Virus record (IMG/VR): IMGVR_UViG_3300042923_001829
Coordinates: 1-41,194 of that record
Length of the DNA stretch: 41,194 nt
Origin: a virus
Reading direction: 5' to 3' (one strand)
Shown: piece by piece, positions 1-41,194 of the stretch
Position numbering within the stretch: position 1 is the stretch's first letter
Layout: each line of letters begins with the position of its first letter
Notes under the pieces: generated by a model
Database searches by the model: none
Told to the model about the DNA's origin: nothing
Seen by the model: only the letters and a program-made list of their open reading frames with translations
Program-made: the position numbers and the translations under genes

Positions 1-1185
1 TTATTTCACATCTTTTATTTTAATTAACTCATCAAAAACTTCTCTTCTTTCACCGTTACCTTTTGTTGCAAACTCAACAGAATTATACCAATCTATTAAA
101 TAGGTCGTTTGCTTAGAGTTTAATTGTTTACTTCCTATATACACAAATGCTCCAATCATATATGTAATATAGTCTATTCTTTCAGGTTCTTTCAAATTAT
201 GTTGTTCAATAAAGTCAATTACCCAATCTAACGCATCTAGCGATGTATTAAAGATACTCCTAATTTCGTCTTTTTCTAGTTTACATATTATACTAGCTTT
301 GACATCAGACGGTATCGGACTGAAATTACTAGTATGTTTCTTTCCTTTCAAAATCTCATATGCCGCATTAAGTGCTGATAGTGGAATAGATATCTGAGTA
401 GCCTTTATTACAAATAGCTTTTCAAGACTTGCCTGTCTTAATCTTTCTTCAAATCTTTCAGCATATTCCTTGTAGTAGTCAACCCCTTTTATTAACATCT
501 CTGTAAGACTAACTTCAACATCTGTCACTTTACTTCCCGCTAAATTAAGTACTTCGAACCATTCTCTTTGTTCTTCCTCAGTTAAATCTCTAGCATAATT
601 AACAGTATAATAATATCCTAAAAACTTATTTCGAACCCGTGTTAAAAGGTCTGAAACTTCAAATACTTGTAACGCTTTATGTTTTTCTAAATACTTTTTG
701 AAAACATTTGGATCTTTATTGTACAATACCCCAACAGGAATTTGACAGTTCTTCAAAGCTCCTGTATTCATTATAAATTTACCCACCGATATATCTAATA
801 CAACGCATTTAAAATCTTCATGATCTGTATACGCCTTATAGTTACAACTTAATCTTTGTTGTCCATCATTTACGGAGTGTTTTCCTTCGAGTTCTTCACT
901 ATCTATACGCTCCCTATCAATGAAAGAAACTTGAGGGACAGCTAGGTCTTTATTCTCAATTACATTTATTGAAATTGGTGATACCGCCGCCTTACCTGTT
1001 AATTGGAAATTTAACAATTCAATCGACTTTTCAACTTTCCACCTTATATAAGTCTGAAAAATTGGAAGTGTTAGTTTCCTAGCCTCAATATCTTTACATA
1101 ATTGTCCAAGTGAAATGGGTTTAGATTCTTTTGTTGGGTCAAACGTGGAATAATACTCAAGATTTTTATTAATTTTAATTGGCAT
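1..1185 (-). CDS. DUF262/ParB-like domain protein (GmrSD N-domain type), AT-rich cargo gene
   Basis: The 394-residue protein has the hallmarks of the DUF262 family, related to ParB-type nucleases and to the GmrS part of GmrSD type IV restriction enzymes. I see LPIFQTYIRW near residues 40-49 and the diagnostic DGQQRL at 107-112. DUF262 proteins are often NTP-dependent nucleases or regulators in anti-phage systems; no DUF1524/HNH half follows in the window. The ATG at 1185 is chosen because GAGGAGGG lies 6 nt upstream; the upstream in-frame TTG at 1200 would overlap that site. The stop is at 1-3, so the gene is complete. It is AT-richer than the phage core, uses a different Shine-Dalgarno type and has its own promoter and an upstream terminator. 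This looks like a moron gene beside the lysis cassette. Function in defence is inferred, not shown. Confidence 0.75.
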   Translation of the reverse strand: MPIKINKNLEYYSTFDPTKESKPISLGQLCKDIEARKLTLPIFQTYIRWKVEKSIELLNFQLTGKAAVSPISINVIENKDLAVPQVSFIDRERIDSEELEGKHSVNDGQQRLSCNYKAYTDHEDFKCVVLDISVGKFIMNTGALKNCQIPVGVLYNKDPNVFKKYLEKHKALQVFEVSDLLTRVRNKFLGYYYTVNYARDLTEEEQREWFEVLNLAGSKVTDVEVSLTEMLIKGVDYYKEYAERFEERLRQASLEKLFVIKATQISIPLSALNAAYEILKGKKHTSNFSPIPSDVKASIICKLEKDEIRSIFNTSLDALDWVIDFIEQHNLKEPERIDYITYMIGAFVYIGSKQLNSKQTTYLIDWYNSVEFATKGNGERREVFDELIKIKDVK

Positions 1186-1229
1186 AAATACCCTCCTCAA
1201 TTTATATTTAAACTATACTTTATTTTCTG

Positions 1230-1258
1230 ATTATAAAGCTTAAAAAATAAAAAGTCAA
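1230..1258 (-). promoter_or_regulatory. Consensus sigma-70 promoter of the DUF262 gene
   Basis: On the minus strand TTGACT (1258-1253), a 17-nt spacer and TATAAT (1235-1230) precede the DUF262 start by about 45 nt. The -35 box overlaps the stem of the terminator that closes the late operon, so the gene is both insulated from late transcription and expressed on its own, as expected of a moron active in the lysogen. Confidence 0.75.
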
Positions 1259-1290
1259 CATTTAGCTGCATTAATGTTGATATTTTTTTT
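1243..1290. terminator. Bidirectional intrinsic terminator at the end of the late operon
   Basis: TCAACATT (1255-1262) pairs perfectly with AATGTTGA (1273-1280) around a 10-nt loop. A T-rich run follows on each strand (1281-1290 on plus, and the A-rich 1243-1253 on minus). It would stop the leftward late transcript between the amidase and DUF262 genes. Confidence 0.7.
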
Positions 1291-1399
1291 AGCTGCTCAA
1301 TAAAATACAGTATAAATAACCCTTTTTTAAGCATTTATGCCTTGGCTGAAAAATTTAGCAGCTAACAAAATAACTTAATCAGACTGCTTTATTTTTTCA
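1291..1399. other. AT-rich spacer between amidase and terminator
   Basis: This stretch holds no gene that I can support. It contains three copies of the short string AGCTG or AGCAGCT around 1290-1390 (for example near 1290, 1362 and 1394), which I cannot assign to a function. Confidence 0.4.
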
Positions 1400-2071
1400 T
1401 CAGCTAACTTTCGCTGCTACTTTTGCGATTAAAGACTTAACATGTTCTATATTGACCGTCTGTAATCCATACCAAGCCTCGGGCGTGGAGATAATGCCCG
1501 CCTTAACCAATTTGTTGACGTTGGCTGCATGTACTGGGTCAACTTGAAGTGACGCCTTGAAGTCTGTCCAGGCTTTAGGGTTATTTACATAGTATTTATG
1601 ACATGCTTTTCCGGTCACGTCATAATGTAGATAAACGTCACGTACTGGGTCAAGTTGGTACTTTGTGCAAAGTGCCTTGATTAATTCCTTTAAGCTCTCC
1701 AAGGTTGCCGCGCTCATTGTGCCGTTATCGTCTACGTGACAACATTCAATTCCAATCGTGCAATCGTTCGGGTACGTCCCTAGTTTATCGGTCTTGTAAG
1801 ACGCTGCGCCCACATGGTAACACATTTCATTATCCGGCACGACTTGAATGACTTCGCCCTCTAAACCAACGATATAATGAGCACTTGCATAAATTAGGTT
1901 TCCTTTAACGTCACGCTTACCCGCTTTAAGTCCCTCAAAATAGTTCCTGTTAGCTTGTGCGGTGCTCTTGGTATTAGCAACCCAGTGAACCACTACGCCT
2001 TTAACTGGCTTTAATTTAGTGCTTGGACGGCTGTATTGATTGATAGTAATTAAGTCCTGTTTAATATTCAT
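1400..2071 (-). CDS. N-acetylmuramoyl-L-alanine amidase endolysin (Amidase_2/PGRP fold)
   Basis: A 223-residue lysis enzyme predicted to cut the bond between N-acetylmuramic acid and L-alanine in host peptidoglycan. An Amidase_2 domain spans about residues 20-165. The likely zinc ligands are H29 (VVHW), H149 (LHYD) and C157; the 8-residue gap between the last two matches T7 lysozyme. Residues ~180-223 form a small C-terminal tail, possibly a wall-binding module. There is no signal peptide, so export depends on the holin just upstream. The ATG at 2071 has AAGGGGGG upstream and starts 1 nt after the holin stop; the longer reading frame to 2113 would run into the holin gene. It is the last gene of the late operon before the terminator at 1243-1290. 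Confidence 0.92.
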   Translation of the reverse strand: MNIKQDLITINQYSRPSTKLKPVKGVVVHWVANTKSTAQANRNYFEGLKAGKRDVKGNLIYASAHYIVGLEGEVIQVVPDNEMCYHVGAASYKTDKLGTYPNDCTIGIECCHVDDNGTMSAATLESLKELIKALCTKYQLDPVRDVYLHYDVTGKACHKYYVNNPKAWTDFKASLQVDPVHAANVNKLVKAGIISTPEAWYGLQTVNIEHVKSLIAKVAAKVS

Positions 2072-2072
2072 G

Positions 2073-2294
2073 TTAACGTTCCCCCCTTGTAATGGCGTCC
2101 TTAATGTCCGCAACGTCGTTTTCTACATTCGTGATCTTCTCTGAAATGTTGGTCGTGATATTATTAATTGTGTCAATGTAACGCGTTTCCCTGTCTTGGT
2201 TGGTCTTGCTCTGCCAAACTATCAACCCCACCGACAAGGCGGCAAATATTCCGTTTGTGCTCAATACCGTTTGAATAATCTGCGTGAAGTCCAT
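2073..2294 (-). CDS. BhlA/UviB-type phage holin
   Basis: The 73-residue protein has one hydrophobic segment (about residues 8-27) followed by a charged amphipathic helix from ~30 to 73. This matches the BhlA holin-like family, which permeabilises the membrane so the amidase can reach the wall. AAGGGGGTT lies upstream of the ATG. It abuts the amidase gene, the usual holin-endolysin order. Confidence 0.85.
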   Translation of the reverse strand: MDFTQIIQTVLSTNGIFAALSVGLIVWQSKTNQDRETRYIDTINNITTNISEKITNVENDVADIKDAITRGER

Positions 2295-2320
2295 AAATAA
2301 CCCCCTTAATTTATTCCATG

Positions 2321-2345
2321 AAAAAAGGGACGTTTCCGCCCCCTT
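2321..2345 (-). terminator. Intrinsic terminator between CD1375-like gene and holin
   Basis: On the minus strand AAGGGGGCG, a GAAA tetraloop and CGTCCCTT form a 9-bp stem (with G-U pairs) followed by a run of Ts. It would reduce read-through from the tail genes into the lysis cassette and may tune lysis timing. Confidence 0.65.
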
Positions 2346-2353
2346 TGTATGGT

Positions 2354-2485
2354 TTATTCGTTTGGTGTAGCTTCAAAATATCCCCTTTTTTCAAGTTCTG
2401 CCCTCGTCGCTTCTCTCCAAATCGTCGGCACTTGTTCCAATGTTTTCAACCCTTGTTGTACTAAATCCGCATATATTTTAACCAC
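2354..2485 (-). CDS. Small CD1375-like/XkdX-like phage protein (43 aa)
   Basis: A 43-residue reading frame starting at GTG (2485), read as VVKIYADLVQQGLKTLEQVP and ending with TPNE. The IYADLV start, the LKTLEQVP core and the WREATRAELEKRGYF end match the CD1375-like family of tiny proteins found between fibre and holin genes in Clostridium phages. The function is unknown; possibly a tail-tip or fibre accessory. A G-rich Shine-Dalgarno (GGGGGGTG) precedes it. Its start almost touches the end of the gene to its right. Confidence 0.75.
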   Translation of the reverse strand: MVKIYADLVQQGLKTLEQVPTIWREATRAELEKRGYFEATPNE

Positions 2486-2487
2486 TA

Positions 2488-2691
2488 TCAAACACCCCCC
2501 AGTAATATTTCTGCAAGCTCTGCAAGTGCCATTTGCAACTCTAGTTTTTCGGTTTCTTGCTTCTCTGCCAACTCTGCAAGTGCAAGTTTAAGGCTCAAAT
2601 TTTCCTCAATAAGCTGCTGCGTTTGTTCCTGTTCAGATAGCAATAGTATTCCGTATTTCCCATTGGATAAAATAGTATTAAGTGCTCGCAA
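2488..2691 (-). CDS. Small coiled-coil phage protein
   Basis: A 67-residue protein of unknown function starting at TTG (2691), with GGGGGGTGGAG upstream. From residue ~18 on it is almost entirely predicted coiled coil, with two related heptad-rich segments (LALAELAE and MALAELAE) that look like an internal duplication. It overlaps the 3' end of the fibre-like gene by 14 nt, indicating translational coupling. Position between fibre and holin genes suggests a fibre accessory or XkdX-neighbour protein; that role is inferred. Confidence 0.6.
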   Translation of the reverse strand: MRALNTILSNGKYGILLLSEQEQTQQLIEENLSLKLALAELAEKQETEKLELQMALAELAEILLGGV

Positions 2692-3496
2692 CGAACTCCA
2701 CCCCCCATAAATACATTATTGGATTTTGTGATATATTGGTTCTTTCAAGTTCAACCCTTAACCCAAACGTTGAGTGCATGAATTGGTCGGGGACTGTGAT
2801 AAGGCTCTCGTCTGTAAGGTCGTATTGTATAATGGTTCCCGTTCTATCCAAGAAGTGCATCCGCGCAACACCCTCACCGCTTGTTTTTAAATACACCTTT
2901 CCAAACTTAACAAGTCCGTTCTTACCAACGTTTTGTACTATGTGCCCCTTTGCACAATTTGACGTCATTGTAACCAATATATTGCTATAGCTGAATGTTC
3001 CCGACGTCAACGTCCTTGCAAATCTAAGTTTTAACGGTTCATCTTTTGCAACTTCTCTTGATAATGTGAATGTATGGTTTCCAACAATGGCTGCCCCCGT
3101 TGCCACATTGACGGACGCTAATACAACGTCTGTGCTGCTAAGTATTGACATTGTAACACCGCCCGAACCCTGTTGATAACTTCCCCCCGTTGACAATACA
3201 ATCGCCGCCGATATGGTTTTTCCAAGCGTTTCCCCCCTTGCCGTAAAGTTGACCGTTGTCCCTGTTTCTGTGAAATAAATGTTCGGTAAACTAGCAAACA
3301 AACCATTGTTCAAGGTTATAAATCGCCTATTGTCTGCCCCCGTTGCCATTGCCGTTCCATTGTGTGAAGTAACTGCCGAAAAATTGACGTCCGTCCACAA
3401 CCCAAGTCCCGCCGATTGCCTGTTTTGGTCAACCTTAACACCTAAGTTTTTTATTGAATTAGCAATTTCGATTGACTTCGCCATAATTTCCCACAT
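2678..3496 (-). CDS. Putative tail fibre / receptor-binding region protein
   Basis: A 272-residue protein rich in G, T, S and beta-prone stretches (for example STGGSYQQGSGGVTMSI near 102-118), with no enzyme motif. Its place after the baseplate genes and before holin marks it as a distal tail or fibre protein, possibly the receptor binder. The ATG at 3496 overlaps the upstream stop by 1 nt (TAATG). A second ATG four codons in (MAKS) is possible. No collagen repeats or recognised binding domain are visible, so the assignment rests mainly on position and composition. Confidence 0.6.
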   Translation of the reverse strand: MWEIMAKSIEIANSIKNLGVKVDQNRQSAGLGLWTDVNFSAVTSHNGTAMATGADNRRFITLNNGLFASLPNIYFTETGTTVNFTARGETLGKTISAAIVLSTGGSYQQGSGGVTMSILSSTDVVLASVNVATGAAIVGNHTFTLSREVAKDEPLKLRFARTLTSGTFSYSNILVTMTSNCAKGHIVQNVGKNGLVKFGKVYLKTSGEGVARMHFLDRTGTIIQYDLTDESLITVPDQFMHSTFGLRVELERTNISQNPIMYLWGVEFVAST

Positions 3497-3993
3497 TATA
3501 AAATCACCGTCCTTTGTACATTTGAAAGTGTGCCGTTTGTATAGGTTATAACGTCGTTGTGTTCACCGGTTACCGTTGTTCCATTAGTCCCGTAAACCTT
3601 TACGTTTACCCCTGTTAGGTTTTCGCCCGTATAAGATAGTGTGGTTCTTTTTCTAAGCGTTCCCCCAATTTTTTCATCAACCCGTGTCAATCGTTCGTTT
3701 GTATAAACCAAATCATTGACATTGTTATATTTTCCGTGGGGAACTATGTCCGCCTTATGGGTTTCCACGGATTGCACGGCATTGTTTACGCCGCTTGACA
3801 TGTTGGTTATGGTCGTTGACAATCCGCTCACGGTTGTTGATAATCCATTAATTCCGTCACTAAGTCGCTTTGTTTCTGTGTCTACCTTGTCCCAGTTCTG
3901 ATTTAATGCCGTATCAATATTAAAGGTGCTGTCCCCGTCGGTTGCGGGGTTATACTTGAATAGTTTCAAAAAACTTGTTAATACGCCCATCAT
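3496..3993 (-). CDS. Tail fibre N-terminal-like / baseplate attachment protein
   Basis: A 165-residue protein. Its opening (FKYNPATDGDSTFNIDTALN followed by QNWDKVD) is typical of fibre N-termini that dock on PBSX-type baseplates. Residues ~45-80 carry short repeats (GLSTTVSGLSTTITNM) suggesting a trimeric helical or beta stalk. The C-terminus is beta-rich and G/T-rich. It starts inside the end of the DUF2313 gene (4-nt overlap) and runs into the next fibre gene, so the two may act as a split fibre. Confidence 0.6.
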   Translation of the reverse strand: MMGVLTSFLKLFKYNPATDGDSTFNIDTALNQNWDKVDTETKRLSDGINGLSTTVSGLSTTITNMSSGVNNAVQSVETHKADIVPHGKYNNVNDLVYTNERLTRVDEKIGGTLRKRTTLSYTGENLTGVNVKVYGTNGTTVTGEHNDVITYTNGTLSNVQRTVIL

Positions 3994-4535
3994 TGCCCCC
4001 TATCCATTGCAAAGGCATTTAGTTTAATACCTTGCAGCGTGTTTATTTTCATGCCGTGAACGTCTCGGATAAGCAAATACAAGAAGTGATATATAACCCC
4101 AAGGTGTGCGGGTTTAACTTCATCAATAGCAGCGTCCAGGCTGTCCAAGTCTGACGGTACACCCTTTTCACTGTTAAAGGTGACATGTATTTGACCGTCT
4201 GCCCTAAACTCTACATTGACGCGCCCGTTCTTCCAGGCGTCCGCTACTTGTTGGATTAGATGAATGTCTGATTTACCACTTGACCGCCAACGTGCAACAA
4301 TTACCGCGCGGCGTTCCTCGTATGTACGCGATTTATTCGTTTTAATACCCGCTTCACGCTCGTATATATCAAGTGACCATGTTGCGGTGCTGACGTTGAG
4401 CTGCGCGGCAATGTCGGCAATATACGCGTCCATATCGTCCAAAGACAAACCCGCACCATTTAGCAACGCTAAAAGATACGGGTCTGATCTCATTTCTTTA
4501 TGTAGGTTTTCAATTAATTGCTGACTACGAACCAA
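3990..4535 (-). CDS. Baseplate protein, YmfQ/DUF2313 family (XkdU-like)
   Basis: A 181-residue protein of the YmfQ/DUF2313 family, a baseplate wedge component of contractile tails. It has the N-terminal helical part (LIENLHKEMRSDPYLLALLN), the conserved WSLDIYEREAGI near residues 53-64 and the RRAVIVARWRSSGK block near 77-90. It follows the baseplate J gene with an 11-nt overlap, the standard order XkdT-XkdU in PBSX-like phages. Confidence 0.85.
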   Translation of the reverse strand: MVRSQQLIENLHKEMRSDPYLLALLNGAGLSLDDMDAYIADIAAQLNVSTATWSLDIYEREAGIKTNKSRTYEERRAVIVARWRSSGKSDIHLIQQVADAWKNGRVNVEFRADGQIHVTFNSEKGVPSDLDSLDAAIDEVKPAHLGVIYHFLYLLIRDVHGMKINTLQGIKLNAFAMDRGQ

Positions 4536-5592
4536 TCACAACACCCCCCAGGGTTATGACTTGGCGGTCTGTTATCTCCACGTTTGCCGCTGCGTCGTTT
4601 AGCTCTAAGTTTGTATAATCCGCCACGCCCTCACAATCTAGGATAATTGCCCCAACCTTGGCAAGTGAAAAATAATTTTGTTTAAATGCTATTTGTTTTA
4701 AATACGCTCCTATGCTCTCGGCTATATATCCCCTGGCTTGCTCTGTAGTGTATCCAGTAAGGGGCGTTACATTAACCGATACATTGACGGGAACGGCTGC
4801 AGCACCCACAACGAAACAACGCGCCCCGATTGGTGCCTGTCCCTCTCCTGTGCCGTTACTTCCTGGGTCAATGTGCTGCTGAACCTTGGTAATTAAATCT
4901 GCGTCCGGCGGCTTCATTTCAGCGTCAATAATAACCACTGTGACGGTGTTCGCCCCCTGGTCTAGCGGGTAAACTTTAGCGTCGCCCACGCCCTCGACTT
5001 CTTTTGACCACATAAGATAATGATATTTATTTCCCGACGTTGGGGGTGTCCGTAATGCCAAATAATAGCGGTCTAAAAGGCTTGTATCTGTTTCAGCTTC
5101 ATATCCCCCGTGTGTTGGGTCTGCGTTGGTTACGGCATCAATTCCGTTGATTGTGACGGGCATTTTGTTAATAGTTCCGGTTGCCACATTTCCAATAGTA
5201 CCGCCAAGAGCTGCGCGAATGGCTACAACTCCGGTTGTGACAATTTCCTTTGTTTCATTTGCTATGAACTGGGTTCCGGCTTCGGTTTCAAAGATTGCCC
5301 CCTTGGTCACTGTTCCGGTTCCTGTCACTTGAACAACACCCACCGCATAAGTCGCAGCTTTCCGGTTTATCCCTTTACGCTGATAAATGAACCGTTCTAG
5401 GTCGTCCCCTTTAAGCTGCTCAATATCAAGCTGCTTGTATACCTGGTTCATTGTGTCCTGGATTTCCTTTTCTTCAATAGCAAAGGTTTTTGTCACGTCA
5501 TATATGATATAACCAACGGTTTTGTCATATTCGTTTGATATGTTGTCCAGTATCTTTTGATGTAGTTCGTCGATAGTGTAATTAGTTAACAA
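4525..5592 (-). CDS. Baseplate J / gp47-like protein (XkdT family)
   Basis: A 355-residue wedge protein of the contractile-tail baseplate. It has the usual baseplate J layout: helical N-terminus, beta domain with repeated VxxTGTGTVTKGAIFETEAG near residues 88-108, the SLLDRYYLALRTPP segment near 171-184 and a beta C-terminus. Length fits the family. Overlaps by 11 nt both with the DUF2634 gene upstream and with the DUF2313 gene downstream point to coupled translation. Confidence 0.9.
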   Translation of the reverse strand: MLTNYTIDELHQKILDNISNEYDKTVGYIIYDVTKTFAIEEKEIQDTMNQVYKQLDIEQLKGDDLERFIYQRKGINRKAATYAVGVVQVTGTGTVTKGAIFETEAGTQFIANETKEIVTTGVVAIRAALGGTIGNVATGTINKMPVTINGIDAVTNADPTHGGYEAETDTSLLDRYYLALRTPPTSGNKYHYLMWSKEVEGVGDAKVYPLDQGANTVTVVIIDAEMKPPDADLITKVQQHIDPGSNGTGEGQAPIGARCFVVGAAAVPVNVSVNVTPLTGYTTEQARGYIAESIGAYLKQIAFKQNYFSLAKVGAIILDCEGVADYTNLELNDAAANVEITDRQVITLGGVVIGS

Positions 5593-6016
5593 TAGCCGTC
5601 ACCCCCTGGGTATTACCGTTTTTAAGAATAATTTTAAAATGTATATCTAAGCCGCGGTCTGTTCGGCTCACTTCAAAATCATTAATCGAACGTATTAAAA
5701 CATGCTCGGCGCATTTCTCCTTTATTTCTTCCTCAAGTACCGCTTGAAGTAGCATAATAGGATACGTTTTTAATCCGATTAGATTGTTTGAAGATAACCC
5801 GAACCCCGTTTCTTTATAAACCTTTACTTTATTAATCTTGGTCTTTAATAGCAGCGTGACCCATTGCCTAACCGCTTCAAGCTCTGTACACTCTACAAGT
5901 TTACCGTCACGGACAACGTGCCGCCTGGTTTCAAAGTCGAATAAATAAACCCGTCCAAGGCTTGTTTTAACTGGGGTTTCTAGTTCCTCGATGTTTACTT
6001 CAATATCCGGAAACAT
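5582..6016 (-). CDS. DUF2634 baseplate protein (XkdS-like, gp25-related)
   Basis: A 144-residue member of the DUF2634/XkdS family, structurally related to gp25-type baseplate wedge proteins that anchor the sheath. Recognisable parts are the DFETRRHVVRDGK region near residues 27-39, the EAVRQWVTLLLKT helix near 47-59 and the C-terminal beta strands. It lies in the canonical run XkdQ-XkdR-XkdS-XkdT. Confidence 0.85.
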   Translation of the reverse strand: MFPDIEVNIEELETPVKTSLGRVYLFDFETRRHVVRDGKLVECTELEAVRQWVTLLLKTKINKVKVYKETGFGLSSNNLIGLKTYPIMLLQAVLEEEIKEKCAEHVLIRSINDFEVSRTDRGLDIHFKIILKNGNTQGVTAIVN

Positions 6017-6017
6017 G

Positions 6018-6410
6018 TCACTTGACCCCCTTTACTATGTCTATAATAAAAAATTTTTGTTCGTCTGCTGCGGGAATAACTAAAATCAGATCTCCTACCT
6101 TTAACATGCTCTTTAGTTCAAGTTTGCCCGTGCTCGTTCCGCTCTCGTTTGTCTTGAAGCTGTTCCAAGAACCGTTGTTTATTGAAATGCTGCCTGTCGT
6201 GCTCTCGGTTTCTGTGGTTAACTTAACATTACGCTCGTATGTCATAAGTGAATTACTAACATAGGTGTTTGAACTATCAAGCATTATTTGACCGTCCAAG
6301 ATGGACGCTTTTAATGGCGTGGCACTTGTGACCGTTCCAATACATGCACCGATTAACTTTTTGTTGTCACGTTGCTTGAACTCTTTTGCAATATCACTTT
6401 CCCAACTCAT
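6018..6410 (-). CDS. DUF2577 baseplate protein (XkdR-like)
   Basis: A 130-residue DUF2577 protein starting at ATG 6410 (MSWESDIAKEF). This start overlaps the upstream TAA by 1 nt and has GAAAGGTGGGG upstream; the longer frame to 6422 begins inside the upstream gene. The C-terminus (LMLKVGDLILVIPA-like, then QKFFIIDIV) is the family's OB-fold-like strand pattern. It is thought to be part of the hub or wedge of PBSX-like baseplates. Confidence 0.82.
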   Translation of the reverse strand: MSWESDIAKEFKQRDNKKLIGACIGTVTSATPLKASILDGQIMLDSSNTYVSNSLMTYERNVKLTTETESTTGSISINNGSWNSFKTNESGTSTGKLELKSMLKVGDLILVIPAADEQKFFIIDIVKGVK

Positions 6411-7327
6411 TAAACGCCCCACCTTTCAACGGTCAAATCACAAAAATAGTTATTGTCATTTTTATAATTGTGAGTTACCCCTTTTACCAGGTATTCGCCC
6501 TTTAATTCCGGATTGCTCACAATGACCCGACGCCCCGCCACTATGTCAAAGTTCCCCAGGCACGGGAAAGAAATATCTTCCGTGATTTTGTTCAGCTCTT
6601 TTAATTTCAACTTTGCGATATTCTTCGCCTTGCTCACGTCCTCGGCTTCGGCGCTCTCAATGGTCTGCAGCAACCCAAAGTTTTTGATACTCTTGTCGTC
6701 CTTGGCTTCTGCAAAAACCCTTTTATTGTTTTCTTCGCTGCTCACAATGATTATTTTATTGCTCATGTCCTCAATGCTGCGCCCCAGGGAATAATCAAGT
6801 CCCACCCCGCTTATTTTGATAGGCTCACGGTGAAACGTCCGAACCGCTAACACTTTGCCAAACATACGCATATAGTATTTATTGTTTGTGGTTAGGGTTG
6901 CCATTTCCAATAGCTCTTTGAGAATGTCCCCGACGCCTACGTCCTTGTATATCTTTGTCACCTTAACGATCTTTAGGTTCGCGGGAAGTTCTACCGGAAT
7001 ACTGAATTTATTACATAAATGAATGATTGCGTCGTATACTGTACTTTTCTTGAATTGCACAATCACTTCATTTTTATTGAGATACCAACCTAAGTCCATA
7101 CAAGAAAAGCCTTTTGTATGTCTGCCGCTCTCTCCAACAATGACCCCGCGATACACTTCACGGCTGCCGTGCTTCAAAATGATTTTGTCACCCACCCCAA
7201 ATATGCCGCTTGATACGCTGACCGATAGAGTGGCGGCTAGTGTGTCCAGGTCATAACTCCAAGAAATGCCGCTTGATAACTTGGTAACGTCGTAAATGTC
7301 CGACCCCTTAATGATGTATATATTCAT
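6410..7327 (-). CDS. Tail hub protein XkdQ/YqbQ-like
   Basis: A 305-residue member of the XkdQ/YqbQ family, equivalent to the gp27/gpD hub that links tube to baseplate. The start is ATG 7327 (MNIYIIKGSDIYDVTKLSSG), which overlaps the upstream TGA by 4 nt and has AAAAGGTGA upstream. It shows the WSYDLDTLAATLSVSV strand set near residues 23-38 and the C-terminal GEYLVKGVTHNYKNDNNY segment typical of the family. Confidence 0.87.
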   Translation of the reverse strand: MNIYIIKGSDIYDVTKLSSGISWSYDLDTLAATLSVSVSSGIFGVGDKIILKHGSREVYRGVIVGESGRHTKGFSCMDLGWYLNKNEVIVQFKKSTVYDAIIHLCNKFSIPVELPANLKIVKVTKIYKDVGVGDILKELLEMATLTTNNKYYMRMFGKVLAVRTFHREPIKISGVGLDYSLGRSIEDMSNKIIIVSSEENNKRVFAEAKDDKSIKNFGLLQTIESAEAEDVSKAKNIAKLKLKELNKITEDISFPCLGNFDIVAGRRVIVSNPELKGEYLVKGVTHNYKNDNNYFCDLTVERWGV

Positions 7328-7755
7328 ATCTTTTTCACCTTTTGCGGCTTCAATGACGCGCATTCCTTAATATCTAGCGTATATTGAACGTCCCCCGCCC
7401 TATCTATGCGATATGAAAAACTTTCAACTATGCACGGCATGTATAGGATTGTTTTACCCTTTTGATTCAGTATGTACACCTTCAAAACTTCCTGGTTGTC
7501 GATTGCTTCACCAAAGTATCGAACATAATCCCAACCCCTCAAATTAGCGTTTTTGTTTATCCAATAATAGTCATTGACCGGAAACATAGCACTTATTGAA
7601 AAGCTCTTTAAAGCCTTGCTGTTCTGTACGGTTATTTTACCGTCAAGGGTTGTGACTTCCTCGACTTCTACACCGCCCCCGTTGATTTCAAAATCCGGCG
7701 GAATGTGCGGTAAATACGCACCGTCGCCGGACTTGTTTATAAACAAGATATTCAT
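7324..7755 (-). CDS. XkdP-like tail protein without LysM domain
   Basis: A 143-residue protein corresponding to the N-terminal domain of XkdP/gp53-like proteins (motif IPPDFEINGGGVEVEEVTT, later DVQYTLDIKE). PBSX XkdP is longer and ends in a LysM peptidoglycan-binding module; here the frame stops after the structural domain, so the LysM part is absent. The start is the ATG at 7755, with AAGGGGGTGT upstream. It sits between tape measure and hub genes and overlaps the hub gene by 4 nt. Confidence 0.8.
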   Translation of the reverse strand: MNILFINKSGDGAYLPHIPPDFEINGGGVEVEEVTTLDGKITVQNSKALKSFSISAMFPVNDYYWINKNANLRGWDYVRYFGEAIDNQEVLKVYILNQKGKTILYMPCIVESFSYRIDRAGDVQYTLDIKECASLKPQKVKKI

Positions 7756-7772
7756 TTTAGTTGACACCCCCT

Positions 7773-9641
7773 TTATACGTTACCAATAGCCATTTTGACA
7801 CGGCTTGCAATCATTCCGCCCACTCGTTCCACTAGGTCATTATCACCGTAAACATTGCCTTGAATTGTAATAGGTACGGTCACGGTAACGCCCCCGTTTG
7901 CCGCTTTCTTGGACTTATCTGCGGGGATTACTTTCGCCCCGTTTGGTAGGTCTACAACCTCACCGCGTCCACCCTCGTTAATCCTTGCAAGTCCGCCCCT
8001 GTGGTACTGCGTACCCGTTGCAAAGTTCGGGATTGACGGGATATTTAAACCAAATTCTTGACCGCCTATATTCGGCACCCAGTCCGGAACCGTGAATTTT
8101 AACCCGTTAACCTTTGATACTAAAAAATTAAAACCCGTTGCAAATACTCTAAACGGCTGCATTAATAAGTTTTTGATTACTTCTATATGCCCCGCGGCAA
8201 TCTGTTTGAGTCCCTCAAATGCCTTTGACCAATTACCCGTAAACACCCCAGTAAAGAAAGTAATAATACCTTGAAACGCCGTTTTAATCCCGTTGGTTAT
8301 TCCTGTGACGGTGTTCGCTATCATTGGAAAGGCTGCCTGGAACGCTTGCCATAACTGCATGACATACGCCTTGGCTGCATTGAATGAAGTCATGAACGCC
8401 GTCGCGAACGTCTGACACCATGCAACAACCGTTTTGAAGTTGACCACAATCCACATTAACGCAGCAATTACCGCCATTAACACGATTGACCAAGGGTTAA
8501 TACTTGCGACTAGGTTCATGGCTGCCTGTGCAATAATAGCCTTTTTAGTCCATAACTCATGTATTTTGACCCCTAGCGTCCATAGTTTCATGGCGGTAAC
8601 AATTCCTAAAAGAATAGGGGCAACGGTCTTGAAGTGTCCCACAAAATCGCCTGTCAAGTATTTCCCCAGGACGTCCCAAAGTTCGCCCGCTACTTTTAGC
8701 ACCCTACCAATGACCGTCATTGCTATGGTCATTCCCTGGTCAATCTGTGCGCTAATCTTCTGCAGCGTTCCGTCTGATTGCCATTTGACGAACGTGTCCG
8801 CAACCTTTTGAATGTATCCCCGCACCTTGTCCATGACTGAACCAATGCGAACGGTTCCGTCGTCCATAATACCCACCATTGAAGCAAGTCCATTCTTTCC
8901 AACGCCGGTTATAGTTGACCACATACCCTTAGTTGTTTTACTTAGAGCGTCCGCGCCGCCTTTGTAACGGGTATCCATTTCTTTAAATAGCAGCTCGGCA
9001 AGTTTGGCTTGATTTATGACGCTGCCTTTCTTATCGAATACTTCGCCCGCCTTGTCCAAGCTCTCCAAGGTATTCTTTGAAAGTCCGAACTCTTTAAGAC
9101 GCTCAAACTCTCCCGACTTTAAGGCGTCAATCACTGCTTCGGTTGCCTGTTGCACGTCCTTGCCGGTTGAACCCGCCATGTCTGCGGTAATTGATAACCA
9201 CTTTTGAGAAGAAACGCCCATTGCTTCAAACGAACTTGTCGCCTGGACGATTGCCCCAGTTTCAAAAGGTGTTTTATTGGCGAACTTAATCGCGTTTTTC
9301 ATGAGCTTGGCGGCTTTCTGTGTGTCCTTGGTTGCTGTGTTTAGCTGAACCCTATACGTTTCATAGTCCATACCCTCTTTCAAACCCGTACCAATGCCCG
9401 CCACGGCTGCACCTATTCCAATACCCGCCGCAACCTTAGACATGCCCGCCGCCTTGTTCTTGAAGTCTGCAGCGGTCTTTGACATATGTGAACCAAGGTT
9501 ACTAAAAGATTTTCGCATGTTGTTCTCCATACGCTTGACGTCACGCTCAAACTTCCGAACCTCTGCTGCAGAACGCTGAACAGGTCGGCTGAATTTGTCT
9601 TTAAGGTTCAAAATGACGTTAATTGCTTTGTTTCTTGCCAC
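7773..9641 (-). CDS. Tail tape measure protein
   Basis: A 622-residue protein that sets tail length and is ejected with the DNA. It starts at GTG 9641 with GGGGGGTG upstream. Residues ~1-75 are basic and helical; ~75-95 is a glycine-rich hydrophobic segment (GIGIGAAVAGIGTG). Next comes the conserved TP901-type region (NTATKDTQKAAKLMKNAIKF, then TPFETGAIVQATSSFEAMGV). A strongly hydrophobic stretch at about residues 340-405 could span the host membrane. The C-terminus has the usual RINEGGRGEVVDLPNGAKVI motif near 555-575. It is short for a tape measure, so the tail should be short. Confidence 0.93.
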   Translation of the reverse strand: MARNKAINVILNLKDKFSRPVQRSAAEVRKFERDVKRMENNMRKSFSNLGSHMSKTAADFKNKAAGMSKVAAGIGIGAAVAGIGTGLKEGMDYETYRVQLNTATKDTQKAAKLMKNAIKFANKTPFETGAIVQATSSFEAMGVSSQKWLSITADMAGSTGKDVQQATEAVIDALKSGEFERLKEFGLSKNTLESLDKAGEVFDKKGSVINQAKLAELLFKEMDTRYKGGADALSKTTKGMWSTITGVGKNGLASMVGIMDDGTVRIGSVMDKVRGYIQKVADTFVKWQSDGTLQKISAQIDQGMTIAMTVIGRVLKVAGELWDVLGKYLTGDFVGHFKTVAPILLGIVTAMKLWTLGVKIHELWTKKAIIAQAAMNLVASINPWSIVLMAVIAALMWIVVNFKTVVAWCQTFATAFMTSFNAAKAYVMQLWQAFQAAFPMIANTVTGITNGIKTAFQGIITFFTGVFTGNWSKAFEGLKQIAAGHIEVIKNLLMQPFRVFATGFNFLVSKVNGLKFTVPDWVPNIGGQEFGLNIPSIPNFATGTQYHRGGLARINEGGRGEVVDLPNGAKVIPADKSKKAANGGVTVTVPITIQGNVYGDNDLVERVGGMIASRVKMAIGNV

Positions 9642-9663
9642 TCATAGCACCCCCCAACGCATT

Positions 9664-9687
9664 AAAAACGGGGGTTATTTTCCCCCG
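9664..9687 (-). terminator. Terminator-like hairpin at the end of the frameshift extension
   Basis: On the minus strand CGGGGG (9687-9682) pairs with CCCCCG (9674-9669) around a 7-nt loop, followed by TTTTT (9668-9664). The hairpin contains the stop codon of the chaperone frameshift frame and lies just before the tape measure Shine-Dalgarno. It may lower tape measure transcript relative to the tube and sheath genes upstream. Confidence 0.55.
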
Positions 9688-9851
9688 CCAAACATTGCCC
9701 TATATTTTTCAGCTTCTTTTTCTTGCTCATACCTCATACTTTCACTATAAAAAACCTTTTCGGTGAATGTGAGGTTGATTAAATCGCCCAATCTGTGACC
9801 ACGGTTAATATAATATGAATACATGTTAAATTCCCCGTCGGTCTTGATTAG
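9675..9851 (-). CDS. -1 frameshift extension of the tail assembly chaperone (gpGT-like)
   Basis: A 58-codon frame with no start of its own continues from the slippery heptamer A AAA AAC (9857-9851) in the -1 frame up to TAA at 9677-9675. It reads LIKTDGEFNMYSYYINRGHR, then a helical segment LGDLINLTFTEKVFYSESMR and a charged tail. This matches the second domain of frameshifted tail chaperones (GHTxSELINLTYxEKxFY-like). The short form and the fusion together would coat and fold the tape measure, as gpG and gpGT do in lambda. Confidence 0.85.
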   Translation of the reverse strand, partial: LIKTDGEFNMYSYYINRGHRLGDLINLTFTEKVFYSESMRYEQEKEAEKYRAMFGGGK

Positions 9852-10231
9852 TTTTTTATTTCGTCCTCTAATCCGTCGAACCCGTAAAGTTTCAAGATTT
9901 CGTTACCGACTGTCATAATCTCCCCAAGCTCTAAGAGTGCGGAAACAATGTCAATCGGCTCTGCAACCTCATAAGCCTTTAAAAGCTCGTCGTTTTTAAA
10001 CAACGGAATTGACTTGTATATTAATTCTTTGAATATCTGAACCATGTTGACCACATTATCATTTTTTGTAATGCTGTCCATTGCGTTCAAGATAACTTCA
10101 TCTTTGCATTTTTGAATAAGAACCGAACCGTCCAAACTCTCAATATAAACTTCCTTTACTTTGAATTTGTCCTTTTTGTCCTTTGCACCGATTAGTTGTT
10201 CAATGGTTAATTTTTTCATTCTCTCATTCAC
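9848..10231 (-). CDS. Tail assembly chaperone, zero-frame product (XkdN/gpG-like)
   Basis: A 127-residue protein between the tube and tape measure genes, where contractile phages encode the tail chaperone. It is mostly alpha-helical after a short beta N-terminus, with KKLTIEQLIGAKDKKDKFKV at the start. Its last codons form the slippery sequence GAA ATA AAA AAC TAA. The start is uncertain: ATG 10231 has AGGGGTGA directly upstream, while ATG 10219 (MKKLTIEQ) has better family-like sequence and a long spacing. Confidence 0.85.
   Translation of the reverse strand: MNERMKKLTIEQLIGAKDKKDKFKVKEVYIESLDGSVLIQKCKDEVILNAMDSITKNDNVVNMVQIFKELIYKSIPLFKNDELLKAYEVAEPIDIVSALLELGEIMTVGNEILKLYGFDGLEDEIKN
9851..9857 (-). 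promoter_or_regulatory. Programmed -1 ribosomal frameshift site AAAAAAC
   Basis: The heptamer A AAA AAC is in the right register (X XXY YYZ) in the last sense codons of the chaperone, immediately before the zero-frame stop TAA. The -1 frame is open for 58 codons beyond it. A stop right after the slip site often raises frameshift efficiency. Confidence 0.85.
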
Positions 10232-10240
10232 CCCTGGTCA

Positions 10241-10669
10241 TTAGATTAAGTCTATTGGATTGTAGTCTGAAAACTTGAAAGGTGCTTCGACTTCTTGAAG
10301 TTCCTTGCTTGCAAATTTCATCAACATAAATTCCGTAAACTGTACGTTTAAGATTTCGATACGTTCCGCACCATATGACGCGGGGTCGTCCAGTTTAGCC
10401 ACAATTTTAATGCTTGGCATTTTACCCGTCTTAAAGGCTGCTTGCAGCATTTTAGTCAATTTACTATCTATCTTGTGGCAAACGATAGTACCCTCACCCG
10501 TCCAACCCATATATTTATTATGAGTGGCAAGGTCACCGCAAAAAGTCACGTCCTCAAAATCGCCGCTGACTTTAGCTTCAAAGGATTTACATTCCGCCCA
10601 TAGTTCGTTATTTACCCAAATACGCCCAAATGTGCCGCTAATAACTTGATTTCCGTTTAGTTGTCCCAT
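10241..10669 (-). CDS. Tail tube protein (XkdM family)
   Basis: A 142-residue protein of the XkdM/DUF2001 family, which stacks to form the inner tube of the contractile tail. Family traits are the start MGQLNGNQVISGTFGRIWVN, the GDFEDVTFCGD segment near residues 36-46 and the GEGTIVCHKI strand near 58-67. AGGGGGT precedes the ATG. It lies directly after the sheath gene, separated by a terminator at 10691-10722. Confidence 0.9.
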   Translation of the reverse strand: MGQLNGNQVISGTFGRIWVNNELWAECKSFEAKVSGDFEDVTFCGDLATHNKYMGWTGEGTIVCHKIDSKLTKMLQAAFKTGKMPSIKIVAKLDDPASYGAERIEILNVQFTEFMLMKFASKELQEVEAPFKFSDYNPIDLI

Positions 10670-10690
10670 ACTCTACCCCCTAAATTAGTA

Positions 10691-10722
10691 TAAAAAAATA
10701 CACCCTTTTGATGGGGTGTATT
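10691..10722 (-). terminator. Strong intrinsic terminator between sheath and tube genes
   Basis: On the minus strand a 9-bp stem (positions 10722-10714 pairing with 10705-10697) closes an 8-nt loop and is followed by seven Ts. It overlaps the stop codon of the sheath gene. In a late operon this should act as a partial or regulated stop that changes the sheath to tube ratio. Confidence 0.75.
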
Positions 10723-11788
10723 ACATTTCAATCGTAAAGTCTAAATCTTCGATAGCATTTAAGAACTTAACTTTCGCATGAATAAACATTTTAGTTCTAA
10801 AGGTGTTGTTTTTAACTTGCTTTTCTGTCCAGGCGTCGGCTTCTGCCGTTCCGTTCTGTACCCATACCAGGCGTTGTTTTTCAACGTCTACACCCGCGGC
10901 ATTGTCATAATTAGGGTCAAGGACTTCATCGATCGCCAAACCTCTAAAGTAAGAGTTTACGGCACTAATGAATAATACTTGATTATCATACATGTTTTTA
11001 AACTTGCCGATATATGTCGTTTTGAAAGTCTTGACAATATCCTCAAATACTAAGTCCATGCCCTCAACGATTGTGATATATTTCATGTCCTCGGTGTGCT
11101 CTTTGTCATTCGTCTGCAGCGTATTGATACCGCGTCCAATTCTAACCGTATCGTCGTCATTGAAAAGAATGAAGTTCCCCGCGTCAACGGCTGCGTCATT
11201 GTCGGCAACCTCTTTGACTGATATAAGGTCTTTAAGCTCAAAATATGTGACCGATTGGTCTAAGCGGCAAGCTGCCAAGATGCCAAGTAAACGCCCCAGG
11301 TACAAATGACCCGCTTGAACTGTACCGTCAAGCCTTATGACTTCATCATTAACAAAGTTCACAACGTGCATGTCGTCCGATAGTGTTGTCTTATATACAA
11401 CCGCTTTTAATCGTCTAACACGGACTTTGTTTTCAGCTTTCACAAAGTCAACAAGTGCTTTTTGCTCTGCTGCCGTTGGTGTTATGTAGGCAATCCAATT
11501 TATGTCCTTAGAAATAAACGGCTTCGCTGCTGCGAACTTTTCAGTCGCCCCCAGTTTAATAACAATGAGCTTTGACACTTCACGCATGAAAACGTCTGAA
11601 ATGATGGCGTAATTTTCCGCCGTGTAATCAGTTTCCAATACTTCCGTCAAGTTCTTATATGTCATGGTCTTGGCTTCTGTCGTTTGGTCTGAAATAATCA
11701 AACAAGCAACGCCTTTTTGACTTCTTGAAATTGCTGTGTTTGCCTTACCCATGAAAACGACTTCAATGTTTGGTAATCCTATCGCCAT
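10721..11788 (-). CDS. Contractile tail sheath protein (XkdK-like)
   Basis: A 355-residue sheath subunit. It begins MAIGLPNIEVVFMGKANTAI, has the family's alternating alpha/beta centre, and ends with the conserved handshake-type region (VQNGTAEADAWTEKQVKNNT near residues 310-329, then IHAKVKFLNAIEDLDFTIEM). The ATG has AGGGGGTT upstream. With tube, tape measure and baseplate genes it marks the phage as a myovirus morphotype. Confidence 0.92.
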   Translation of the reverse strand: MAIGLPNIEVVFMGKANTAISRSQKGVACLIISDQTTEAKTMTYKNLTEVLETDYTAENYAIISDVFMREVSKLIVIKLGATEKFAAAKPFISKDINWIAYITPTAAEQKALVDFVKAENKVRVRRLKAVVYKTTLSDDMHVVNFVNDEVIRLDGTVQAGHLYLGRLLGILAACRLDQSVTYFELKDLISVKEVADNDAAVDAGNFILFNDDDTVRIGRGINTLQTNDKEHTEDMKYITIVEGMDLVFEDIVKTFKTTYIGKFKNMYDNQVLFISAVNSYFRGLAIDEVLDPNYDNAAGVDVEKQRLVWVQNGTAEADAWTEKQVKNNTFRTKMFIHAKVKFLNAIEDLDFTIEM

Positions 11789-11799
11789 ATCTTAACCCC

Positions 11800-12222
11800 C
11801 TATAAATTAGTTTCGATTTCCTCAATGTAGTAAGTGCTTTCCGGCTCTTGCTTCTTGATGAAATACTCAATATTAAAATCAAAAGAAAGAACACCATCAT
11901 TGACGGTGCTCTCTGTGTCCATTATGTGAATTGTGAATGTCGGCGTGATCTGCAACATTCCATCAAAGGCTGTCTGCATTGCTTCGCGAACTTCTAGCAA
12001 TTCAATTTTGTTATTCTTTGGGTCACTCGGAAAATAATAAACCGTAATTGCTGCAGCTTTCCGGTCAAACGCGTTCATTATGTTTTCATGGTCATAGCTG
12101 ACCAAATCCACATAAAAACAAGGGCGTTTATAACCCTCTGAAACGTCTGTCGATTGTATTGTTATGGTCGGGAATGACTGTTTAAGCTGCCCGTTTATTG
12201 CTTTCATGACTTCTTTTATCAT
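11800..12222 (-). CDS. Tail terminator-type protein (DUF6838-like)
   Basis: A 140-residue protein between the gp10-like and sheath genes, the position of the tail terminator or tail completion protein in HK97-head, Xkd-tail phages. It opens with MIKEVMKAINGQLKQSFPTI and has alternating strands including KRPCFYVDLVSYDHE near residues 32-46 and SFDFNIEYF near 112-120. The upstream stop and this ATG are directly adjacent (12223/12222). Family name from resemblance only. Confidence 0.7.
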   Translation of the reverse strand: MIKEVMKAINGQLKQSFPTITIQSTDVSEGYKRPCFYVDLVSYDHENIMNAFDRKAAAITVYYFPSDPKNNKIELLEVREAMQTAFDGMLQITPTFTIHIMDTESTVNDGVLSFDFNIEYFIKKQEPESTYYIEEIETNL

Positions 12223-12645
12223 TTAGAACCCCCACCCCTCGTTTAAAATATCATCAACAAACTTTTCAACGTCCTGGAAATACTCGTTTGTGAATTGACT
12301 TTCTGCCGTTGCAAAGACTTTCTTGCCTGTTTGGTATCCAACAATTCGACCACCCCGCACAATGTTGTGACCGTCCTCAATTAAGTGGGCGTGTCCCTTG
12401 GTGTTATAGGTACGAATTGACCAAGTGTCCCCCTGGTACAAGTACGCTTTACCGCGCTTTATACCCGCTAAATACCGCCCCGTGTCTTTCTTGACCCTGG
12501 CTGCAGCAATTCGCTTAGTGTGATTTCTTAGTTTGTTACCCTCTTTTTGCAAAAACCCTTTGACCCGCTTATTTACAAGCCTGTCATTAAGTCCCCCTAG
12601 TGCTCTTGTAAATTCTTCAAGTCCGGAAAAATCAAAATCGCTCAT
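12223..12645 (-). CDS. HK97 gp10-like head-tail protein
   Basis: A 140-residue HK97 gp10-like protein, probably a neck or tail completion component. It has a basic helical N-terminal half (VNKRVKGFLQKEGNKLRNHT, then KRIAAARVKKDTGRYLAGIK) and the characteristic AHLIEDGHNIVRGGRIVGYQ near residues 86-105. Its ATG overlaps the preceding TGA by 4 nt. Confidence 0.85.
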   Translation of the reverse strand: MSDFDFSGLEEFTRALGGLNDRLVNKRVKGFLQKEGNKLRNHTKRIAAARVKKDTGRYLAGIKRGKAYLYQGDTWSIRTYNTKGHAHLIEDGHNIVRGGRIVGYQTGKKVFATAESQFTNEYFQDVEKFVDDILNEGWGF

Positions 12646-12992
12646 TGTTCTAGTACCTCACTTGCAAAGATTTCTATTTCAACGTTTGCTTCATATGGGT
12701 TTAAAGTATAAAGGACGTCATATCGACGCCCCGCATACATTAAATAATGAGTGTTTTTAATATCCTTACCCGCCGCATATCTCACAATGATTTTATGCGT
12801 CATTTTTGCAAACTCGGTATTAGCACGGTTTCCCATGCTGCCTGTCTGCGGTATGAGCTTCCCCCAAATGGTTTTTATTAACTGGGGGCGGTGCTCTATC
12901 TCGTTCAGCTCGTTTTCGTTCTCAATCATTCCCCATACTTGAACGCGCTTAGTTAATTTGTCCGTCGTGGTTTGCTGTTTATAGTCCAACAT
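12642..12992 (-). CDS. Head closure protein (Phage_H_T_join family)
   Basis: A 116-residue beta-barrel protein of the head-tail joining or head closure family (SPP1 gp16/HK97 type). Typical elements are the RVQVWGMIENENELNEIEHR start region, IWGKLIPQTGS near residues 43-53 and THKIIVRYAAGKDIKNTHYL near 66-85 followed by YAGRRYDV. AGGGGGCG precedes the ATG. Confidence 0.82.
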   Translation of the reverse strand: MLDYKQQTTTDKLTKRVQVWGMIENENELNEIEHRPQLIKTIWGKLIPQTGSMGNRANTEFAKMTHKIIVRYAAGKDIKNTHYLMYAGRRYDVLYTLNPYEANVEIEIFASEVLEQ

Positions 12993-13006
12993 GTCCGCCC
13001 CCTTTT

Positions 13007-13318
13007 TTATAGTGTTGGTATAGGTAACGTTTGAAGCTGCAACATTAATGATTGAATGGTGTACCGCATTTTCTCACTAATCCCACCGGAAAAGTCGCGC
13101 CGCTCGTACCAATCCGTTATAAGCATAAAGCAAATAACACTGGCTGCAGCTTTGAAATGCTCGTCCGTGATATGCTGCTCAAAGTTATCAATCGCCCCTT
13201 TAACCCGCATTTCTGCGGATAAAATGAGCATGTTTAAAACTGTGTCTTCGTCCGTGTAATCGCTTTCCAATCTAAGCCACGATTTAACGTCCTCTAGTTT
13301 AAGAAATAAAGGGGTCAT
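13007..13318 (-). CDS. Head-tail connector protein (gp6/gp15-like)
   Basis: A 103-residue all-helical adaptor that docks beneath the portal. It opens with FLKLEDVKSWLRLESDYTDE, the usual motif of the DNA-packaging/gp6-like connector family, followed by a helix with MLILSAEMRVKGAI. It lies between capsid and head closure genes as in HK97-like phages. Confidence 0.82.
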   Translation of the reverse strand: MTPLFLKLEDVKSWLRLESDYTDEDTVLNMLILSAEMRVKGAIDNFEQHITDEHFKAAASVICFMLITDWYERRDFSGGISEKMRYTIQSLMLQLQTLPIPTL

Positions 13319-13335
13319 TTAACCACCCCCTTAGA

Positions 13336-14430
13336 CTAGGCAACAACTGGCGTTAATTCAACCTTAACAACCGCTTTTGTATCTACCGTTTTAACGTCGT
13401 ATCTTTCGATTACGCGCATAAATGTAGCGTTTTTAGTGAAGCCGGCTTCTTTAGATACCGCCATTTCATACGCTTCACGGTCAAAGAATGTGATAAACTC
13501 GGCAATGTCACCAACATAGAACACTAATTTGCCCGCTGTTTTAGTGATTGAACCGTTTGGTACAACTTCAATTCTCTTGCCTTTAAACGCTTTCTTTGTT
13601 GCGTCTGTAAGGTCTTGTGTTAAAATACGTTTGCCGTCTTTGCCCTCTGCTTTGTCCAGGTAGTCAAACCCGTCCTGGTCTGTAATGATAACGGCTGCTG
13701 CAGCAATGGCGGGGTCAAGGTTCTTGTTTAACACTGTTTCAATGTCAATGTATGACGCACCTGTCACTTTTGTTGCTGTTGCTAATGCTGCAAGAATGTC
13801 TTTGTTTTCGCTTCTTACGGCTTTTTTTGCAAATCTACGACCCACATAATTTGTGAGGTTCGCTTTTTCATCTTGTAAAAGAGTGTTAGCGATTGGAATA
13901 ATGTCCCCTTTGTCTTTTAACTCCCATTTCACTTGACCGAACTTGATAGTTGACTGATTGATTTCTGTTATTTCTCCAAAATCGACAAGTTCGTCGTTTG
14001 CTTCAACCTCTAAAGGCATTGACCCGCTAAGTGAACCAACTGGAACGACGTTACAATATGGTTTTAATGGGATTAACGCCCTTTTAAGTTCATTAATCTG
14101 TGTTTTTTGTTCAACTGGAACTAAAAAGCCGCCATCTTCACCCACTCTTTCGACAAGTGCGTTTTCTGCTTCTGTAAGTCCTTTACCAAGTACCGCTTTA
14201 TTAAATGCGACTGTATCGTTTGGTTTAGTTGTTTTATTCAAGATTTCTTCCCCCTCAAAGTTTTCTAGTTCTTCGCGCTCAATTTGCTCTTGAAGTGCAA
14301 TTTCTTGCTTTAAGTTCATTGCTTTTTCAAGCTCTGCCCTAACTTCTTGAACCTTGTTTTCTGCTTTTAACGCGTCAATGCTGTTCATGATACCGTCTAA
14401 CTCTTTTCTAAGCTCTGTTGATTTCTTCAT
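13336..14430 (-). CDS. HK97-fold major capsid protein with N-terminal delta domain
   Basis: A 364-residue capsid protein. Residues ~1-60 are a coiled-coil scaffold-like delta domain (MKKSTELRKELDGIMNSIDA), which the upstream protease would remove. The mature part begins around residue 85-95 (the GEDGGFLVPVEQKTQINELK region) and shows the HK97 N-arm, E-loop (LVDFGEITEINQSTIKFGQV) and the P/A domains (AAAVIITDQDGFDYLDKAEG). AGGGGGAA precedes the ATG. Order portal-protease-capsid is standard. Confidence 0.93.
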   Translation of the reverse strand: MKKSTELRKELDGIMNSIDALKAENKVQEVRAELEKAMNLKQEIALQEQIEREELENFEGEEILNKTTKPNDTVAFNKAVLGKGLTEAENALVERVGEDGGFLVPVEQKTQINELKRALIPLKPYCNVVPVGSLSGSMPLEVEANDELVDFGEITEINQSTIKFGQVKWELKDKGDIIPIANTLLQDEKANLTNYVGRRFAKKAVRSENKDILAALATATKVTGASYIDIETVLNKNLDPAIAAAAVIITDQDGFDYLDKAEGKDGKRILTQDLTDATKKAFKGKRIEVVPNGSITKTAGKLVFYVGDIAEFITFFDREAYEMAVSKEAGFTKNATFMRVIERYDVKTVDTKAVVKVELTPVVA

Positions 14431-14443
14431 TAATCAATTCCCC

Positions 14444-15172
14444 CTATAAGTTGTATTTGAACTGTAATAGTTCGTTAAAAGCTGTTTCATCTTCCAATGA
14501 AAAAGCGTCCACAATGTCGGGTGTTGGTTCTTCCTCGACTTCGGGACGCTCTGTGATTGGTTTAATTAGGTTTTGCGGCGTGTTCTTGTAGAGCTTCGCG
14601 TCAAAGTCCGCATAATTTAACGCGTCTGTTTCTGATACCTTGATGTTGAAATACTGGGCGGCTTGCTCTCCTGTCAACCACGTTTCGGCGTTCACCATAT
14701 CAATGATTGTCTGAATGTCCACGCCCTCTTTCAAGTTCTCGGAATAAACGTTGATAATACCGTCTTGAATACGGTCTAAATCGCTTGCCAACTTTCGCAG
14801 ATCGTCGGCGTTACCATTTACACCCGCCCACGGTTTATGTATCATTACATAGGCGGTATTAGGAACGATTATCTCGTCGGCTGCGAACATAATCACCGAC
14901 GCGATAGAACCCGCCAAGCCGTCAACGTATACGGTTTTTTTGCCCTGGTATCGTTTGAGCATGTTGTAAATTGCCATACCCCCGAACACATGACCCCCGC
15001 CACTATTGACATAGATATTAAGGTTTTTGCCCTTAACCTCGTCCAAGATGTTTTTAATATCTTCCGGACTTCTATCTTCCGGATACCATTCACTGACCCA
15101 ACTTTCGTTTACTATGTCACCATAGAAATGAATGTCCGCCGTGTGTGCTGTTTGGTTTTTAACTTCAATCAC
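14444..15172 (-). CDS. ClpP-like prohead protease
   Basis: A 242-residue serine protease of the ClpP fold that matures the capsid. The oxyanion-region motif VNSGGGHVFGGMAIYNML is at residues ~55-72. The catalytic serine is S89 in GLAGSIAS and the catalytic histidine H112 in MIHKPW; an aspartate lies in NADDLRK near 121-127. The start is GTG 15172 with GGGGGTGGGG upstream, sharing one base with the portal stop. The C-terminal ~60 residues are acidic and may be a scaffold-like tail. Confidence 0.92.
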   Translation of the reverse strand: MIEVKNQTAHTADIHFYGDIVNESWVSEWYPEDRSPEDIKNILDEVKGKNLNIYVNSGGGHVFGGMAIYNMLKRYQGKKTVYVDGLAGSIASVIMFAADEIIVPNTAYVMIHKPWAGVNGNADDLRKLASDLDRIQDGIINVYSENLKEGVDIQTIIDMVNAETWLTGEQAAQYFNIKVSETDALNYADFDAKLYKNTPQNLIKPITERPEVEEEPTPDIVDAFSLEDETAFNELLQFKYNL

Positions 15173-16422
15173 TATTCCCCACCCCCTTTGTCATATTGTT
15201 TGCCCGCCTGTTCGATTGGGATATAATTACCGTTCATTAGTAATCTGTCCCCGTGCTCATGGTTCGCAACGTCTAAGACTTCGCGGCACTCGTTTGCGGT
15301 CTTGATACCGTTATTCGTATATATTGCTAATACTTCCGCCTGGGTCTTTAAATCCGCCCTTAGAATACTAGACACGTTAAATTTAAAGTGAAGTCCCACG
15401 GCTCTCTCGGCTGCTGTTAGCAATTTATAATTAAGTTCTTCCTCATACTGTTTGAGTATGAAAAGTAAGGTATCAACGTAAAATGAAAGGTTTTGTGCTT
15501 CGCTGCTTGCATAACTTGACTTGTCATAGTTGTTTATATGACTTGGTTTAATTCCAAAGGCTGCAGCTATTTGCAGCGCGCTATACTTTTTCAGCTCAAA
15601 ATACTGGCTGTCGGTTAGCTTCAAGTCAAGCGGCGTCAACTTCATTCCAAGAGGAACCGGCACGATACGCCCCGCGTTTTCTTCGCCTAGTGCGTATTCT
15701 TCCAGGGTCTTGACTAGCTCGTTTTTCCTTGACTTGTCCAAGTCCCCGACGTATTCAAGAACCGCCCTAGCCGTGAACCCTTTTTTATTAAGGTTATTTA
15801 AAAACGCCTGGTTTGCCTTGTTCCCGTCCATAGTGGACTGCAGCACGTCTTGAACTGCTAAACCGACGATACCGTCGCGGGACATAGCACCTTTTAAGTG
15901 AATTATTTCGCTGCTGCTGAATATATACTTTTTCCCTGTCTTGGCTTCGGTGTACTCATAGGTTAGGCGGTTTTTAGTTCCCAAAATGCCCTCGTTGTCC
16001 ACCAAGATTTTCACATGCTCACTATCTAAAACCCACATATCATTTAATTTAGAACCGCGCCAACGTGTCCAAATATAGGCGTTGCCGTGATGGTTCCGGT
16101 TAAATTCAATCAAAGATTTAAAACTAGATGGCGTCATATATGGGTTAGGTCTATGTTTCAATAGCTGATAAGTTTCATGGTCTTTGACCCTTATCGTCCC
16201 CTTGTCGGTATCTTGCAGCAAATCAATGTTTAACTTGCCGATTGTTTCGGATAATAGTTTCAAGCATGTAAAATACGTTACTTCGCTTAAATTCTCACCC
16301 GTTCCAAACTTACCCCCGAAAAGGGCGTTAATATCTGCGATTGAAATATCCCCCGTTGTGGTCGGCTGCTCTGTTACCTGGTTTCTTAGGTACTTAAAAG
16401 CCATGTTTTGAATAAACCCCAA
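15172..16422 (-). CDS. HK97-family portal protein
   Basis: A 416-residue portal that forms the dodecameric vertex ring through which DNA is packaged. Family features include YFTCLKLLSETIGKLNIDLL near residues 48-67, KHRPNPYMTPSSFKSLIEFN near 90-109 followed by HGNAYIW, and the stem/crown part AAAFGIKPSHINNYDKSSYA near 287-306. It begins at TTG 16422 with AGGGGGTGAGA upstream. It follows terminase by 4 nt. Confidence 0.92.
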   Translation of the reverse strand: MGFIQNMAFKYLRNQVTEQPTTTGDISIADINALFGGKFGTGENLSEVTYFTCLKLLSETIGKLNIDLLQDTDKGTIRVKDHETYQLLKHRPNPYMTPSSFKSLIEFNRNHHGNAYIWTRWRGSKLNDMWVLDSEHVKILVDNEGILGTKNRLTYEYTEAKTGKKYIFSSSEIIHLKGAMSRDGIVGLAVQDVLQSTMDGNKANQAFLNNLNKKGFTARAVLEYVGDLDKSRKNELVKTLEEYALGEENAGRIVPVPLGMKLTPLDLKLTDSQYFELKKYSALQIAAAFGIKPSHINNYDKSSYASSEAQNLSFYVDTLLFILKQYEEELNYKLLTAAERAVGLHFKFNVSSILRADLKTQAEVLAIYTNNGIKTANECREVLDVANHEHGDRLLMNGNYIPIEQAGKQYDKGGGE

Positions 16423-16426
16423 ATTC

Positions 16427-18103
16427 TCACCCCCTTAAAAACATATTTAGATAATCATCAACGCATGAATTTATATCAAAGTCATTGCCGTGCTGCGCGT
16501 TAATTGCGCCTTGCAACCCCATGAGCATGGCAATAATACCGTCGATTTTGTTTTTGCTCTTGCCCTTTGAATACTTGATATTTCCCGCGTCGTCCAATAC
16601 TGCAACAACGTTGCGCGCCATGAACTCAAAGGCGGGGTTTTCGGCAACGATTAAACGCCCCTCAATCAAGAGGTTTTCAAACTCTCGAATGATGGGCGTC
16701 ATACTTCTAAAACCTTGACCGAACCCGATAAGGGTAAAATCTTCCTCTAGGGCGGATTGTGTCGCGGGTGAACCCCAACGGTCAAAATAAAGTTCTTGAA
16801 CCTTGTCGGTGTTCTTGATAAATCCGTGTAACTGATTAAAGTTAATAAACTGACCATTTAACCCCAACAAATGCCCCTGTTTGACCCATATGTCATAGGG
16901 TACTTTGTCCCGTTCCTTACGCTCTGCGATTGTATCAAGCGGCGTAAACAAATGCGGGTATATGATATATTTGTCTTGTTCATCATCATAAAAGACTTGA
17001 ACAAAGGCGGTTATATCCTGGGACGCTGAAAGGTCAAGTCCCGCCCAGTTCGGCAAGTTCCGGATAAGGTTATAATCTACCTTGCGGGTTGCTTGCTGCC
17101 ATAGCACCATATCAATGGCGTTTCTAATTTCTGACGACACATGTTGATTTAGGAAGTACCGCCTAAATGACAATTCACGGGTCTTGGACTTTGTGGCTCT
17201 TAGTGCCATGTTTTCCAAGTCCTCTAATTTACGGAATACACCCAAGGCGGGGTTTGCTCTATACCATTGGTCAACGTCCAAGATGTCACAACCTGGCTCG
17301 GCTTCAAAAATGGCATAATAAAAACTGTCGTCCTGGTGTTCCCCGTTCTCTATGCTCTTGGCGTATGAATATAGTTCCATTTCCAAATTGAGCGGGTTGT
17401 CACCGCTTGACGCCGTGGTTATGCTTATTCCTAAAGGCTCATTAAACACCCCTTGACCCGTCTTTAATTTGTCATATAGTTTCTGATCCGGTGCTTCGTG
17501 TATCTCGTCCATACAAAAAACTAAATCCGCATAACTATCCGCGTTCTTGGCGTCACTTGAAAGGACACGCAAAAAGCTGTTTTCATCTTTGCGGTATATT
17601 TTCTTTTGGCTGTCCGTTATCTTGCAGCGTTTTTTTAACGGTGTACCGTTAATGAAATGAATGATTGAGTTATACAATAACCCCGCCTGTTGGCTTGTGT
17701 TCGCTGTGATAATGTACTCCGCGCCGTATTCAGTTCTAAAGAAATACAGATAGGTCAAAATCAATGCTATAATGAACGATTTCCCATTTTTTCGGGGTAT
17801 GTTTATATGAGCTTCGCGGTGTTTTCTTAGTCTGTCGGCTCTACGCTTAACACATAAAATATCTGTACAAATGCGAAACTGGAACCAAAGTAATTGAATG
17901 ATAGTGTTTTTAGTACCCTTATCAAGTTTTAGTTTGCGGCTGAACTTATAGAAGCGTCGCGCTTCGGCTTCATCAAAATAGTATTTATCACTATTCCATT
18001 TACGCGCCTGTGCCGCGATTGCTTCGTCTAATGTGTCCAACCCTATGACGTCGCGGTTATCAAATGTCCTAAGTCCCACCGCCTGGGTCAACTTTTTATT
18101 CAT
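16427..18103 (-). CDS. terL: Terminase large subunit
   Basis: A 558-residue packaging motor. The ATPase has a Walker A-like IPRKNGKS near residues 102-109, preceded by the adenine-binding QLLWFQF motif near 70-76, and a Walker B FCMDE at 196-200. The nuclease domain starts at NWAGLDLSASQDITAF near 345-360, with its first metal-binding Asp in LDLS. It resembles the HK97/P27-linked terminases of cos phages. It overlaps the small subunit by 8 nt, with GGGTGG upstream of the ATG. Confidence 0.93.
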   Translation of the reverse strand: MNKKLTQAVGLRTFDNRDVIGLDTLDEAIAAQARKWNSDKYYFDEAEARRFYKFSRKLKLDKGTKNTIIQLLWFQFRICTDILCVKRRADRLRKHREAHINIPRKNGKSFIIALILTYLYFFRTEYGAEYIITANTSQQAGLLYNSIIHFINGTPLKKRCKITDSQKKIYRKDENSFLRVLSSDAKNADSYADLVFCMDEIHEAPDQKLYDKLKTGQGVFNEPLGISITTASSGDNPLNLEMELYSYAKSIENGEHQDDSFYYAIFEAEPGCDILDVDQWYRANPALGVFRKLEDLENMALRATKSKTRELSFRRYFLNQHVSSEIRNAIDMVLWQQATRKVDYNLIRNLPNWAGLDLSASQDITAFVQVFYDDEQDKYIIYPHLFTPLDTIAERKERDKVPYDIWVKQGHLLGLNGQFINFNQLHGFIKNTDKVQELYFDRWGSPATQSALEEDFTLIGFGQGFRSMTPIIREFENLLIEGRLIVAENPAFEFMARNVVAVLDDAGNIKYSKGKSKNKIDGIIAMLMGLQGAINAQHGNDFDINSCVDDYLNMFLRG

Positions 18104-18503
18104 CTTCTAACCACCCGTCAAGGTCTTGTTCTTCCTCTTTCGGCAACACCTCGTTTAACAAGGCAAGCTGTGAGTTAAAGGCTTTAAGGTTTTCCCGCAG
18201 CTCTTTTTGTGCCGGATTGACTTTCAGCGAACCCGTAACATTCTTCACGAACGCGCCCTCGATTTCCAAGCACTCTTTTGCTGCATTTATCATACTGATA
18301 AGGTCTAAACAGTTATTTAATATAAATTCTTCCTCTTTGGTCTGTATCTTGTCTTTGTACATGTCCATAAATGCTTTAGGCGTGACCGTTTTCGTGCCGA
18401 ACTTTATCGCATGAACAACGTCGGTCAAGTCCTCGCGCTCTCCGCTCTCTACGGCGCGCGCAGCTCTGCGGTATTCTTTGTAATAGTCGTTATTGCTCGG
18501 CAT
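18096..18503 (-). CDS. terS: Terminase small subunit, P27 family
   Basis: A 135-residue DNA-recognition subunit of the P27 family. The C-terminal block GAFVKNVTGSLKVNPAQKEL near residues 83-102 is the family signature. AGGGGGTGA precedes the ATG. The start lies inside the 3' end of the Mom-like gene, overlapping it by 55 nt in another frame, so both proteins are probably made from one late transcript. Confidence 0.87.
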   Translation of the reverse strand: MPSNNDYYKEYRRAARAVESGEREDLTDVVHAIKFGTKTVTPKAFMDMYKDKIQTKEEEFILNNCLDLISMINAAKECLEIEGAFVKNVTGSLKVNPAQKELRENLKAFNSQLALLNEVLPKEEEQDLDGWLEDE

Positions 18504-19237
18504 AAGTCACCCCCTGTTTTTGCGTCTGTCCTATAGTCCGGTTTATCACACGGCACCCATACACCGCGCCCCCTCTTGATTTTCCAATTTAGGTCATTTT
18601 CTTTGGGTACTGGCTCGGTTAGAGCTGCAGCGCAAACGCCCTTATACTTCCGGTCAACCACATAGAAGTATTTGAACTGTTTCCCCTTGATGTGTTGTAT
18701 GTTAAACTGTTCCATTTCTTCAAGGGTCGGGCGTACTGTAATTCTTGGGTCGTCATGCTTTCCAAGTACGCCCTTTAACCCTCTAGGGTGCAGCTTCACG
18801 CCGTCCCGCATGTAAAACTCACTTACAATGTGACCCGCATATTTAAAATTGGCTGCTTGGTACACATAGCCGACTTTCCCAAGCATACCGTCCGCCCAGG
18901 TGAAAAGGATTTTAATGTTTGGGTGATTGACCCGCAGCCATTTTATTAATTGGCTTAACATTTGACTTTCACTATTACGCGGCATATCCTCGGTCATGCA
19001 CATGCGCCCGATTTCAAAATAATCACTTGTACCCAAATCCGGAAATAAAACTTTGATTGTATGTAGTGGTCTAGTTCCAAACCCCAGGGTCACAATTCCG
19101 ACAAGCTCACCGCCCAGATAAAACCCTATAAAATGTCTTGTGCTGCTCGGCACGGTATCGCTGTAATGGTACTGTTTAACCATGTCAACGGCGGTTTGCT
19201 TATCAATCTCACATATTTCATATTTAATCCTACCCAT
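18449..19237 (-). CDS. Mom-like DNA-modification acyltransferase (GNAT fold)
   Basis: A 262-residue protein resembling phage Mu Mom, a GNAT-superfamily enzyme that modifies adenines to methylcarbamoyl-adenine and so protects phage DNA from restriction. Matching parts from ATG 19237 are KQYHYSDTVPSSTRHFIGFY near residues 21-40, GGELVGIVTLGFGTRPL near 42-58, FEIGRMCMTEDMPRNSESQM near 74-93 and FTWADGMLGKVGYVYQAANF near 113-132. AGGGGGTG is placed correctly for this ATG; the frame to 19261 has no good site. It is the first gene of the late operon, fitting late modification of progeny DNA. Exact chemistry is inferred from the family. Confidence 0.8.
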   Translation of the reverse strand: MGRIKYEICEIDKQTAVDMVKQYHYSDTVPSSTRHFIGFYLGGELVGIVTLGFGTRPLHTIKVLFPDLGTSDYFEIGRMCMTEDMPRNSESQMLSQLIKWLRVNHPNIKILFTWADGMLGKVGYVYQAANFKYAGHIVSEFYMRDGVKLHPRGLKGVLGKHDDPRITVRPTLEEMEQFNIQHIKGKQFKYFYVVDRKYKGVCAAALTEPVPKENDLNWKIKRGRGVWVPCDKPDYRTDAKTGGDLCRAITTITKNTAELRAP

Positions 19238-19261
19238 TACAACACCCCCTTTTTTGCACAC

Positions 19262-19285
19262 AAAAAAACCGCCCTTTTAGGCGGC
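19262..19285 (-). terminator. Intrinsic terminator just upstream of the Mom-like gene
   Basis: On the minus strand CCGCC pairs with GGCGG around a short A-rich loop, followed by seven Ts (19268-19262). It lies between the late promoter and the first late gene, so it may be a leader terminator that late transcription has to pass. Confidence 0.7.
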
Positions 19286-19398
19286 TTCTTTTCTGTATGA
19301 TTAATGTGTCAACCGTGTTCATTTTCGTGCATTCTGCACGATTTTAGAACATGACCTTTTTCCAATGTGTTCCCGTTTTGTTTGGTTAACGAACATTT

Positions 19399-19427
19399 AT
19401 TTATTTGCACAAGGTTGTGCATGTCAA
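19399..19427 (-). promoter_or_regulatory. Putative late promoter with operator palindrome in the spacer
   Basis: On the minus strand TTGACA (19427-19422) is followed 17 nt later by ATAAAT (19404-19399), or TAAATA with an 18-nt spacer. The spacer is almost filled by the perfect palindrome TGCACAACCTTGTGCA (19421-19406, 7-bp arms). The consensus -35 with a weak -10 and an operator on top suggest a regulated promoter driving the late operon. Confidence 0.55.
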
Positions 19428-19527
19428 AATCCCGTTTTCTCGTATAGTTGTCGAATTTACAAATCCAACCTCATAAAAATAAATAAACCTTCGTTAAATG
19501 CTTCAAGTATATTCAAATTTTGCGCAC

Positions 19528-19551
19528 AAAAAAACCGCCTTTAAAGACGGC
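19528..19551 (-). terminator. Terminator of the Z1 gene
   Basis: On the minus strand CCGTCT pairs with AGGCGG (one G-U pair) around TTAA, followed by seven Ts (19534-19528). The mismatch on the plus strand makes it work only leftward. It is 78 nt beyond the Z1 stop codon. Confidence 0.7.
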
Positions 19552-19628
19552 TTCTTTATTATATTTAATTTATTATAGATATCTTTCTCATGTGATTATG
19601 TCTATCGTTATTATTTATATAGTTTTTT

Positions 19629-21722
19629 CTACTTCATATACTCTTCTGCATAAACTGTTGATTTAATGTTTTTTGGCATAACTAATACTGGCCACCAGAA
19701 AGGTGCGCCGCTCCATCCATCCGCACTATTCCCATTTTGTTTTATTAGAATAAGTGAAGGATCATCAATAGCAGCCCTCTTGGCGGGCACTCCATCTTGA
19801 GTTCCATTATCGGGAGCATTCATAATCCTATGTGCTCCTGGTGTTTCCTTTTTAGTATTTCTGCCTTCCCTAACTACTAAGGTAATCTTATCGCGGGTGA
19901 AGTAATCTAGAAAGGAAAGCATTGTATCCATATTTACTACATATTCGTTATCGAGTTCTATAGTTTCGTAAATAAGTTTAATAATTGTACAAGCTACATC
20001 CTTTGTAACCTCACATTCATATTGTTGCACATGATTAATATTATAGGGTGCCAAAATATCATCTATCTTCTTAATAAATGGCGTTAATTTTGTTTTACAT
20101 ATTGGTGTAAATCCTACCGGAAGAATTCTGGTGTGTTCTTTTAAAATATGTGTCTTGCTGACTAATATTTTATTAGGTGAACAAGGAATAATTTTACCAC
20201 CTTTATCCTTTCTAATAAAAATAACACCATTATTATTTCTATTAAGTTCGAAATCTCTACGTAATTCGGAATCAAATTTATTAATTTTTACCATCTGATT
20301 ATATAATTCAGTAGTAGTATAAAGTCTCGTTACAGCTAAATCCTCTTTTTTTCTATACCCAAACATTCTTGAATGTTGTAGAACGGTATCTTGCTGCATT
20401 TTTTGTGGACGTCTACCATAGCAGAACCCTATAAGATTTGAAATTGTAATTCCTCTATCAAGAATTTGTCCCCCAACAAATATATTTAAAGGAGTTCTTA
20501 ATTCTAACTGGCCTTTCTCATCTAACATATCCTTAACATCATTCTCAGAATTAACAACGGAAATGTTAATTCTTTCTTTGATAGCAATATATATCTCTGG
20601 TAAAAGTTCTTCTTTGGAGATCATGTTAAAACCATATTCCTTTATGCTTTTTTCAAGTCCTTCCATCGACTCAAATATTAATTCATTTAATTTATTTATA
20701 TCTTGCTCTATAAGTGCTGCCAATTGTTCTACTAGTGTAAATATAATGTCTGCTTGTCTCATATGAGAACTTTTTGCTATCTCTGTATGAATTATAAAAC
20801 TAAATCTATTATTTTCATCAAATTCGTCCCCACCATTTTGGAGTAAACGAATTGTTCCAGCAACAATAAAATTTATAATTGCCTTTCGTAAACCTTTAAC
20901 TTTTGAATGAGTTAAAACCTCTTCTACCTTAAAAACTCTTCTATCACTTACTTTAAGAATATCCAATTCTTTTTGCTCTATCTCCATAAACAAGTGCTTT
21001 GCCAAAGGATTTACATCATGATTAAAATAGTAATCTCCCCCAATATATCCTTCTCCATACGGAACTAATACGGTATGCGCTGGCTTAATAGGATAAATTT
21101 CTGCTCCAATTTCAAAATTTTCTGGTTGCAAATAAAGTGAGTATGGCGTAGCGGTTACTTGAATAAATCTACATTCTTCAAGACTTCCTCTAATATCGTT
21201 TATTTCACTTGCTATCTTACGGATATCAAAAAAATCTGCATTTTTAGAAAATCCCACACTTGCAAAATCAGCTTCATCGTCAATTATCATGCACTTTTTA
21301 TTTGACTTTAGCGGGTAACTTTCTATAAAGAGTTTAAATCTTGCTAAATTATTTTTTTCTTTTTTCACAATAATAATCATTTTTTGTTTTAACTCAAAAG
21401 GCGTTAAATTAGTATGTATAGACATAATATCATATATTTTGACTTTTTCACCTTTGAATTCGTAACGCATTCTTGCTAAGGTTTGCTCCGACAAAGCATT
21501 CGTTCCTTTTGTAAGTACTACTGCTAAATCATATCCATTATCAAATCCTAATGCAATTGTACCTATAAAAGTTTTAGTTTTACCACTTTGAATTTTACCA
21601 AGCATCATTAAAGGTTCATTCTTCAAATCTTCTAAAAGCGTTATGCTCTTTTCAATACACTCCTTTTGCTCTTCGGTATATTCAGAACACTTTTTTAAAT
21701 AAAAATCACCGTTCAACTCCAT
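19629..21722 (-). CDS. Z1-domain ATPase/helicase-like protein, AT-rich cargo gene
   Basis: A 697-residue P-loop protein. The helicase-like N-half has Walker A GKIQSGKT at 42-49, Walker B DDEAD at 148-152 and motif III-like TATPYS at 190-195. Residues ~410-470 carry the Z1 signature: VGGQILDRGITISNL, then CYGRRPQKMQQDTVLQHSRM followed by FGYR. Z1 proteins occur in predicted restriction and anti-phage systems, often with Hsp90/MutL-like ATPases and PD-(D/E)XK nucleases; no such partner is here. AAAGGAGA precedes the ATG. It is AT-rich, has its own promoter and terminator, and sits between HNH and the packaging genes, where other phages have none. It is most likely a defence moron, by inference. 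Confidence 0.82.
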   Translation of the reverse strand: MELNGDFYLKKCSEYTEEQKECIEKSITLLEDLKNEPLMMLGKIQSGKTKTFIGTIALGFDNGYDLAVVLTKGTNALSEQTLARMRYEFKGEKVKIYDIMSIHTNLTPFELKQKMIIIVKKEKNNLARFKLFIESYPLKSNKKCMIIDDEADFASVGFSKNADFFDIRKIASEINDIRGSLEECRFIQVTATPYSLYLQPENFEIGAEIYPIKPAHTVLVPYGEGYIGGDYYFNHDVNPLAKHLFMEIEQKELDILKVSDRRVFKVEEVLTHSKVKGLRKAIINFIVAGTIRLLQNGGDEFDENNRFSFIIHTEIAKSSHMRQADIIFTLVEQLAALIEQDINKLNELIFESMEGLEKSIKEYGFNMISKEELLPEIYIAIKERINISVVNSENDVKDMLDEKGQLELRTPLNIFVGGQILDRGITISNLIGFCYGRRPQKMQQDTVLQHSRMFGYRKKEDLAVTRLYTTTELYNQMVKINKFDSELRRDFELNRNNNGVIFIRKDKGGKIIPCSPNKILVSKTHILKEHTRILPVGFTPICKTKLTPFIKKIDDILAPYNINHVQQYECEVTKDVACTIIKLIYETIELDNEYVVNMDTMLSFLDYFTRDKITLVVREGRNTKKETPGAHRIMNAPDNGTQDGVPAKRAAIDDPSLILIKQNGNSADGWSGAPFWWPVLVMPKNIKSTVYAEEYMK

Positions 21723-21763
21723 AGATAAATCTCCTTTGATATACTAAAAAATAACCTAATTAC

Positions 21764-21792
21764 ATAATACACCTAACAACATACTATGACAA
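21764..21792 (-). promoter_or_regulatory. Promoter of the Z1 gene
   Basis: On the minus strand TTGTCA (21792-21787), 17 nt and TATTAT (21769-21764) lie about 42 nt upstream of the Z1 ATG. This supports expression independent of the phage early and late operons. Confidence 0.65.
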
Positions 21793-21822
21793 TAAAATTG
21801 GTTAAATTTTACGAATATACAT

Positions 21823-21860
21823 ATTAATAGTTTTATATTTTAAATATAAAGACTATTAAT
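21823..21860. repeat. AT-rich inverted repeat upstream of the Z1 promoter
   Basis: ATTAATAG (21823-21830) and CTATTAAT (21853-21860) are perfect inverse copies, and the stem continues inward through TTTATATT and AATATAAA with one bulged base. No T run follows, so it is more likely an operator or insertion-boundary feature than a terminator. Confidence 0.5.
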
Positions 21861-22001
21861 TGCATCTTATATCAAAGTTCAACTTTTTACTTTTAAGTTC
21901 TAAAAAACTTGTTCTTGATGGGGCATACGGTCAAGCGTGTAACGCCTAAAACAATTTGATACCCCCCACCCCCAAAGATAATTCCAAGTTATCTGTGTAG
22001 C
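21861..22001. other. Spacer between Z1 promoter region and HNH gene; possible cos neighbourhood
   Basis: No gene is visible. The minus strand carries a striking G run GGGGGTGGGGGG (complement of 21962-21973) just after the HNH stop. In many cos phages HNH and terminase genes flank the cohesive-end site, so this stretch is a candidate, but I cannot identify the cut positions. Confidence 0.3.
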
Positions 22002-22439
22002 CTACATTCCCCCGTTGATAGTCAACAACCTGGTGACGTCGAACGTGTCCAAGATGTATAATAATTCATTAATCACCCTGTTTTTGTCCTGTTTATACAG
22101 TTTATGTATGTATGAATGAGTACCCGCCGACATTGGTATTAAGTTTTCTAAACTCAATGAAAGGTCGGGTCTTTCTTTTAGTTCCCAAATATGATGAACT
22201 GTGTCCGCATATTCAAGTACACCCTCGACCATCAATTTATATATGTCTAACCCGTGGTACTTCCGCAGCACTTCGCCGCGTACCGTTAACCAGGGGATTG
22301 ATTTATAAAACGCTGTGCTGTCCTTATCTCTCCTGGTTCTGTCATAGTCCTTGTTGTTCCTTGCCATACATTCAACGCATAGCCTTTGTTTAATATCTAT
22401 TACCCGTCTACACCTTGGACACATTTTCTTTATTGGCAT
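22002..22439 (-). CDS. HNH endonuclease (packaging-associated)
   Basis: A 145-residue HNH nuclease. It has an N-terminal zinc finger (CPRC and CVEC near residues 7-24) and the HNH core: VHHIWELKERPDLSLSLENL near 81-100 followed by SAGTHSYIHKLY. In HK97-like cos phages such a protein works with terminase at cos cleavage. The ATG at 22439 has GAGGTGG upstream; the longer frame to 22481 has no support. In most relatives this gene touches terS; here the Z1 and Mom-like genes lie between. Confidence 0.88.
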   Translation of the reverse strand: MPIKKMCPRCRRVIDIKQRLCVECMARNNKDYDRTRRDKDSTAFYKSIPWLTVRGEVLRKYHGLDIYKLMVEGVLEYADTVHHIWELKERPDLSLSLENLIPMSAGTHSYIHKLYKQDKNRVINELLYILDTFDVTRLLTINGGM

Positions 22440-22460
22440 ATCGCACCACCTCACAAAGTA

Positions 22461-22495
22461 AAATAAAAAGAACCCAGTCAACGGGACTAGGTTCT
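22461..22495 (-). terminator. Strong intrinsic terminator upstream of the HNH gene
   Basis: On the minus strand an 11-bp stem (AGAACCTAGTC with GACTGGGTTCT, one G-U pair) closes the loop CCGTT and is followed by TTTTATTTTA. It ends the early operon after the ArpU-like gene, so HNH needs its own promoter or read-through. Confidence 0.75.
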
Positions 22496-22650
22496 ATGTG
22501 TAAAGGAGAAACACAAGTAAAAGAAAGGAGTATACACAATGAAAAGAAAAAGGAAGTAAATAAAATGACAATGGTTTGTGATACATGGCTAACTATCACT
22601 ATATTATTCTACCATGTTCAAACCCCTCATGTTGTTACTTTATCGCTACT
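22496..22650. other. Spacer upstream of the early-operon terminator
   Basis: I see no gene here. The plus strand has two AAAGGAG-like strings and a six-codon ATG frame, but nothing supports a plus-strand transcript. Confidence 0.4.
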
Positions 22651-23067
22651 TTATCGCCCCAAAACATGAGTTAATTTATCTATTGTCTTGGTGTTTAGTT
22701 TCCTTACTCCGGAATATGAATAACCAAGAATTTCAGATACTTGGTAAAGGTCGAACCGCTTAAAGTATCGGCATTTAACTAGGCGTTGCTCTAAATCTGA
22801 AAGGGTTTCTAGTGCTGCGTCTACTATGTTAATTCTATATTGTACTTCTTCTATCATGGCTTTAAGGCGGTTTATTTGTACCTCTCTTATCATGACTTCA
22901 TTCTCTACGGCTCTATTAATGGCGTTTGTTCCGCCCCCGCCTACGCTATCGTATGCCATGCCCTTGACGCCCTGGTATTCTCTTAGTAATCTTTCCAGTT
23001 CCAAAGTGTGCTGCTTTAGCTTGGATTGATAGGTTGTATAATAATATAATTCATCTTGTACGTTCAT
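22651..23067 (-). CDS. ArpU/sigma-70 region 4-like late regulator
   Basis: A 138-residue protein with a long helical N-half and a C-terminal helix-turn-helix (LVKCRYFKRFDLYQVSEILG, then YSYSGVRKLNTKTIDKL) like sigma-70 region 4 and the ArpU/DUF1492 family. Such proteins end early operons in Gram-positive phages and switch on the late genes or packaging. AGGGGGAT precedes the ATG. It is the last early gene, directly before a strong terminator; the late control region at 19.24-19.6 kb is its likely target. Confidence 0.78.
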   Translation of the reverse strand: MNVQDELYYYTTYQSKLKQHTLELERLLREYQGVKGMAYDSVGGGGTNAINRAVENEVMIREVQINRLKAMIEEVQYRINIVDAALETLSDLEQRLVKCRYFKRFDLYQVSEILGYSYSGVRKLNTKTIDKLTHVLGR

Positions 23068-23084
23068 TTTATCCCCCTAAAAAA

Positions 23085-23354
23085 GTTACAAAGTTACAAA
23101 CCCCATCTGTAACCGTGTACTTACTGGCTGTCAAGGGTTACACGCCCCGACCCCCTATATTCTCTTATTAAATAACCTTTTTATAATAAAGTAAGACACA
23201 CACTCAAACATATAATTTATATTAAATGCAAAAAACCCTGTAACGTGTAACCCGTGACCATCTAGCCTTAGAGCTTCAAAGGTTACACAAAGTTACAAGG
23301 CGGTTACACTTCATTTTAAAACCCGTCTTATACTTAGAACCTCAACGGTTACAC
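23085..23354. repeat. Cluster of GGTTACAC iteron-like repeats around an AT-rich core
   Basis: At least ten copies of GTTACA, many extended to GGTTACAC, occur in both orientations: 23085, 23093, 23137, 23282, 23292, 23303 and 23348 on plus; 23108, 23239 and 23247 on minus (start of the six-base core). Between ~23160 and 23235 the DNA is very AT-rich. The cluster sits right after the primase-helicase gene and overlaps its stop codon. This layout fits a phage lytic replication origin. Confidence 0.65.
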
Positions 23355-25199
23355 AACATTTGAATACACTCTAACCGGTGTCCCGTTCGACTTAATGACC
23401 TTGCTTTCGAACCCTCGTTTATTAACTTCACGGGCAAACATATATTTACTTAAAGCCTTGTATCCGCTATTGTTGCACCAATAAACATAGTTATCATACG
23501 CCTTGCTAACGGGTTCATCTTCGATTTTGATTTCTTCAAGAAATTGTATAATAGGGTTGTTCATCTTCTCATATTCGCTCGTCACTTTGTCCACTCCGTC
23601 AACCTTTGTGAACTCGTTGCGGGTCATAATACGTTTTAACCCGTCAATACCTAGTAATAAAAGATATTCAAGAGCTTCTTGCGTCCTTAAATCGTCGATT
23701 ATGAACGGGTTATATTTGTCTTTGTTCTTGTCGAATTTAGCGTTAAACGGTATGATTATCAACCTACGCTTCAAACCGTTTGACGTGTCGTTAATCCTCG
23801 GAATGTCATTAGCTGCAAAGATGAATTTACTATAGTTTTCAAAGTCGAACGGGTCGGCACCCTTGCGCTCTACTGTAAGAGCTTCGCCCGTGACTAATTT
23901 TTTAAAAACGCTGTTATCTTCTATGTAGCCGTTCCCTATATCGTCCCCCAGGTTTAAAAGTTTGCCGTATAGTTCGGCGGTCTTGAACTTCTCCCCAAGC
24001 TCTCCAAGTCCCAAAGATGAAATATTATGACGCCCAATCAATCGTTTAAGGCACTTTAAAAGGGTACTCTTACCGTTTGCACCGTCGCCGGTTAATATGA
24101 AGCACTTACCTAGTTCATTTCTAGGAAGTAAAATATAACCTATCATTTCTTCGATTAATGCCCTCAAATCCTTATCGCTGCAGCTTATGTTGTCAAGTAC
24201 GGCGTCTATAGCGGTTGACTTCGCGTCCGGATTGTAATTAGTATCAACCTTGTTCGTGATTATAATGTCGGTGTTGAACGGCTCTAGCTGCATTGTATCA
24301 ATGTTTAAAAGTCCGTTCTTAACAACGACATAGTTTGTTTGACTTAGGGTCATAGGCTCACAAATAAGCTCTAACATTGCCATAATCTCGGAACGCTTCG
24401 CCTTGCCACAATTCGGAATGTGTTTAATGATATGCCGCTCAATCTCCCGTTTTTCCGGAACATACACGCCATCATGATAAACATGTAGTTGATTGTTTAG
24501 TAATATCATGTTTTCAGTGCCTTTGATGTACTTGCAAAAATCATCTAGTAATAGCTGACCCTTTTCATTAACAAAGGTCGGGGCGGTGAAACTTTCGTCC
24601 CTTAAAATTATATCTAGTTCGGTTTCTTCAAGAGGTCGTTTTAGTACATATTTGTTGATGATAAGCACACTTTGTTTAATTTCCTCTTTTTTAAATCCGT
24701 GGCTCTGCAGCTTCAAGATATAATTAAAAATTTCCTGGTTTCTCCCGTCCCCCTCTGCCATTGTTAAGAACTGGGGCGGATTATTGACAATTTGCAACCA
24801 TCTAGGTAACGGGGCACACTCTGCAGCTATGAACCGACGTTCTATCCCGTCAATTTTAAGAGGTACAACCGCGTTATTTTTACCAAGTTTAATGTCTGCC
24901 ATTAGTCCGATTGCCAAGGGTTTAGTGATTGAGTTCTTGCTTACGATAGTATTTTTAAAGTAGAAGTGAATACCCCTAGTTGTATATAACTTGCTGCAAC
25001 TAATACCCAGGTCGTCAACTATCTTTTCCAAGGTCTTTGCTTGCTGCATGTCGTCAATATCAACCATGATATAAGCGTCATCTAATACGCCGCCGTACTC
25101 ATGTAGGTGCTGCACTTCTTCCAGTGAATAGAACCCGTTGCGTCCCCTTACTCTCTCGGTTGGTCTTTTATTATTAGTTGGTATGTATCCCTTAAACAC
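23349..25199 (-). CDS. D5-type primase-helicase with prim-pol-like N-terminus
   Basis: A 616-residue replication protein. The N-terminus resembles archaeo-eukaryotic prim-pol domains (metal-binding MVDIDD at 45-50, TTRGIHFYFK at 73-82). A D5_N-like region follows, then a superfamily 3 helicase with Walker A GDGANGKST at 371-379, Walker B region KLLNLGDDIG and the FIFAANDIPR motif, and a C-terminal winged-helix-like part. It primes and unwinds phage DNA at the origin. It starts at GTG 25199 with GAGAGGGG upstream. The iteron cluster lies at its 3' end. Confidence 0.9.
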   Translation of the reverse strand: MFKGYIPTNNKRPTERVRGRNGFYSLEEVQHLHEYGGVLDDAYIMVDIDDMQQAKTLEKIVDDLGISCSKLYTTRGIHFYFKNTIVSKNSITKPLAIGLMADIKLGKNNAVVPLKIDGIERRFIAAECAPLPRWLQIVNNPPQFLTMAEGDGRNQEIFNYILKLQSHGFKKEEIKQSVLIINKYVLKRPLEETELDIILRDESFTAPTFVNEKGQLLLDDFCKYIKGTENMILLNNQLHVYHDGVYVPEKREIERHIIKHIPNCGKAKRSEIMAMLELICEPMTLSQTNYVVVKNGLLNIDTMQLEPFNTDIIITNKVDTNYNPDAKSTAIDAVLDNISCSDKDLRALIEEMIGYILLPRNELGKCFILTGDGANGKSTLLKCLKRLIGRHNISSLGLGELGEKFKTAELYGKLLNLGDDIGNGYIEDNSVFKKLVTGEALTVERKGADPFDFENYSKFIFAANDIPRINDTSNGLKRRLIIIPFNAKFDKNKDKYNPFIIDDLRTQEALEYLLLLGIDGLKRIMTRNEFTKVDGVDKVTSEYEKMNNPIIQFLEEIKIEDEPVSKAYDNYVYWCNNSGYKALSKYMFAREVNKRGFESKVIKSNGTPVRVYSNVV

Positions 25200-25212
25200 G
25201 GTTTAACCCCTC

Positions 25213-25407
25213 TCATTGCTCGTTTAGTTTGATTAATCTATCAAGGTATATTGCAGCCTTTTTTAAGTCCTCTATACCGTTTTTATACTTGTACCTAGTC
25301 ACATATTTAATGACATTCCCCTCAATGAACCCCATTTCGTGACTTGTAATGTAGTCAAGGCACTCAATACCCTTGGTATAATATGTTGGGTGATTAATTT
25401 CCGCCAT
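25213..25407 (-). CDS. DUF3310 family small protein
   Basis: A 64-residue DUF3310 protein (NHPTYYTKGIECLDYITSHE, then NVIKYVTRYKYKNGIEDLKK). These small helical proteins are common in phage replication regions; some are annotated as nucleotide kinase-like, without proof. The ATG at 25407 with GGTGG upstream is preferred over the longer frame to 25446, which runs deeper into the neighbouring gene. The two genes overlap by 14 nt. Confidence 0.8.
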   Translation of the reverse strand: MAEINHPTYYTKGIECLDYITSHEMGFIEGNVIKYVTRYKYKNGIEDLKKAAIYLDRLIKLNEQ

Positions 25408-25636
25408 TTTGACCACCGATATTAATACTTTTCTTGATTTCGTCATGTTTGCTCTGTAACTTTGTTAATTCAGTAGCTTCTTCGCTAATTTTTTTAATTA
25501 AGTCTTTTTTACTGTCTATAGTCTCTTGAATTTCCTGGTTTATGCTGTCTAACAGTTCCACCAGGTATTTTAATAAATTGATGATGGTATCGGACTTTTT
25601 AAAGATGTCCTTTGTCCATAACTTGAATTTAAACAT
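25394..25636 (-). CDS. Small coiled-coil protein of unknown function
   Basis: An 80-residue charged helical protein with heptad-like spacing through residues ~15-70 (for example YLVELLDSINQEIQETIDSK) and a glycine-rich end. No family recognised. AGGGGGAA precedes the ATG. It lies in the early operon between ThyX-like and DUF3310 genes. Confidence 0.65.
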   Translation of the reverse strand: MFKFKLWTKDIFKKSDTIINLLKYLVELLDSINQEIQETIDSKKDLIKKISEEATELTKLQSKHDEIKKSINIGGQNGGN

Positions 25637-25656
25637 TATTCTTTCCCCCTATATAA

Positions 25657-26220
25657 TCAATGTCCATTTATGCCGCTGCGGTACGCTTTGAGCTGTTCTT
25701 TATATAGCTGCGATTGTTCATACCCGCATGTCTTAAATTCGGGGCAAAATCCCCTATAGATACATTCCGCAACACATACCGACGCAATAACCGGCTCATA
25801 CTCGGCAACCTTATCTAGTACCTTGCGCCATGCTTCGCGTGTTTCCGGTGCTGCCTGGGTGCAAAGACGTTTTCTTGATATATTGATTAATGCCTGGGCG
25901 TTCGCGTCAATCTCATGGATAACTGGGGCATCCTGACTCTTGTATTTCCTGTCAACTCCTGTTCTATCAGTACGCTGCGTACCTACAAAGTGAACGATAC
26001 CCAACCAATGACGGACTAAATGATTGCTAACCCAGTACGGCAAGTCTGACCAAATACCCTTTATAGTTATTTTTCTAATCGGACTATGTTCACACATTAA
26101 AACGCGACGTTTCCACTCGTCAGACGGTTCACCCTGCCCGATGTCCTTGTTTATCGTGGTTCTGCAAGCGTCTGCAACCTCTCGCCATGTTCCCCCAACT
26201 CCTTTTATTCTAAATTGCAT
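25657..26220 (-). CDS. ThyX-like flavin-dependent thymidylate synthase family protein, divergent
   Basis: A 187-residue protein with ThyX-like order: SPIRKITIKGIWSDLPYWVS near residues 46-65, then a signature-like RHWLGIVHFVGTQR near 70-83, then helices with SRKRLCTQAAPETREAWRKV. Classical ThyX converts dUMP to dTMP with FAD and has RHRxxSxNxxSxR; here Trp replaces the third residue and the Ser/Asn positions read I, H and G. The C-terminus has extra cysteines (CVAECIYRGFCPEFKTCGYE). It could make dTMP, act on another pyrimidine, or be non-catalytic. Neighbouring MazG-like gene supports a nucleotide-pool role. Confidence 0.68.
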   Translation of the reverse strand: MQFRIKGVGGTWREVADACRTTINKDIGQGEPSDEWKRRVLMCEHSPIRKITIKGIWSDLPYWVSNHLVRHWLGIVHFVGTQRTDRTGVDRKYKSQDAPVIHEIDANAQALINISRKRLCTQAAPETREAWRKVLDKVAEYEPVIASVCVAECIYRGFCPEFKTCGYEQSQLYKEQLKAYRSGINGH

Positions 26221-26435
26221 TTGTTTAAATCCTTTTCAAGAGCCAAGGTGTCGCGTCTTATTTCTGACATAATAAATTTAATTTTTAATCTTAGCGAATA
26301 ACTAGCGAACGTATTAAATTCATCATGTTCCGGCATACTCTCTAAGAGTTCCGCCAATGCTTTACAATTCGCATGGACGCGTAAAACTTTTGTGTTCATT
26401 TGTTGCTCGAACGTACTAACAATTTTTCTATTCAC
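26205..26435 (-). CDS. Small helical protein, tandem paralogue copy 1
   Basis: A 76-residue protein of unknown function starting at GTG 26435 with AGGGGG upstream. Its C-terminal half (LKIKFIMSEIRRDTLALEKD) clearly resembles that of the next gene (LRHVMKELRCDTFSLDKELK), so the pair arose by duplication. It overlaps the ThyX-like gene by 16 nt. Role unknown. Confidence 0.65.
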   Translation of the reverse strand: MNRKIVSTFEQQMNTKVLRVHANCKALAELLESMPEHDEFNTFASYSLRLKIKFIMSEIRRDTLALEKDLNKCNLE

Positions 26436-26448
26436 CTTTTAGTCCCCC

Positions 26449-26667
26449 TTATGCTTTTAGTTCTTTGTCTAGTGAAAATGTGTCACATCTTAATTCTTTC
26501 ATTACATGCCTTAATTGCTCTCTCAACACTACTGCGTCGTCTGACTGTAAGTCTTTAATAGTCGTTATGCTGCAGATTAAGTCTTTCAACTCAATACAAT
26601 TCGAAACAACACACTCTAAATCAATGTCAATCTTAGCTTCTCTTATACCCCTTGGCTTTCTAATCAT
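26449..26667 (-). CDS. Small helical protein, tandem paralogue copy 2
   Basis: A 72-residue protein of unknown function, paralogous to its left neighbour in the last ~35 residues but with a different basic N-terminus (MIRKPRGIREAKIDIDLECV). GGAGAG precedes the ATG, one of few AGGAG-like sites in the early operon. It lies between MazG-like and ThyX-like genes. Confidence 0.65.
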   Translation of the reverse strand: MIRKPRGIREAKIDIDLECVVSNCIELKDLICSITTIKDLQSDDAVVLREQLRHVMKELRCDTFSLDKELKA

Positions 26668-26669
26668 GA

Positions 26670-26957
26670 TTAAATCTCTCCTCTTTTCATTTTTTCAGTT
26701 AATCGTTCTAACTTGTGGTGTATCTCCATATCAACAAAGAAGTCTAGGTCTAACATGCGCTTGATACTATGCAGCATGATTTCAACATCTGCAATTTCTT
26801 CCGCGATATGCGGTTTATTTGCAAACCCTCTAATACTCTTTGAAAGTGCAACAATTAATTCGCCCAGTTCCTCGATTGTTTGATTAATGCGTTGTCTTTC
26901 TCCATAGTGCTTTATAGCTCTGTCAATTATGTCATTATCTAGTAAAATGTTATCCAT
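26670..26957 (-). CDS. MazG-like nucleotide pyrophosphohydrolase
   Basis: A 95-residue helical protein with the EExxE...ExxD metal-binding pattern of all-alpha NTP pyrophosphohydrolases: QTIEELGELIVAL near residues 26-38 and AEEIADVEIMLH near 52-63. Such phage enzymes trim NTPs or alarmones. The ATG shares one base with the stop of the polymerase gene (TAATG), so translation is coupled. Confidence 0.82.
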   Translation of the reverse strand: MDNILLDNDIIDRAIKHYGERQRINQTIEELGELIVALSKSIRGFANKPHIAEEIADVEIMLHSIKRMLDLDFFVDMEIHHKLERLTEKMKRGEI

Positions 26958-28642
26958 TACTTGCCCCCTATAAAGTCTTGTATCCTTTTATTTGCAATGC
27001 CTATATAATAGGTTTTGTCTAACTTACGCGGGACTTTCGCCCCTTTGATATTCTCGTTTAATATGAAGCACCGCGGCGGTGTGTTTGCGATTTTCTCCAC
27101 CCGCTCGGAATTCTTCACCTTGAAAACACCCTGGTCATTATCTGAACGGCTTGCAAACACCCTCAAAACGCGCTCATTTAGTTTCGTGTTGCCATATAGT
27201 CCATATTGATATTTAGATGATACTTTAACGATTTTTTGAAACTGTATTAGCTCATTACATTCATTGATTGTCTGCTCTACCGGAACCCCTTTAGTTAGGT
27301 TCTCAACAACCGCTTTATTAACTATTGGTAAATCATAGTCCAGGGGGTTCAGTTTCTTAACATATGCCCCCTTGGATTTATATTTCCCTTCCTGGTCTAC
27401 AATGATATAGTTGTTAACGTCCTTTTGATATACACCCGCATAGAGGTCAAACTCTAATATCATACGGGTTCGGCTCTCCCACTCTCCGGCAACTGCCTTA
27501 ATCGTCGGTAAATCGTCCATGCTCTCAATCCTTACAAGAATACCGTCCGTGTTAGATTGGATTATCTGACAATGAGGTTCTAACTTCTCAATGAGGTCTA
27601 AAAGCATTAATTGACCATTGATACAAACGTTGTTTGCTTGCAGCGGGTCATATAGTGGGTTGTGCCTGTCTTTCATTGCCCCGTATGTTGCATTGAGTAC
27701 GATTTTATACGGCTGTTGCATAGGGTTCTTTGCTGCCTTTAGCTCTAACCTGGATTTATATATCTCCTGGTATTTGTTCGGGTCTGATATGTTCCGGCTT
27801 GCGAACCCGTATTCTATCATCAATGATGGGTAGAAGCTCGCAACGTCCATATTTACAAAGATACCTTTACCGCCATACTTGGAAACAGCACCATGTAAGC
27901 CGCCCCAGGCGAACACATGAGGAACGCCCGCAACGTCTATTTCTAGCTTGCTATCATAGTCCAGGTTTAACGGGTTCTCGTACCATTCCATAATACTGCG
28001 GTACTTGTTTAATCTGATTGTGTCTGCAATCGTGATATTAAACTCGTCGTTGTGTGCTTTACTACTCGCCCCCAAGATTTTGGCGGATAATTGCGCCTTT
28101 GTCTTGGTGACAAATGCAAGGGGTAACTTGAACGCCTTTAATAGTGACAACTGGCTTTCAAACTCCTGGGCGGTTGCTTCAAACACCTTGATAGTCTGCT
28201 CGACGTCATGTTTACAATATTGAATGACTTCTTGCAGCTCTGCAGCGGTTAACTTTCGGTCAATGTCAAAAGGAACGCTTGTTTCCTTGATACTCTCACC
28301 CATGAACCCCTCTAATTGCTTTAAACCGTGGAATGAGTTCATCACGTCATAGTTGAATAGCTGAATACCTCTAATTAATGATGAAAATGTTGCCCCGTGC
28401 TGCCCCTGGTTGATAATATGGTCATTCATCTTGTAAGGCTCTAACCCCGCTATGATACATTTTAAAATAAACTGGTCATAGTGCCGTGAATTGTACCCTA
28501 TCCAAATGTTATCCTTGTTCTTTGTATAGAAGTCATACAAGGCGTCTGTATCGTTGCATATTACCGTCACGCGGTTATTTAATGCGTTCTTGATAACAAC
28601 TAACCAATCATATTTAAAAACCTCAAAGTCATAAAAAAGCAT
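26957..28642 (-). CDS. Compact family B DNA polymerase with 3'-5' exonuclease
   Basis: A 561-residue PolB-type polymerase. Exonuclease motifs: YDFEVF at 4-9 (Exo I), IGYNSRHYD at 48-56 (Exo II) and YCKHD at 142-146 (Exo III). Polymerase motifs: MDVASFYPS at 265-273 (motif A), YKIVLNATYG at 312-321 (motif B) and SNTDGI at 363-368 (motif C). In motif C the usual first Asp of DTD is Asn. It is much shorter than cellular PolB and lacks a clear thumb extension. GAGGGGTAA precedes the ATG. It should copy phage DNA with the primase-helicase. Confidence 0.9.
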   Translation of the reverse strand: MLFYDFEVFKYDWLVVIKNALNNRVTVICNDTDALYDFYTKNKDNIWIGYNSRHYDQFILKCIIAGLEPYKMNDHIINQGQHGATFSSLIRGIQLFNYDVMNSFHGLKQLEGFMGESIKETSVPFDIDRKLTAAELQEVIQYCKHDVEQTIKVFEATAQEFESQLSLLKAFKLPLAFVTKTKAQLSAKILGASSKAHNDEFNITIADTIRLNKYRSIMEWYENPLNLDYDSKLEIDVAGVPHVFAWGGLHGAVSKYGGKGIFVNMDVASFYPSLMIEYGFASRNISDPNKYQEIYKSRLELKAAKNPMQQPYKIVLNATYGAMKDRHNPLYDPLQANNVCINGQLMLLDLIEKLEPHCQIIQSNTDGILVRIESMDDLPTIKAVAGEWESRTRMILEFDLYAGVYQKDVNNYIIVDQEGKYKSKGAYVKKLNPLDYDLPIVNKAVVENLTKGVPVEQTINECNELIQFQKIVKVSSKYQYGLYGNTKLNERVLRVFASRSDNDQGVFKVKNSERVEKIANTPPRCFILNENIKGAKVPRKLDKTYYIGIANKRIQDFIGGK

Positions 28643-28660
28643 GTCTTACCCCTCTAGTTC

Positions 28661-29080
28661 TTAGATGTTAAAAACGTCTGCAATAACAATAGTGTCTTTT
28701 GCGTTTGGTGTGTACTTCACTAGATACTCATGTTTATATGGCAATTCTTCAAACATGGCATTAACTAGCTGCGTATAAGCGTCTAGACTCTTTGCTGTTA
28801 CCGGTTGGTCACTCTTTAAACTTCTTAACATTTCATTAGCCTTGTGAAGTCCGAACGCGTTCGTCAACACCTGGTTAAAGAAAAGCTTGTTGTTTGCATA
28901 ATCACCGTCAAGGATTGTGAACCATATTGACAACATGTCCGATCCTTTTTTACTTTTCTTAATCTCCATTTTTTCAATCGCGGCTTCATACTCTCCGGCG
29001 GGCACTTCTCTAAACTCCCCAGTTCCACCCCCGTTTTCTGCTATCTCTTGCGCTTCTTGCATTAGTGCTTCAAAATCCAT
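28661..29080 (-). CDS. DUF669 protein, putative ssDNA-binding replication factor
   Basis: A 139-residue DUF669 protein. It has the family pattern VPAGEYEAAIEKMEIKKSKK near residues 26-45, LSIWFTILDGDYANNKLFFN near 50-69 and an acidic tip. DUF669 proteins accompany phage recombinases and are believed to bind single-stranded DNA, working with the Sak4-like ATPase encoded next to it. Confidence 0.82.
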   Translation of the reverse strand: MDFEALMQEAQEIAENGGGTGEFREVPAGEYEAAIEKMEIKKSKKGSDMLSIWFTILDGDYANNKLFFNQVLTNAFGLHKANEMLRSLKSDQPVTAKSLDAYTQLVNAMFEELPYKHEYLVKYTPNAKDTIVIADVFNI

Positions 29081-29107
29081 AATTTAAACCCTCACTTTTT
29101 ATTATTT

Positions 29108-30691
29108 TTATTGTTCTGCAGCTCTACGTCTTTTCGGTGTTGCTTTTTGTTCTTCTTGCGGTTCTTTTGTGTCTTCCGGCGCAACATTCGGACGCGAAGA
29201 AGTGTTTTGCACGGTCATTGTAGGCGGTGTATAGTTTACGTTAATGTCCGCTTTTTCAATGGCTGCTGCAAGTGCTCTTGTGTCTAGTGGTATTTCATCA
29301 ACCCCAAAGTTAAACCTTGACCCGCCGAAAATGTACGGACTGGCTTTAAACTTCATCTTTCTATCGTTGCCGTTGGCTTCTACAAGAACGGTCATGTCAA
29401 CTATTCCGGCAATAACCTCGGCAAAGGCTTCTTTAAGGTTCGGTCTATAAGTTGTATACTTAGCCGCACCCCTGGTCACCTCACCCGTAGCAAGTTTGGA
29501 TATTAATATAATTCTATACCCGATATTTTTAAGGCGTTTCATGGTGCTTAAAAATTCAAGCCTTATCATGTCATACCCTTTACCATATCCCCCGTCTTGC
29601 TCATGTTCCCAACCATTTTTGTCATACATGTATAGACGGCAATGTTCAAGCATATCCTCAACCAAGTCCACACATACATTTTTAAAGTCTGTCGGGTTAG
29701 TTTCAAGCTCTGCAATGACGTCTTTGAACACTTCCCAGGCGTATTTTCTTTTAGGCTCTTTTCGCCCCTCTTTAAGAATTTCATCTTTAATTCTAATCAC
29801 TGGACTTGTGATTGCGTCGGTGTTCCCGTCCGTGTTTAGCATTAAAGTATCGTCTAACTGGTCAACAAACGTTGTTTTTCCAGTATATGACGCCCCATAA
29901 ACCCACATATCCGGATTGCGGTCAATTTCAATAGTTCTTCGCTCGTTTTTTGGTATTACCATGTAGTTTTCCCCTTTCTGACAATAACTTTTGAACTTGC
30001 ACCAATCACATAATTTACTAGGATTCTTTTCAAACACCGTTGTATTATATATCTTGATACATATACGAAACGCGTCTGCTACTTTCTGCGGGTCGTATTC
30101 TATGTATTCAATAGTTGGCTGCAGCTCTGCAAGTACGCTTTTAAGTCTTAGCCTAAATTCTTCTAGGCTCTCCGTTTTCTTCTGCCTTATAAATGTCTTA
30201 GGCACAAAGATAAACGCCATTTTGCGAACCTCAAACCCCAGTTTTTCAAGATAGTATTTATATATGTGTAGCTGCATGGATTTTAGATAATAGTCCACAT
30301 TGTTACTATACTTGAAGTCGTACAAATCGACGCTGCCGTCTGCATTATACGCGATTAAATCCGCCGTACCCTCAAACCCGTCTATGTTAAACTTGATTTC
30401 ATGTTTAAAGTCAACATAATCAAAACTATCAACAAGGTCTAACACCTTGGGAACCAGGTTTTCAAGTTTAATCGCTTCATTAATCTGTAAATCTGTAATG
30501 ACCCTATATTGGTTGAAATACAATTCAAGTGCCTGTTTTACGTCCCCAGTTTCACAACCATAGTGTAACACCGTCCCGATTATTAGCGGGTTTTGTGCGT
30601 CCCCTGTTGGGTAGGTATCAAGTTCTTGATTATATTCAAGGTCATAGTTAAAGGGGCATTTCTCAAACGTGCCTATTGCACTTTGTCGCAT
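29108..30691 (-). CDS. Fusion of RecB/Cas4-like Fe-S nuclease and RecA/Sak4-like ATPase
   Basis: A 527-residue two-domain protein. Residues 1-243 form a PD-(D/E)XK exonuclease of the RecB/Cas4 type: core GTADLIAYN at 108-116 and DLYDFK at 122-127. Cysteines C12, C228, C231 and C237 fit a 4Fe-4S cluster as in AddB/Cas4. From ~255 a P-loop ATPase follows with Walker A GASYTGKTT at 266-274 and a VCVDLVEDML Walker B-like strand, matching AAA_24/Sak4-type recombinases. The tail (residues ~490-527) is disordered and basic. The fusion puts end-resection and strand-annealing in one chain. GAGGGG precedes the ATG. A split at M244 is possible but no frame break is present. Confidence 0.87.
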   Translation of the reverse strand: MRQSAIGTFEKCPFNYDLEYNQELDTYPTGDAQNPLIIGTVLHYGCETGDVKQALELYFNQYRVITDLQINEAIKLENLVPKVLDLVDSFDYVDFKHEIKFNIDGFEGTADLIAYNADGSVDLYDFKYSNNVDYYLKSMQLHIYKYYLEKLGFEVRKMAFIFVPKTFIRQKKTESLEEFRLRLKSVLAELQPTIEYIEYDPQKVADAFRICIKIYNTTVFEKNPSKLCDWCKFKSYCQKGENYMVIPKNERRTIEIDRNPDMWVYGASYTGKTTFVDQLDDTLMLNTDGNTDAITSPVIRIKDEILKEGRKEPKRKYAWEVFKDVIAELETNPTDFKNVCVDLVEDMLEHCRLYMYDKNGWEHEQDGGYGKGYDMIRLEFLSTMKRLKNIGYRIILISKLATGEVTRGAAKYTTYRPNLKEAFAEVIAGIVDMTVLVEANGNDRKMKFKASPYIFGGSRFNFGVDEIPLDTRALAAAIEKADINVNYTPPTMTVQNTSSRPNVAPEDTKEPQEEQKATPKRRRAAEQ

Positions 30692-30701
30692 TGTATCCCC
30701 T

Positions 30702-30908
30702 CTATTCTGCTATCAATATTTTATGCAAATCAATCCCCAGTACGTCCATATATGCCCCCAGTGTATCCAGTGTAACATTTGCCCCGCTCTCCATACGCTT
30801 TACATTGCTATATGGTGCGCCTATGGCTTTAGCCATCTTATAGACGTTAATCCCCTGTTGTATTCTAATTTTCTTTAAGTCCGATAAAAACCCCACTCTA
30901 TTGAACAC
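30702..30908 (-). CDS. Small XRE-type helix-turn-helix protein
   Basis: A 68-residue HTH_3 protein (KKIRIQQGINVYKMAKAIGA, then PYSNVKRMESG) starting at GTG 30908, with GGGGG upstream. It sits inside the early operon and may regulate it; target unknown. It overlaps the VRR-NUC gene by 11 nt. Confidence 0.78.
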   Translation of the reverse strand: MFNRVGFLSDLKKIRIQQGINVYKMAKAIGAPYSNVKRMESGANVTLDTLGAYMDVLGIDLHKILIAE

Positions 30909-31203
30909 TATGAACCCCCGTAAATTCTTCTAGTTTAGCTTTAAACGTTTCAAAATCTTTGGGGTATAGTATGACCGCCATGCCCCCCGCGCCGTTTATC
31001 ATTTTAATCTCTCTAAGCTGCAGCGGTGACGGTTTCCCCTTTTCTGCCTTGACTTCAATGGCTATAAAATAACCATTGATACATGCCAATATGTCCGGTA
31101 TTCCCGCCTGTTGTAATCCCCCTCCCCATATTTTGTAATGGTAGGAGTTCGGCAACGTGCTTAAATACCTTTTGATTTTGTTCTCAAATAGTTTTTCTCT
31201 CAT
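30898..31203 (-). CDS. VRR-NUC domain nuclease
   Basis: A 101-residue minimal VRR-NUC protein of the PD-(D/E)XK superfamily, probably a structure-specific (Holliday-junction type) nuclease. The motif run is GGLQQAGIPDILACINGYFI near residues 28-47 followed by AIEVKAEKGKPSPLQ; D39, E50 and K52 are the likely catalytic residues. Its ATG overlaps the upstream TGA by 4 nt and no clear Shine-Dalgarno is seen, so translation depends on the gene before it. Next to SNF2 helicase as in many phages. Confidence 0.88.
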   Translation of the reverse strand: MREKLFENKIKRYLSTLPNSYHYKIWGGGLQQAGIPDILACINGYFIAIEVKAEKGKPSPLQLREIKMINGAGGMAVILYPKDFETFKAKLEEFTGVHSVQ

Positions 31204-31553
31204 ACAAGTATCAACTCGTTTATCTTACCGTAACCGTTAATACTCTTTAATTGCTTCATGCTGTTGCTGAATATGAATATATTGCCATCAATAACAACCG
31301 CTGCATTATAATCCATTTGACCCGTGATAAAGCACGGAATAGGCATAATATAAATGTCGTCCTGGGTGAATTTCCCCTCATTGTTTAACATGTCGTGTAA
31401 AAATCCCACCAACGCCCCTATACTGTTGTCAACGGACAACGTGTCATATTGTCCCAATGCCTTTGTTTTAAACTCATTCAATGATGTTAACCCTAGCATT
31501 GTTTTAGGCTGCTTGCATTTAATACAATACGTGTACGTCTTAGCCTTAAACAC
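31200..31553 (-). CDS. Hypothetical early protein with CxxC
   Basis: About 117 residues, of unknown function. A CIKC knuckle occurs near residues 10-13 and a beta-rich C-terminus (AAVVIDGNIFIFSNSMKQLK). GTG 31553 is preferred because GAGGGGG lies 8 nt upstream and it overlaps the helicase stop by 8 nt; a TTG at 31577 is also in frame. It lies between SNF2 helicase and VRR-NUC genes. Confidence 0.65.
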   Translation of the reverse strand: MFKAKTYTYCIKCKQPKTMLGLTSLNEFKTKALGQYDTLSVDNSIGALVGFLHDMLNNEGKFTQDDIYIMPIPCFITGQMDYNAAVVIDGNIFIFSNSMKQLKSINGYGKINELILV

Positions 31554-32805
31554 TCCTTTGACCCCCTCGCTTCTCAAATAGTTTTTCTGTGTAATCTTGG
31601 CGACTCTCCAAGGTCTTTAAAATATCCTGTTCGATTGATTGCTCAACGATTAAGAAATAATAAAAACATGTCTTAGATTGCCCCATCCGGTGAATACGCT
31701 TCTTGCTCTGCTCGAATAATTCCGACGATAGCGGCAAAGTAAAATATACTAGATGGTTGGCTTTTTGGAGATTTAACCCCATTGCCCCCGCCTGGTACTG
31801 TACCAATGTGACACTATCGTTTTCACTATTGTATGCTGCAAGGTCATTCACCGCACCATTAACCACGCTCACCGGTTTATGAAGTGTTTTGCATATACTT
31901 TTTATCGCGTCTAGCTCTGACGTAAAGTTGTAAAAAATAATAACCCTGTCGTTTGTGCTCTCTAATAGCTCTGTAAGTTTGTCCAGTTTATTTTCATTGT
32001 ACTGTCCGCATAGCTGCCGCAGATATAACATATATGTTAGGGTTCTGTTTCCTACCAATTCAACCCCGTCAATAGTGATTAACTTGTCTTTCTTGAACCT
32101 GTTGTATTGCTGCGTGTTCTTTACGCTCAATAGATTTATAACTTGTTCCGGCAATGTCAAAACGTCCTCGGATTTCATAAACACCGCGCCGTATTTTGCA
32201 AGCTGCCGTTTCAAGTGGTTCACATTTTTATAACCGACGATTTTTTCCATCTTAAACCCGCCTATGTCTATCATATGGGTTTTGATGTAGTTCTCATAAA
32301 ACGCCTTTTTTGTAATCGTCCAACCCAAAAGGCGGCATTGACTATATAATTCCTCATACTTTCCACCCGTGGGCGTTCCGCTTAAAAGAACAACGTTGTC
32401 GGGTTTAAGTCTTAGGACGAACTTTCCACGTTTAGAACGCTCGTTTTTTATATAGCTGCTTTCATCAAGCATTAAGGTATAGTTTTTTAATTTTAATAGT
32501 TCGGGTCTGCGCCACGCTGTTTCATAGTTCACAATGAGCACGGAACGGGGTTCTAATGGCTTCTTTTGCGGCTTGGTATAGTCTACAATGTTATAGTCAT
32601 AGAACGTTTTAAAATGCTCTTTCCAGTCCTCTATTTTGGACTTTTGACATATTAGTAAATTATACGGTGCTGCAAGATCTTTCATCTTTTCCGACCCTAC
32701 GAACGTTTTTCCAAGTCCCATGTCTAAGTAATAGGCGACACGGTTTTTATCCTTGGTTTCTTTGATTGCCGTTACCTGGTGCGGCTGCAGCTTAACTTTT
32801 GACAT
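31546..32805 (-). CDS. SNF2-type DEAD/DEAH helicase
   Basis: A 419-residue superfamily 2 helicase. Motif I is MGLGKT near residues 29-34, motif II DESS near 113-116, motif III LSGTPT near 136-141, and the helicase C part has YQAGAMGLNLQKANHLVYFT (motif V) and RIHRMGQ (motif VI). Phage SNF2-like helicases assist replication and recombination. Its own Shine-Dalgarno is weak; the start lies 14 nt inside the small membrane protein gene, suggesting coupled translation. Confidence 0.9.
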   Translation of the reverse strand: MSKVKLQPHQVTAIKETKDKNRVAYYLDMGLGKTFVGSEKMKDLAAPYNLLICQKSKIEDWKEHFKTFYDYNIVDYTKPQKKPLEPRSVLIVNYETAWRRPELLKLKNYTLMLDESSYIKNERSKRGKFVLRLKPDNVVLLSGTPTGGKYEELYSQCRLLGWTITKKAFYENYIKTHMIDIGGFKMEKIVGYKNVNHLKRQLAKYGAVFMKSEDVLTLPEQVINLLSVKNTQQYNRFKKDKLITIDGVELVGNRTLTYMLYLRQLCGQYNENKLDKLTELLESTNDRVIIFYNFTSELDAIKSICKTLHKPVSVVNGAVNDLAAYNSENDSVTLVQYQAGAMGLNLQKANHLVYFTLPLSSELFEQSKKRIHRMGQSKTCFYYFLIVEQSIEQDILKTLESRQDYTEKLFEKRGGQRSV

Positions 32806-32941
32806 ATCCTAAGTGCTGCTTAATGTCCGCTAATCCGTCCCCAAGCTCTTTGAGTAATTTATCATACTCTTTAACCTGGTTTTTCATGATTAGCCACATG
32901 GACAACATACCGACCAAATAACCCATGATATACGGAAACAT
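32792..32941 (-). CDS. Small single-span membrane protein (49 aa)
   Basis: A 49-residue frame: MFPYIMGYLVGMLSMWLIMK forms a membrane helix, then a charged helix (KEYDKLLKELGDGLADIKQH) ending in GYVKS. The ATG shares one base with the stop of the Cro-like gene (TAATG) and GGGTGGGGTG is just upstream. Possibly a small early inner-membrane protein acting on the host; function unknown. Confidence 0.65.
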   Translation of the reverse strand: MFPYIMGYLVGMLSMWLIMKNQVKEYDKLLKELGDGLADIKQHLGYVKS

Positions 32942-33168
32942 TACACCCCACCCATTAGGAAAAATATGGTCTGTGGTTCTTCAATCTTCAAAACTCTAAT
33001 CAGTCCATTTACTTCCCTTATCGTGAAATTTCCATCTTCTAATTTGCTGCGTAATGTCTTTGCTGCAATCCCTAGATAATCGGCAACCCCCTTGATGGTT
33101 AGGTCGTTTAACTTGATGTATTTCCGTATAATACACCCGCTATTCGTTGTGATTTTACATGATGTCAT
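32941..33168 (-). CDS. Cro-like helix-turn-helix regulator
   Basis: A 75-residue DNA-binding protein with a helix-turn-helix (DLTIKGVADYLGIAAKTLRS near residues 22-41). It is the first gene of the leftward early operon, divergent from the CI-like repressor, which is the Cro position. AGGGGGTTCAC precedes the ATG. Promoter at 33224-33252. Confidence 0.78.
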   Translation of the reverse strand: MTSCKITTNSGCIIRKYIKLNDLTIKGVADYLGIAAKTLRSKLEDGNFTIREVNGLIRVLKIEEPQTIFFLMGGV

Positions 33169-33223
33169 TTTGTGAACCCCCTATCATTTTATGAAGCGGC
33201 GCCTTGTTCCTCCCCACGAGATA

Positions 33224-33252
33224 ATTGTATCCTACCGCGTCACTTTTGTAAA
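33224..33252 (-). promoter_or_regulatory. Early leftward promoter (PR-like)
   Basis: On the minus strand TTTACA (33252-33247), a 17-nt spacer and TACAAT (33229-33224) lie upstream of the Cro-like gene. The -35 box lies in TGTAAACATAAG, which resembles the TGTTTATG/CATAAACA sites upstream of the second regulator at 33.8 kb. Confidence 0.65.
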
Positions 33253-33313
33253 CATAAGTTGTTAAATTGTACCTTTACACGCTTAAAATGTTTCTTTTAA
33301 CGCAACTTTTTGT

Positions 33314-33342
33314 TTGTTTTTGCCCCTAAACTGTGCTATCAT
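33314..33342 (+). promoter_or_regulatory. Repressor maintenance promoter (PRM-like)
   Basis: TTGTTT (33314-33319), 17 nt and TATCAT (33337-33342) with an extended -10 TGC precede the CI-like gene by 37 nt. It diverges from the early promoter about 85 bp away, the expected genetic switch. Confidence 0.6.
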
Positions 33343-33378
33343 ATTTATAAAGTATAAAATTAAAAGGGGCTATTATAA

Positions 33379-33741
33379 ATGAAAGACAAATCATATGAAA
33401 TTGATCAAAAGGTCTTAAATGAAAATATAAAAACGCTAAGAAAGAAGCGTGGTTTTACACTTGAAGAGTTGGGTGACAAAATCGGTGTTAGTCGCGGAAC
33501 TATTAGACGATATGAAACGGGTGAAATTGAAAACATCAGTACCACAACCATTGTGAGCCTTGCGAACGCGCTTAAAGTAACACCCGCACAGCTCGTAGGT
33601 TGGGAACATATCGGAGATACCGGAAACAATGTTGTGGACGAAATTATTTCACGCCTGGAAAAAATGGATAATGAACAACTTCAATCTATTTTGACAATGA
33701 TTGACGCCGTATCTAAAACATGGGGGGACACGTTAAAGTGA
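33379..33741 (+). CDS. CI-like XRE repressor
   Basis: A 120-residue repressor. A typical HTH_3 domain spans residues ~15-70 (LRKKRGFTLEELGDKIGVSR, then GTIRRYETGE), with a short helical C-terminus for dimerisation. There is no peptidase S24 domain, so induction would not use RecA-driven self-cleavage. AAAAGGGG precedes the ATG, the core phage type. It faces the Cro-like gene and is the likely immunity repressor. Confidence 0.82.
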   Translation: MKDKSYEIDQKVLNENIKTLRKKRGFTLEELGDKIGVSRGTIRRYETGEIENISTTTIVSLANALKVTPAQLVGWEHIGDTGNNVVDEIISRLEKMDNEQLQSILTMIDAVSKTWGDTLK

Positions 33742-33799
33742 CCCTCTTTTTTTTATCAAATTTCTCACCACTAGAGCATAACACAAAAGTAAACTGTTT

Positions 33800-33839
33800 T
33801 GTTTATGTAATTACTGCCAAGGAAAAAACTTCATAAACA
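33800..33839. promoter_or_regulatory. Inverted TGTTTATG/CATAAACA operator-like pair
   Basis: TGTTTATG (33800-33807) and CATAAACA (33832-33839) are exact inverse copies 24 bp apart, upstream of a TATAAT at 33872-33877 and the XRE gene at 33897. Likely regulator binding sites. Confidence 0.45.
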
Positions 33840-33896
33840 GCTTACATAATCAGCTAGATACAAGCAAACACTATAATTAATAAAGGAGATAAAAAG

Positions 33897-34268
33897 ATGG
33901 AGAATTGGAAAACAGCGGGTAAAAAACTTAGAGAACTACGTAAAGAAACGGGATTATCAATCTATAAAGTGGCGCGCGCGATAGGAGTATCGGGTAACTA
34001 CATAAGCCTACTAGAACGCGGTCAGCAACAACCCTCTGACGCGGTTCTGATTAGCTTATGCGATTTTTACAAGGTTGAACGAGCAGTCTTATTCGACTTA
34101 TACAATCGGGTTGAAACAACCAAACTAGATCAAATACTTGCTGATCCATCACTTAGAAAGATATTAAACCAAATGAGCACTGATAAAAAACTTTCCAGTG
34201 AAGATTTAGCAAGCATTGAAACTGAATTACAAGTCATCAAATATAGACTTGATAATAACAAGGAGTGA
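33897..34268 (+). CDS. Second XRE-type regulator
   Basis: A 123-residue protein with HTH_3 at residues ~10-65 (LRELRKETGLSIYKVARAIG, then NYISLLERG) and a helical C-terminus. AAAGGAG precedes the ATG, unlike the G-rich sites of the phage core. It is co-transcribed with the membrane protein gene that follows (the two stop/start regions are within 6 nt). It could regulate that gene, the integration module or a second immunity. Confidence 0.82.
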   Translation: MENWKTAGKKLRELRKETGLSIYKVARAIGVSGNYISLLERGQQQPSDAVLISLCDFYKVERAVLFDLYNRVETTKLDQILADPSLRKILNQMSTDKKLSSEDLASIETELQVIKYRLDNNKE

Positions 34269-34273
34269 CATCA

Positions 34274-34717
34274 TTGATTCTAACTAACAGTATTAAAACC
34301 TATGAGCGGTTTGTAGTGCATTTATTCGGTTATAAACTTGTAATACACTTAGAGGAAGTCATCTTGCTGCTTGCAGGTCTATTTCTTGGGATGTTAGTCA
34401 TGGCTCTGCTTGCGGGAAACTTTATCTATAGACTATATAAGATCGAGGATATGGGAAAAAGTAAAATTCAGCTGTTACGAACGAATCATGACGGTAAAAC
34501 AAAATATGTTGCAGCATTTAAGAGCTTTTCGGAAACGATTGAACAAATCCTATTGCTCTCATTTAGTCCGTTTTTTACTGTCAAACGTTATACACTGCGC
34601 GACGAACAACGTACCAAACGATTTTTAATTATAATGTCAATTATTGCTGCGATTGTTATATGCTTTGCAATCATATCCGTTTCAACCGTATTTGAACCTA
34701 TTCCATTAACTCCTTAA
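34274..34717 (+). CDS. Two-span membrane protein paired with XRE regulator
   Basis: About 147 residues. Membrane helices at roughly residues 26-50 (VILLLAGLFLGMLVMALLAG) and 120-140 (FLIIMSIIAAIVICFAIISV) flank a basic cytoplasmic loop. No family recognised. I choose TTG 34274 because AAGGAG lies 8 nt upstream; the GTG at 34265 overlaps that site. As part of a repressor-side operon it may be expressed in the lysogen and act in superinfection exclusion; this is inference. Confidence 0.65.
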   Translation: MILTNSIKTYERFVVHLFGYKLVIHLEEVILLLAGLFLGMLVMALLAGNFIYRLYKIEDMGKSKIQLLRTNHDGKTKYVAAFKSFSETIEQILLLSFSPFFTVKRYTLRDEQRTKRFLIIMSIIAAIVICFAIISVSTVFEPIPLTP

Positions 34718-34721
34718 TTTC

Positions 34722-34746
34722 CCCGTTATATTAACGGGTCTTTTTT
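34722..34746 (+). terminator. Intrinsic terminator of the XRE-membrane protein operon
   Basis: CCCGTTA (34722-34728) pairs with TAACGGG (34732-34738) around TAT, followed by TCTTTTTT. It closes the rightward regulator operon and faces the end of the leftward RepA-like gene. Confidence 0.8.
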
Positions 34747-34788
34747 ATCGTGAGAAATGTTGAAAATTCCTATCCCCTCTCTTAGATT

Positions 34789-35643
34789 TTACATGAATAC
34801 AATCTGATCTATTCCTGACCATTCACTTGGTTCTGTCGATAATGGTAAGCCATTATCAAAATTAAATAAGTCCTCTACGGTTTTAACTCCATTAAGTTCA
34901 AGGCTCTTTAATTCTTTTAGTGCACTTCCCCAACTCCAACCATTACGCCCCGCCTTTGTCATTGAGTTCTCAATCAGCTCCACTTCAAATCCTCTTTTAA
35001 TCAATGCGTTAATTTCTTGTTTGACTGCTACGGTTGGTTTTTTACCAAAGTTACGATTAAAACTTTTATATAGTGTATCATCAATTATAACGACTGGAAC
35101 ACTGGCTGTTCTTAGTAAAGTAATGTTATTGTTATTTATATTATTAGTATTATTATTAGTATTTATATTATTATAGGGTGCTTTTTCTGCACCTATTTCA
35201 ATTTGATTAGGTGCTTTTTCTGCACCTTTTAAGCTATGTATAACTTTTTCTGCACCTATTGAATTATCCTCTATTTGAATTTCATTACCATGGGGATTTT
35301 GGGTTTTCTGTTTTGATTTTTTAAATCGCTCTTCAACTTCATACGGCTTAAAATAAATTTTAAAAGTGCGACCAACTGCCACGCGTTCTATTAAATTAAT
35401 TGTGCCACATGATAACTTTTCAAACGCTGTTATAACTAGACGCTTTGATACATTGCATATTTGCATTATTTCTTTTTGCTCAAATATAACAAACGCCCCC
35501 TTATCGTCGGTATATTTGGGGTTCATCTGAGAAAGATTAAATCTAAATCTCAATAATGAATAGATTATCTTTTCGCTTGCTGTCAAATCTTCTCGTGCTA
35601 ATATTTCGAATGGTATAGGTAAACTTAGGGTTTCAGTAAACAT
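34789..35643 (-). CDS. RepA_N-like replication initiator with DnaD-like C-terminus
   Basis: A 284-residue initiator-like protein. Residues ~5-105 resemble RepA_N winged-helix domains (LPIPFEILAREDLTASEKII, LLRFRFNLSQMN, FEQKEIMQICNVSKRLVITA, then FKIYFKPYE). A low-complexity N-rich linker lies around 150-180 and a DnaD-like domain at ~205-265 (GFEVELIENSMTKAGRNGWS, then LKELKSLELNGVKTVEDLF). The same architecture is known from RepA_N plasmid initiators such as pSK41 RepA. ATG 35643 has AAGGAG 10 nt upstream; GTG 35652 is too close to it. Three CTTTTTCTGCACCT repeats lie inside the gene. Gene content and AAGGAG site differ from the phage core. Confidence 0.65.
   Translation of the reverse strand: MFTETLSLPIPFEILAREDLTASEKIIYSLLRFRFNLSQMNPKYTDDKGAFVIFEQKEIMQICNVSKRLVITAFEKLSCGTINLIERVAVGRTFKIYFKPYEVEERFKKSKQKTQNPHGNEIQIEDNSIGAEKVIHSLKGAEKAPNQIEIGAEKAPYNNINTNNNTNNINNNNITLLRTASVPVVIIDDTLYKSFNRNFGKKPTVAVKQEINALIKRGFEVELIENSMTKAGRNGWSWGSALKELKSLELNGVKTVEDLFNFDNGLPLSTEPSEWSGIDQIVFM
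35115..35260. repeat. In-gene iterons and AT-rich tract: candidate origin in the RepA-like gene
   Basis: Three copies of CTTTTTCTGCACCT start at 35181, 35214 and 35244 (steps of 33 and 30 bp). The first two are extended to the palindrome GGTGC-N7-GCACC. Directly to the left (about 35115-35175) lies a nearly pure AT tract coding for the Asn-rich linker. Iterons beside an AT-rich unwinding element inside the initiator gene resemble the lambda origin in gene O and RepA_N plasmid origins. Confidence 0.6.
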
Positions 35644-35679
35644 GTGGGTCACACTCCTTAGGTCTTTATTATGTTTGTC

Positions 35680-35709
35680 TTGAATATCATGCGTCCCTCA
35701 TGCTAAAAT
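35680..35709 (+). promoter_or_regulatory. Promoter of the antisense RNA over the repA-like leader
   Basis: On plus, TTGAAT (35680-35685), an 18-nt spacer and TAAAAT (35704-35709) preceded by TGC (extended -10). It points away from the RepA-like gene start, into its leader. Confidence 0.5.
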
Positions 35710-35715
35710 GTAATT

Positions 35716-35790
35716 AAGGACGTCACGAACTTAGCGGTTGGATTGTTCTTTATACCCCAAGGGTTGCCGCCCATGGGGTATTGTTTTTAT
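35716..35790 (+). ncRNA. Predicted countertranscript RNA of the RepA-like gene (~75 nt)
   Basis: No reading frame of note occurs here, but a plus-strand promoter (35680-35709) is followed by an intrinsic terminator whose stem is ATACCCCA (35752-35759) and TGGGGTAT (35774-35781), with an inner GGG/CCC, then TGTTTTT. The resulting RNA would be fully complementary to the leader of the leftward xis-repA mRNA. Antisense RNAs control Rep synthesis in RepA_N plasmids such as pSK41, so a copy-control role is a reasonable inference. Confidence 0.5.
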
Positions 35791-35834
35791 AATTAAATAT
35801 TTGTACTCTATTTAACATTCTCAAATCATTTATG

Positions 35835-36026
35835 CTATTTCTTGGCTTTTGTTTTTTTTTCTAACCAACTTTCAAAGTCCAGTCTTTTAACTCTCCAAGA
35901 TGTACCTATCCGAAAAGATGGAAAACTTTTGTCTACTTCTCCCGCAAACAGTGCATAGGTCTGACCTTGTGATGTTTGTAAAATATTTTTTACTTGTTTT
36001 ACCGTGAAACACTCTAAATTCGTCAT
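35835..36026 (-). CDS. xis: Excisionase-type HTH_17 protein
   Basis: A 63-residue winged-helix protein of the excisionase/MerR-like class (MTNLECFTVKQVKNILQTSQ, then SWRVKRLDFESWLEKK). Such proteins bend DNA to steer the integrase toward excision. It is the first gene after the leftward promoter at 36160-36188 and is followed by the antisense-controlled RepA-like gene, so excision and replication may be switched on together. Confidence 0.8.
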   Translation of the reverse strand: MTNLECFTVKQVKNILQTSQGQTYALFAGEVDKSFPSFRIGTSWRVKRLDFESWLEKKTKAKK

Positions 36027-36126
36027 TCTGTCATTATCCCCCTTATTGTCTTGTTTAAAATGTTCATATTTAAGCTTGATTGTATATATTCAACCACCAG
36101 ATGTCATTATAACCATATCTCGAATA

Positions 36127-36224
36127 TTGACAACCTACAGTTTGCAAATATTAATTCATATATTACACTATACACTTTCAGTTGTCAATTATGCTTGTAA
36201 AATATTATTTTGACAACTGACAGT
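36127..36224. promoter_or_regulatory. Three TTGACAACTGA operator copies between xis and XRE genes
   Basis: TTGACAACCTACAG at 36127-36140 (plus), TTGACAACTGAAAG at 36188-36175 (minus) and TTGACAACTGACAG at 36210-36223 (plus). The second and third copies supply the -35 boxes of two divergent promoters. The XRE protein encoded next to them is the likely binder, repressing both its own gene and xis-repA. Confidence 0.65.
36160..36188 (-). promoter_or_regulatory. Consensus promoter of the xis-repA operon
   Basis: On minus, TTGACA (36188-36183), a 17-nt spacer and TAATAT (36165-36160). The -35 box is inside an operator copy, so repression should be by direct occlusion. Confidence 0.75.
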
Positions 36225-36239
36225 ATGCTATGATAGTAT
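36210..36239 (+). promoter_or_regulatory. Promoter of the XRE-integrase operon
   Basis: On plus, TTGACA (36210-36215), an 18-nt spacer and TAGTAT (36234-36239); an alternative -10 TATGAT with TGC in front lies a few bases upstream. The -35 box is an operator copy. Confidence 0.65.
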
Positions 36240-36266
36240 GTTTTCAAAGGAGGTGATTAAAAATAT

Positions 36267-36692
36267 ATGAAAATGATTAAAAAGTATAGAGAGCAAAAAA
36301 AAATAAGTCAGAGAGAGCTAGGAAGACGTATTGGACTAAGTGGTCAATACATTGCCAAGTTAGAAAAGGACGAAAATGCTAATCCTACAAAAGAAACACT
36401 TCAAAAAATAGCCGACGAATTAGACGTTTCTGTCAGTGAATTGTTTGAAGAAGAAAAATTTGCCGAGGATATACAAAAATCAGTGATATATGATTTTCTA
36501 AAGTCGATAGGCTATGTTGTAACAGATTGTACGACTGACGAAACAAATCCTATAATACAAATATCAAAAGAGACTTCCAAGAAAAAGACAAATCTGTCCT
36601 CTACATTTAAGGGGAATGATATTCTAAATTTAGAAAATGACATTTTAAGTTACATTGAATATCTAGTTTACAGACACTCGAGAAGGGACTAA
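36267..36692 (+). CDS. XRE repressor of the integration module
   Basis: A 141-residue protein with HTH_3 at residues ~5-60 (REQKKISQRELGRRIGLSGQ, then YIAKLEKDE) and a ~75-residue C-terminal part of unknown fold. AAAGGAGGTGA precedes the ATG. The gene is 7 nt from the integrase gene and divergent from xis. It probably keeps excision and RepA expression off in the integrated state. Confidence 0.82.
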   Translation: MKMIKKYREQKKISQRELGRRIGLSGQYIAKLEKDENANPTKETLQKIADELDVSVSELFEEEKFAEDIQKSVIYDFLKSIGYVVTDCTTDETNPIIQISKETSKKKTNLSSTFKGNDILNLENDILSYIEYLVYRHSRRD

Positions 36693-36699
36693 TAAGAGA

Positions 36700-37836
36700 A
36701 TGGCTACAATATACAAGAAGAAAAGGAAAAACAAAGACGGGACAGAATCTATTTCATGGTATGGAGAGGTAACAATAAATTATAAGAAAAAATCGTTTTC
36801 GGCTAAAACCAAAAAAGAGGTTGCCGAAAAAATAAGAGCCTATGAAACTGATATGAATATCTATGGTAATACGTTAGAAACTACCCCAATATCATTAACA
36901 GAATGGACAGAAAAATATATGTTTTCAAGTGTTCTTCCCTTGGTTTCTTCTAGCACTTTTGACCGATACAAAGGGATTTTTGACAATTATATAATCGGTT
37001 CAGAACTAGGCAACATGTACATTAAAAATATTCGTCAAATCCATGTGCAAGATTATTTTAATGCACTTACTGCGTTATCAACTGGAAGTATGAATAAAAT
37101 AAAATTTTTACTTAACGGCTCTTTTAAAAGCGCTATTAAAAACAATCTAATACGCATAAACCCTTTGGATGGGTTCAAACTCCCATCAAGCCAAAAAGAT
37201 GAAAAAACAATTGAAGTCTTTACACTTGATGAACAAAAAGAGTATATATTAGCACTTGGAACTGAAAAATATGGATTTCTATTTTATCTGACACTATATA
37301 CTGGCATGCGTCTTGGTGAGGTGATCGGCTTAAAATGGGACTATGTGAATTTTGAAAATGGTGTTATAGTAATTATTGAAACACTTAAACGAAGTAAAGT
37401 ATACAACGCCAAGGGAGAATATGAGGTTAAGAATGTAACAAAATCTCCAAAGAGCAACAAGGGCAAACGAGAAATACCCGTTCCAAGTTTTTTACTGTCT
37501 AAACTTAAAGAACTTGAAGAAGCTGCAACAAGTGAGTATGTTTTTGCAACTTCAAACGGTACTCCATTAAGTGCTACTAATATAAGAAAGTACCATTTAA
37601 GGGCATGCAAAAAAGCTAACGTCAAGACGATTTCGTTCCATGCCCTTAGACATACATATGCAACACGCTTACTAGAAGCGGGGGAACATATTAAGACAGT
37701 TCAAGAACTATTAGGACATGCAGACATTAGCACAACACTAAATATCTATACCCATGTTCTTCACGAAACAAAAAAGAGCGCTGCTGATAAGCTTAATGCG
37801 CTTCATAATACCATGTTTAAAGATGAAAAAAACTAA
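36700..37836 (+). CDS. int: Tyrosine recombinase integrase
   Basis: A 378-residue phage/ICE-type integrase. It has an N-terminal arm-binding domain (residues ~1-55), a core-binding SAM-like domain (~65-155) and the catalytic domain. Catalytic residues: R204 (TGMRLGE), K256 in the beta-hairpin, H314 and R317 (HALRH), H340 (LLGH) and nucleophile Y350 (NIYTH). It recombines attP with the 3' end of tRNA-Thr, part of which lies 82 bp downstream. No obvious Shine-Dalgarno beyond a weak AAGGG/GAGAA; it is likely coupled to the XRE gene. Confidence 0.95.
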   Translation: MATIYKKKRKNKDGTESISWYGEVTINYKKKSFSAKTKKEVAEKIRAYETDMNIYGNTLETTPISLTEWTEKYMFSSVLPLVSSSTFDRYKGIFDNYIIGSELGNMYIKNIRQIHVQDYFNALTALSTGSMNKIKFLLNGSFKSAIKNNLIRINPLDGFKLPSSQKDEKTIEVFTLDEQKEYILALGTEKYGFLFYLTLYTGMRLGEVIGLKWDYVNFENGVIVIIETLKRSKVYNAKGEYEVKNVTKSPKSNKGKREIPVPSFLLSKLKELEEAATSEYVFATSNGTPLSATNIRKYHLRACKKANVKTISFHALRHTYATRLLEAGEHIKTVQELLGHADISTTLNIYTHVLHETKKSAADKLNALHNTMFKDEKN

Positions 37837-37918
37837 CTACCGTCCATTTACCGTCATTTTTTTTAATAACTTCTTGTATTCATTGATATTCAAAGCCTTA
37901 TTCTCTACCGACTCTTGT

Positions 37919-37961
37919 CTTGGTAAGGCGGAGGTCGGCGGTTCAAGTCCGCTCGGGAGCT
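37919..37961 (+). other. Attachment site: 3' half of tRNA-Thr(GGT)
   Basis: The stretch forms the 3' half of a tRNA: anticodon loop TTGGTAA (anticodon GGT at 37922-37924), stem GGCGG, variable loop, T-arm GGCGG-TTCAAGT-CCGCT and acceptor CGGGAGC plus T. The sequence to the left does not give a 5' half (no GCTCCCG, D-arm or CCGCC strand). So this is the displaced end left by integration, and the intact tRNA-Thr should lie at the other end of the prophage, left of the window. Confidence 0.85.
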
Positions 37962-37990
37962 TGCTTGAAAACATTGTATTATAAAAGAAA

Positions 37991-38020
37991 AAGGGCACTT
38001 TTAGGTGCCCTTTTTCTTTT
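37991..38020. terminator. Bidirectional terminator after the tRNA fragment
   Basis: AAGGGCAC (37991-37998) pairs with GTGCCCTT (38005-38012) around a 6-nt loop, followed by TTTTTCTTTT; the A-rich left side gives a T run on the other strand. It is probably the original terminator of the tRNA-Thr transcript and also serves the leftward gene at 38051. Confidence 0.85.
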
Positions 38021-38050
38021 ATAACCGTTTAATAGTTAGTAGTATTTTTA

Positions 38051-38278
38051 CTATTCATAAAACATTGAAGCAAATGTGCTGATCGGTATAAGTCTAGCAT
38101 CTCTTTCTTCCAACATAGCCATAGGGAAACTTTCCCTTTCATGGTTTTTTACAAATTCTAGCGTAAAACTAAAATCATCAAAAGATAGTACTCTGCCTAT
38201 TCTCCAAGTTTCAACAGTTTCCATTTCCACAGGGTCAAATTTATGACATCTAATTTGCACCTCATCACCTATTTTCAT
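38051..38278 (-). CDS. Small hypothetical protein, host flank
   Basis: A 75-residue protein with mainly beta character (MKIGDEVQIRCHKFDPVEME, RIGRVLSFDDFSFTLEFV). It may be an SH3-like or PilZ-like small barrel; no family is certain. GGAG lies 9 nt upstream of the ATG. It ends next to the tRNA terminator and is outside the prophage. Confidence 0.6.
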   Translation of the reverse strand: MKIGDEVQIRCHKFDPVEMETVETWRIGRVLSFDDFSFTLEFVKNHERESFPMAMLEERDARLIPISTFASMFYE

Positions 38279-38556
38279 GGGATCACGCTCCTTTGTGATA
38301 TTATACCACTAACCATTAACCAATATTCAGTTGATAAGATTTTCCATTTGTTTAGCTTAAAATAGGATTTGAGAGATTCTTCGTATAAGCTATAGGTCTG
38401 TTTGCTAAACATTTCTAATATATAAGATGTCTATGCGAAAAGTGATGTGCATTTCATGTCCATGATTACTCCAATTTTTATAGGATCAATACATACAATA
38501 CTTATAGGCTGGATATCTTAACTAAGTAAAATTCATGCGACAATTAGAGGTGCCCT
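38279..38556. other. Intergenic region in host flank
   Basis: I see no gene or clear RNA element in this AT-rich gap; it should contain the divergent promoters of the two neighbouring genes but none is convincing. Confidence 0.4.
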
Positions 38557-39057
38557 ATGCGAACTACTTGTAAATCGAAATTATTAATATTAGTTATTTT
38601 ACTCATGCCTATTATTTTTTCATATCTTCCTCTAAAAGCTATCTCAGATGTTCCTGTAAGTGACACTGAGCATAAGAGAATTATGACACAATTTATCTCT
38701 GAGCTAAAAAGTATTCAAAACAGGATCCTCGGAGCATCTCAGCTCGCTCTAGACGAACCACCTGAGAACATCAGCCTAACTAGAGATATTAATTTAATTA
38801 ATAACGATATTTCTAAACTTCGTCAGCGCGTAATAGAGTATAATTCCGATATTCCATCTACTGACTTAAGGAATAAAGATGCTTTATTTCTCCGAAATGC
38901 TATTAATGACAGCCAAATTTCCTTATATCAATTAAGTGAAATATCTCAAACAACTACTAATCTTGAGAAGATTTTGCTTCTCGAGGATTTTTTTGAATAC
39001 AAAAAGTCTGGTGAACAAACGCTTGTGAATTTAGAAAATATGATTACACGATACTAA
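38557..39057 (+). CDS. Secreted or membrane-anchored hypothetical protein
   Basis: A 166-residue protein with an N-terminal signal peptide or anchor (KSKLLILVILLMPIIFSYLP, residues ~6-25, with a possible cleavage after LKA) and a helical remainder (HKRIMTQFISELKSIQNRIL, LEKILLLEDFFEYKKSGEQT). No family recognised. GAGGTG is 4 nt before the ATG. A terminator follows at 39079. Confidence 0.65.
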   Translation: MRTTCKSKLLILVILLMPIIFSYLPLKAISDVPVSDTEHKRIMTQFISELKSIQNRILGASQLALDEPPENISLTRDINLINNDISKLRQRVIEYNSDIPSTDLRNKDALFLRNAINDSQISLYQLSEISQTTTNLEKILLLEDFFEYKKSGEQTLVNLENMITRY

Positions 39058-39078
39058 TTAACTATATTTATTTATAGA

Positions 39079-39113
39079 GCCTGATTATTTAATTTTCAGG
39101 CCTTTTGCGTTTT
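39079..39113 (+). terminator. Intrinsic terminator
   Basis: GCCTGA (39079-39084) pairs with TCAGGC (39096-39101), followed by CTTTTGCGTTTTT. It closes the secreted protein gene. Confidence 0.7.
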
Positions 39114-39320
39114 TACTTATAAAAAGGCAATTCTATTCTTTTATTGAAGTAATTACCTAAATCTTATATAATGAGCTCAAAAGTGAGGATGATTATATTT
39201 AAAAAACAATAAAGTTTTTATGATTAAAGCTCATATGACTCACTCTTTTTCATAGGGGACATATATTAGTAATAAATACACCTGTCTATTGTGATACTGG
39301 ATTTAAAAGGGAGGATTTAT

Positions 39321-39722
39321 ATGTTTGATTTTAAATTTGATTGGGATAAATCAGTTGAAATAGGTGTTCCTGAAATTGATTCTCAGCACCAAGAACTTTT
39401 TAGGATTGGAAGAGAAGTTAATTATATGCTTCTCATTAATTTTAATAACATTACTGAGGATCAGTTATTAACTATTGTTGGTGAACTTAGGAATTACATT
39501 ACGTACCATTTTTATTATGAAGAAGCTTTTATGAATGAAATTAATTATCCTAACTTTTTAGCTCATAAAAATAGTCATCAAAACTTTAAAAATAAAGTTA
39601 ATGCACTTGATTGTGATAACCTTAGAAGTTCATTTAAAATTTTAAAAGAATTACTTGTAACTTGGGTCTTTGAACATGTTCTTGTAGAAGACTACAATCT
39701 CAAAGCTTTTATAAATACTTAA
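39321..39722 (+). CDS. Bacteriohemerythrin
   Basis: A 133-residue single-domain hemerythrin that binds O2 at a non-haem di-iron centre. All seven ligands are present: H23 (SQHQELF), H63 and E67 (HFYYEE), H82 and H86 (HKNSH), H119 (FEHV) and D124 (VEDY). Such proteins sense, store or scavenge oxygen in anaerobes and microaerophiles. ATG 39321 (MFDFKFDWDKS) has GGGAGGA upstream; the frame to 39291 is not supported. Confidence 0.94.
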   Translation: MFDFKFDWDKSVEIGVPEIDSQHQELFRIGREVNYMLLINFNNITEDQLLTIVGELRNYITYHFYYEEAFMNEINYPNFLAHKNSHQNFKNKVNALDCDNLRSSFKILKELLVTWVFEHVLVEDYNLKAFINT

Positions 39723-39771
39723 ATATTACCTTAAACACCTTATTTACCCTCAAGTATATCCTTCTTATTGA

Positions 39772-39799
39772 TTTCAGGTTTTATTATTAAAACCTGAAA
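39772..39799. terminator. Long hairpin between convergent genes
   Basis: TTTCAGGTTTTA (39772-39783) and TAAAACCTGAAA (39788-39799) form a perfect 12-bp stem with a 4-nt loop. It lies between the convergent hemerythrin and HTH membrane protein genes and probably terminates one or both, although the following T runs are poor. Confidence 0.55.
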
Positions 39800-39801
39800 G
39801 A

Positions 39802-40179
39802 TTATAATATCCATCTCTCTATTGTATTATATTCTCTACGATTGCCTGCAATCTCTTTTAACCATTCATCTATCTGGTCCTTATAAAAATACTGTTCATT
39901 ATCTACTGTAAAATATGGAAACATTATACCCGAAAAACTTCCTGTCTCATTTAGTTTAATTCTTTCTGTTTCAATAATTCCTTTAACTTTTTCTTCGGGC
40001 ATATTTAAGTACTCAGCGACCTGCGTCAAATTTAGAACTTTATTATTTCCAAATGAATATGTATTTGATTTTTGTATATTTGCAGCGCTAATAGCTCTTC
40101 CAATAAAATAGCCATTAAAAATAATGGATACTCCTATAAATAAAATAATACTTGCCATCGCAAAATTCTTTTTGAACAT
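39802..40179 (-). CDS. Membrane-anchored protein with excisionase-like HTH domain
   Basis: A 125-residue protein. One membrane helix (residues ~9-29, ASIILFIGVSIIFNGYFIGR) is followed by an HTH_17-like domain (VLNLTQVAEYLNMPEEKVKG, then QYFYKDQIDEWLKEI). AAAGGAGGAA precedes the ATG. The combination of a membrane anchor with a DNA-binding-type fold occurs in several Bacillota; function unknown. Confidence 0.65.
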   Translation of the reverse strand: MFKKNFAMASIILFIGVSIIFNGYFIGRAISAANIQKSNTYSFGNNKVLNLTQVAEYLNMPEEKVKGIIETERIKLNETGSFSGIMFPYFTVDNEQYFYKDQIDEWLKEIAGNRREYNTIERWIL

Positions 40180-40437
40180 CTTATTTCCTCCTTTTTAGTA
40201 AATACTCTTTAATTATAAACTATTTTTCAAATTATTCTACCTGTTTCATTTAATCAAAAACCTCTCTCCATAACATCCAGTCTTTTACTGTTTACAATAT
40301 CTCCTATTGGTTTTATAATTTAAGTACATAGATTATTTTAAAAACCATTCATATGAAACTTAAAATTATAAAGAAGTGTTGTCTATATTAGGACACTTGT
40401 CTTAATATTTAAAATGATTCACTTACTTGATTTATTT

Positions 40438-40465
40438 AAGGGGCTAAACAAGGCCTCTTTTTTAT
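40438..40465 (+). terminator. Orphan plus-strand intrinsic terminator
   Basis: AGGGGC pairs with GCCTCT (one G-U) around an 8-nt loop, followed by TTTTTAT. No coding frame precedes it on this strand within 700 bp. Confidence 0.5.
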
Positions 40466-40492
40466 ATGGCTTTATCTTATATTCTATTGTAC

Positions 40493-40534
40493 AAAAAAAA
40501 TAACAGACACTCTTTCTCAGGGTCTGTTATTTTT
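40493..40534. terminator. Bidirectional intrinsic terminator of the ERF gene
   Basis: A perfect 10-bp stem (40499-40508 and 40522-40531) with T runs on both sides; on the minus strand it closes the ERF gene. Confidence 0.75.
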
Positions 40535-40579
40535 ATATAAACTTATTATAATATCTTCTATCTGGCTTTTGGCATTAGA

Positions 40580-41194
40580 TTATGCACCTACTGGCACATC
40601 AGGTTTTTGTTCCAGCCAACCGATTAGCTTATCGTATTGTTCTTTATTAAGATCATTAAGACTCTCTAGCTTACATAATGTTTTAAGTCCATTTGCATCA
40701 AATCCTTTGCGCATACCAATCGCATAGAGTCTTGAAAGCTGTTTTTGAGTAACTTTGTAACCACTGTTTTTTACAGTATTTGTTTTATCTAGTCCACTTG
40801 CCATGTTGCCGTCATCATCCTCATCAGTCGTAACAATTCCTAAAGCACACTGCAATGAGTATCGCCTTAAATACGTTACTGTTGCCATAGATTGCTGCAC
40901 ATTGCCGCTAATCTTGATTTGCAAGGGTTCAAATTCTATAAATTCTCCTGTTTCATGCAAAAGCATTGTAGAGACACTAATGACGTCCCCATTCATGGTT
41001 CCATTGGTATTCTGCAAAAAAGATAAACCATGTTTTGCAAGTATAGGTCTTATAGATCCAACAATATCTTCAAGCGTTGTATACGTTGATTTGAAAAAAG
41101 GATTAGCTGATGTTCTTTTAAGAGTCTCTGCTTCACTCTGAAATTTAACAATTGCTTCTGCAATATTTTTAATACTCTCTGATTTATTAACCAT
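40580..41194 (-). CDS. ERF-family single-strand annealing protein
   Basis: A 204-residue ERF recombinase. The family core is present: ANPFFKSTYTTLEDIVGSIR near residues 31-50, LAKHGLSFLQNTNG near 53-66, and the MATVTYLRRYSLQCALGIVT motif near 108-127 followed by DEDDDGN. The C-terminus (residues ~145-195) is a separate helical module. ERF proteins anneal single strands in phage recombination. The ATG coincides with the last bases of the window, so an upstream site is not visible. As a typical phage gene outside the attachment site, it suggests a second element to the right. Confidence 0.88.
   Translation of the reverse strand: MVNKSESIKNIAEAIVKFQSEAETLKRTSANPFFKSTYTTLEDIVGSIRPILAKHGLSFLQNTNGTMNGDVISVSTMLLHETGEFIEFEPLQIKISGNVQQSMATVTYLRRYSLQCALGIVTTDEDDDGNMASGLDKTNTVKNSGYKVTQKQLSRLYAIGMRKGFDANGLKTLCKLESLNDLNKEQYDKLIGWLEQKPDVPVGA

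Follow-up and report, generated by a model that had tools for sequence, protein, structure and literature searches.

From sequence, the int–xre/xis–rep block of a temperate phage integrated in a Clostridia chromosome is best explained as holding a predicted self-contained, theta-type RepA_N plasmid replicon. This candidate replicon, controlled by an antisense RNA, probably serves to maintain the phage when it has been excised or has not yet integrated. The window, which is the whole stretch of DNA analysed (41,194 nucleotides), corresponds to positions 1-41,194 of IMG/VR record IMGVR_UViG_3300042923_001829, and its block contains the following genes, together with the right-hand attachment core:

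34789-35643, minus strand: rep, RepA_N and DnaD/DnaB_2-like replication initiator, 284 aa from ATG, with Pfam, PHROG and PDB matches
35835-36026, minus strand: xis-like HTH_17 excisionase gene upstream of rep, 63 aa, PF12728 at 6.4e-7
36267-36692, plus strand: XRE/HTH_3 repressor-like gene, PF01381 at 1.8e-16
36700-37836, plus strand: int, tyrosine integrase, PF00589 at 2.7e-33 and PHROG 1 at 3.1e-74
37919-37962, plus strand: attR core, 44 nt, 43 of them identical to the tRNA-Thr(GGT) 3' end at attL (G001:C23:284628-284671)

Positions 32500-41194 are identical to a stretch of the 486-kb contig JARBUI010000002.1, which is chromosomal and comes from a Clostridia metagenome-assembled genome (MAG). 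Comparison of att cores between the window and the MAG gave a prophage of ~38.3 kb integrated in a tRNA-Thr gene, with attL formed by the 3' end of tRNA-Thr(GGT) ~430 bp to the left of the window. A core search of the whole window returned no second copy and the partner core lies beyond the structural genes; therefore, a single integrase delimits the full 38 kb, and these bounds make the tail genes through rep, xis, xre and int a single element. Genes for the terminase, capsid, tape measure, primase and polymerase all fall between the att sites, so that the element has the structural and lytic genes of its own that define it as neither a PICI nor a satellite. In the MAG and the virus record, the prophage is present solely in integrated form, attL to attR. 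No relaxase, type IV secretion or partition gene was found among the subset of ORFs scanned. Positions 38000-41194 are flank past attR, where a gene for an ERF-type annealing protein (PF04404) at 40580-41194 may belong to another element. At the opposite end, adjoining attL, a 399-aa protein (window 1-1200) has a sub-threshold match to GmrSD_N, a type IV restriction domain (1.8e-5).

Profile searches with the Rep protein returned RepA_N (PF06970) with E=3.5e-8 and 33.7 bits, above the gathering score of 30, and DnaB_2 (PF07261), which marks a DnaD-like C-terminal domain, with E=1.1e-5 and 25.5 bits against a cut-off of 22. TIGR01446 also matched, under its cut-off. The best full-length phage family is PHROG 186, annotated as a DnaD-like helicase loader (1.4e-14), and the RepA_N chains 4pt7, 5kbj and 4pql in the PDB match at E 2-4e-4. 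A single-sequence AlphaFold2 model of Rep reached a pLDDT of 32 and was left out of the fold search. Close homologues of Rep were found in none of IMG/VR, INPHARED and PLSDB, which gave weak RepA_N similarity only, and the best matches in sets of 295 and 391 related genomes have 23-36% identity. Those inspected are mostly of ICE or plasmid type, in which rep accompanies a DnaC-like ATPase, parA/parB and Mob genes; none of the inspected matches from related genomes was a prophage with the arrangement seen here. Rep is preceded by a ribosome-binding site, AAGGAG, at 35659-35654, and its two domains are separated by a linker whose coding sequence holds a candidate origin:

about 35589-35413, minus strand: RepA_N domain of Rep (PF06970)
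35177-35197, 35210-35230 and 35240-35260, no strand assigned: three in-gene iterons of the type GGTGC-TTTTTCT-GCACC, found by repeat search
35116-35175, no strand assigned: AT-rich tract, candidate unwinding element, 91.7% AT and the top AT 60-mer of the window
about 35067-34867, minus strand: DnaD-like domain of Rep (PF07261)

The iterons, spaced by 33 and 30 bp, are semi-palindromic, with the left palindrome half lacking from the third copy. Across the whole window, their pattern is confined to rep (3 matches against 0.24 expected), and the four codons that the copies share are the same in each of the three, with p of about 6e-4 once the amino acids and codon usage are allowed for. A search of IMG/VR with the same pattern gave 13 single matches, none in a rep-like gene. 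No perfect DnaA box was found near the origin; there are one-mismatch sites only, and shuffles contain more of these than the window does. RepA_N boxes are described as semi-palindromic, their inverted repeats meeting at an A tract (PMC5703833, PMC7145576), and pSK41 rep carries four of them centrally (PMC5703833). At the level of sequence, the iterons and T tract in the middle of rep fit this published anatomy, with the third copy imperfect.

The leader of rep is faced on the opposite strand by a predicted short RNA:

35680-35709, plus strand: antisense RNA promoter, TTGAAT-18-TAAAAT with an extended -10 (TG), from a promoter motif scan
35716-35787, plus strand: predicted antisense RNA of ~72 nt, two stem-loops, facing the rep leader, from folding and the promoter/terminator pair
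35752-35781, plus strand: antisense RNA terminator hairpin, ATACCCCA...TGGGGTAT followed by TGTTTTTAT, from repeat search, folding and pair scan

Both strands of the whole window were scanned for promoters followed at 40-110 nt by a hairpin with a T tail. The antisense pair is by far the strongest in the 41 kb, at -19.0 kcal/mol with the next at -13.1, and 30 shuffled strands gave one lone pair that reached -13. There is no plus-strand gene between 34717 and 35783 for this terminator to serve, nor does a gene further upstream need it, because the gene at 34265-34717 has its own. The RNA is predicted to fold at -26.1 kcal/mol (z -2.67). Rfam gave nothing over gathering scores, and the hairpin pattern of the RNA had 0 matches in IMG/VR; with no close homologue of the rep/antisense region found, covariation cannot test it. 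The promoter and terminator that the original prediction assigned to a countertranscript of the leader are both where it put them, as are the in-gene iterons and the AT tract, and its RepA_N/DnaD-like initiator is borne out by two Pfam matches above curated cut-offs.

The rep leader was folded twice, once with the antisense target free and once with it blocked. Three minus-strand segments change partners between the two states:

35716-35728, minus strand: segment X (pre-emptor), which pairs with Y when free and lies under the antisense RNA 5' end
35687-35704, minus strand: segment Y, partner of X in the free leader and of Z in the leader with a blocked antisense target
35639-35654, minus strand: segment Z, which contains the rep ATG (35643-35641), from folding

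Segment X, 13 nt long, is the first part of the antisense target and an arm of the pre-emptor helix, and coincides exactly with the leader stretch that lies under the antisense RNA 5' end. Blocking the target is predicted to yield a Y-Z helix of 14 bp and -13.8 kcal/mol that buries the rep ATG, and the computed probability that the AUG is unpaired falls from 0.334, a start codon just one-third open in the free state, to 0.001. The predicted effect is statistically moderate. Shuffled spacers equalled the occlusion in 0 of 600 cases and the switch in 21 of 600, and shuffled targets left the AUG equally open in 28 of 400. This switch is new, being absent from the earlier reading of the sequence. 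As modelled, it reproduces the pre-emptor logic of pSK41 and pSA564, which has been described for pT181, pSK41 and pSA564 (PMC5703833, PMC8129170). Together with the promoter/terminator pair, it supports the prediction of an antisense RNA of the rep leader.

Transcription of the block appears to be governed from the region between the divergent genes, where XRE and int point away from xis. A Tn916-Xis profile matched the xis product at 0.027, below its cut-off. The candidate control sites are:

36127-36141 (plus), 36174-36188 (minus) and 36210-36224 (plus): three operator-like sites resembling TTGACAACTGACAGT, over the divergent xis/rep and xre/int promoters
35796-35824, minus strand: candidate own rep promoter, TTGAGA-17-AATATT, a weak consensus match (9/12)

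From this arrangement we infer that XRE controls both divergent promoters and that rep is co-transcribed with xis under XRE control. Rep may also be expressed from its own weak promoter at 35824-35796, with a transcript starting at about 35790.

A working scheme can be proposed for the antisense-controlled RepA_N replicon. As long as the prophage is integrated, Rep would be held off jointly by XRE repression and the antisense RNA, since a chromosomal origin that fires would be deleterious. Relief of XRE repression would lead to joint expression of xis and rep and would thereby couple excision to replication. Rep would bind the iterons and open the AT tract, its DnaD-like domain would recruit the host helicase and primase, and the antisense RNA, with an output proportional to gene dose, would cap Rep and so limit copy number. 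The circular phage would in this manner be protected from loss after excision, or between infection and integration, and its upkeep would proceed without the phage primase/polymerase module.

Several characterized systems resemble the putative replicon in part. Like Rep, the initiators of the Staphylococcus plasmids pSK41, pSK1 and pSA564 combine a RepA_N N-domain with a DnaD-like C-domain and semi-palindromic boxes in mid-rep, and opposite the leader these plasmids encode an antisense RNA of ~70-90 nt with two hairpins that, on binding, is predicted to mask the start of translation (PMC5703833, PMC8129170). The window matches them in silico in having a short, terminator-ended, two-hairpin RNA opposite the rep leader and a leader helix that hides the start codon upon antisense binding. 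It differs in that no terminator forms in the folded 'off' leader and in that the replicon lies behind xis in an integrated temperate phage. Such RNA control is apparently absent from RepA_N plasmids of other genera according to a review (PMC5703833/PMC8129170). As an analogy, SGI1 is the nearest functional model: an integrated element in which S004-repA and an iteron-containing oriV lie beside xis, it replicates transiently after excision at 4-8 copies, and its Rep is apparently toxic together with a chromosomal origin (PMC7826253). Unlike the window, SGI1 is a non-phage element controlled by a conjugative helper, with an IncN2/N3-type RepA and no antisense RNA mentioned (PMC7826253). RepA_N initiators in chromosomally integrated elements are also reported for ICEs of the TnGBS, Tn5252 and Tn1549 families and for PLE satellites, and in the TnGBS ICEs RepA_N maintains the element before integration; antisense control was not noticed in the available parts of these sources (PMC4701971 for TnGBS; PMC4701971 and PMC7145576 for the group). 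The ICEs and satellites lack the replisome and virion genes of a phage. Phage-plasmids likewise join phage structural genes to a plasmid replicon, but typical ones are extrachromosomal, whereas the window phage has int and xis and sits in tRNA-Thr. PICIs share the divergent repressor-int/xis-rep-ori block; the prophage here differs in encoding a capsid, tail, terminase, primase and polymerase of its own.

The chief rival, unlikely though deserving serious weight, is that Rep is a lytic origin initiator or helicase loader moved beside xis, which fires the first theta rounds before the phage primase/polymerase takes over, while the antisense RNA merely stops leaky expression in the lysogen. Ordinary phage lytic origins also use DnaD-like loaders, and an in-gene origin in a DnaD-like loader gene is common among Firmicutes phages, which counts for this rival, as do the best full-length match of Rep, to PHROG 186, and the lack of another obvious initiator in the lytic module. 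Against it, rep is placed in the xis unit, away from the primase, and its predicted antisense control is of plasmid type. Further evidence came from related phages. A helicase query found 80 IMG/VR loci, the majority of which share the primase, polymerase, SSB and exonuclease of the window, and 41 of their records were scanned. RepA_N genes and DnaD domains over cut-off were each found in 0 of the 41, most of which share the lytic module, which indicates that this module runs without RepA_N. HTH_36 scored over cut-off in L036 and L037 only.

These two, and four further phages found via xre2 (L119-L122), have the xre1-xre2-tm module of the window and its gene order, int-xis-rep-tm-xre2. All six records contain a terminase, and in all six xre2-tm phages found in IMG/VR the xis-side slot is taken by an HTH_36 initiator-like gene. 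In those inspected (L036, L119 and L120), this gene is preceded by iteron arrays and a long AT tract, with perfect DnaA boxes beside them, and in L036, L037 and L119 a 70-aa RHH gene lies upstream of it:

33897-34717, plus strand: xre2 and membrane-protein (tm) pair of the window, which marks phages with this slot
L119:7165-8430 (minus), L036:1771-3067 (plus) and L120:6841-7990 (minus): slot origin and HTH_36 initiator in relatives

The phrog_864 primase is absent from L119-L122, which have another lytic module and still keep a replicon in the slot; the slot is thus independent of the lytic module, contrary to what the lytic-origin rival would suggest. The original prediction that the replicon stands apart from the lytic replisome gains support from these comparisons, the slot relatives carrying a different plasmid-style replicon. 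Apart from the six related phages, the xre2-tm search returned nothing but L134 and distant tm homologues, and so no further RepA_N case. L134:479-1358 (G014) is a copy of the xre2-tm pair without phage genes, and a distant XRE-membrane pair at L135:6741-7550 lies next to an endolysin-like gene, within another phage-like region that the same host carries. The accessory genes located between xis and the replicon differ (L037:1761-2648, DUF2971; L119:8540-9493; L122:8716-10518); the comparison suggests that this interval is a cargo site in the related phages. In plasmid pPR9, Rep bears an N-terminal HTH_36 domain akin to a phage protein (PMC5703833), and the RepA_N/HTH_36 exchange in the slot parallels this known plasmid swap.

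It is improbable that the replicon is a decaying relic, acquired but replicating nothing. Its lack of close homologues and its being the sole RepA_N among the phages that share the slot would agree with decay; against this, the rep ORF is intact with a good ribosome-binding site, the iteron codons are identical, and the promoter/terminator pair and leader switch are intact. Least probable of all is that a satellite or plasmid, now the rep-xis-xre-int block, inserted beside an unrelated prophage, as might be read from the block's int-repressor/xis-rep order, which is like that of PICIs and integrative elements, and from xre1 at 33379, which could serve as the phage's own repressor: this was rejected on the lone att core of the window, with its partner past the structural genes, and on the conserved order in related terminase-bearing phages.

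Returning to the antisense-controlled RepA_N replicon, the slot comparison shows that whole replicons are exchangeable at one site. A broader reading, somewhat short of an even chance, is that a group of integrating temperate phages keeps a dedicated, interchangeable plasmid replicon in the excision operon and thereby has, besides lysogeny and lysis, a third state as a low-copy episome; the variants of the replicon would be RepA_N with an antisense RNA here and, elsewhere, HTH_36 together with an RHH regulator and an origin of DnaA boxes and iterons. If so, antisense RNA control of RepA_N would reach beyond staphylococcal plasmids, the phage would survive excision or delayed integration without lysis, and the boundary between integrated prophages and phage-plasmids would blur, since an integrating phage could also persist as a regulated plasmid. 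Were the excised form real, counts of prophages in integrated form only would overlook a state with effects on gene dose and transfer.

Elsewhere in the prophage, at 18449-21722, a gene for a Mom-like DNA-modification protein (phrog_1384, 8.7e-40) adjoins one for a Z1-domain protein of 697 aa with a match to PADLOC Helicase_II (7e-60); the two may form a modification/defence pair within the phage.
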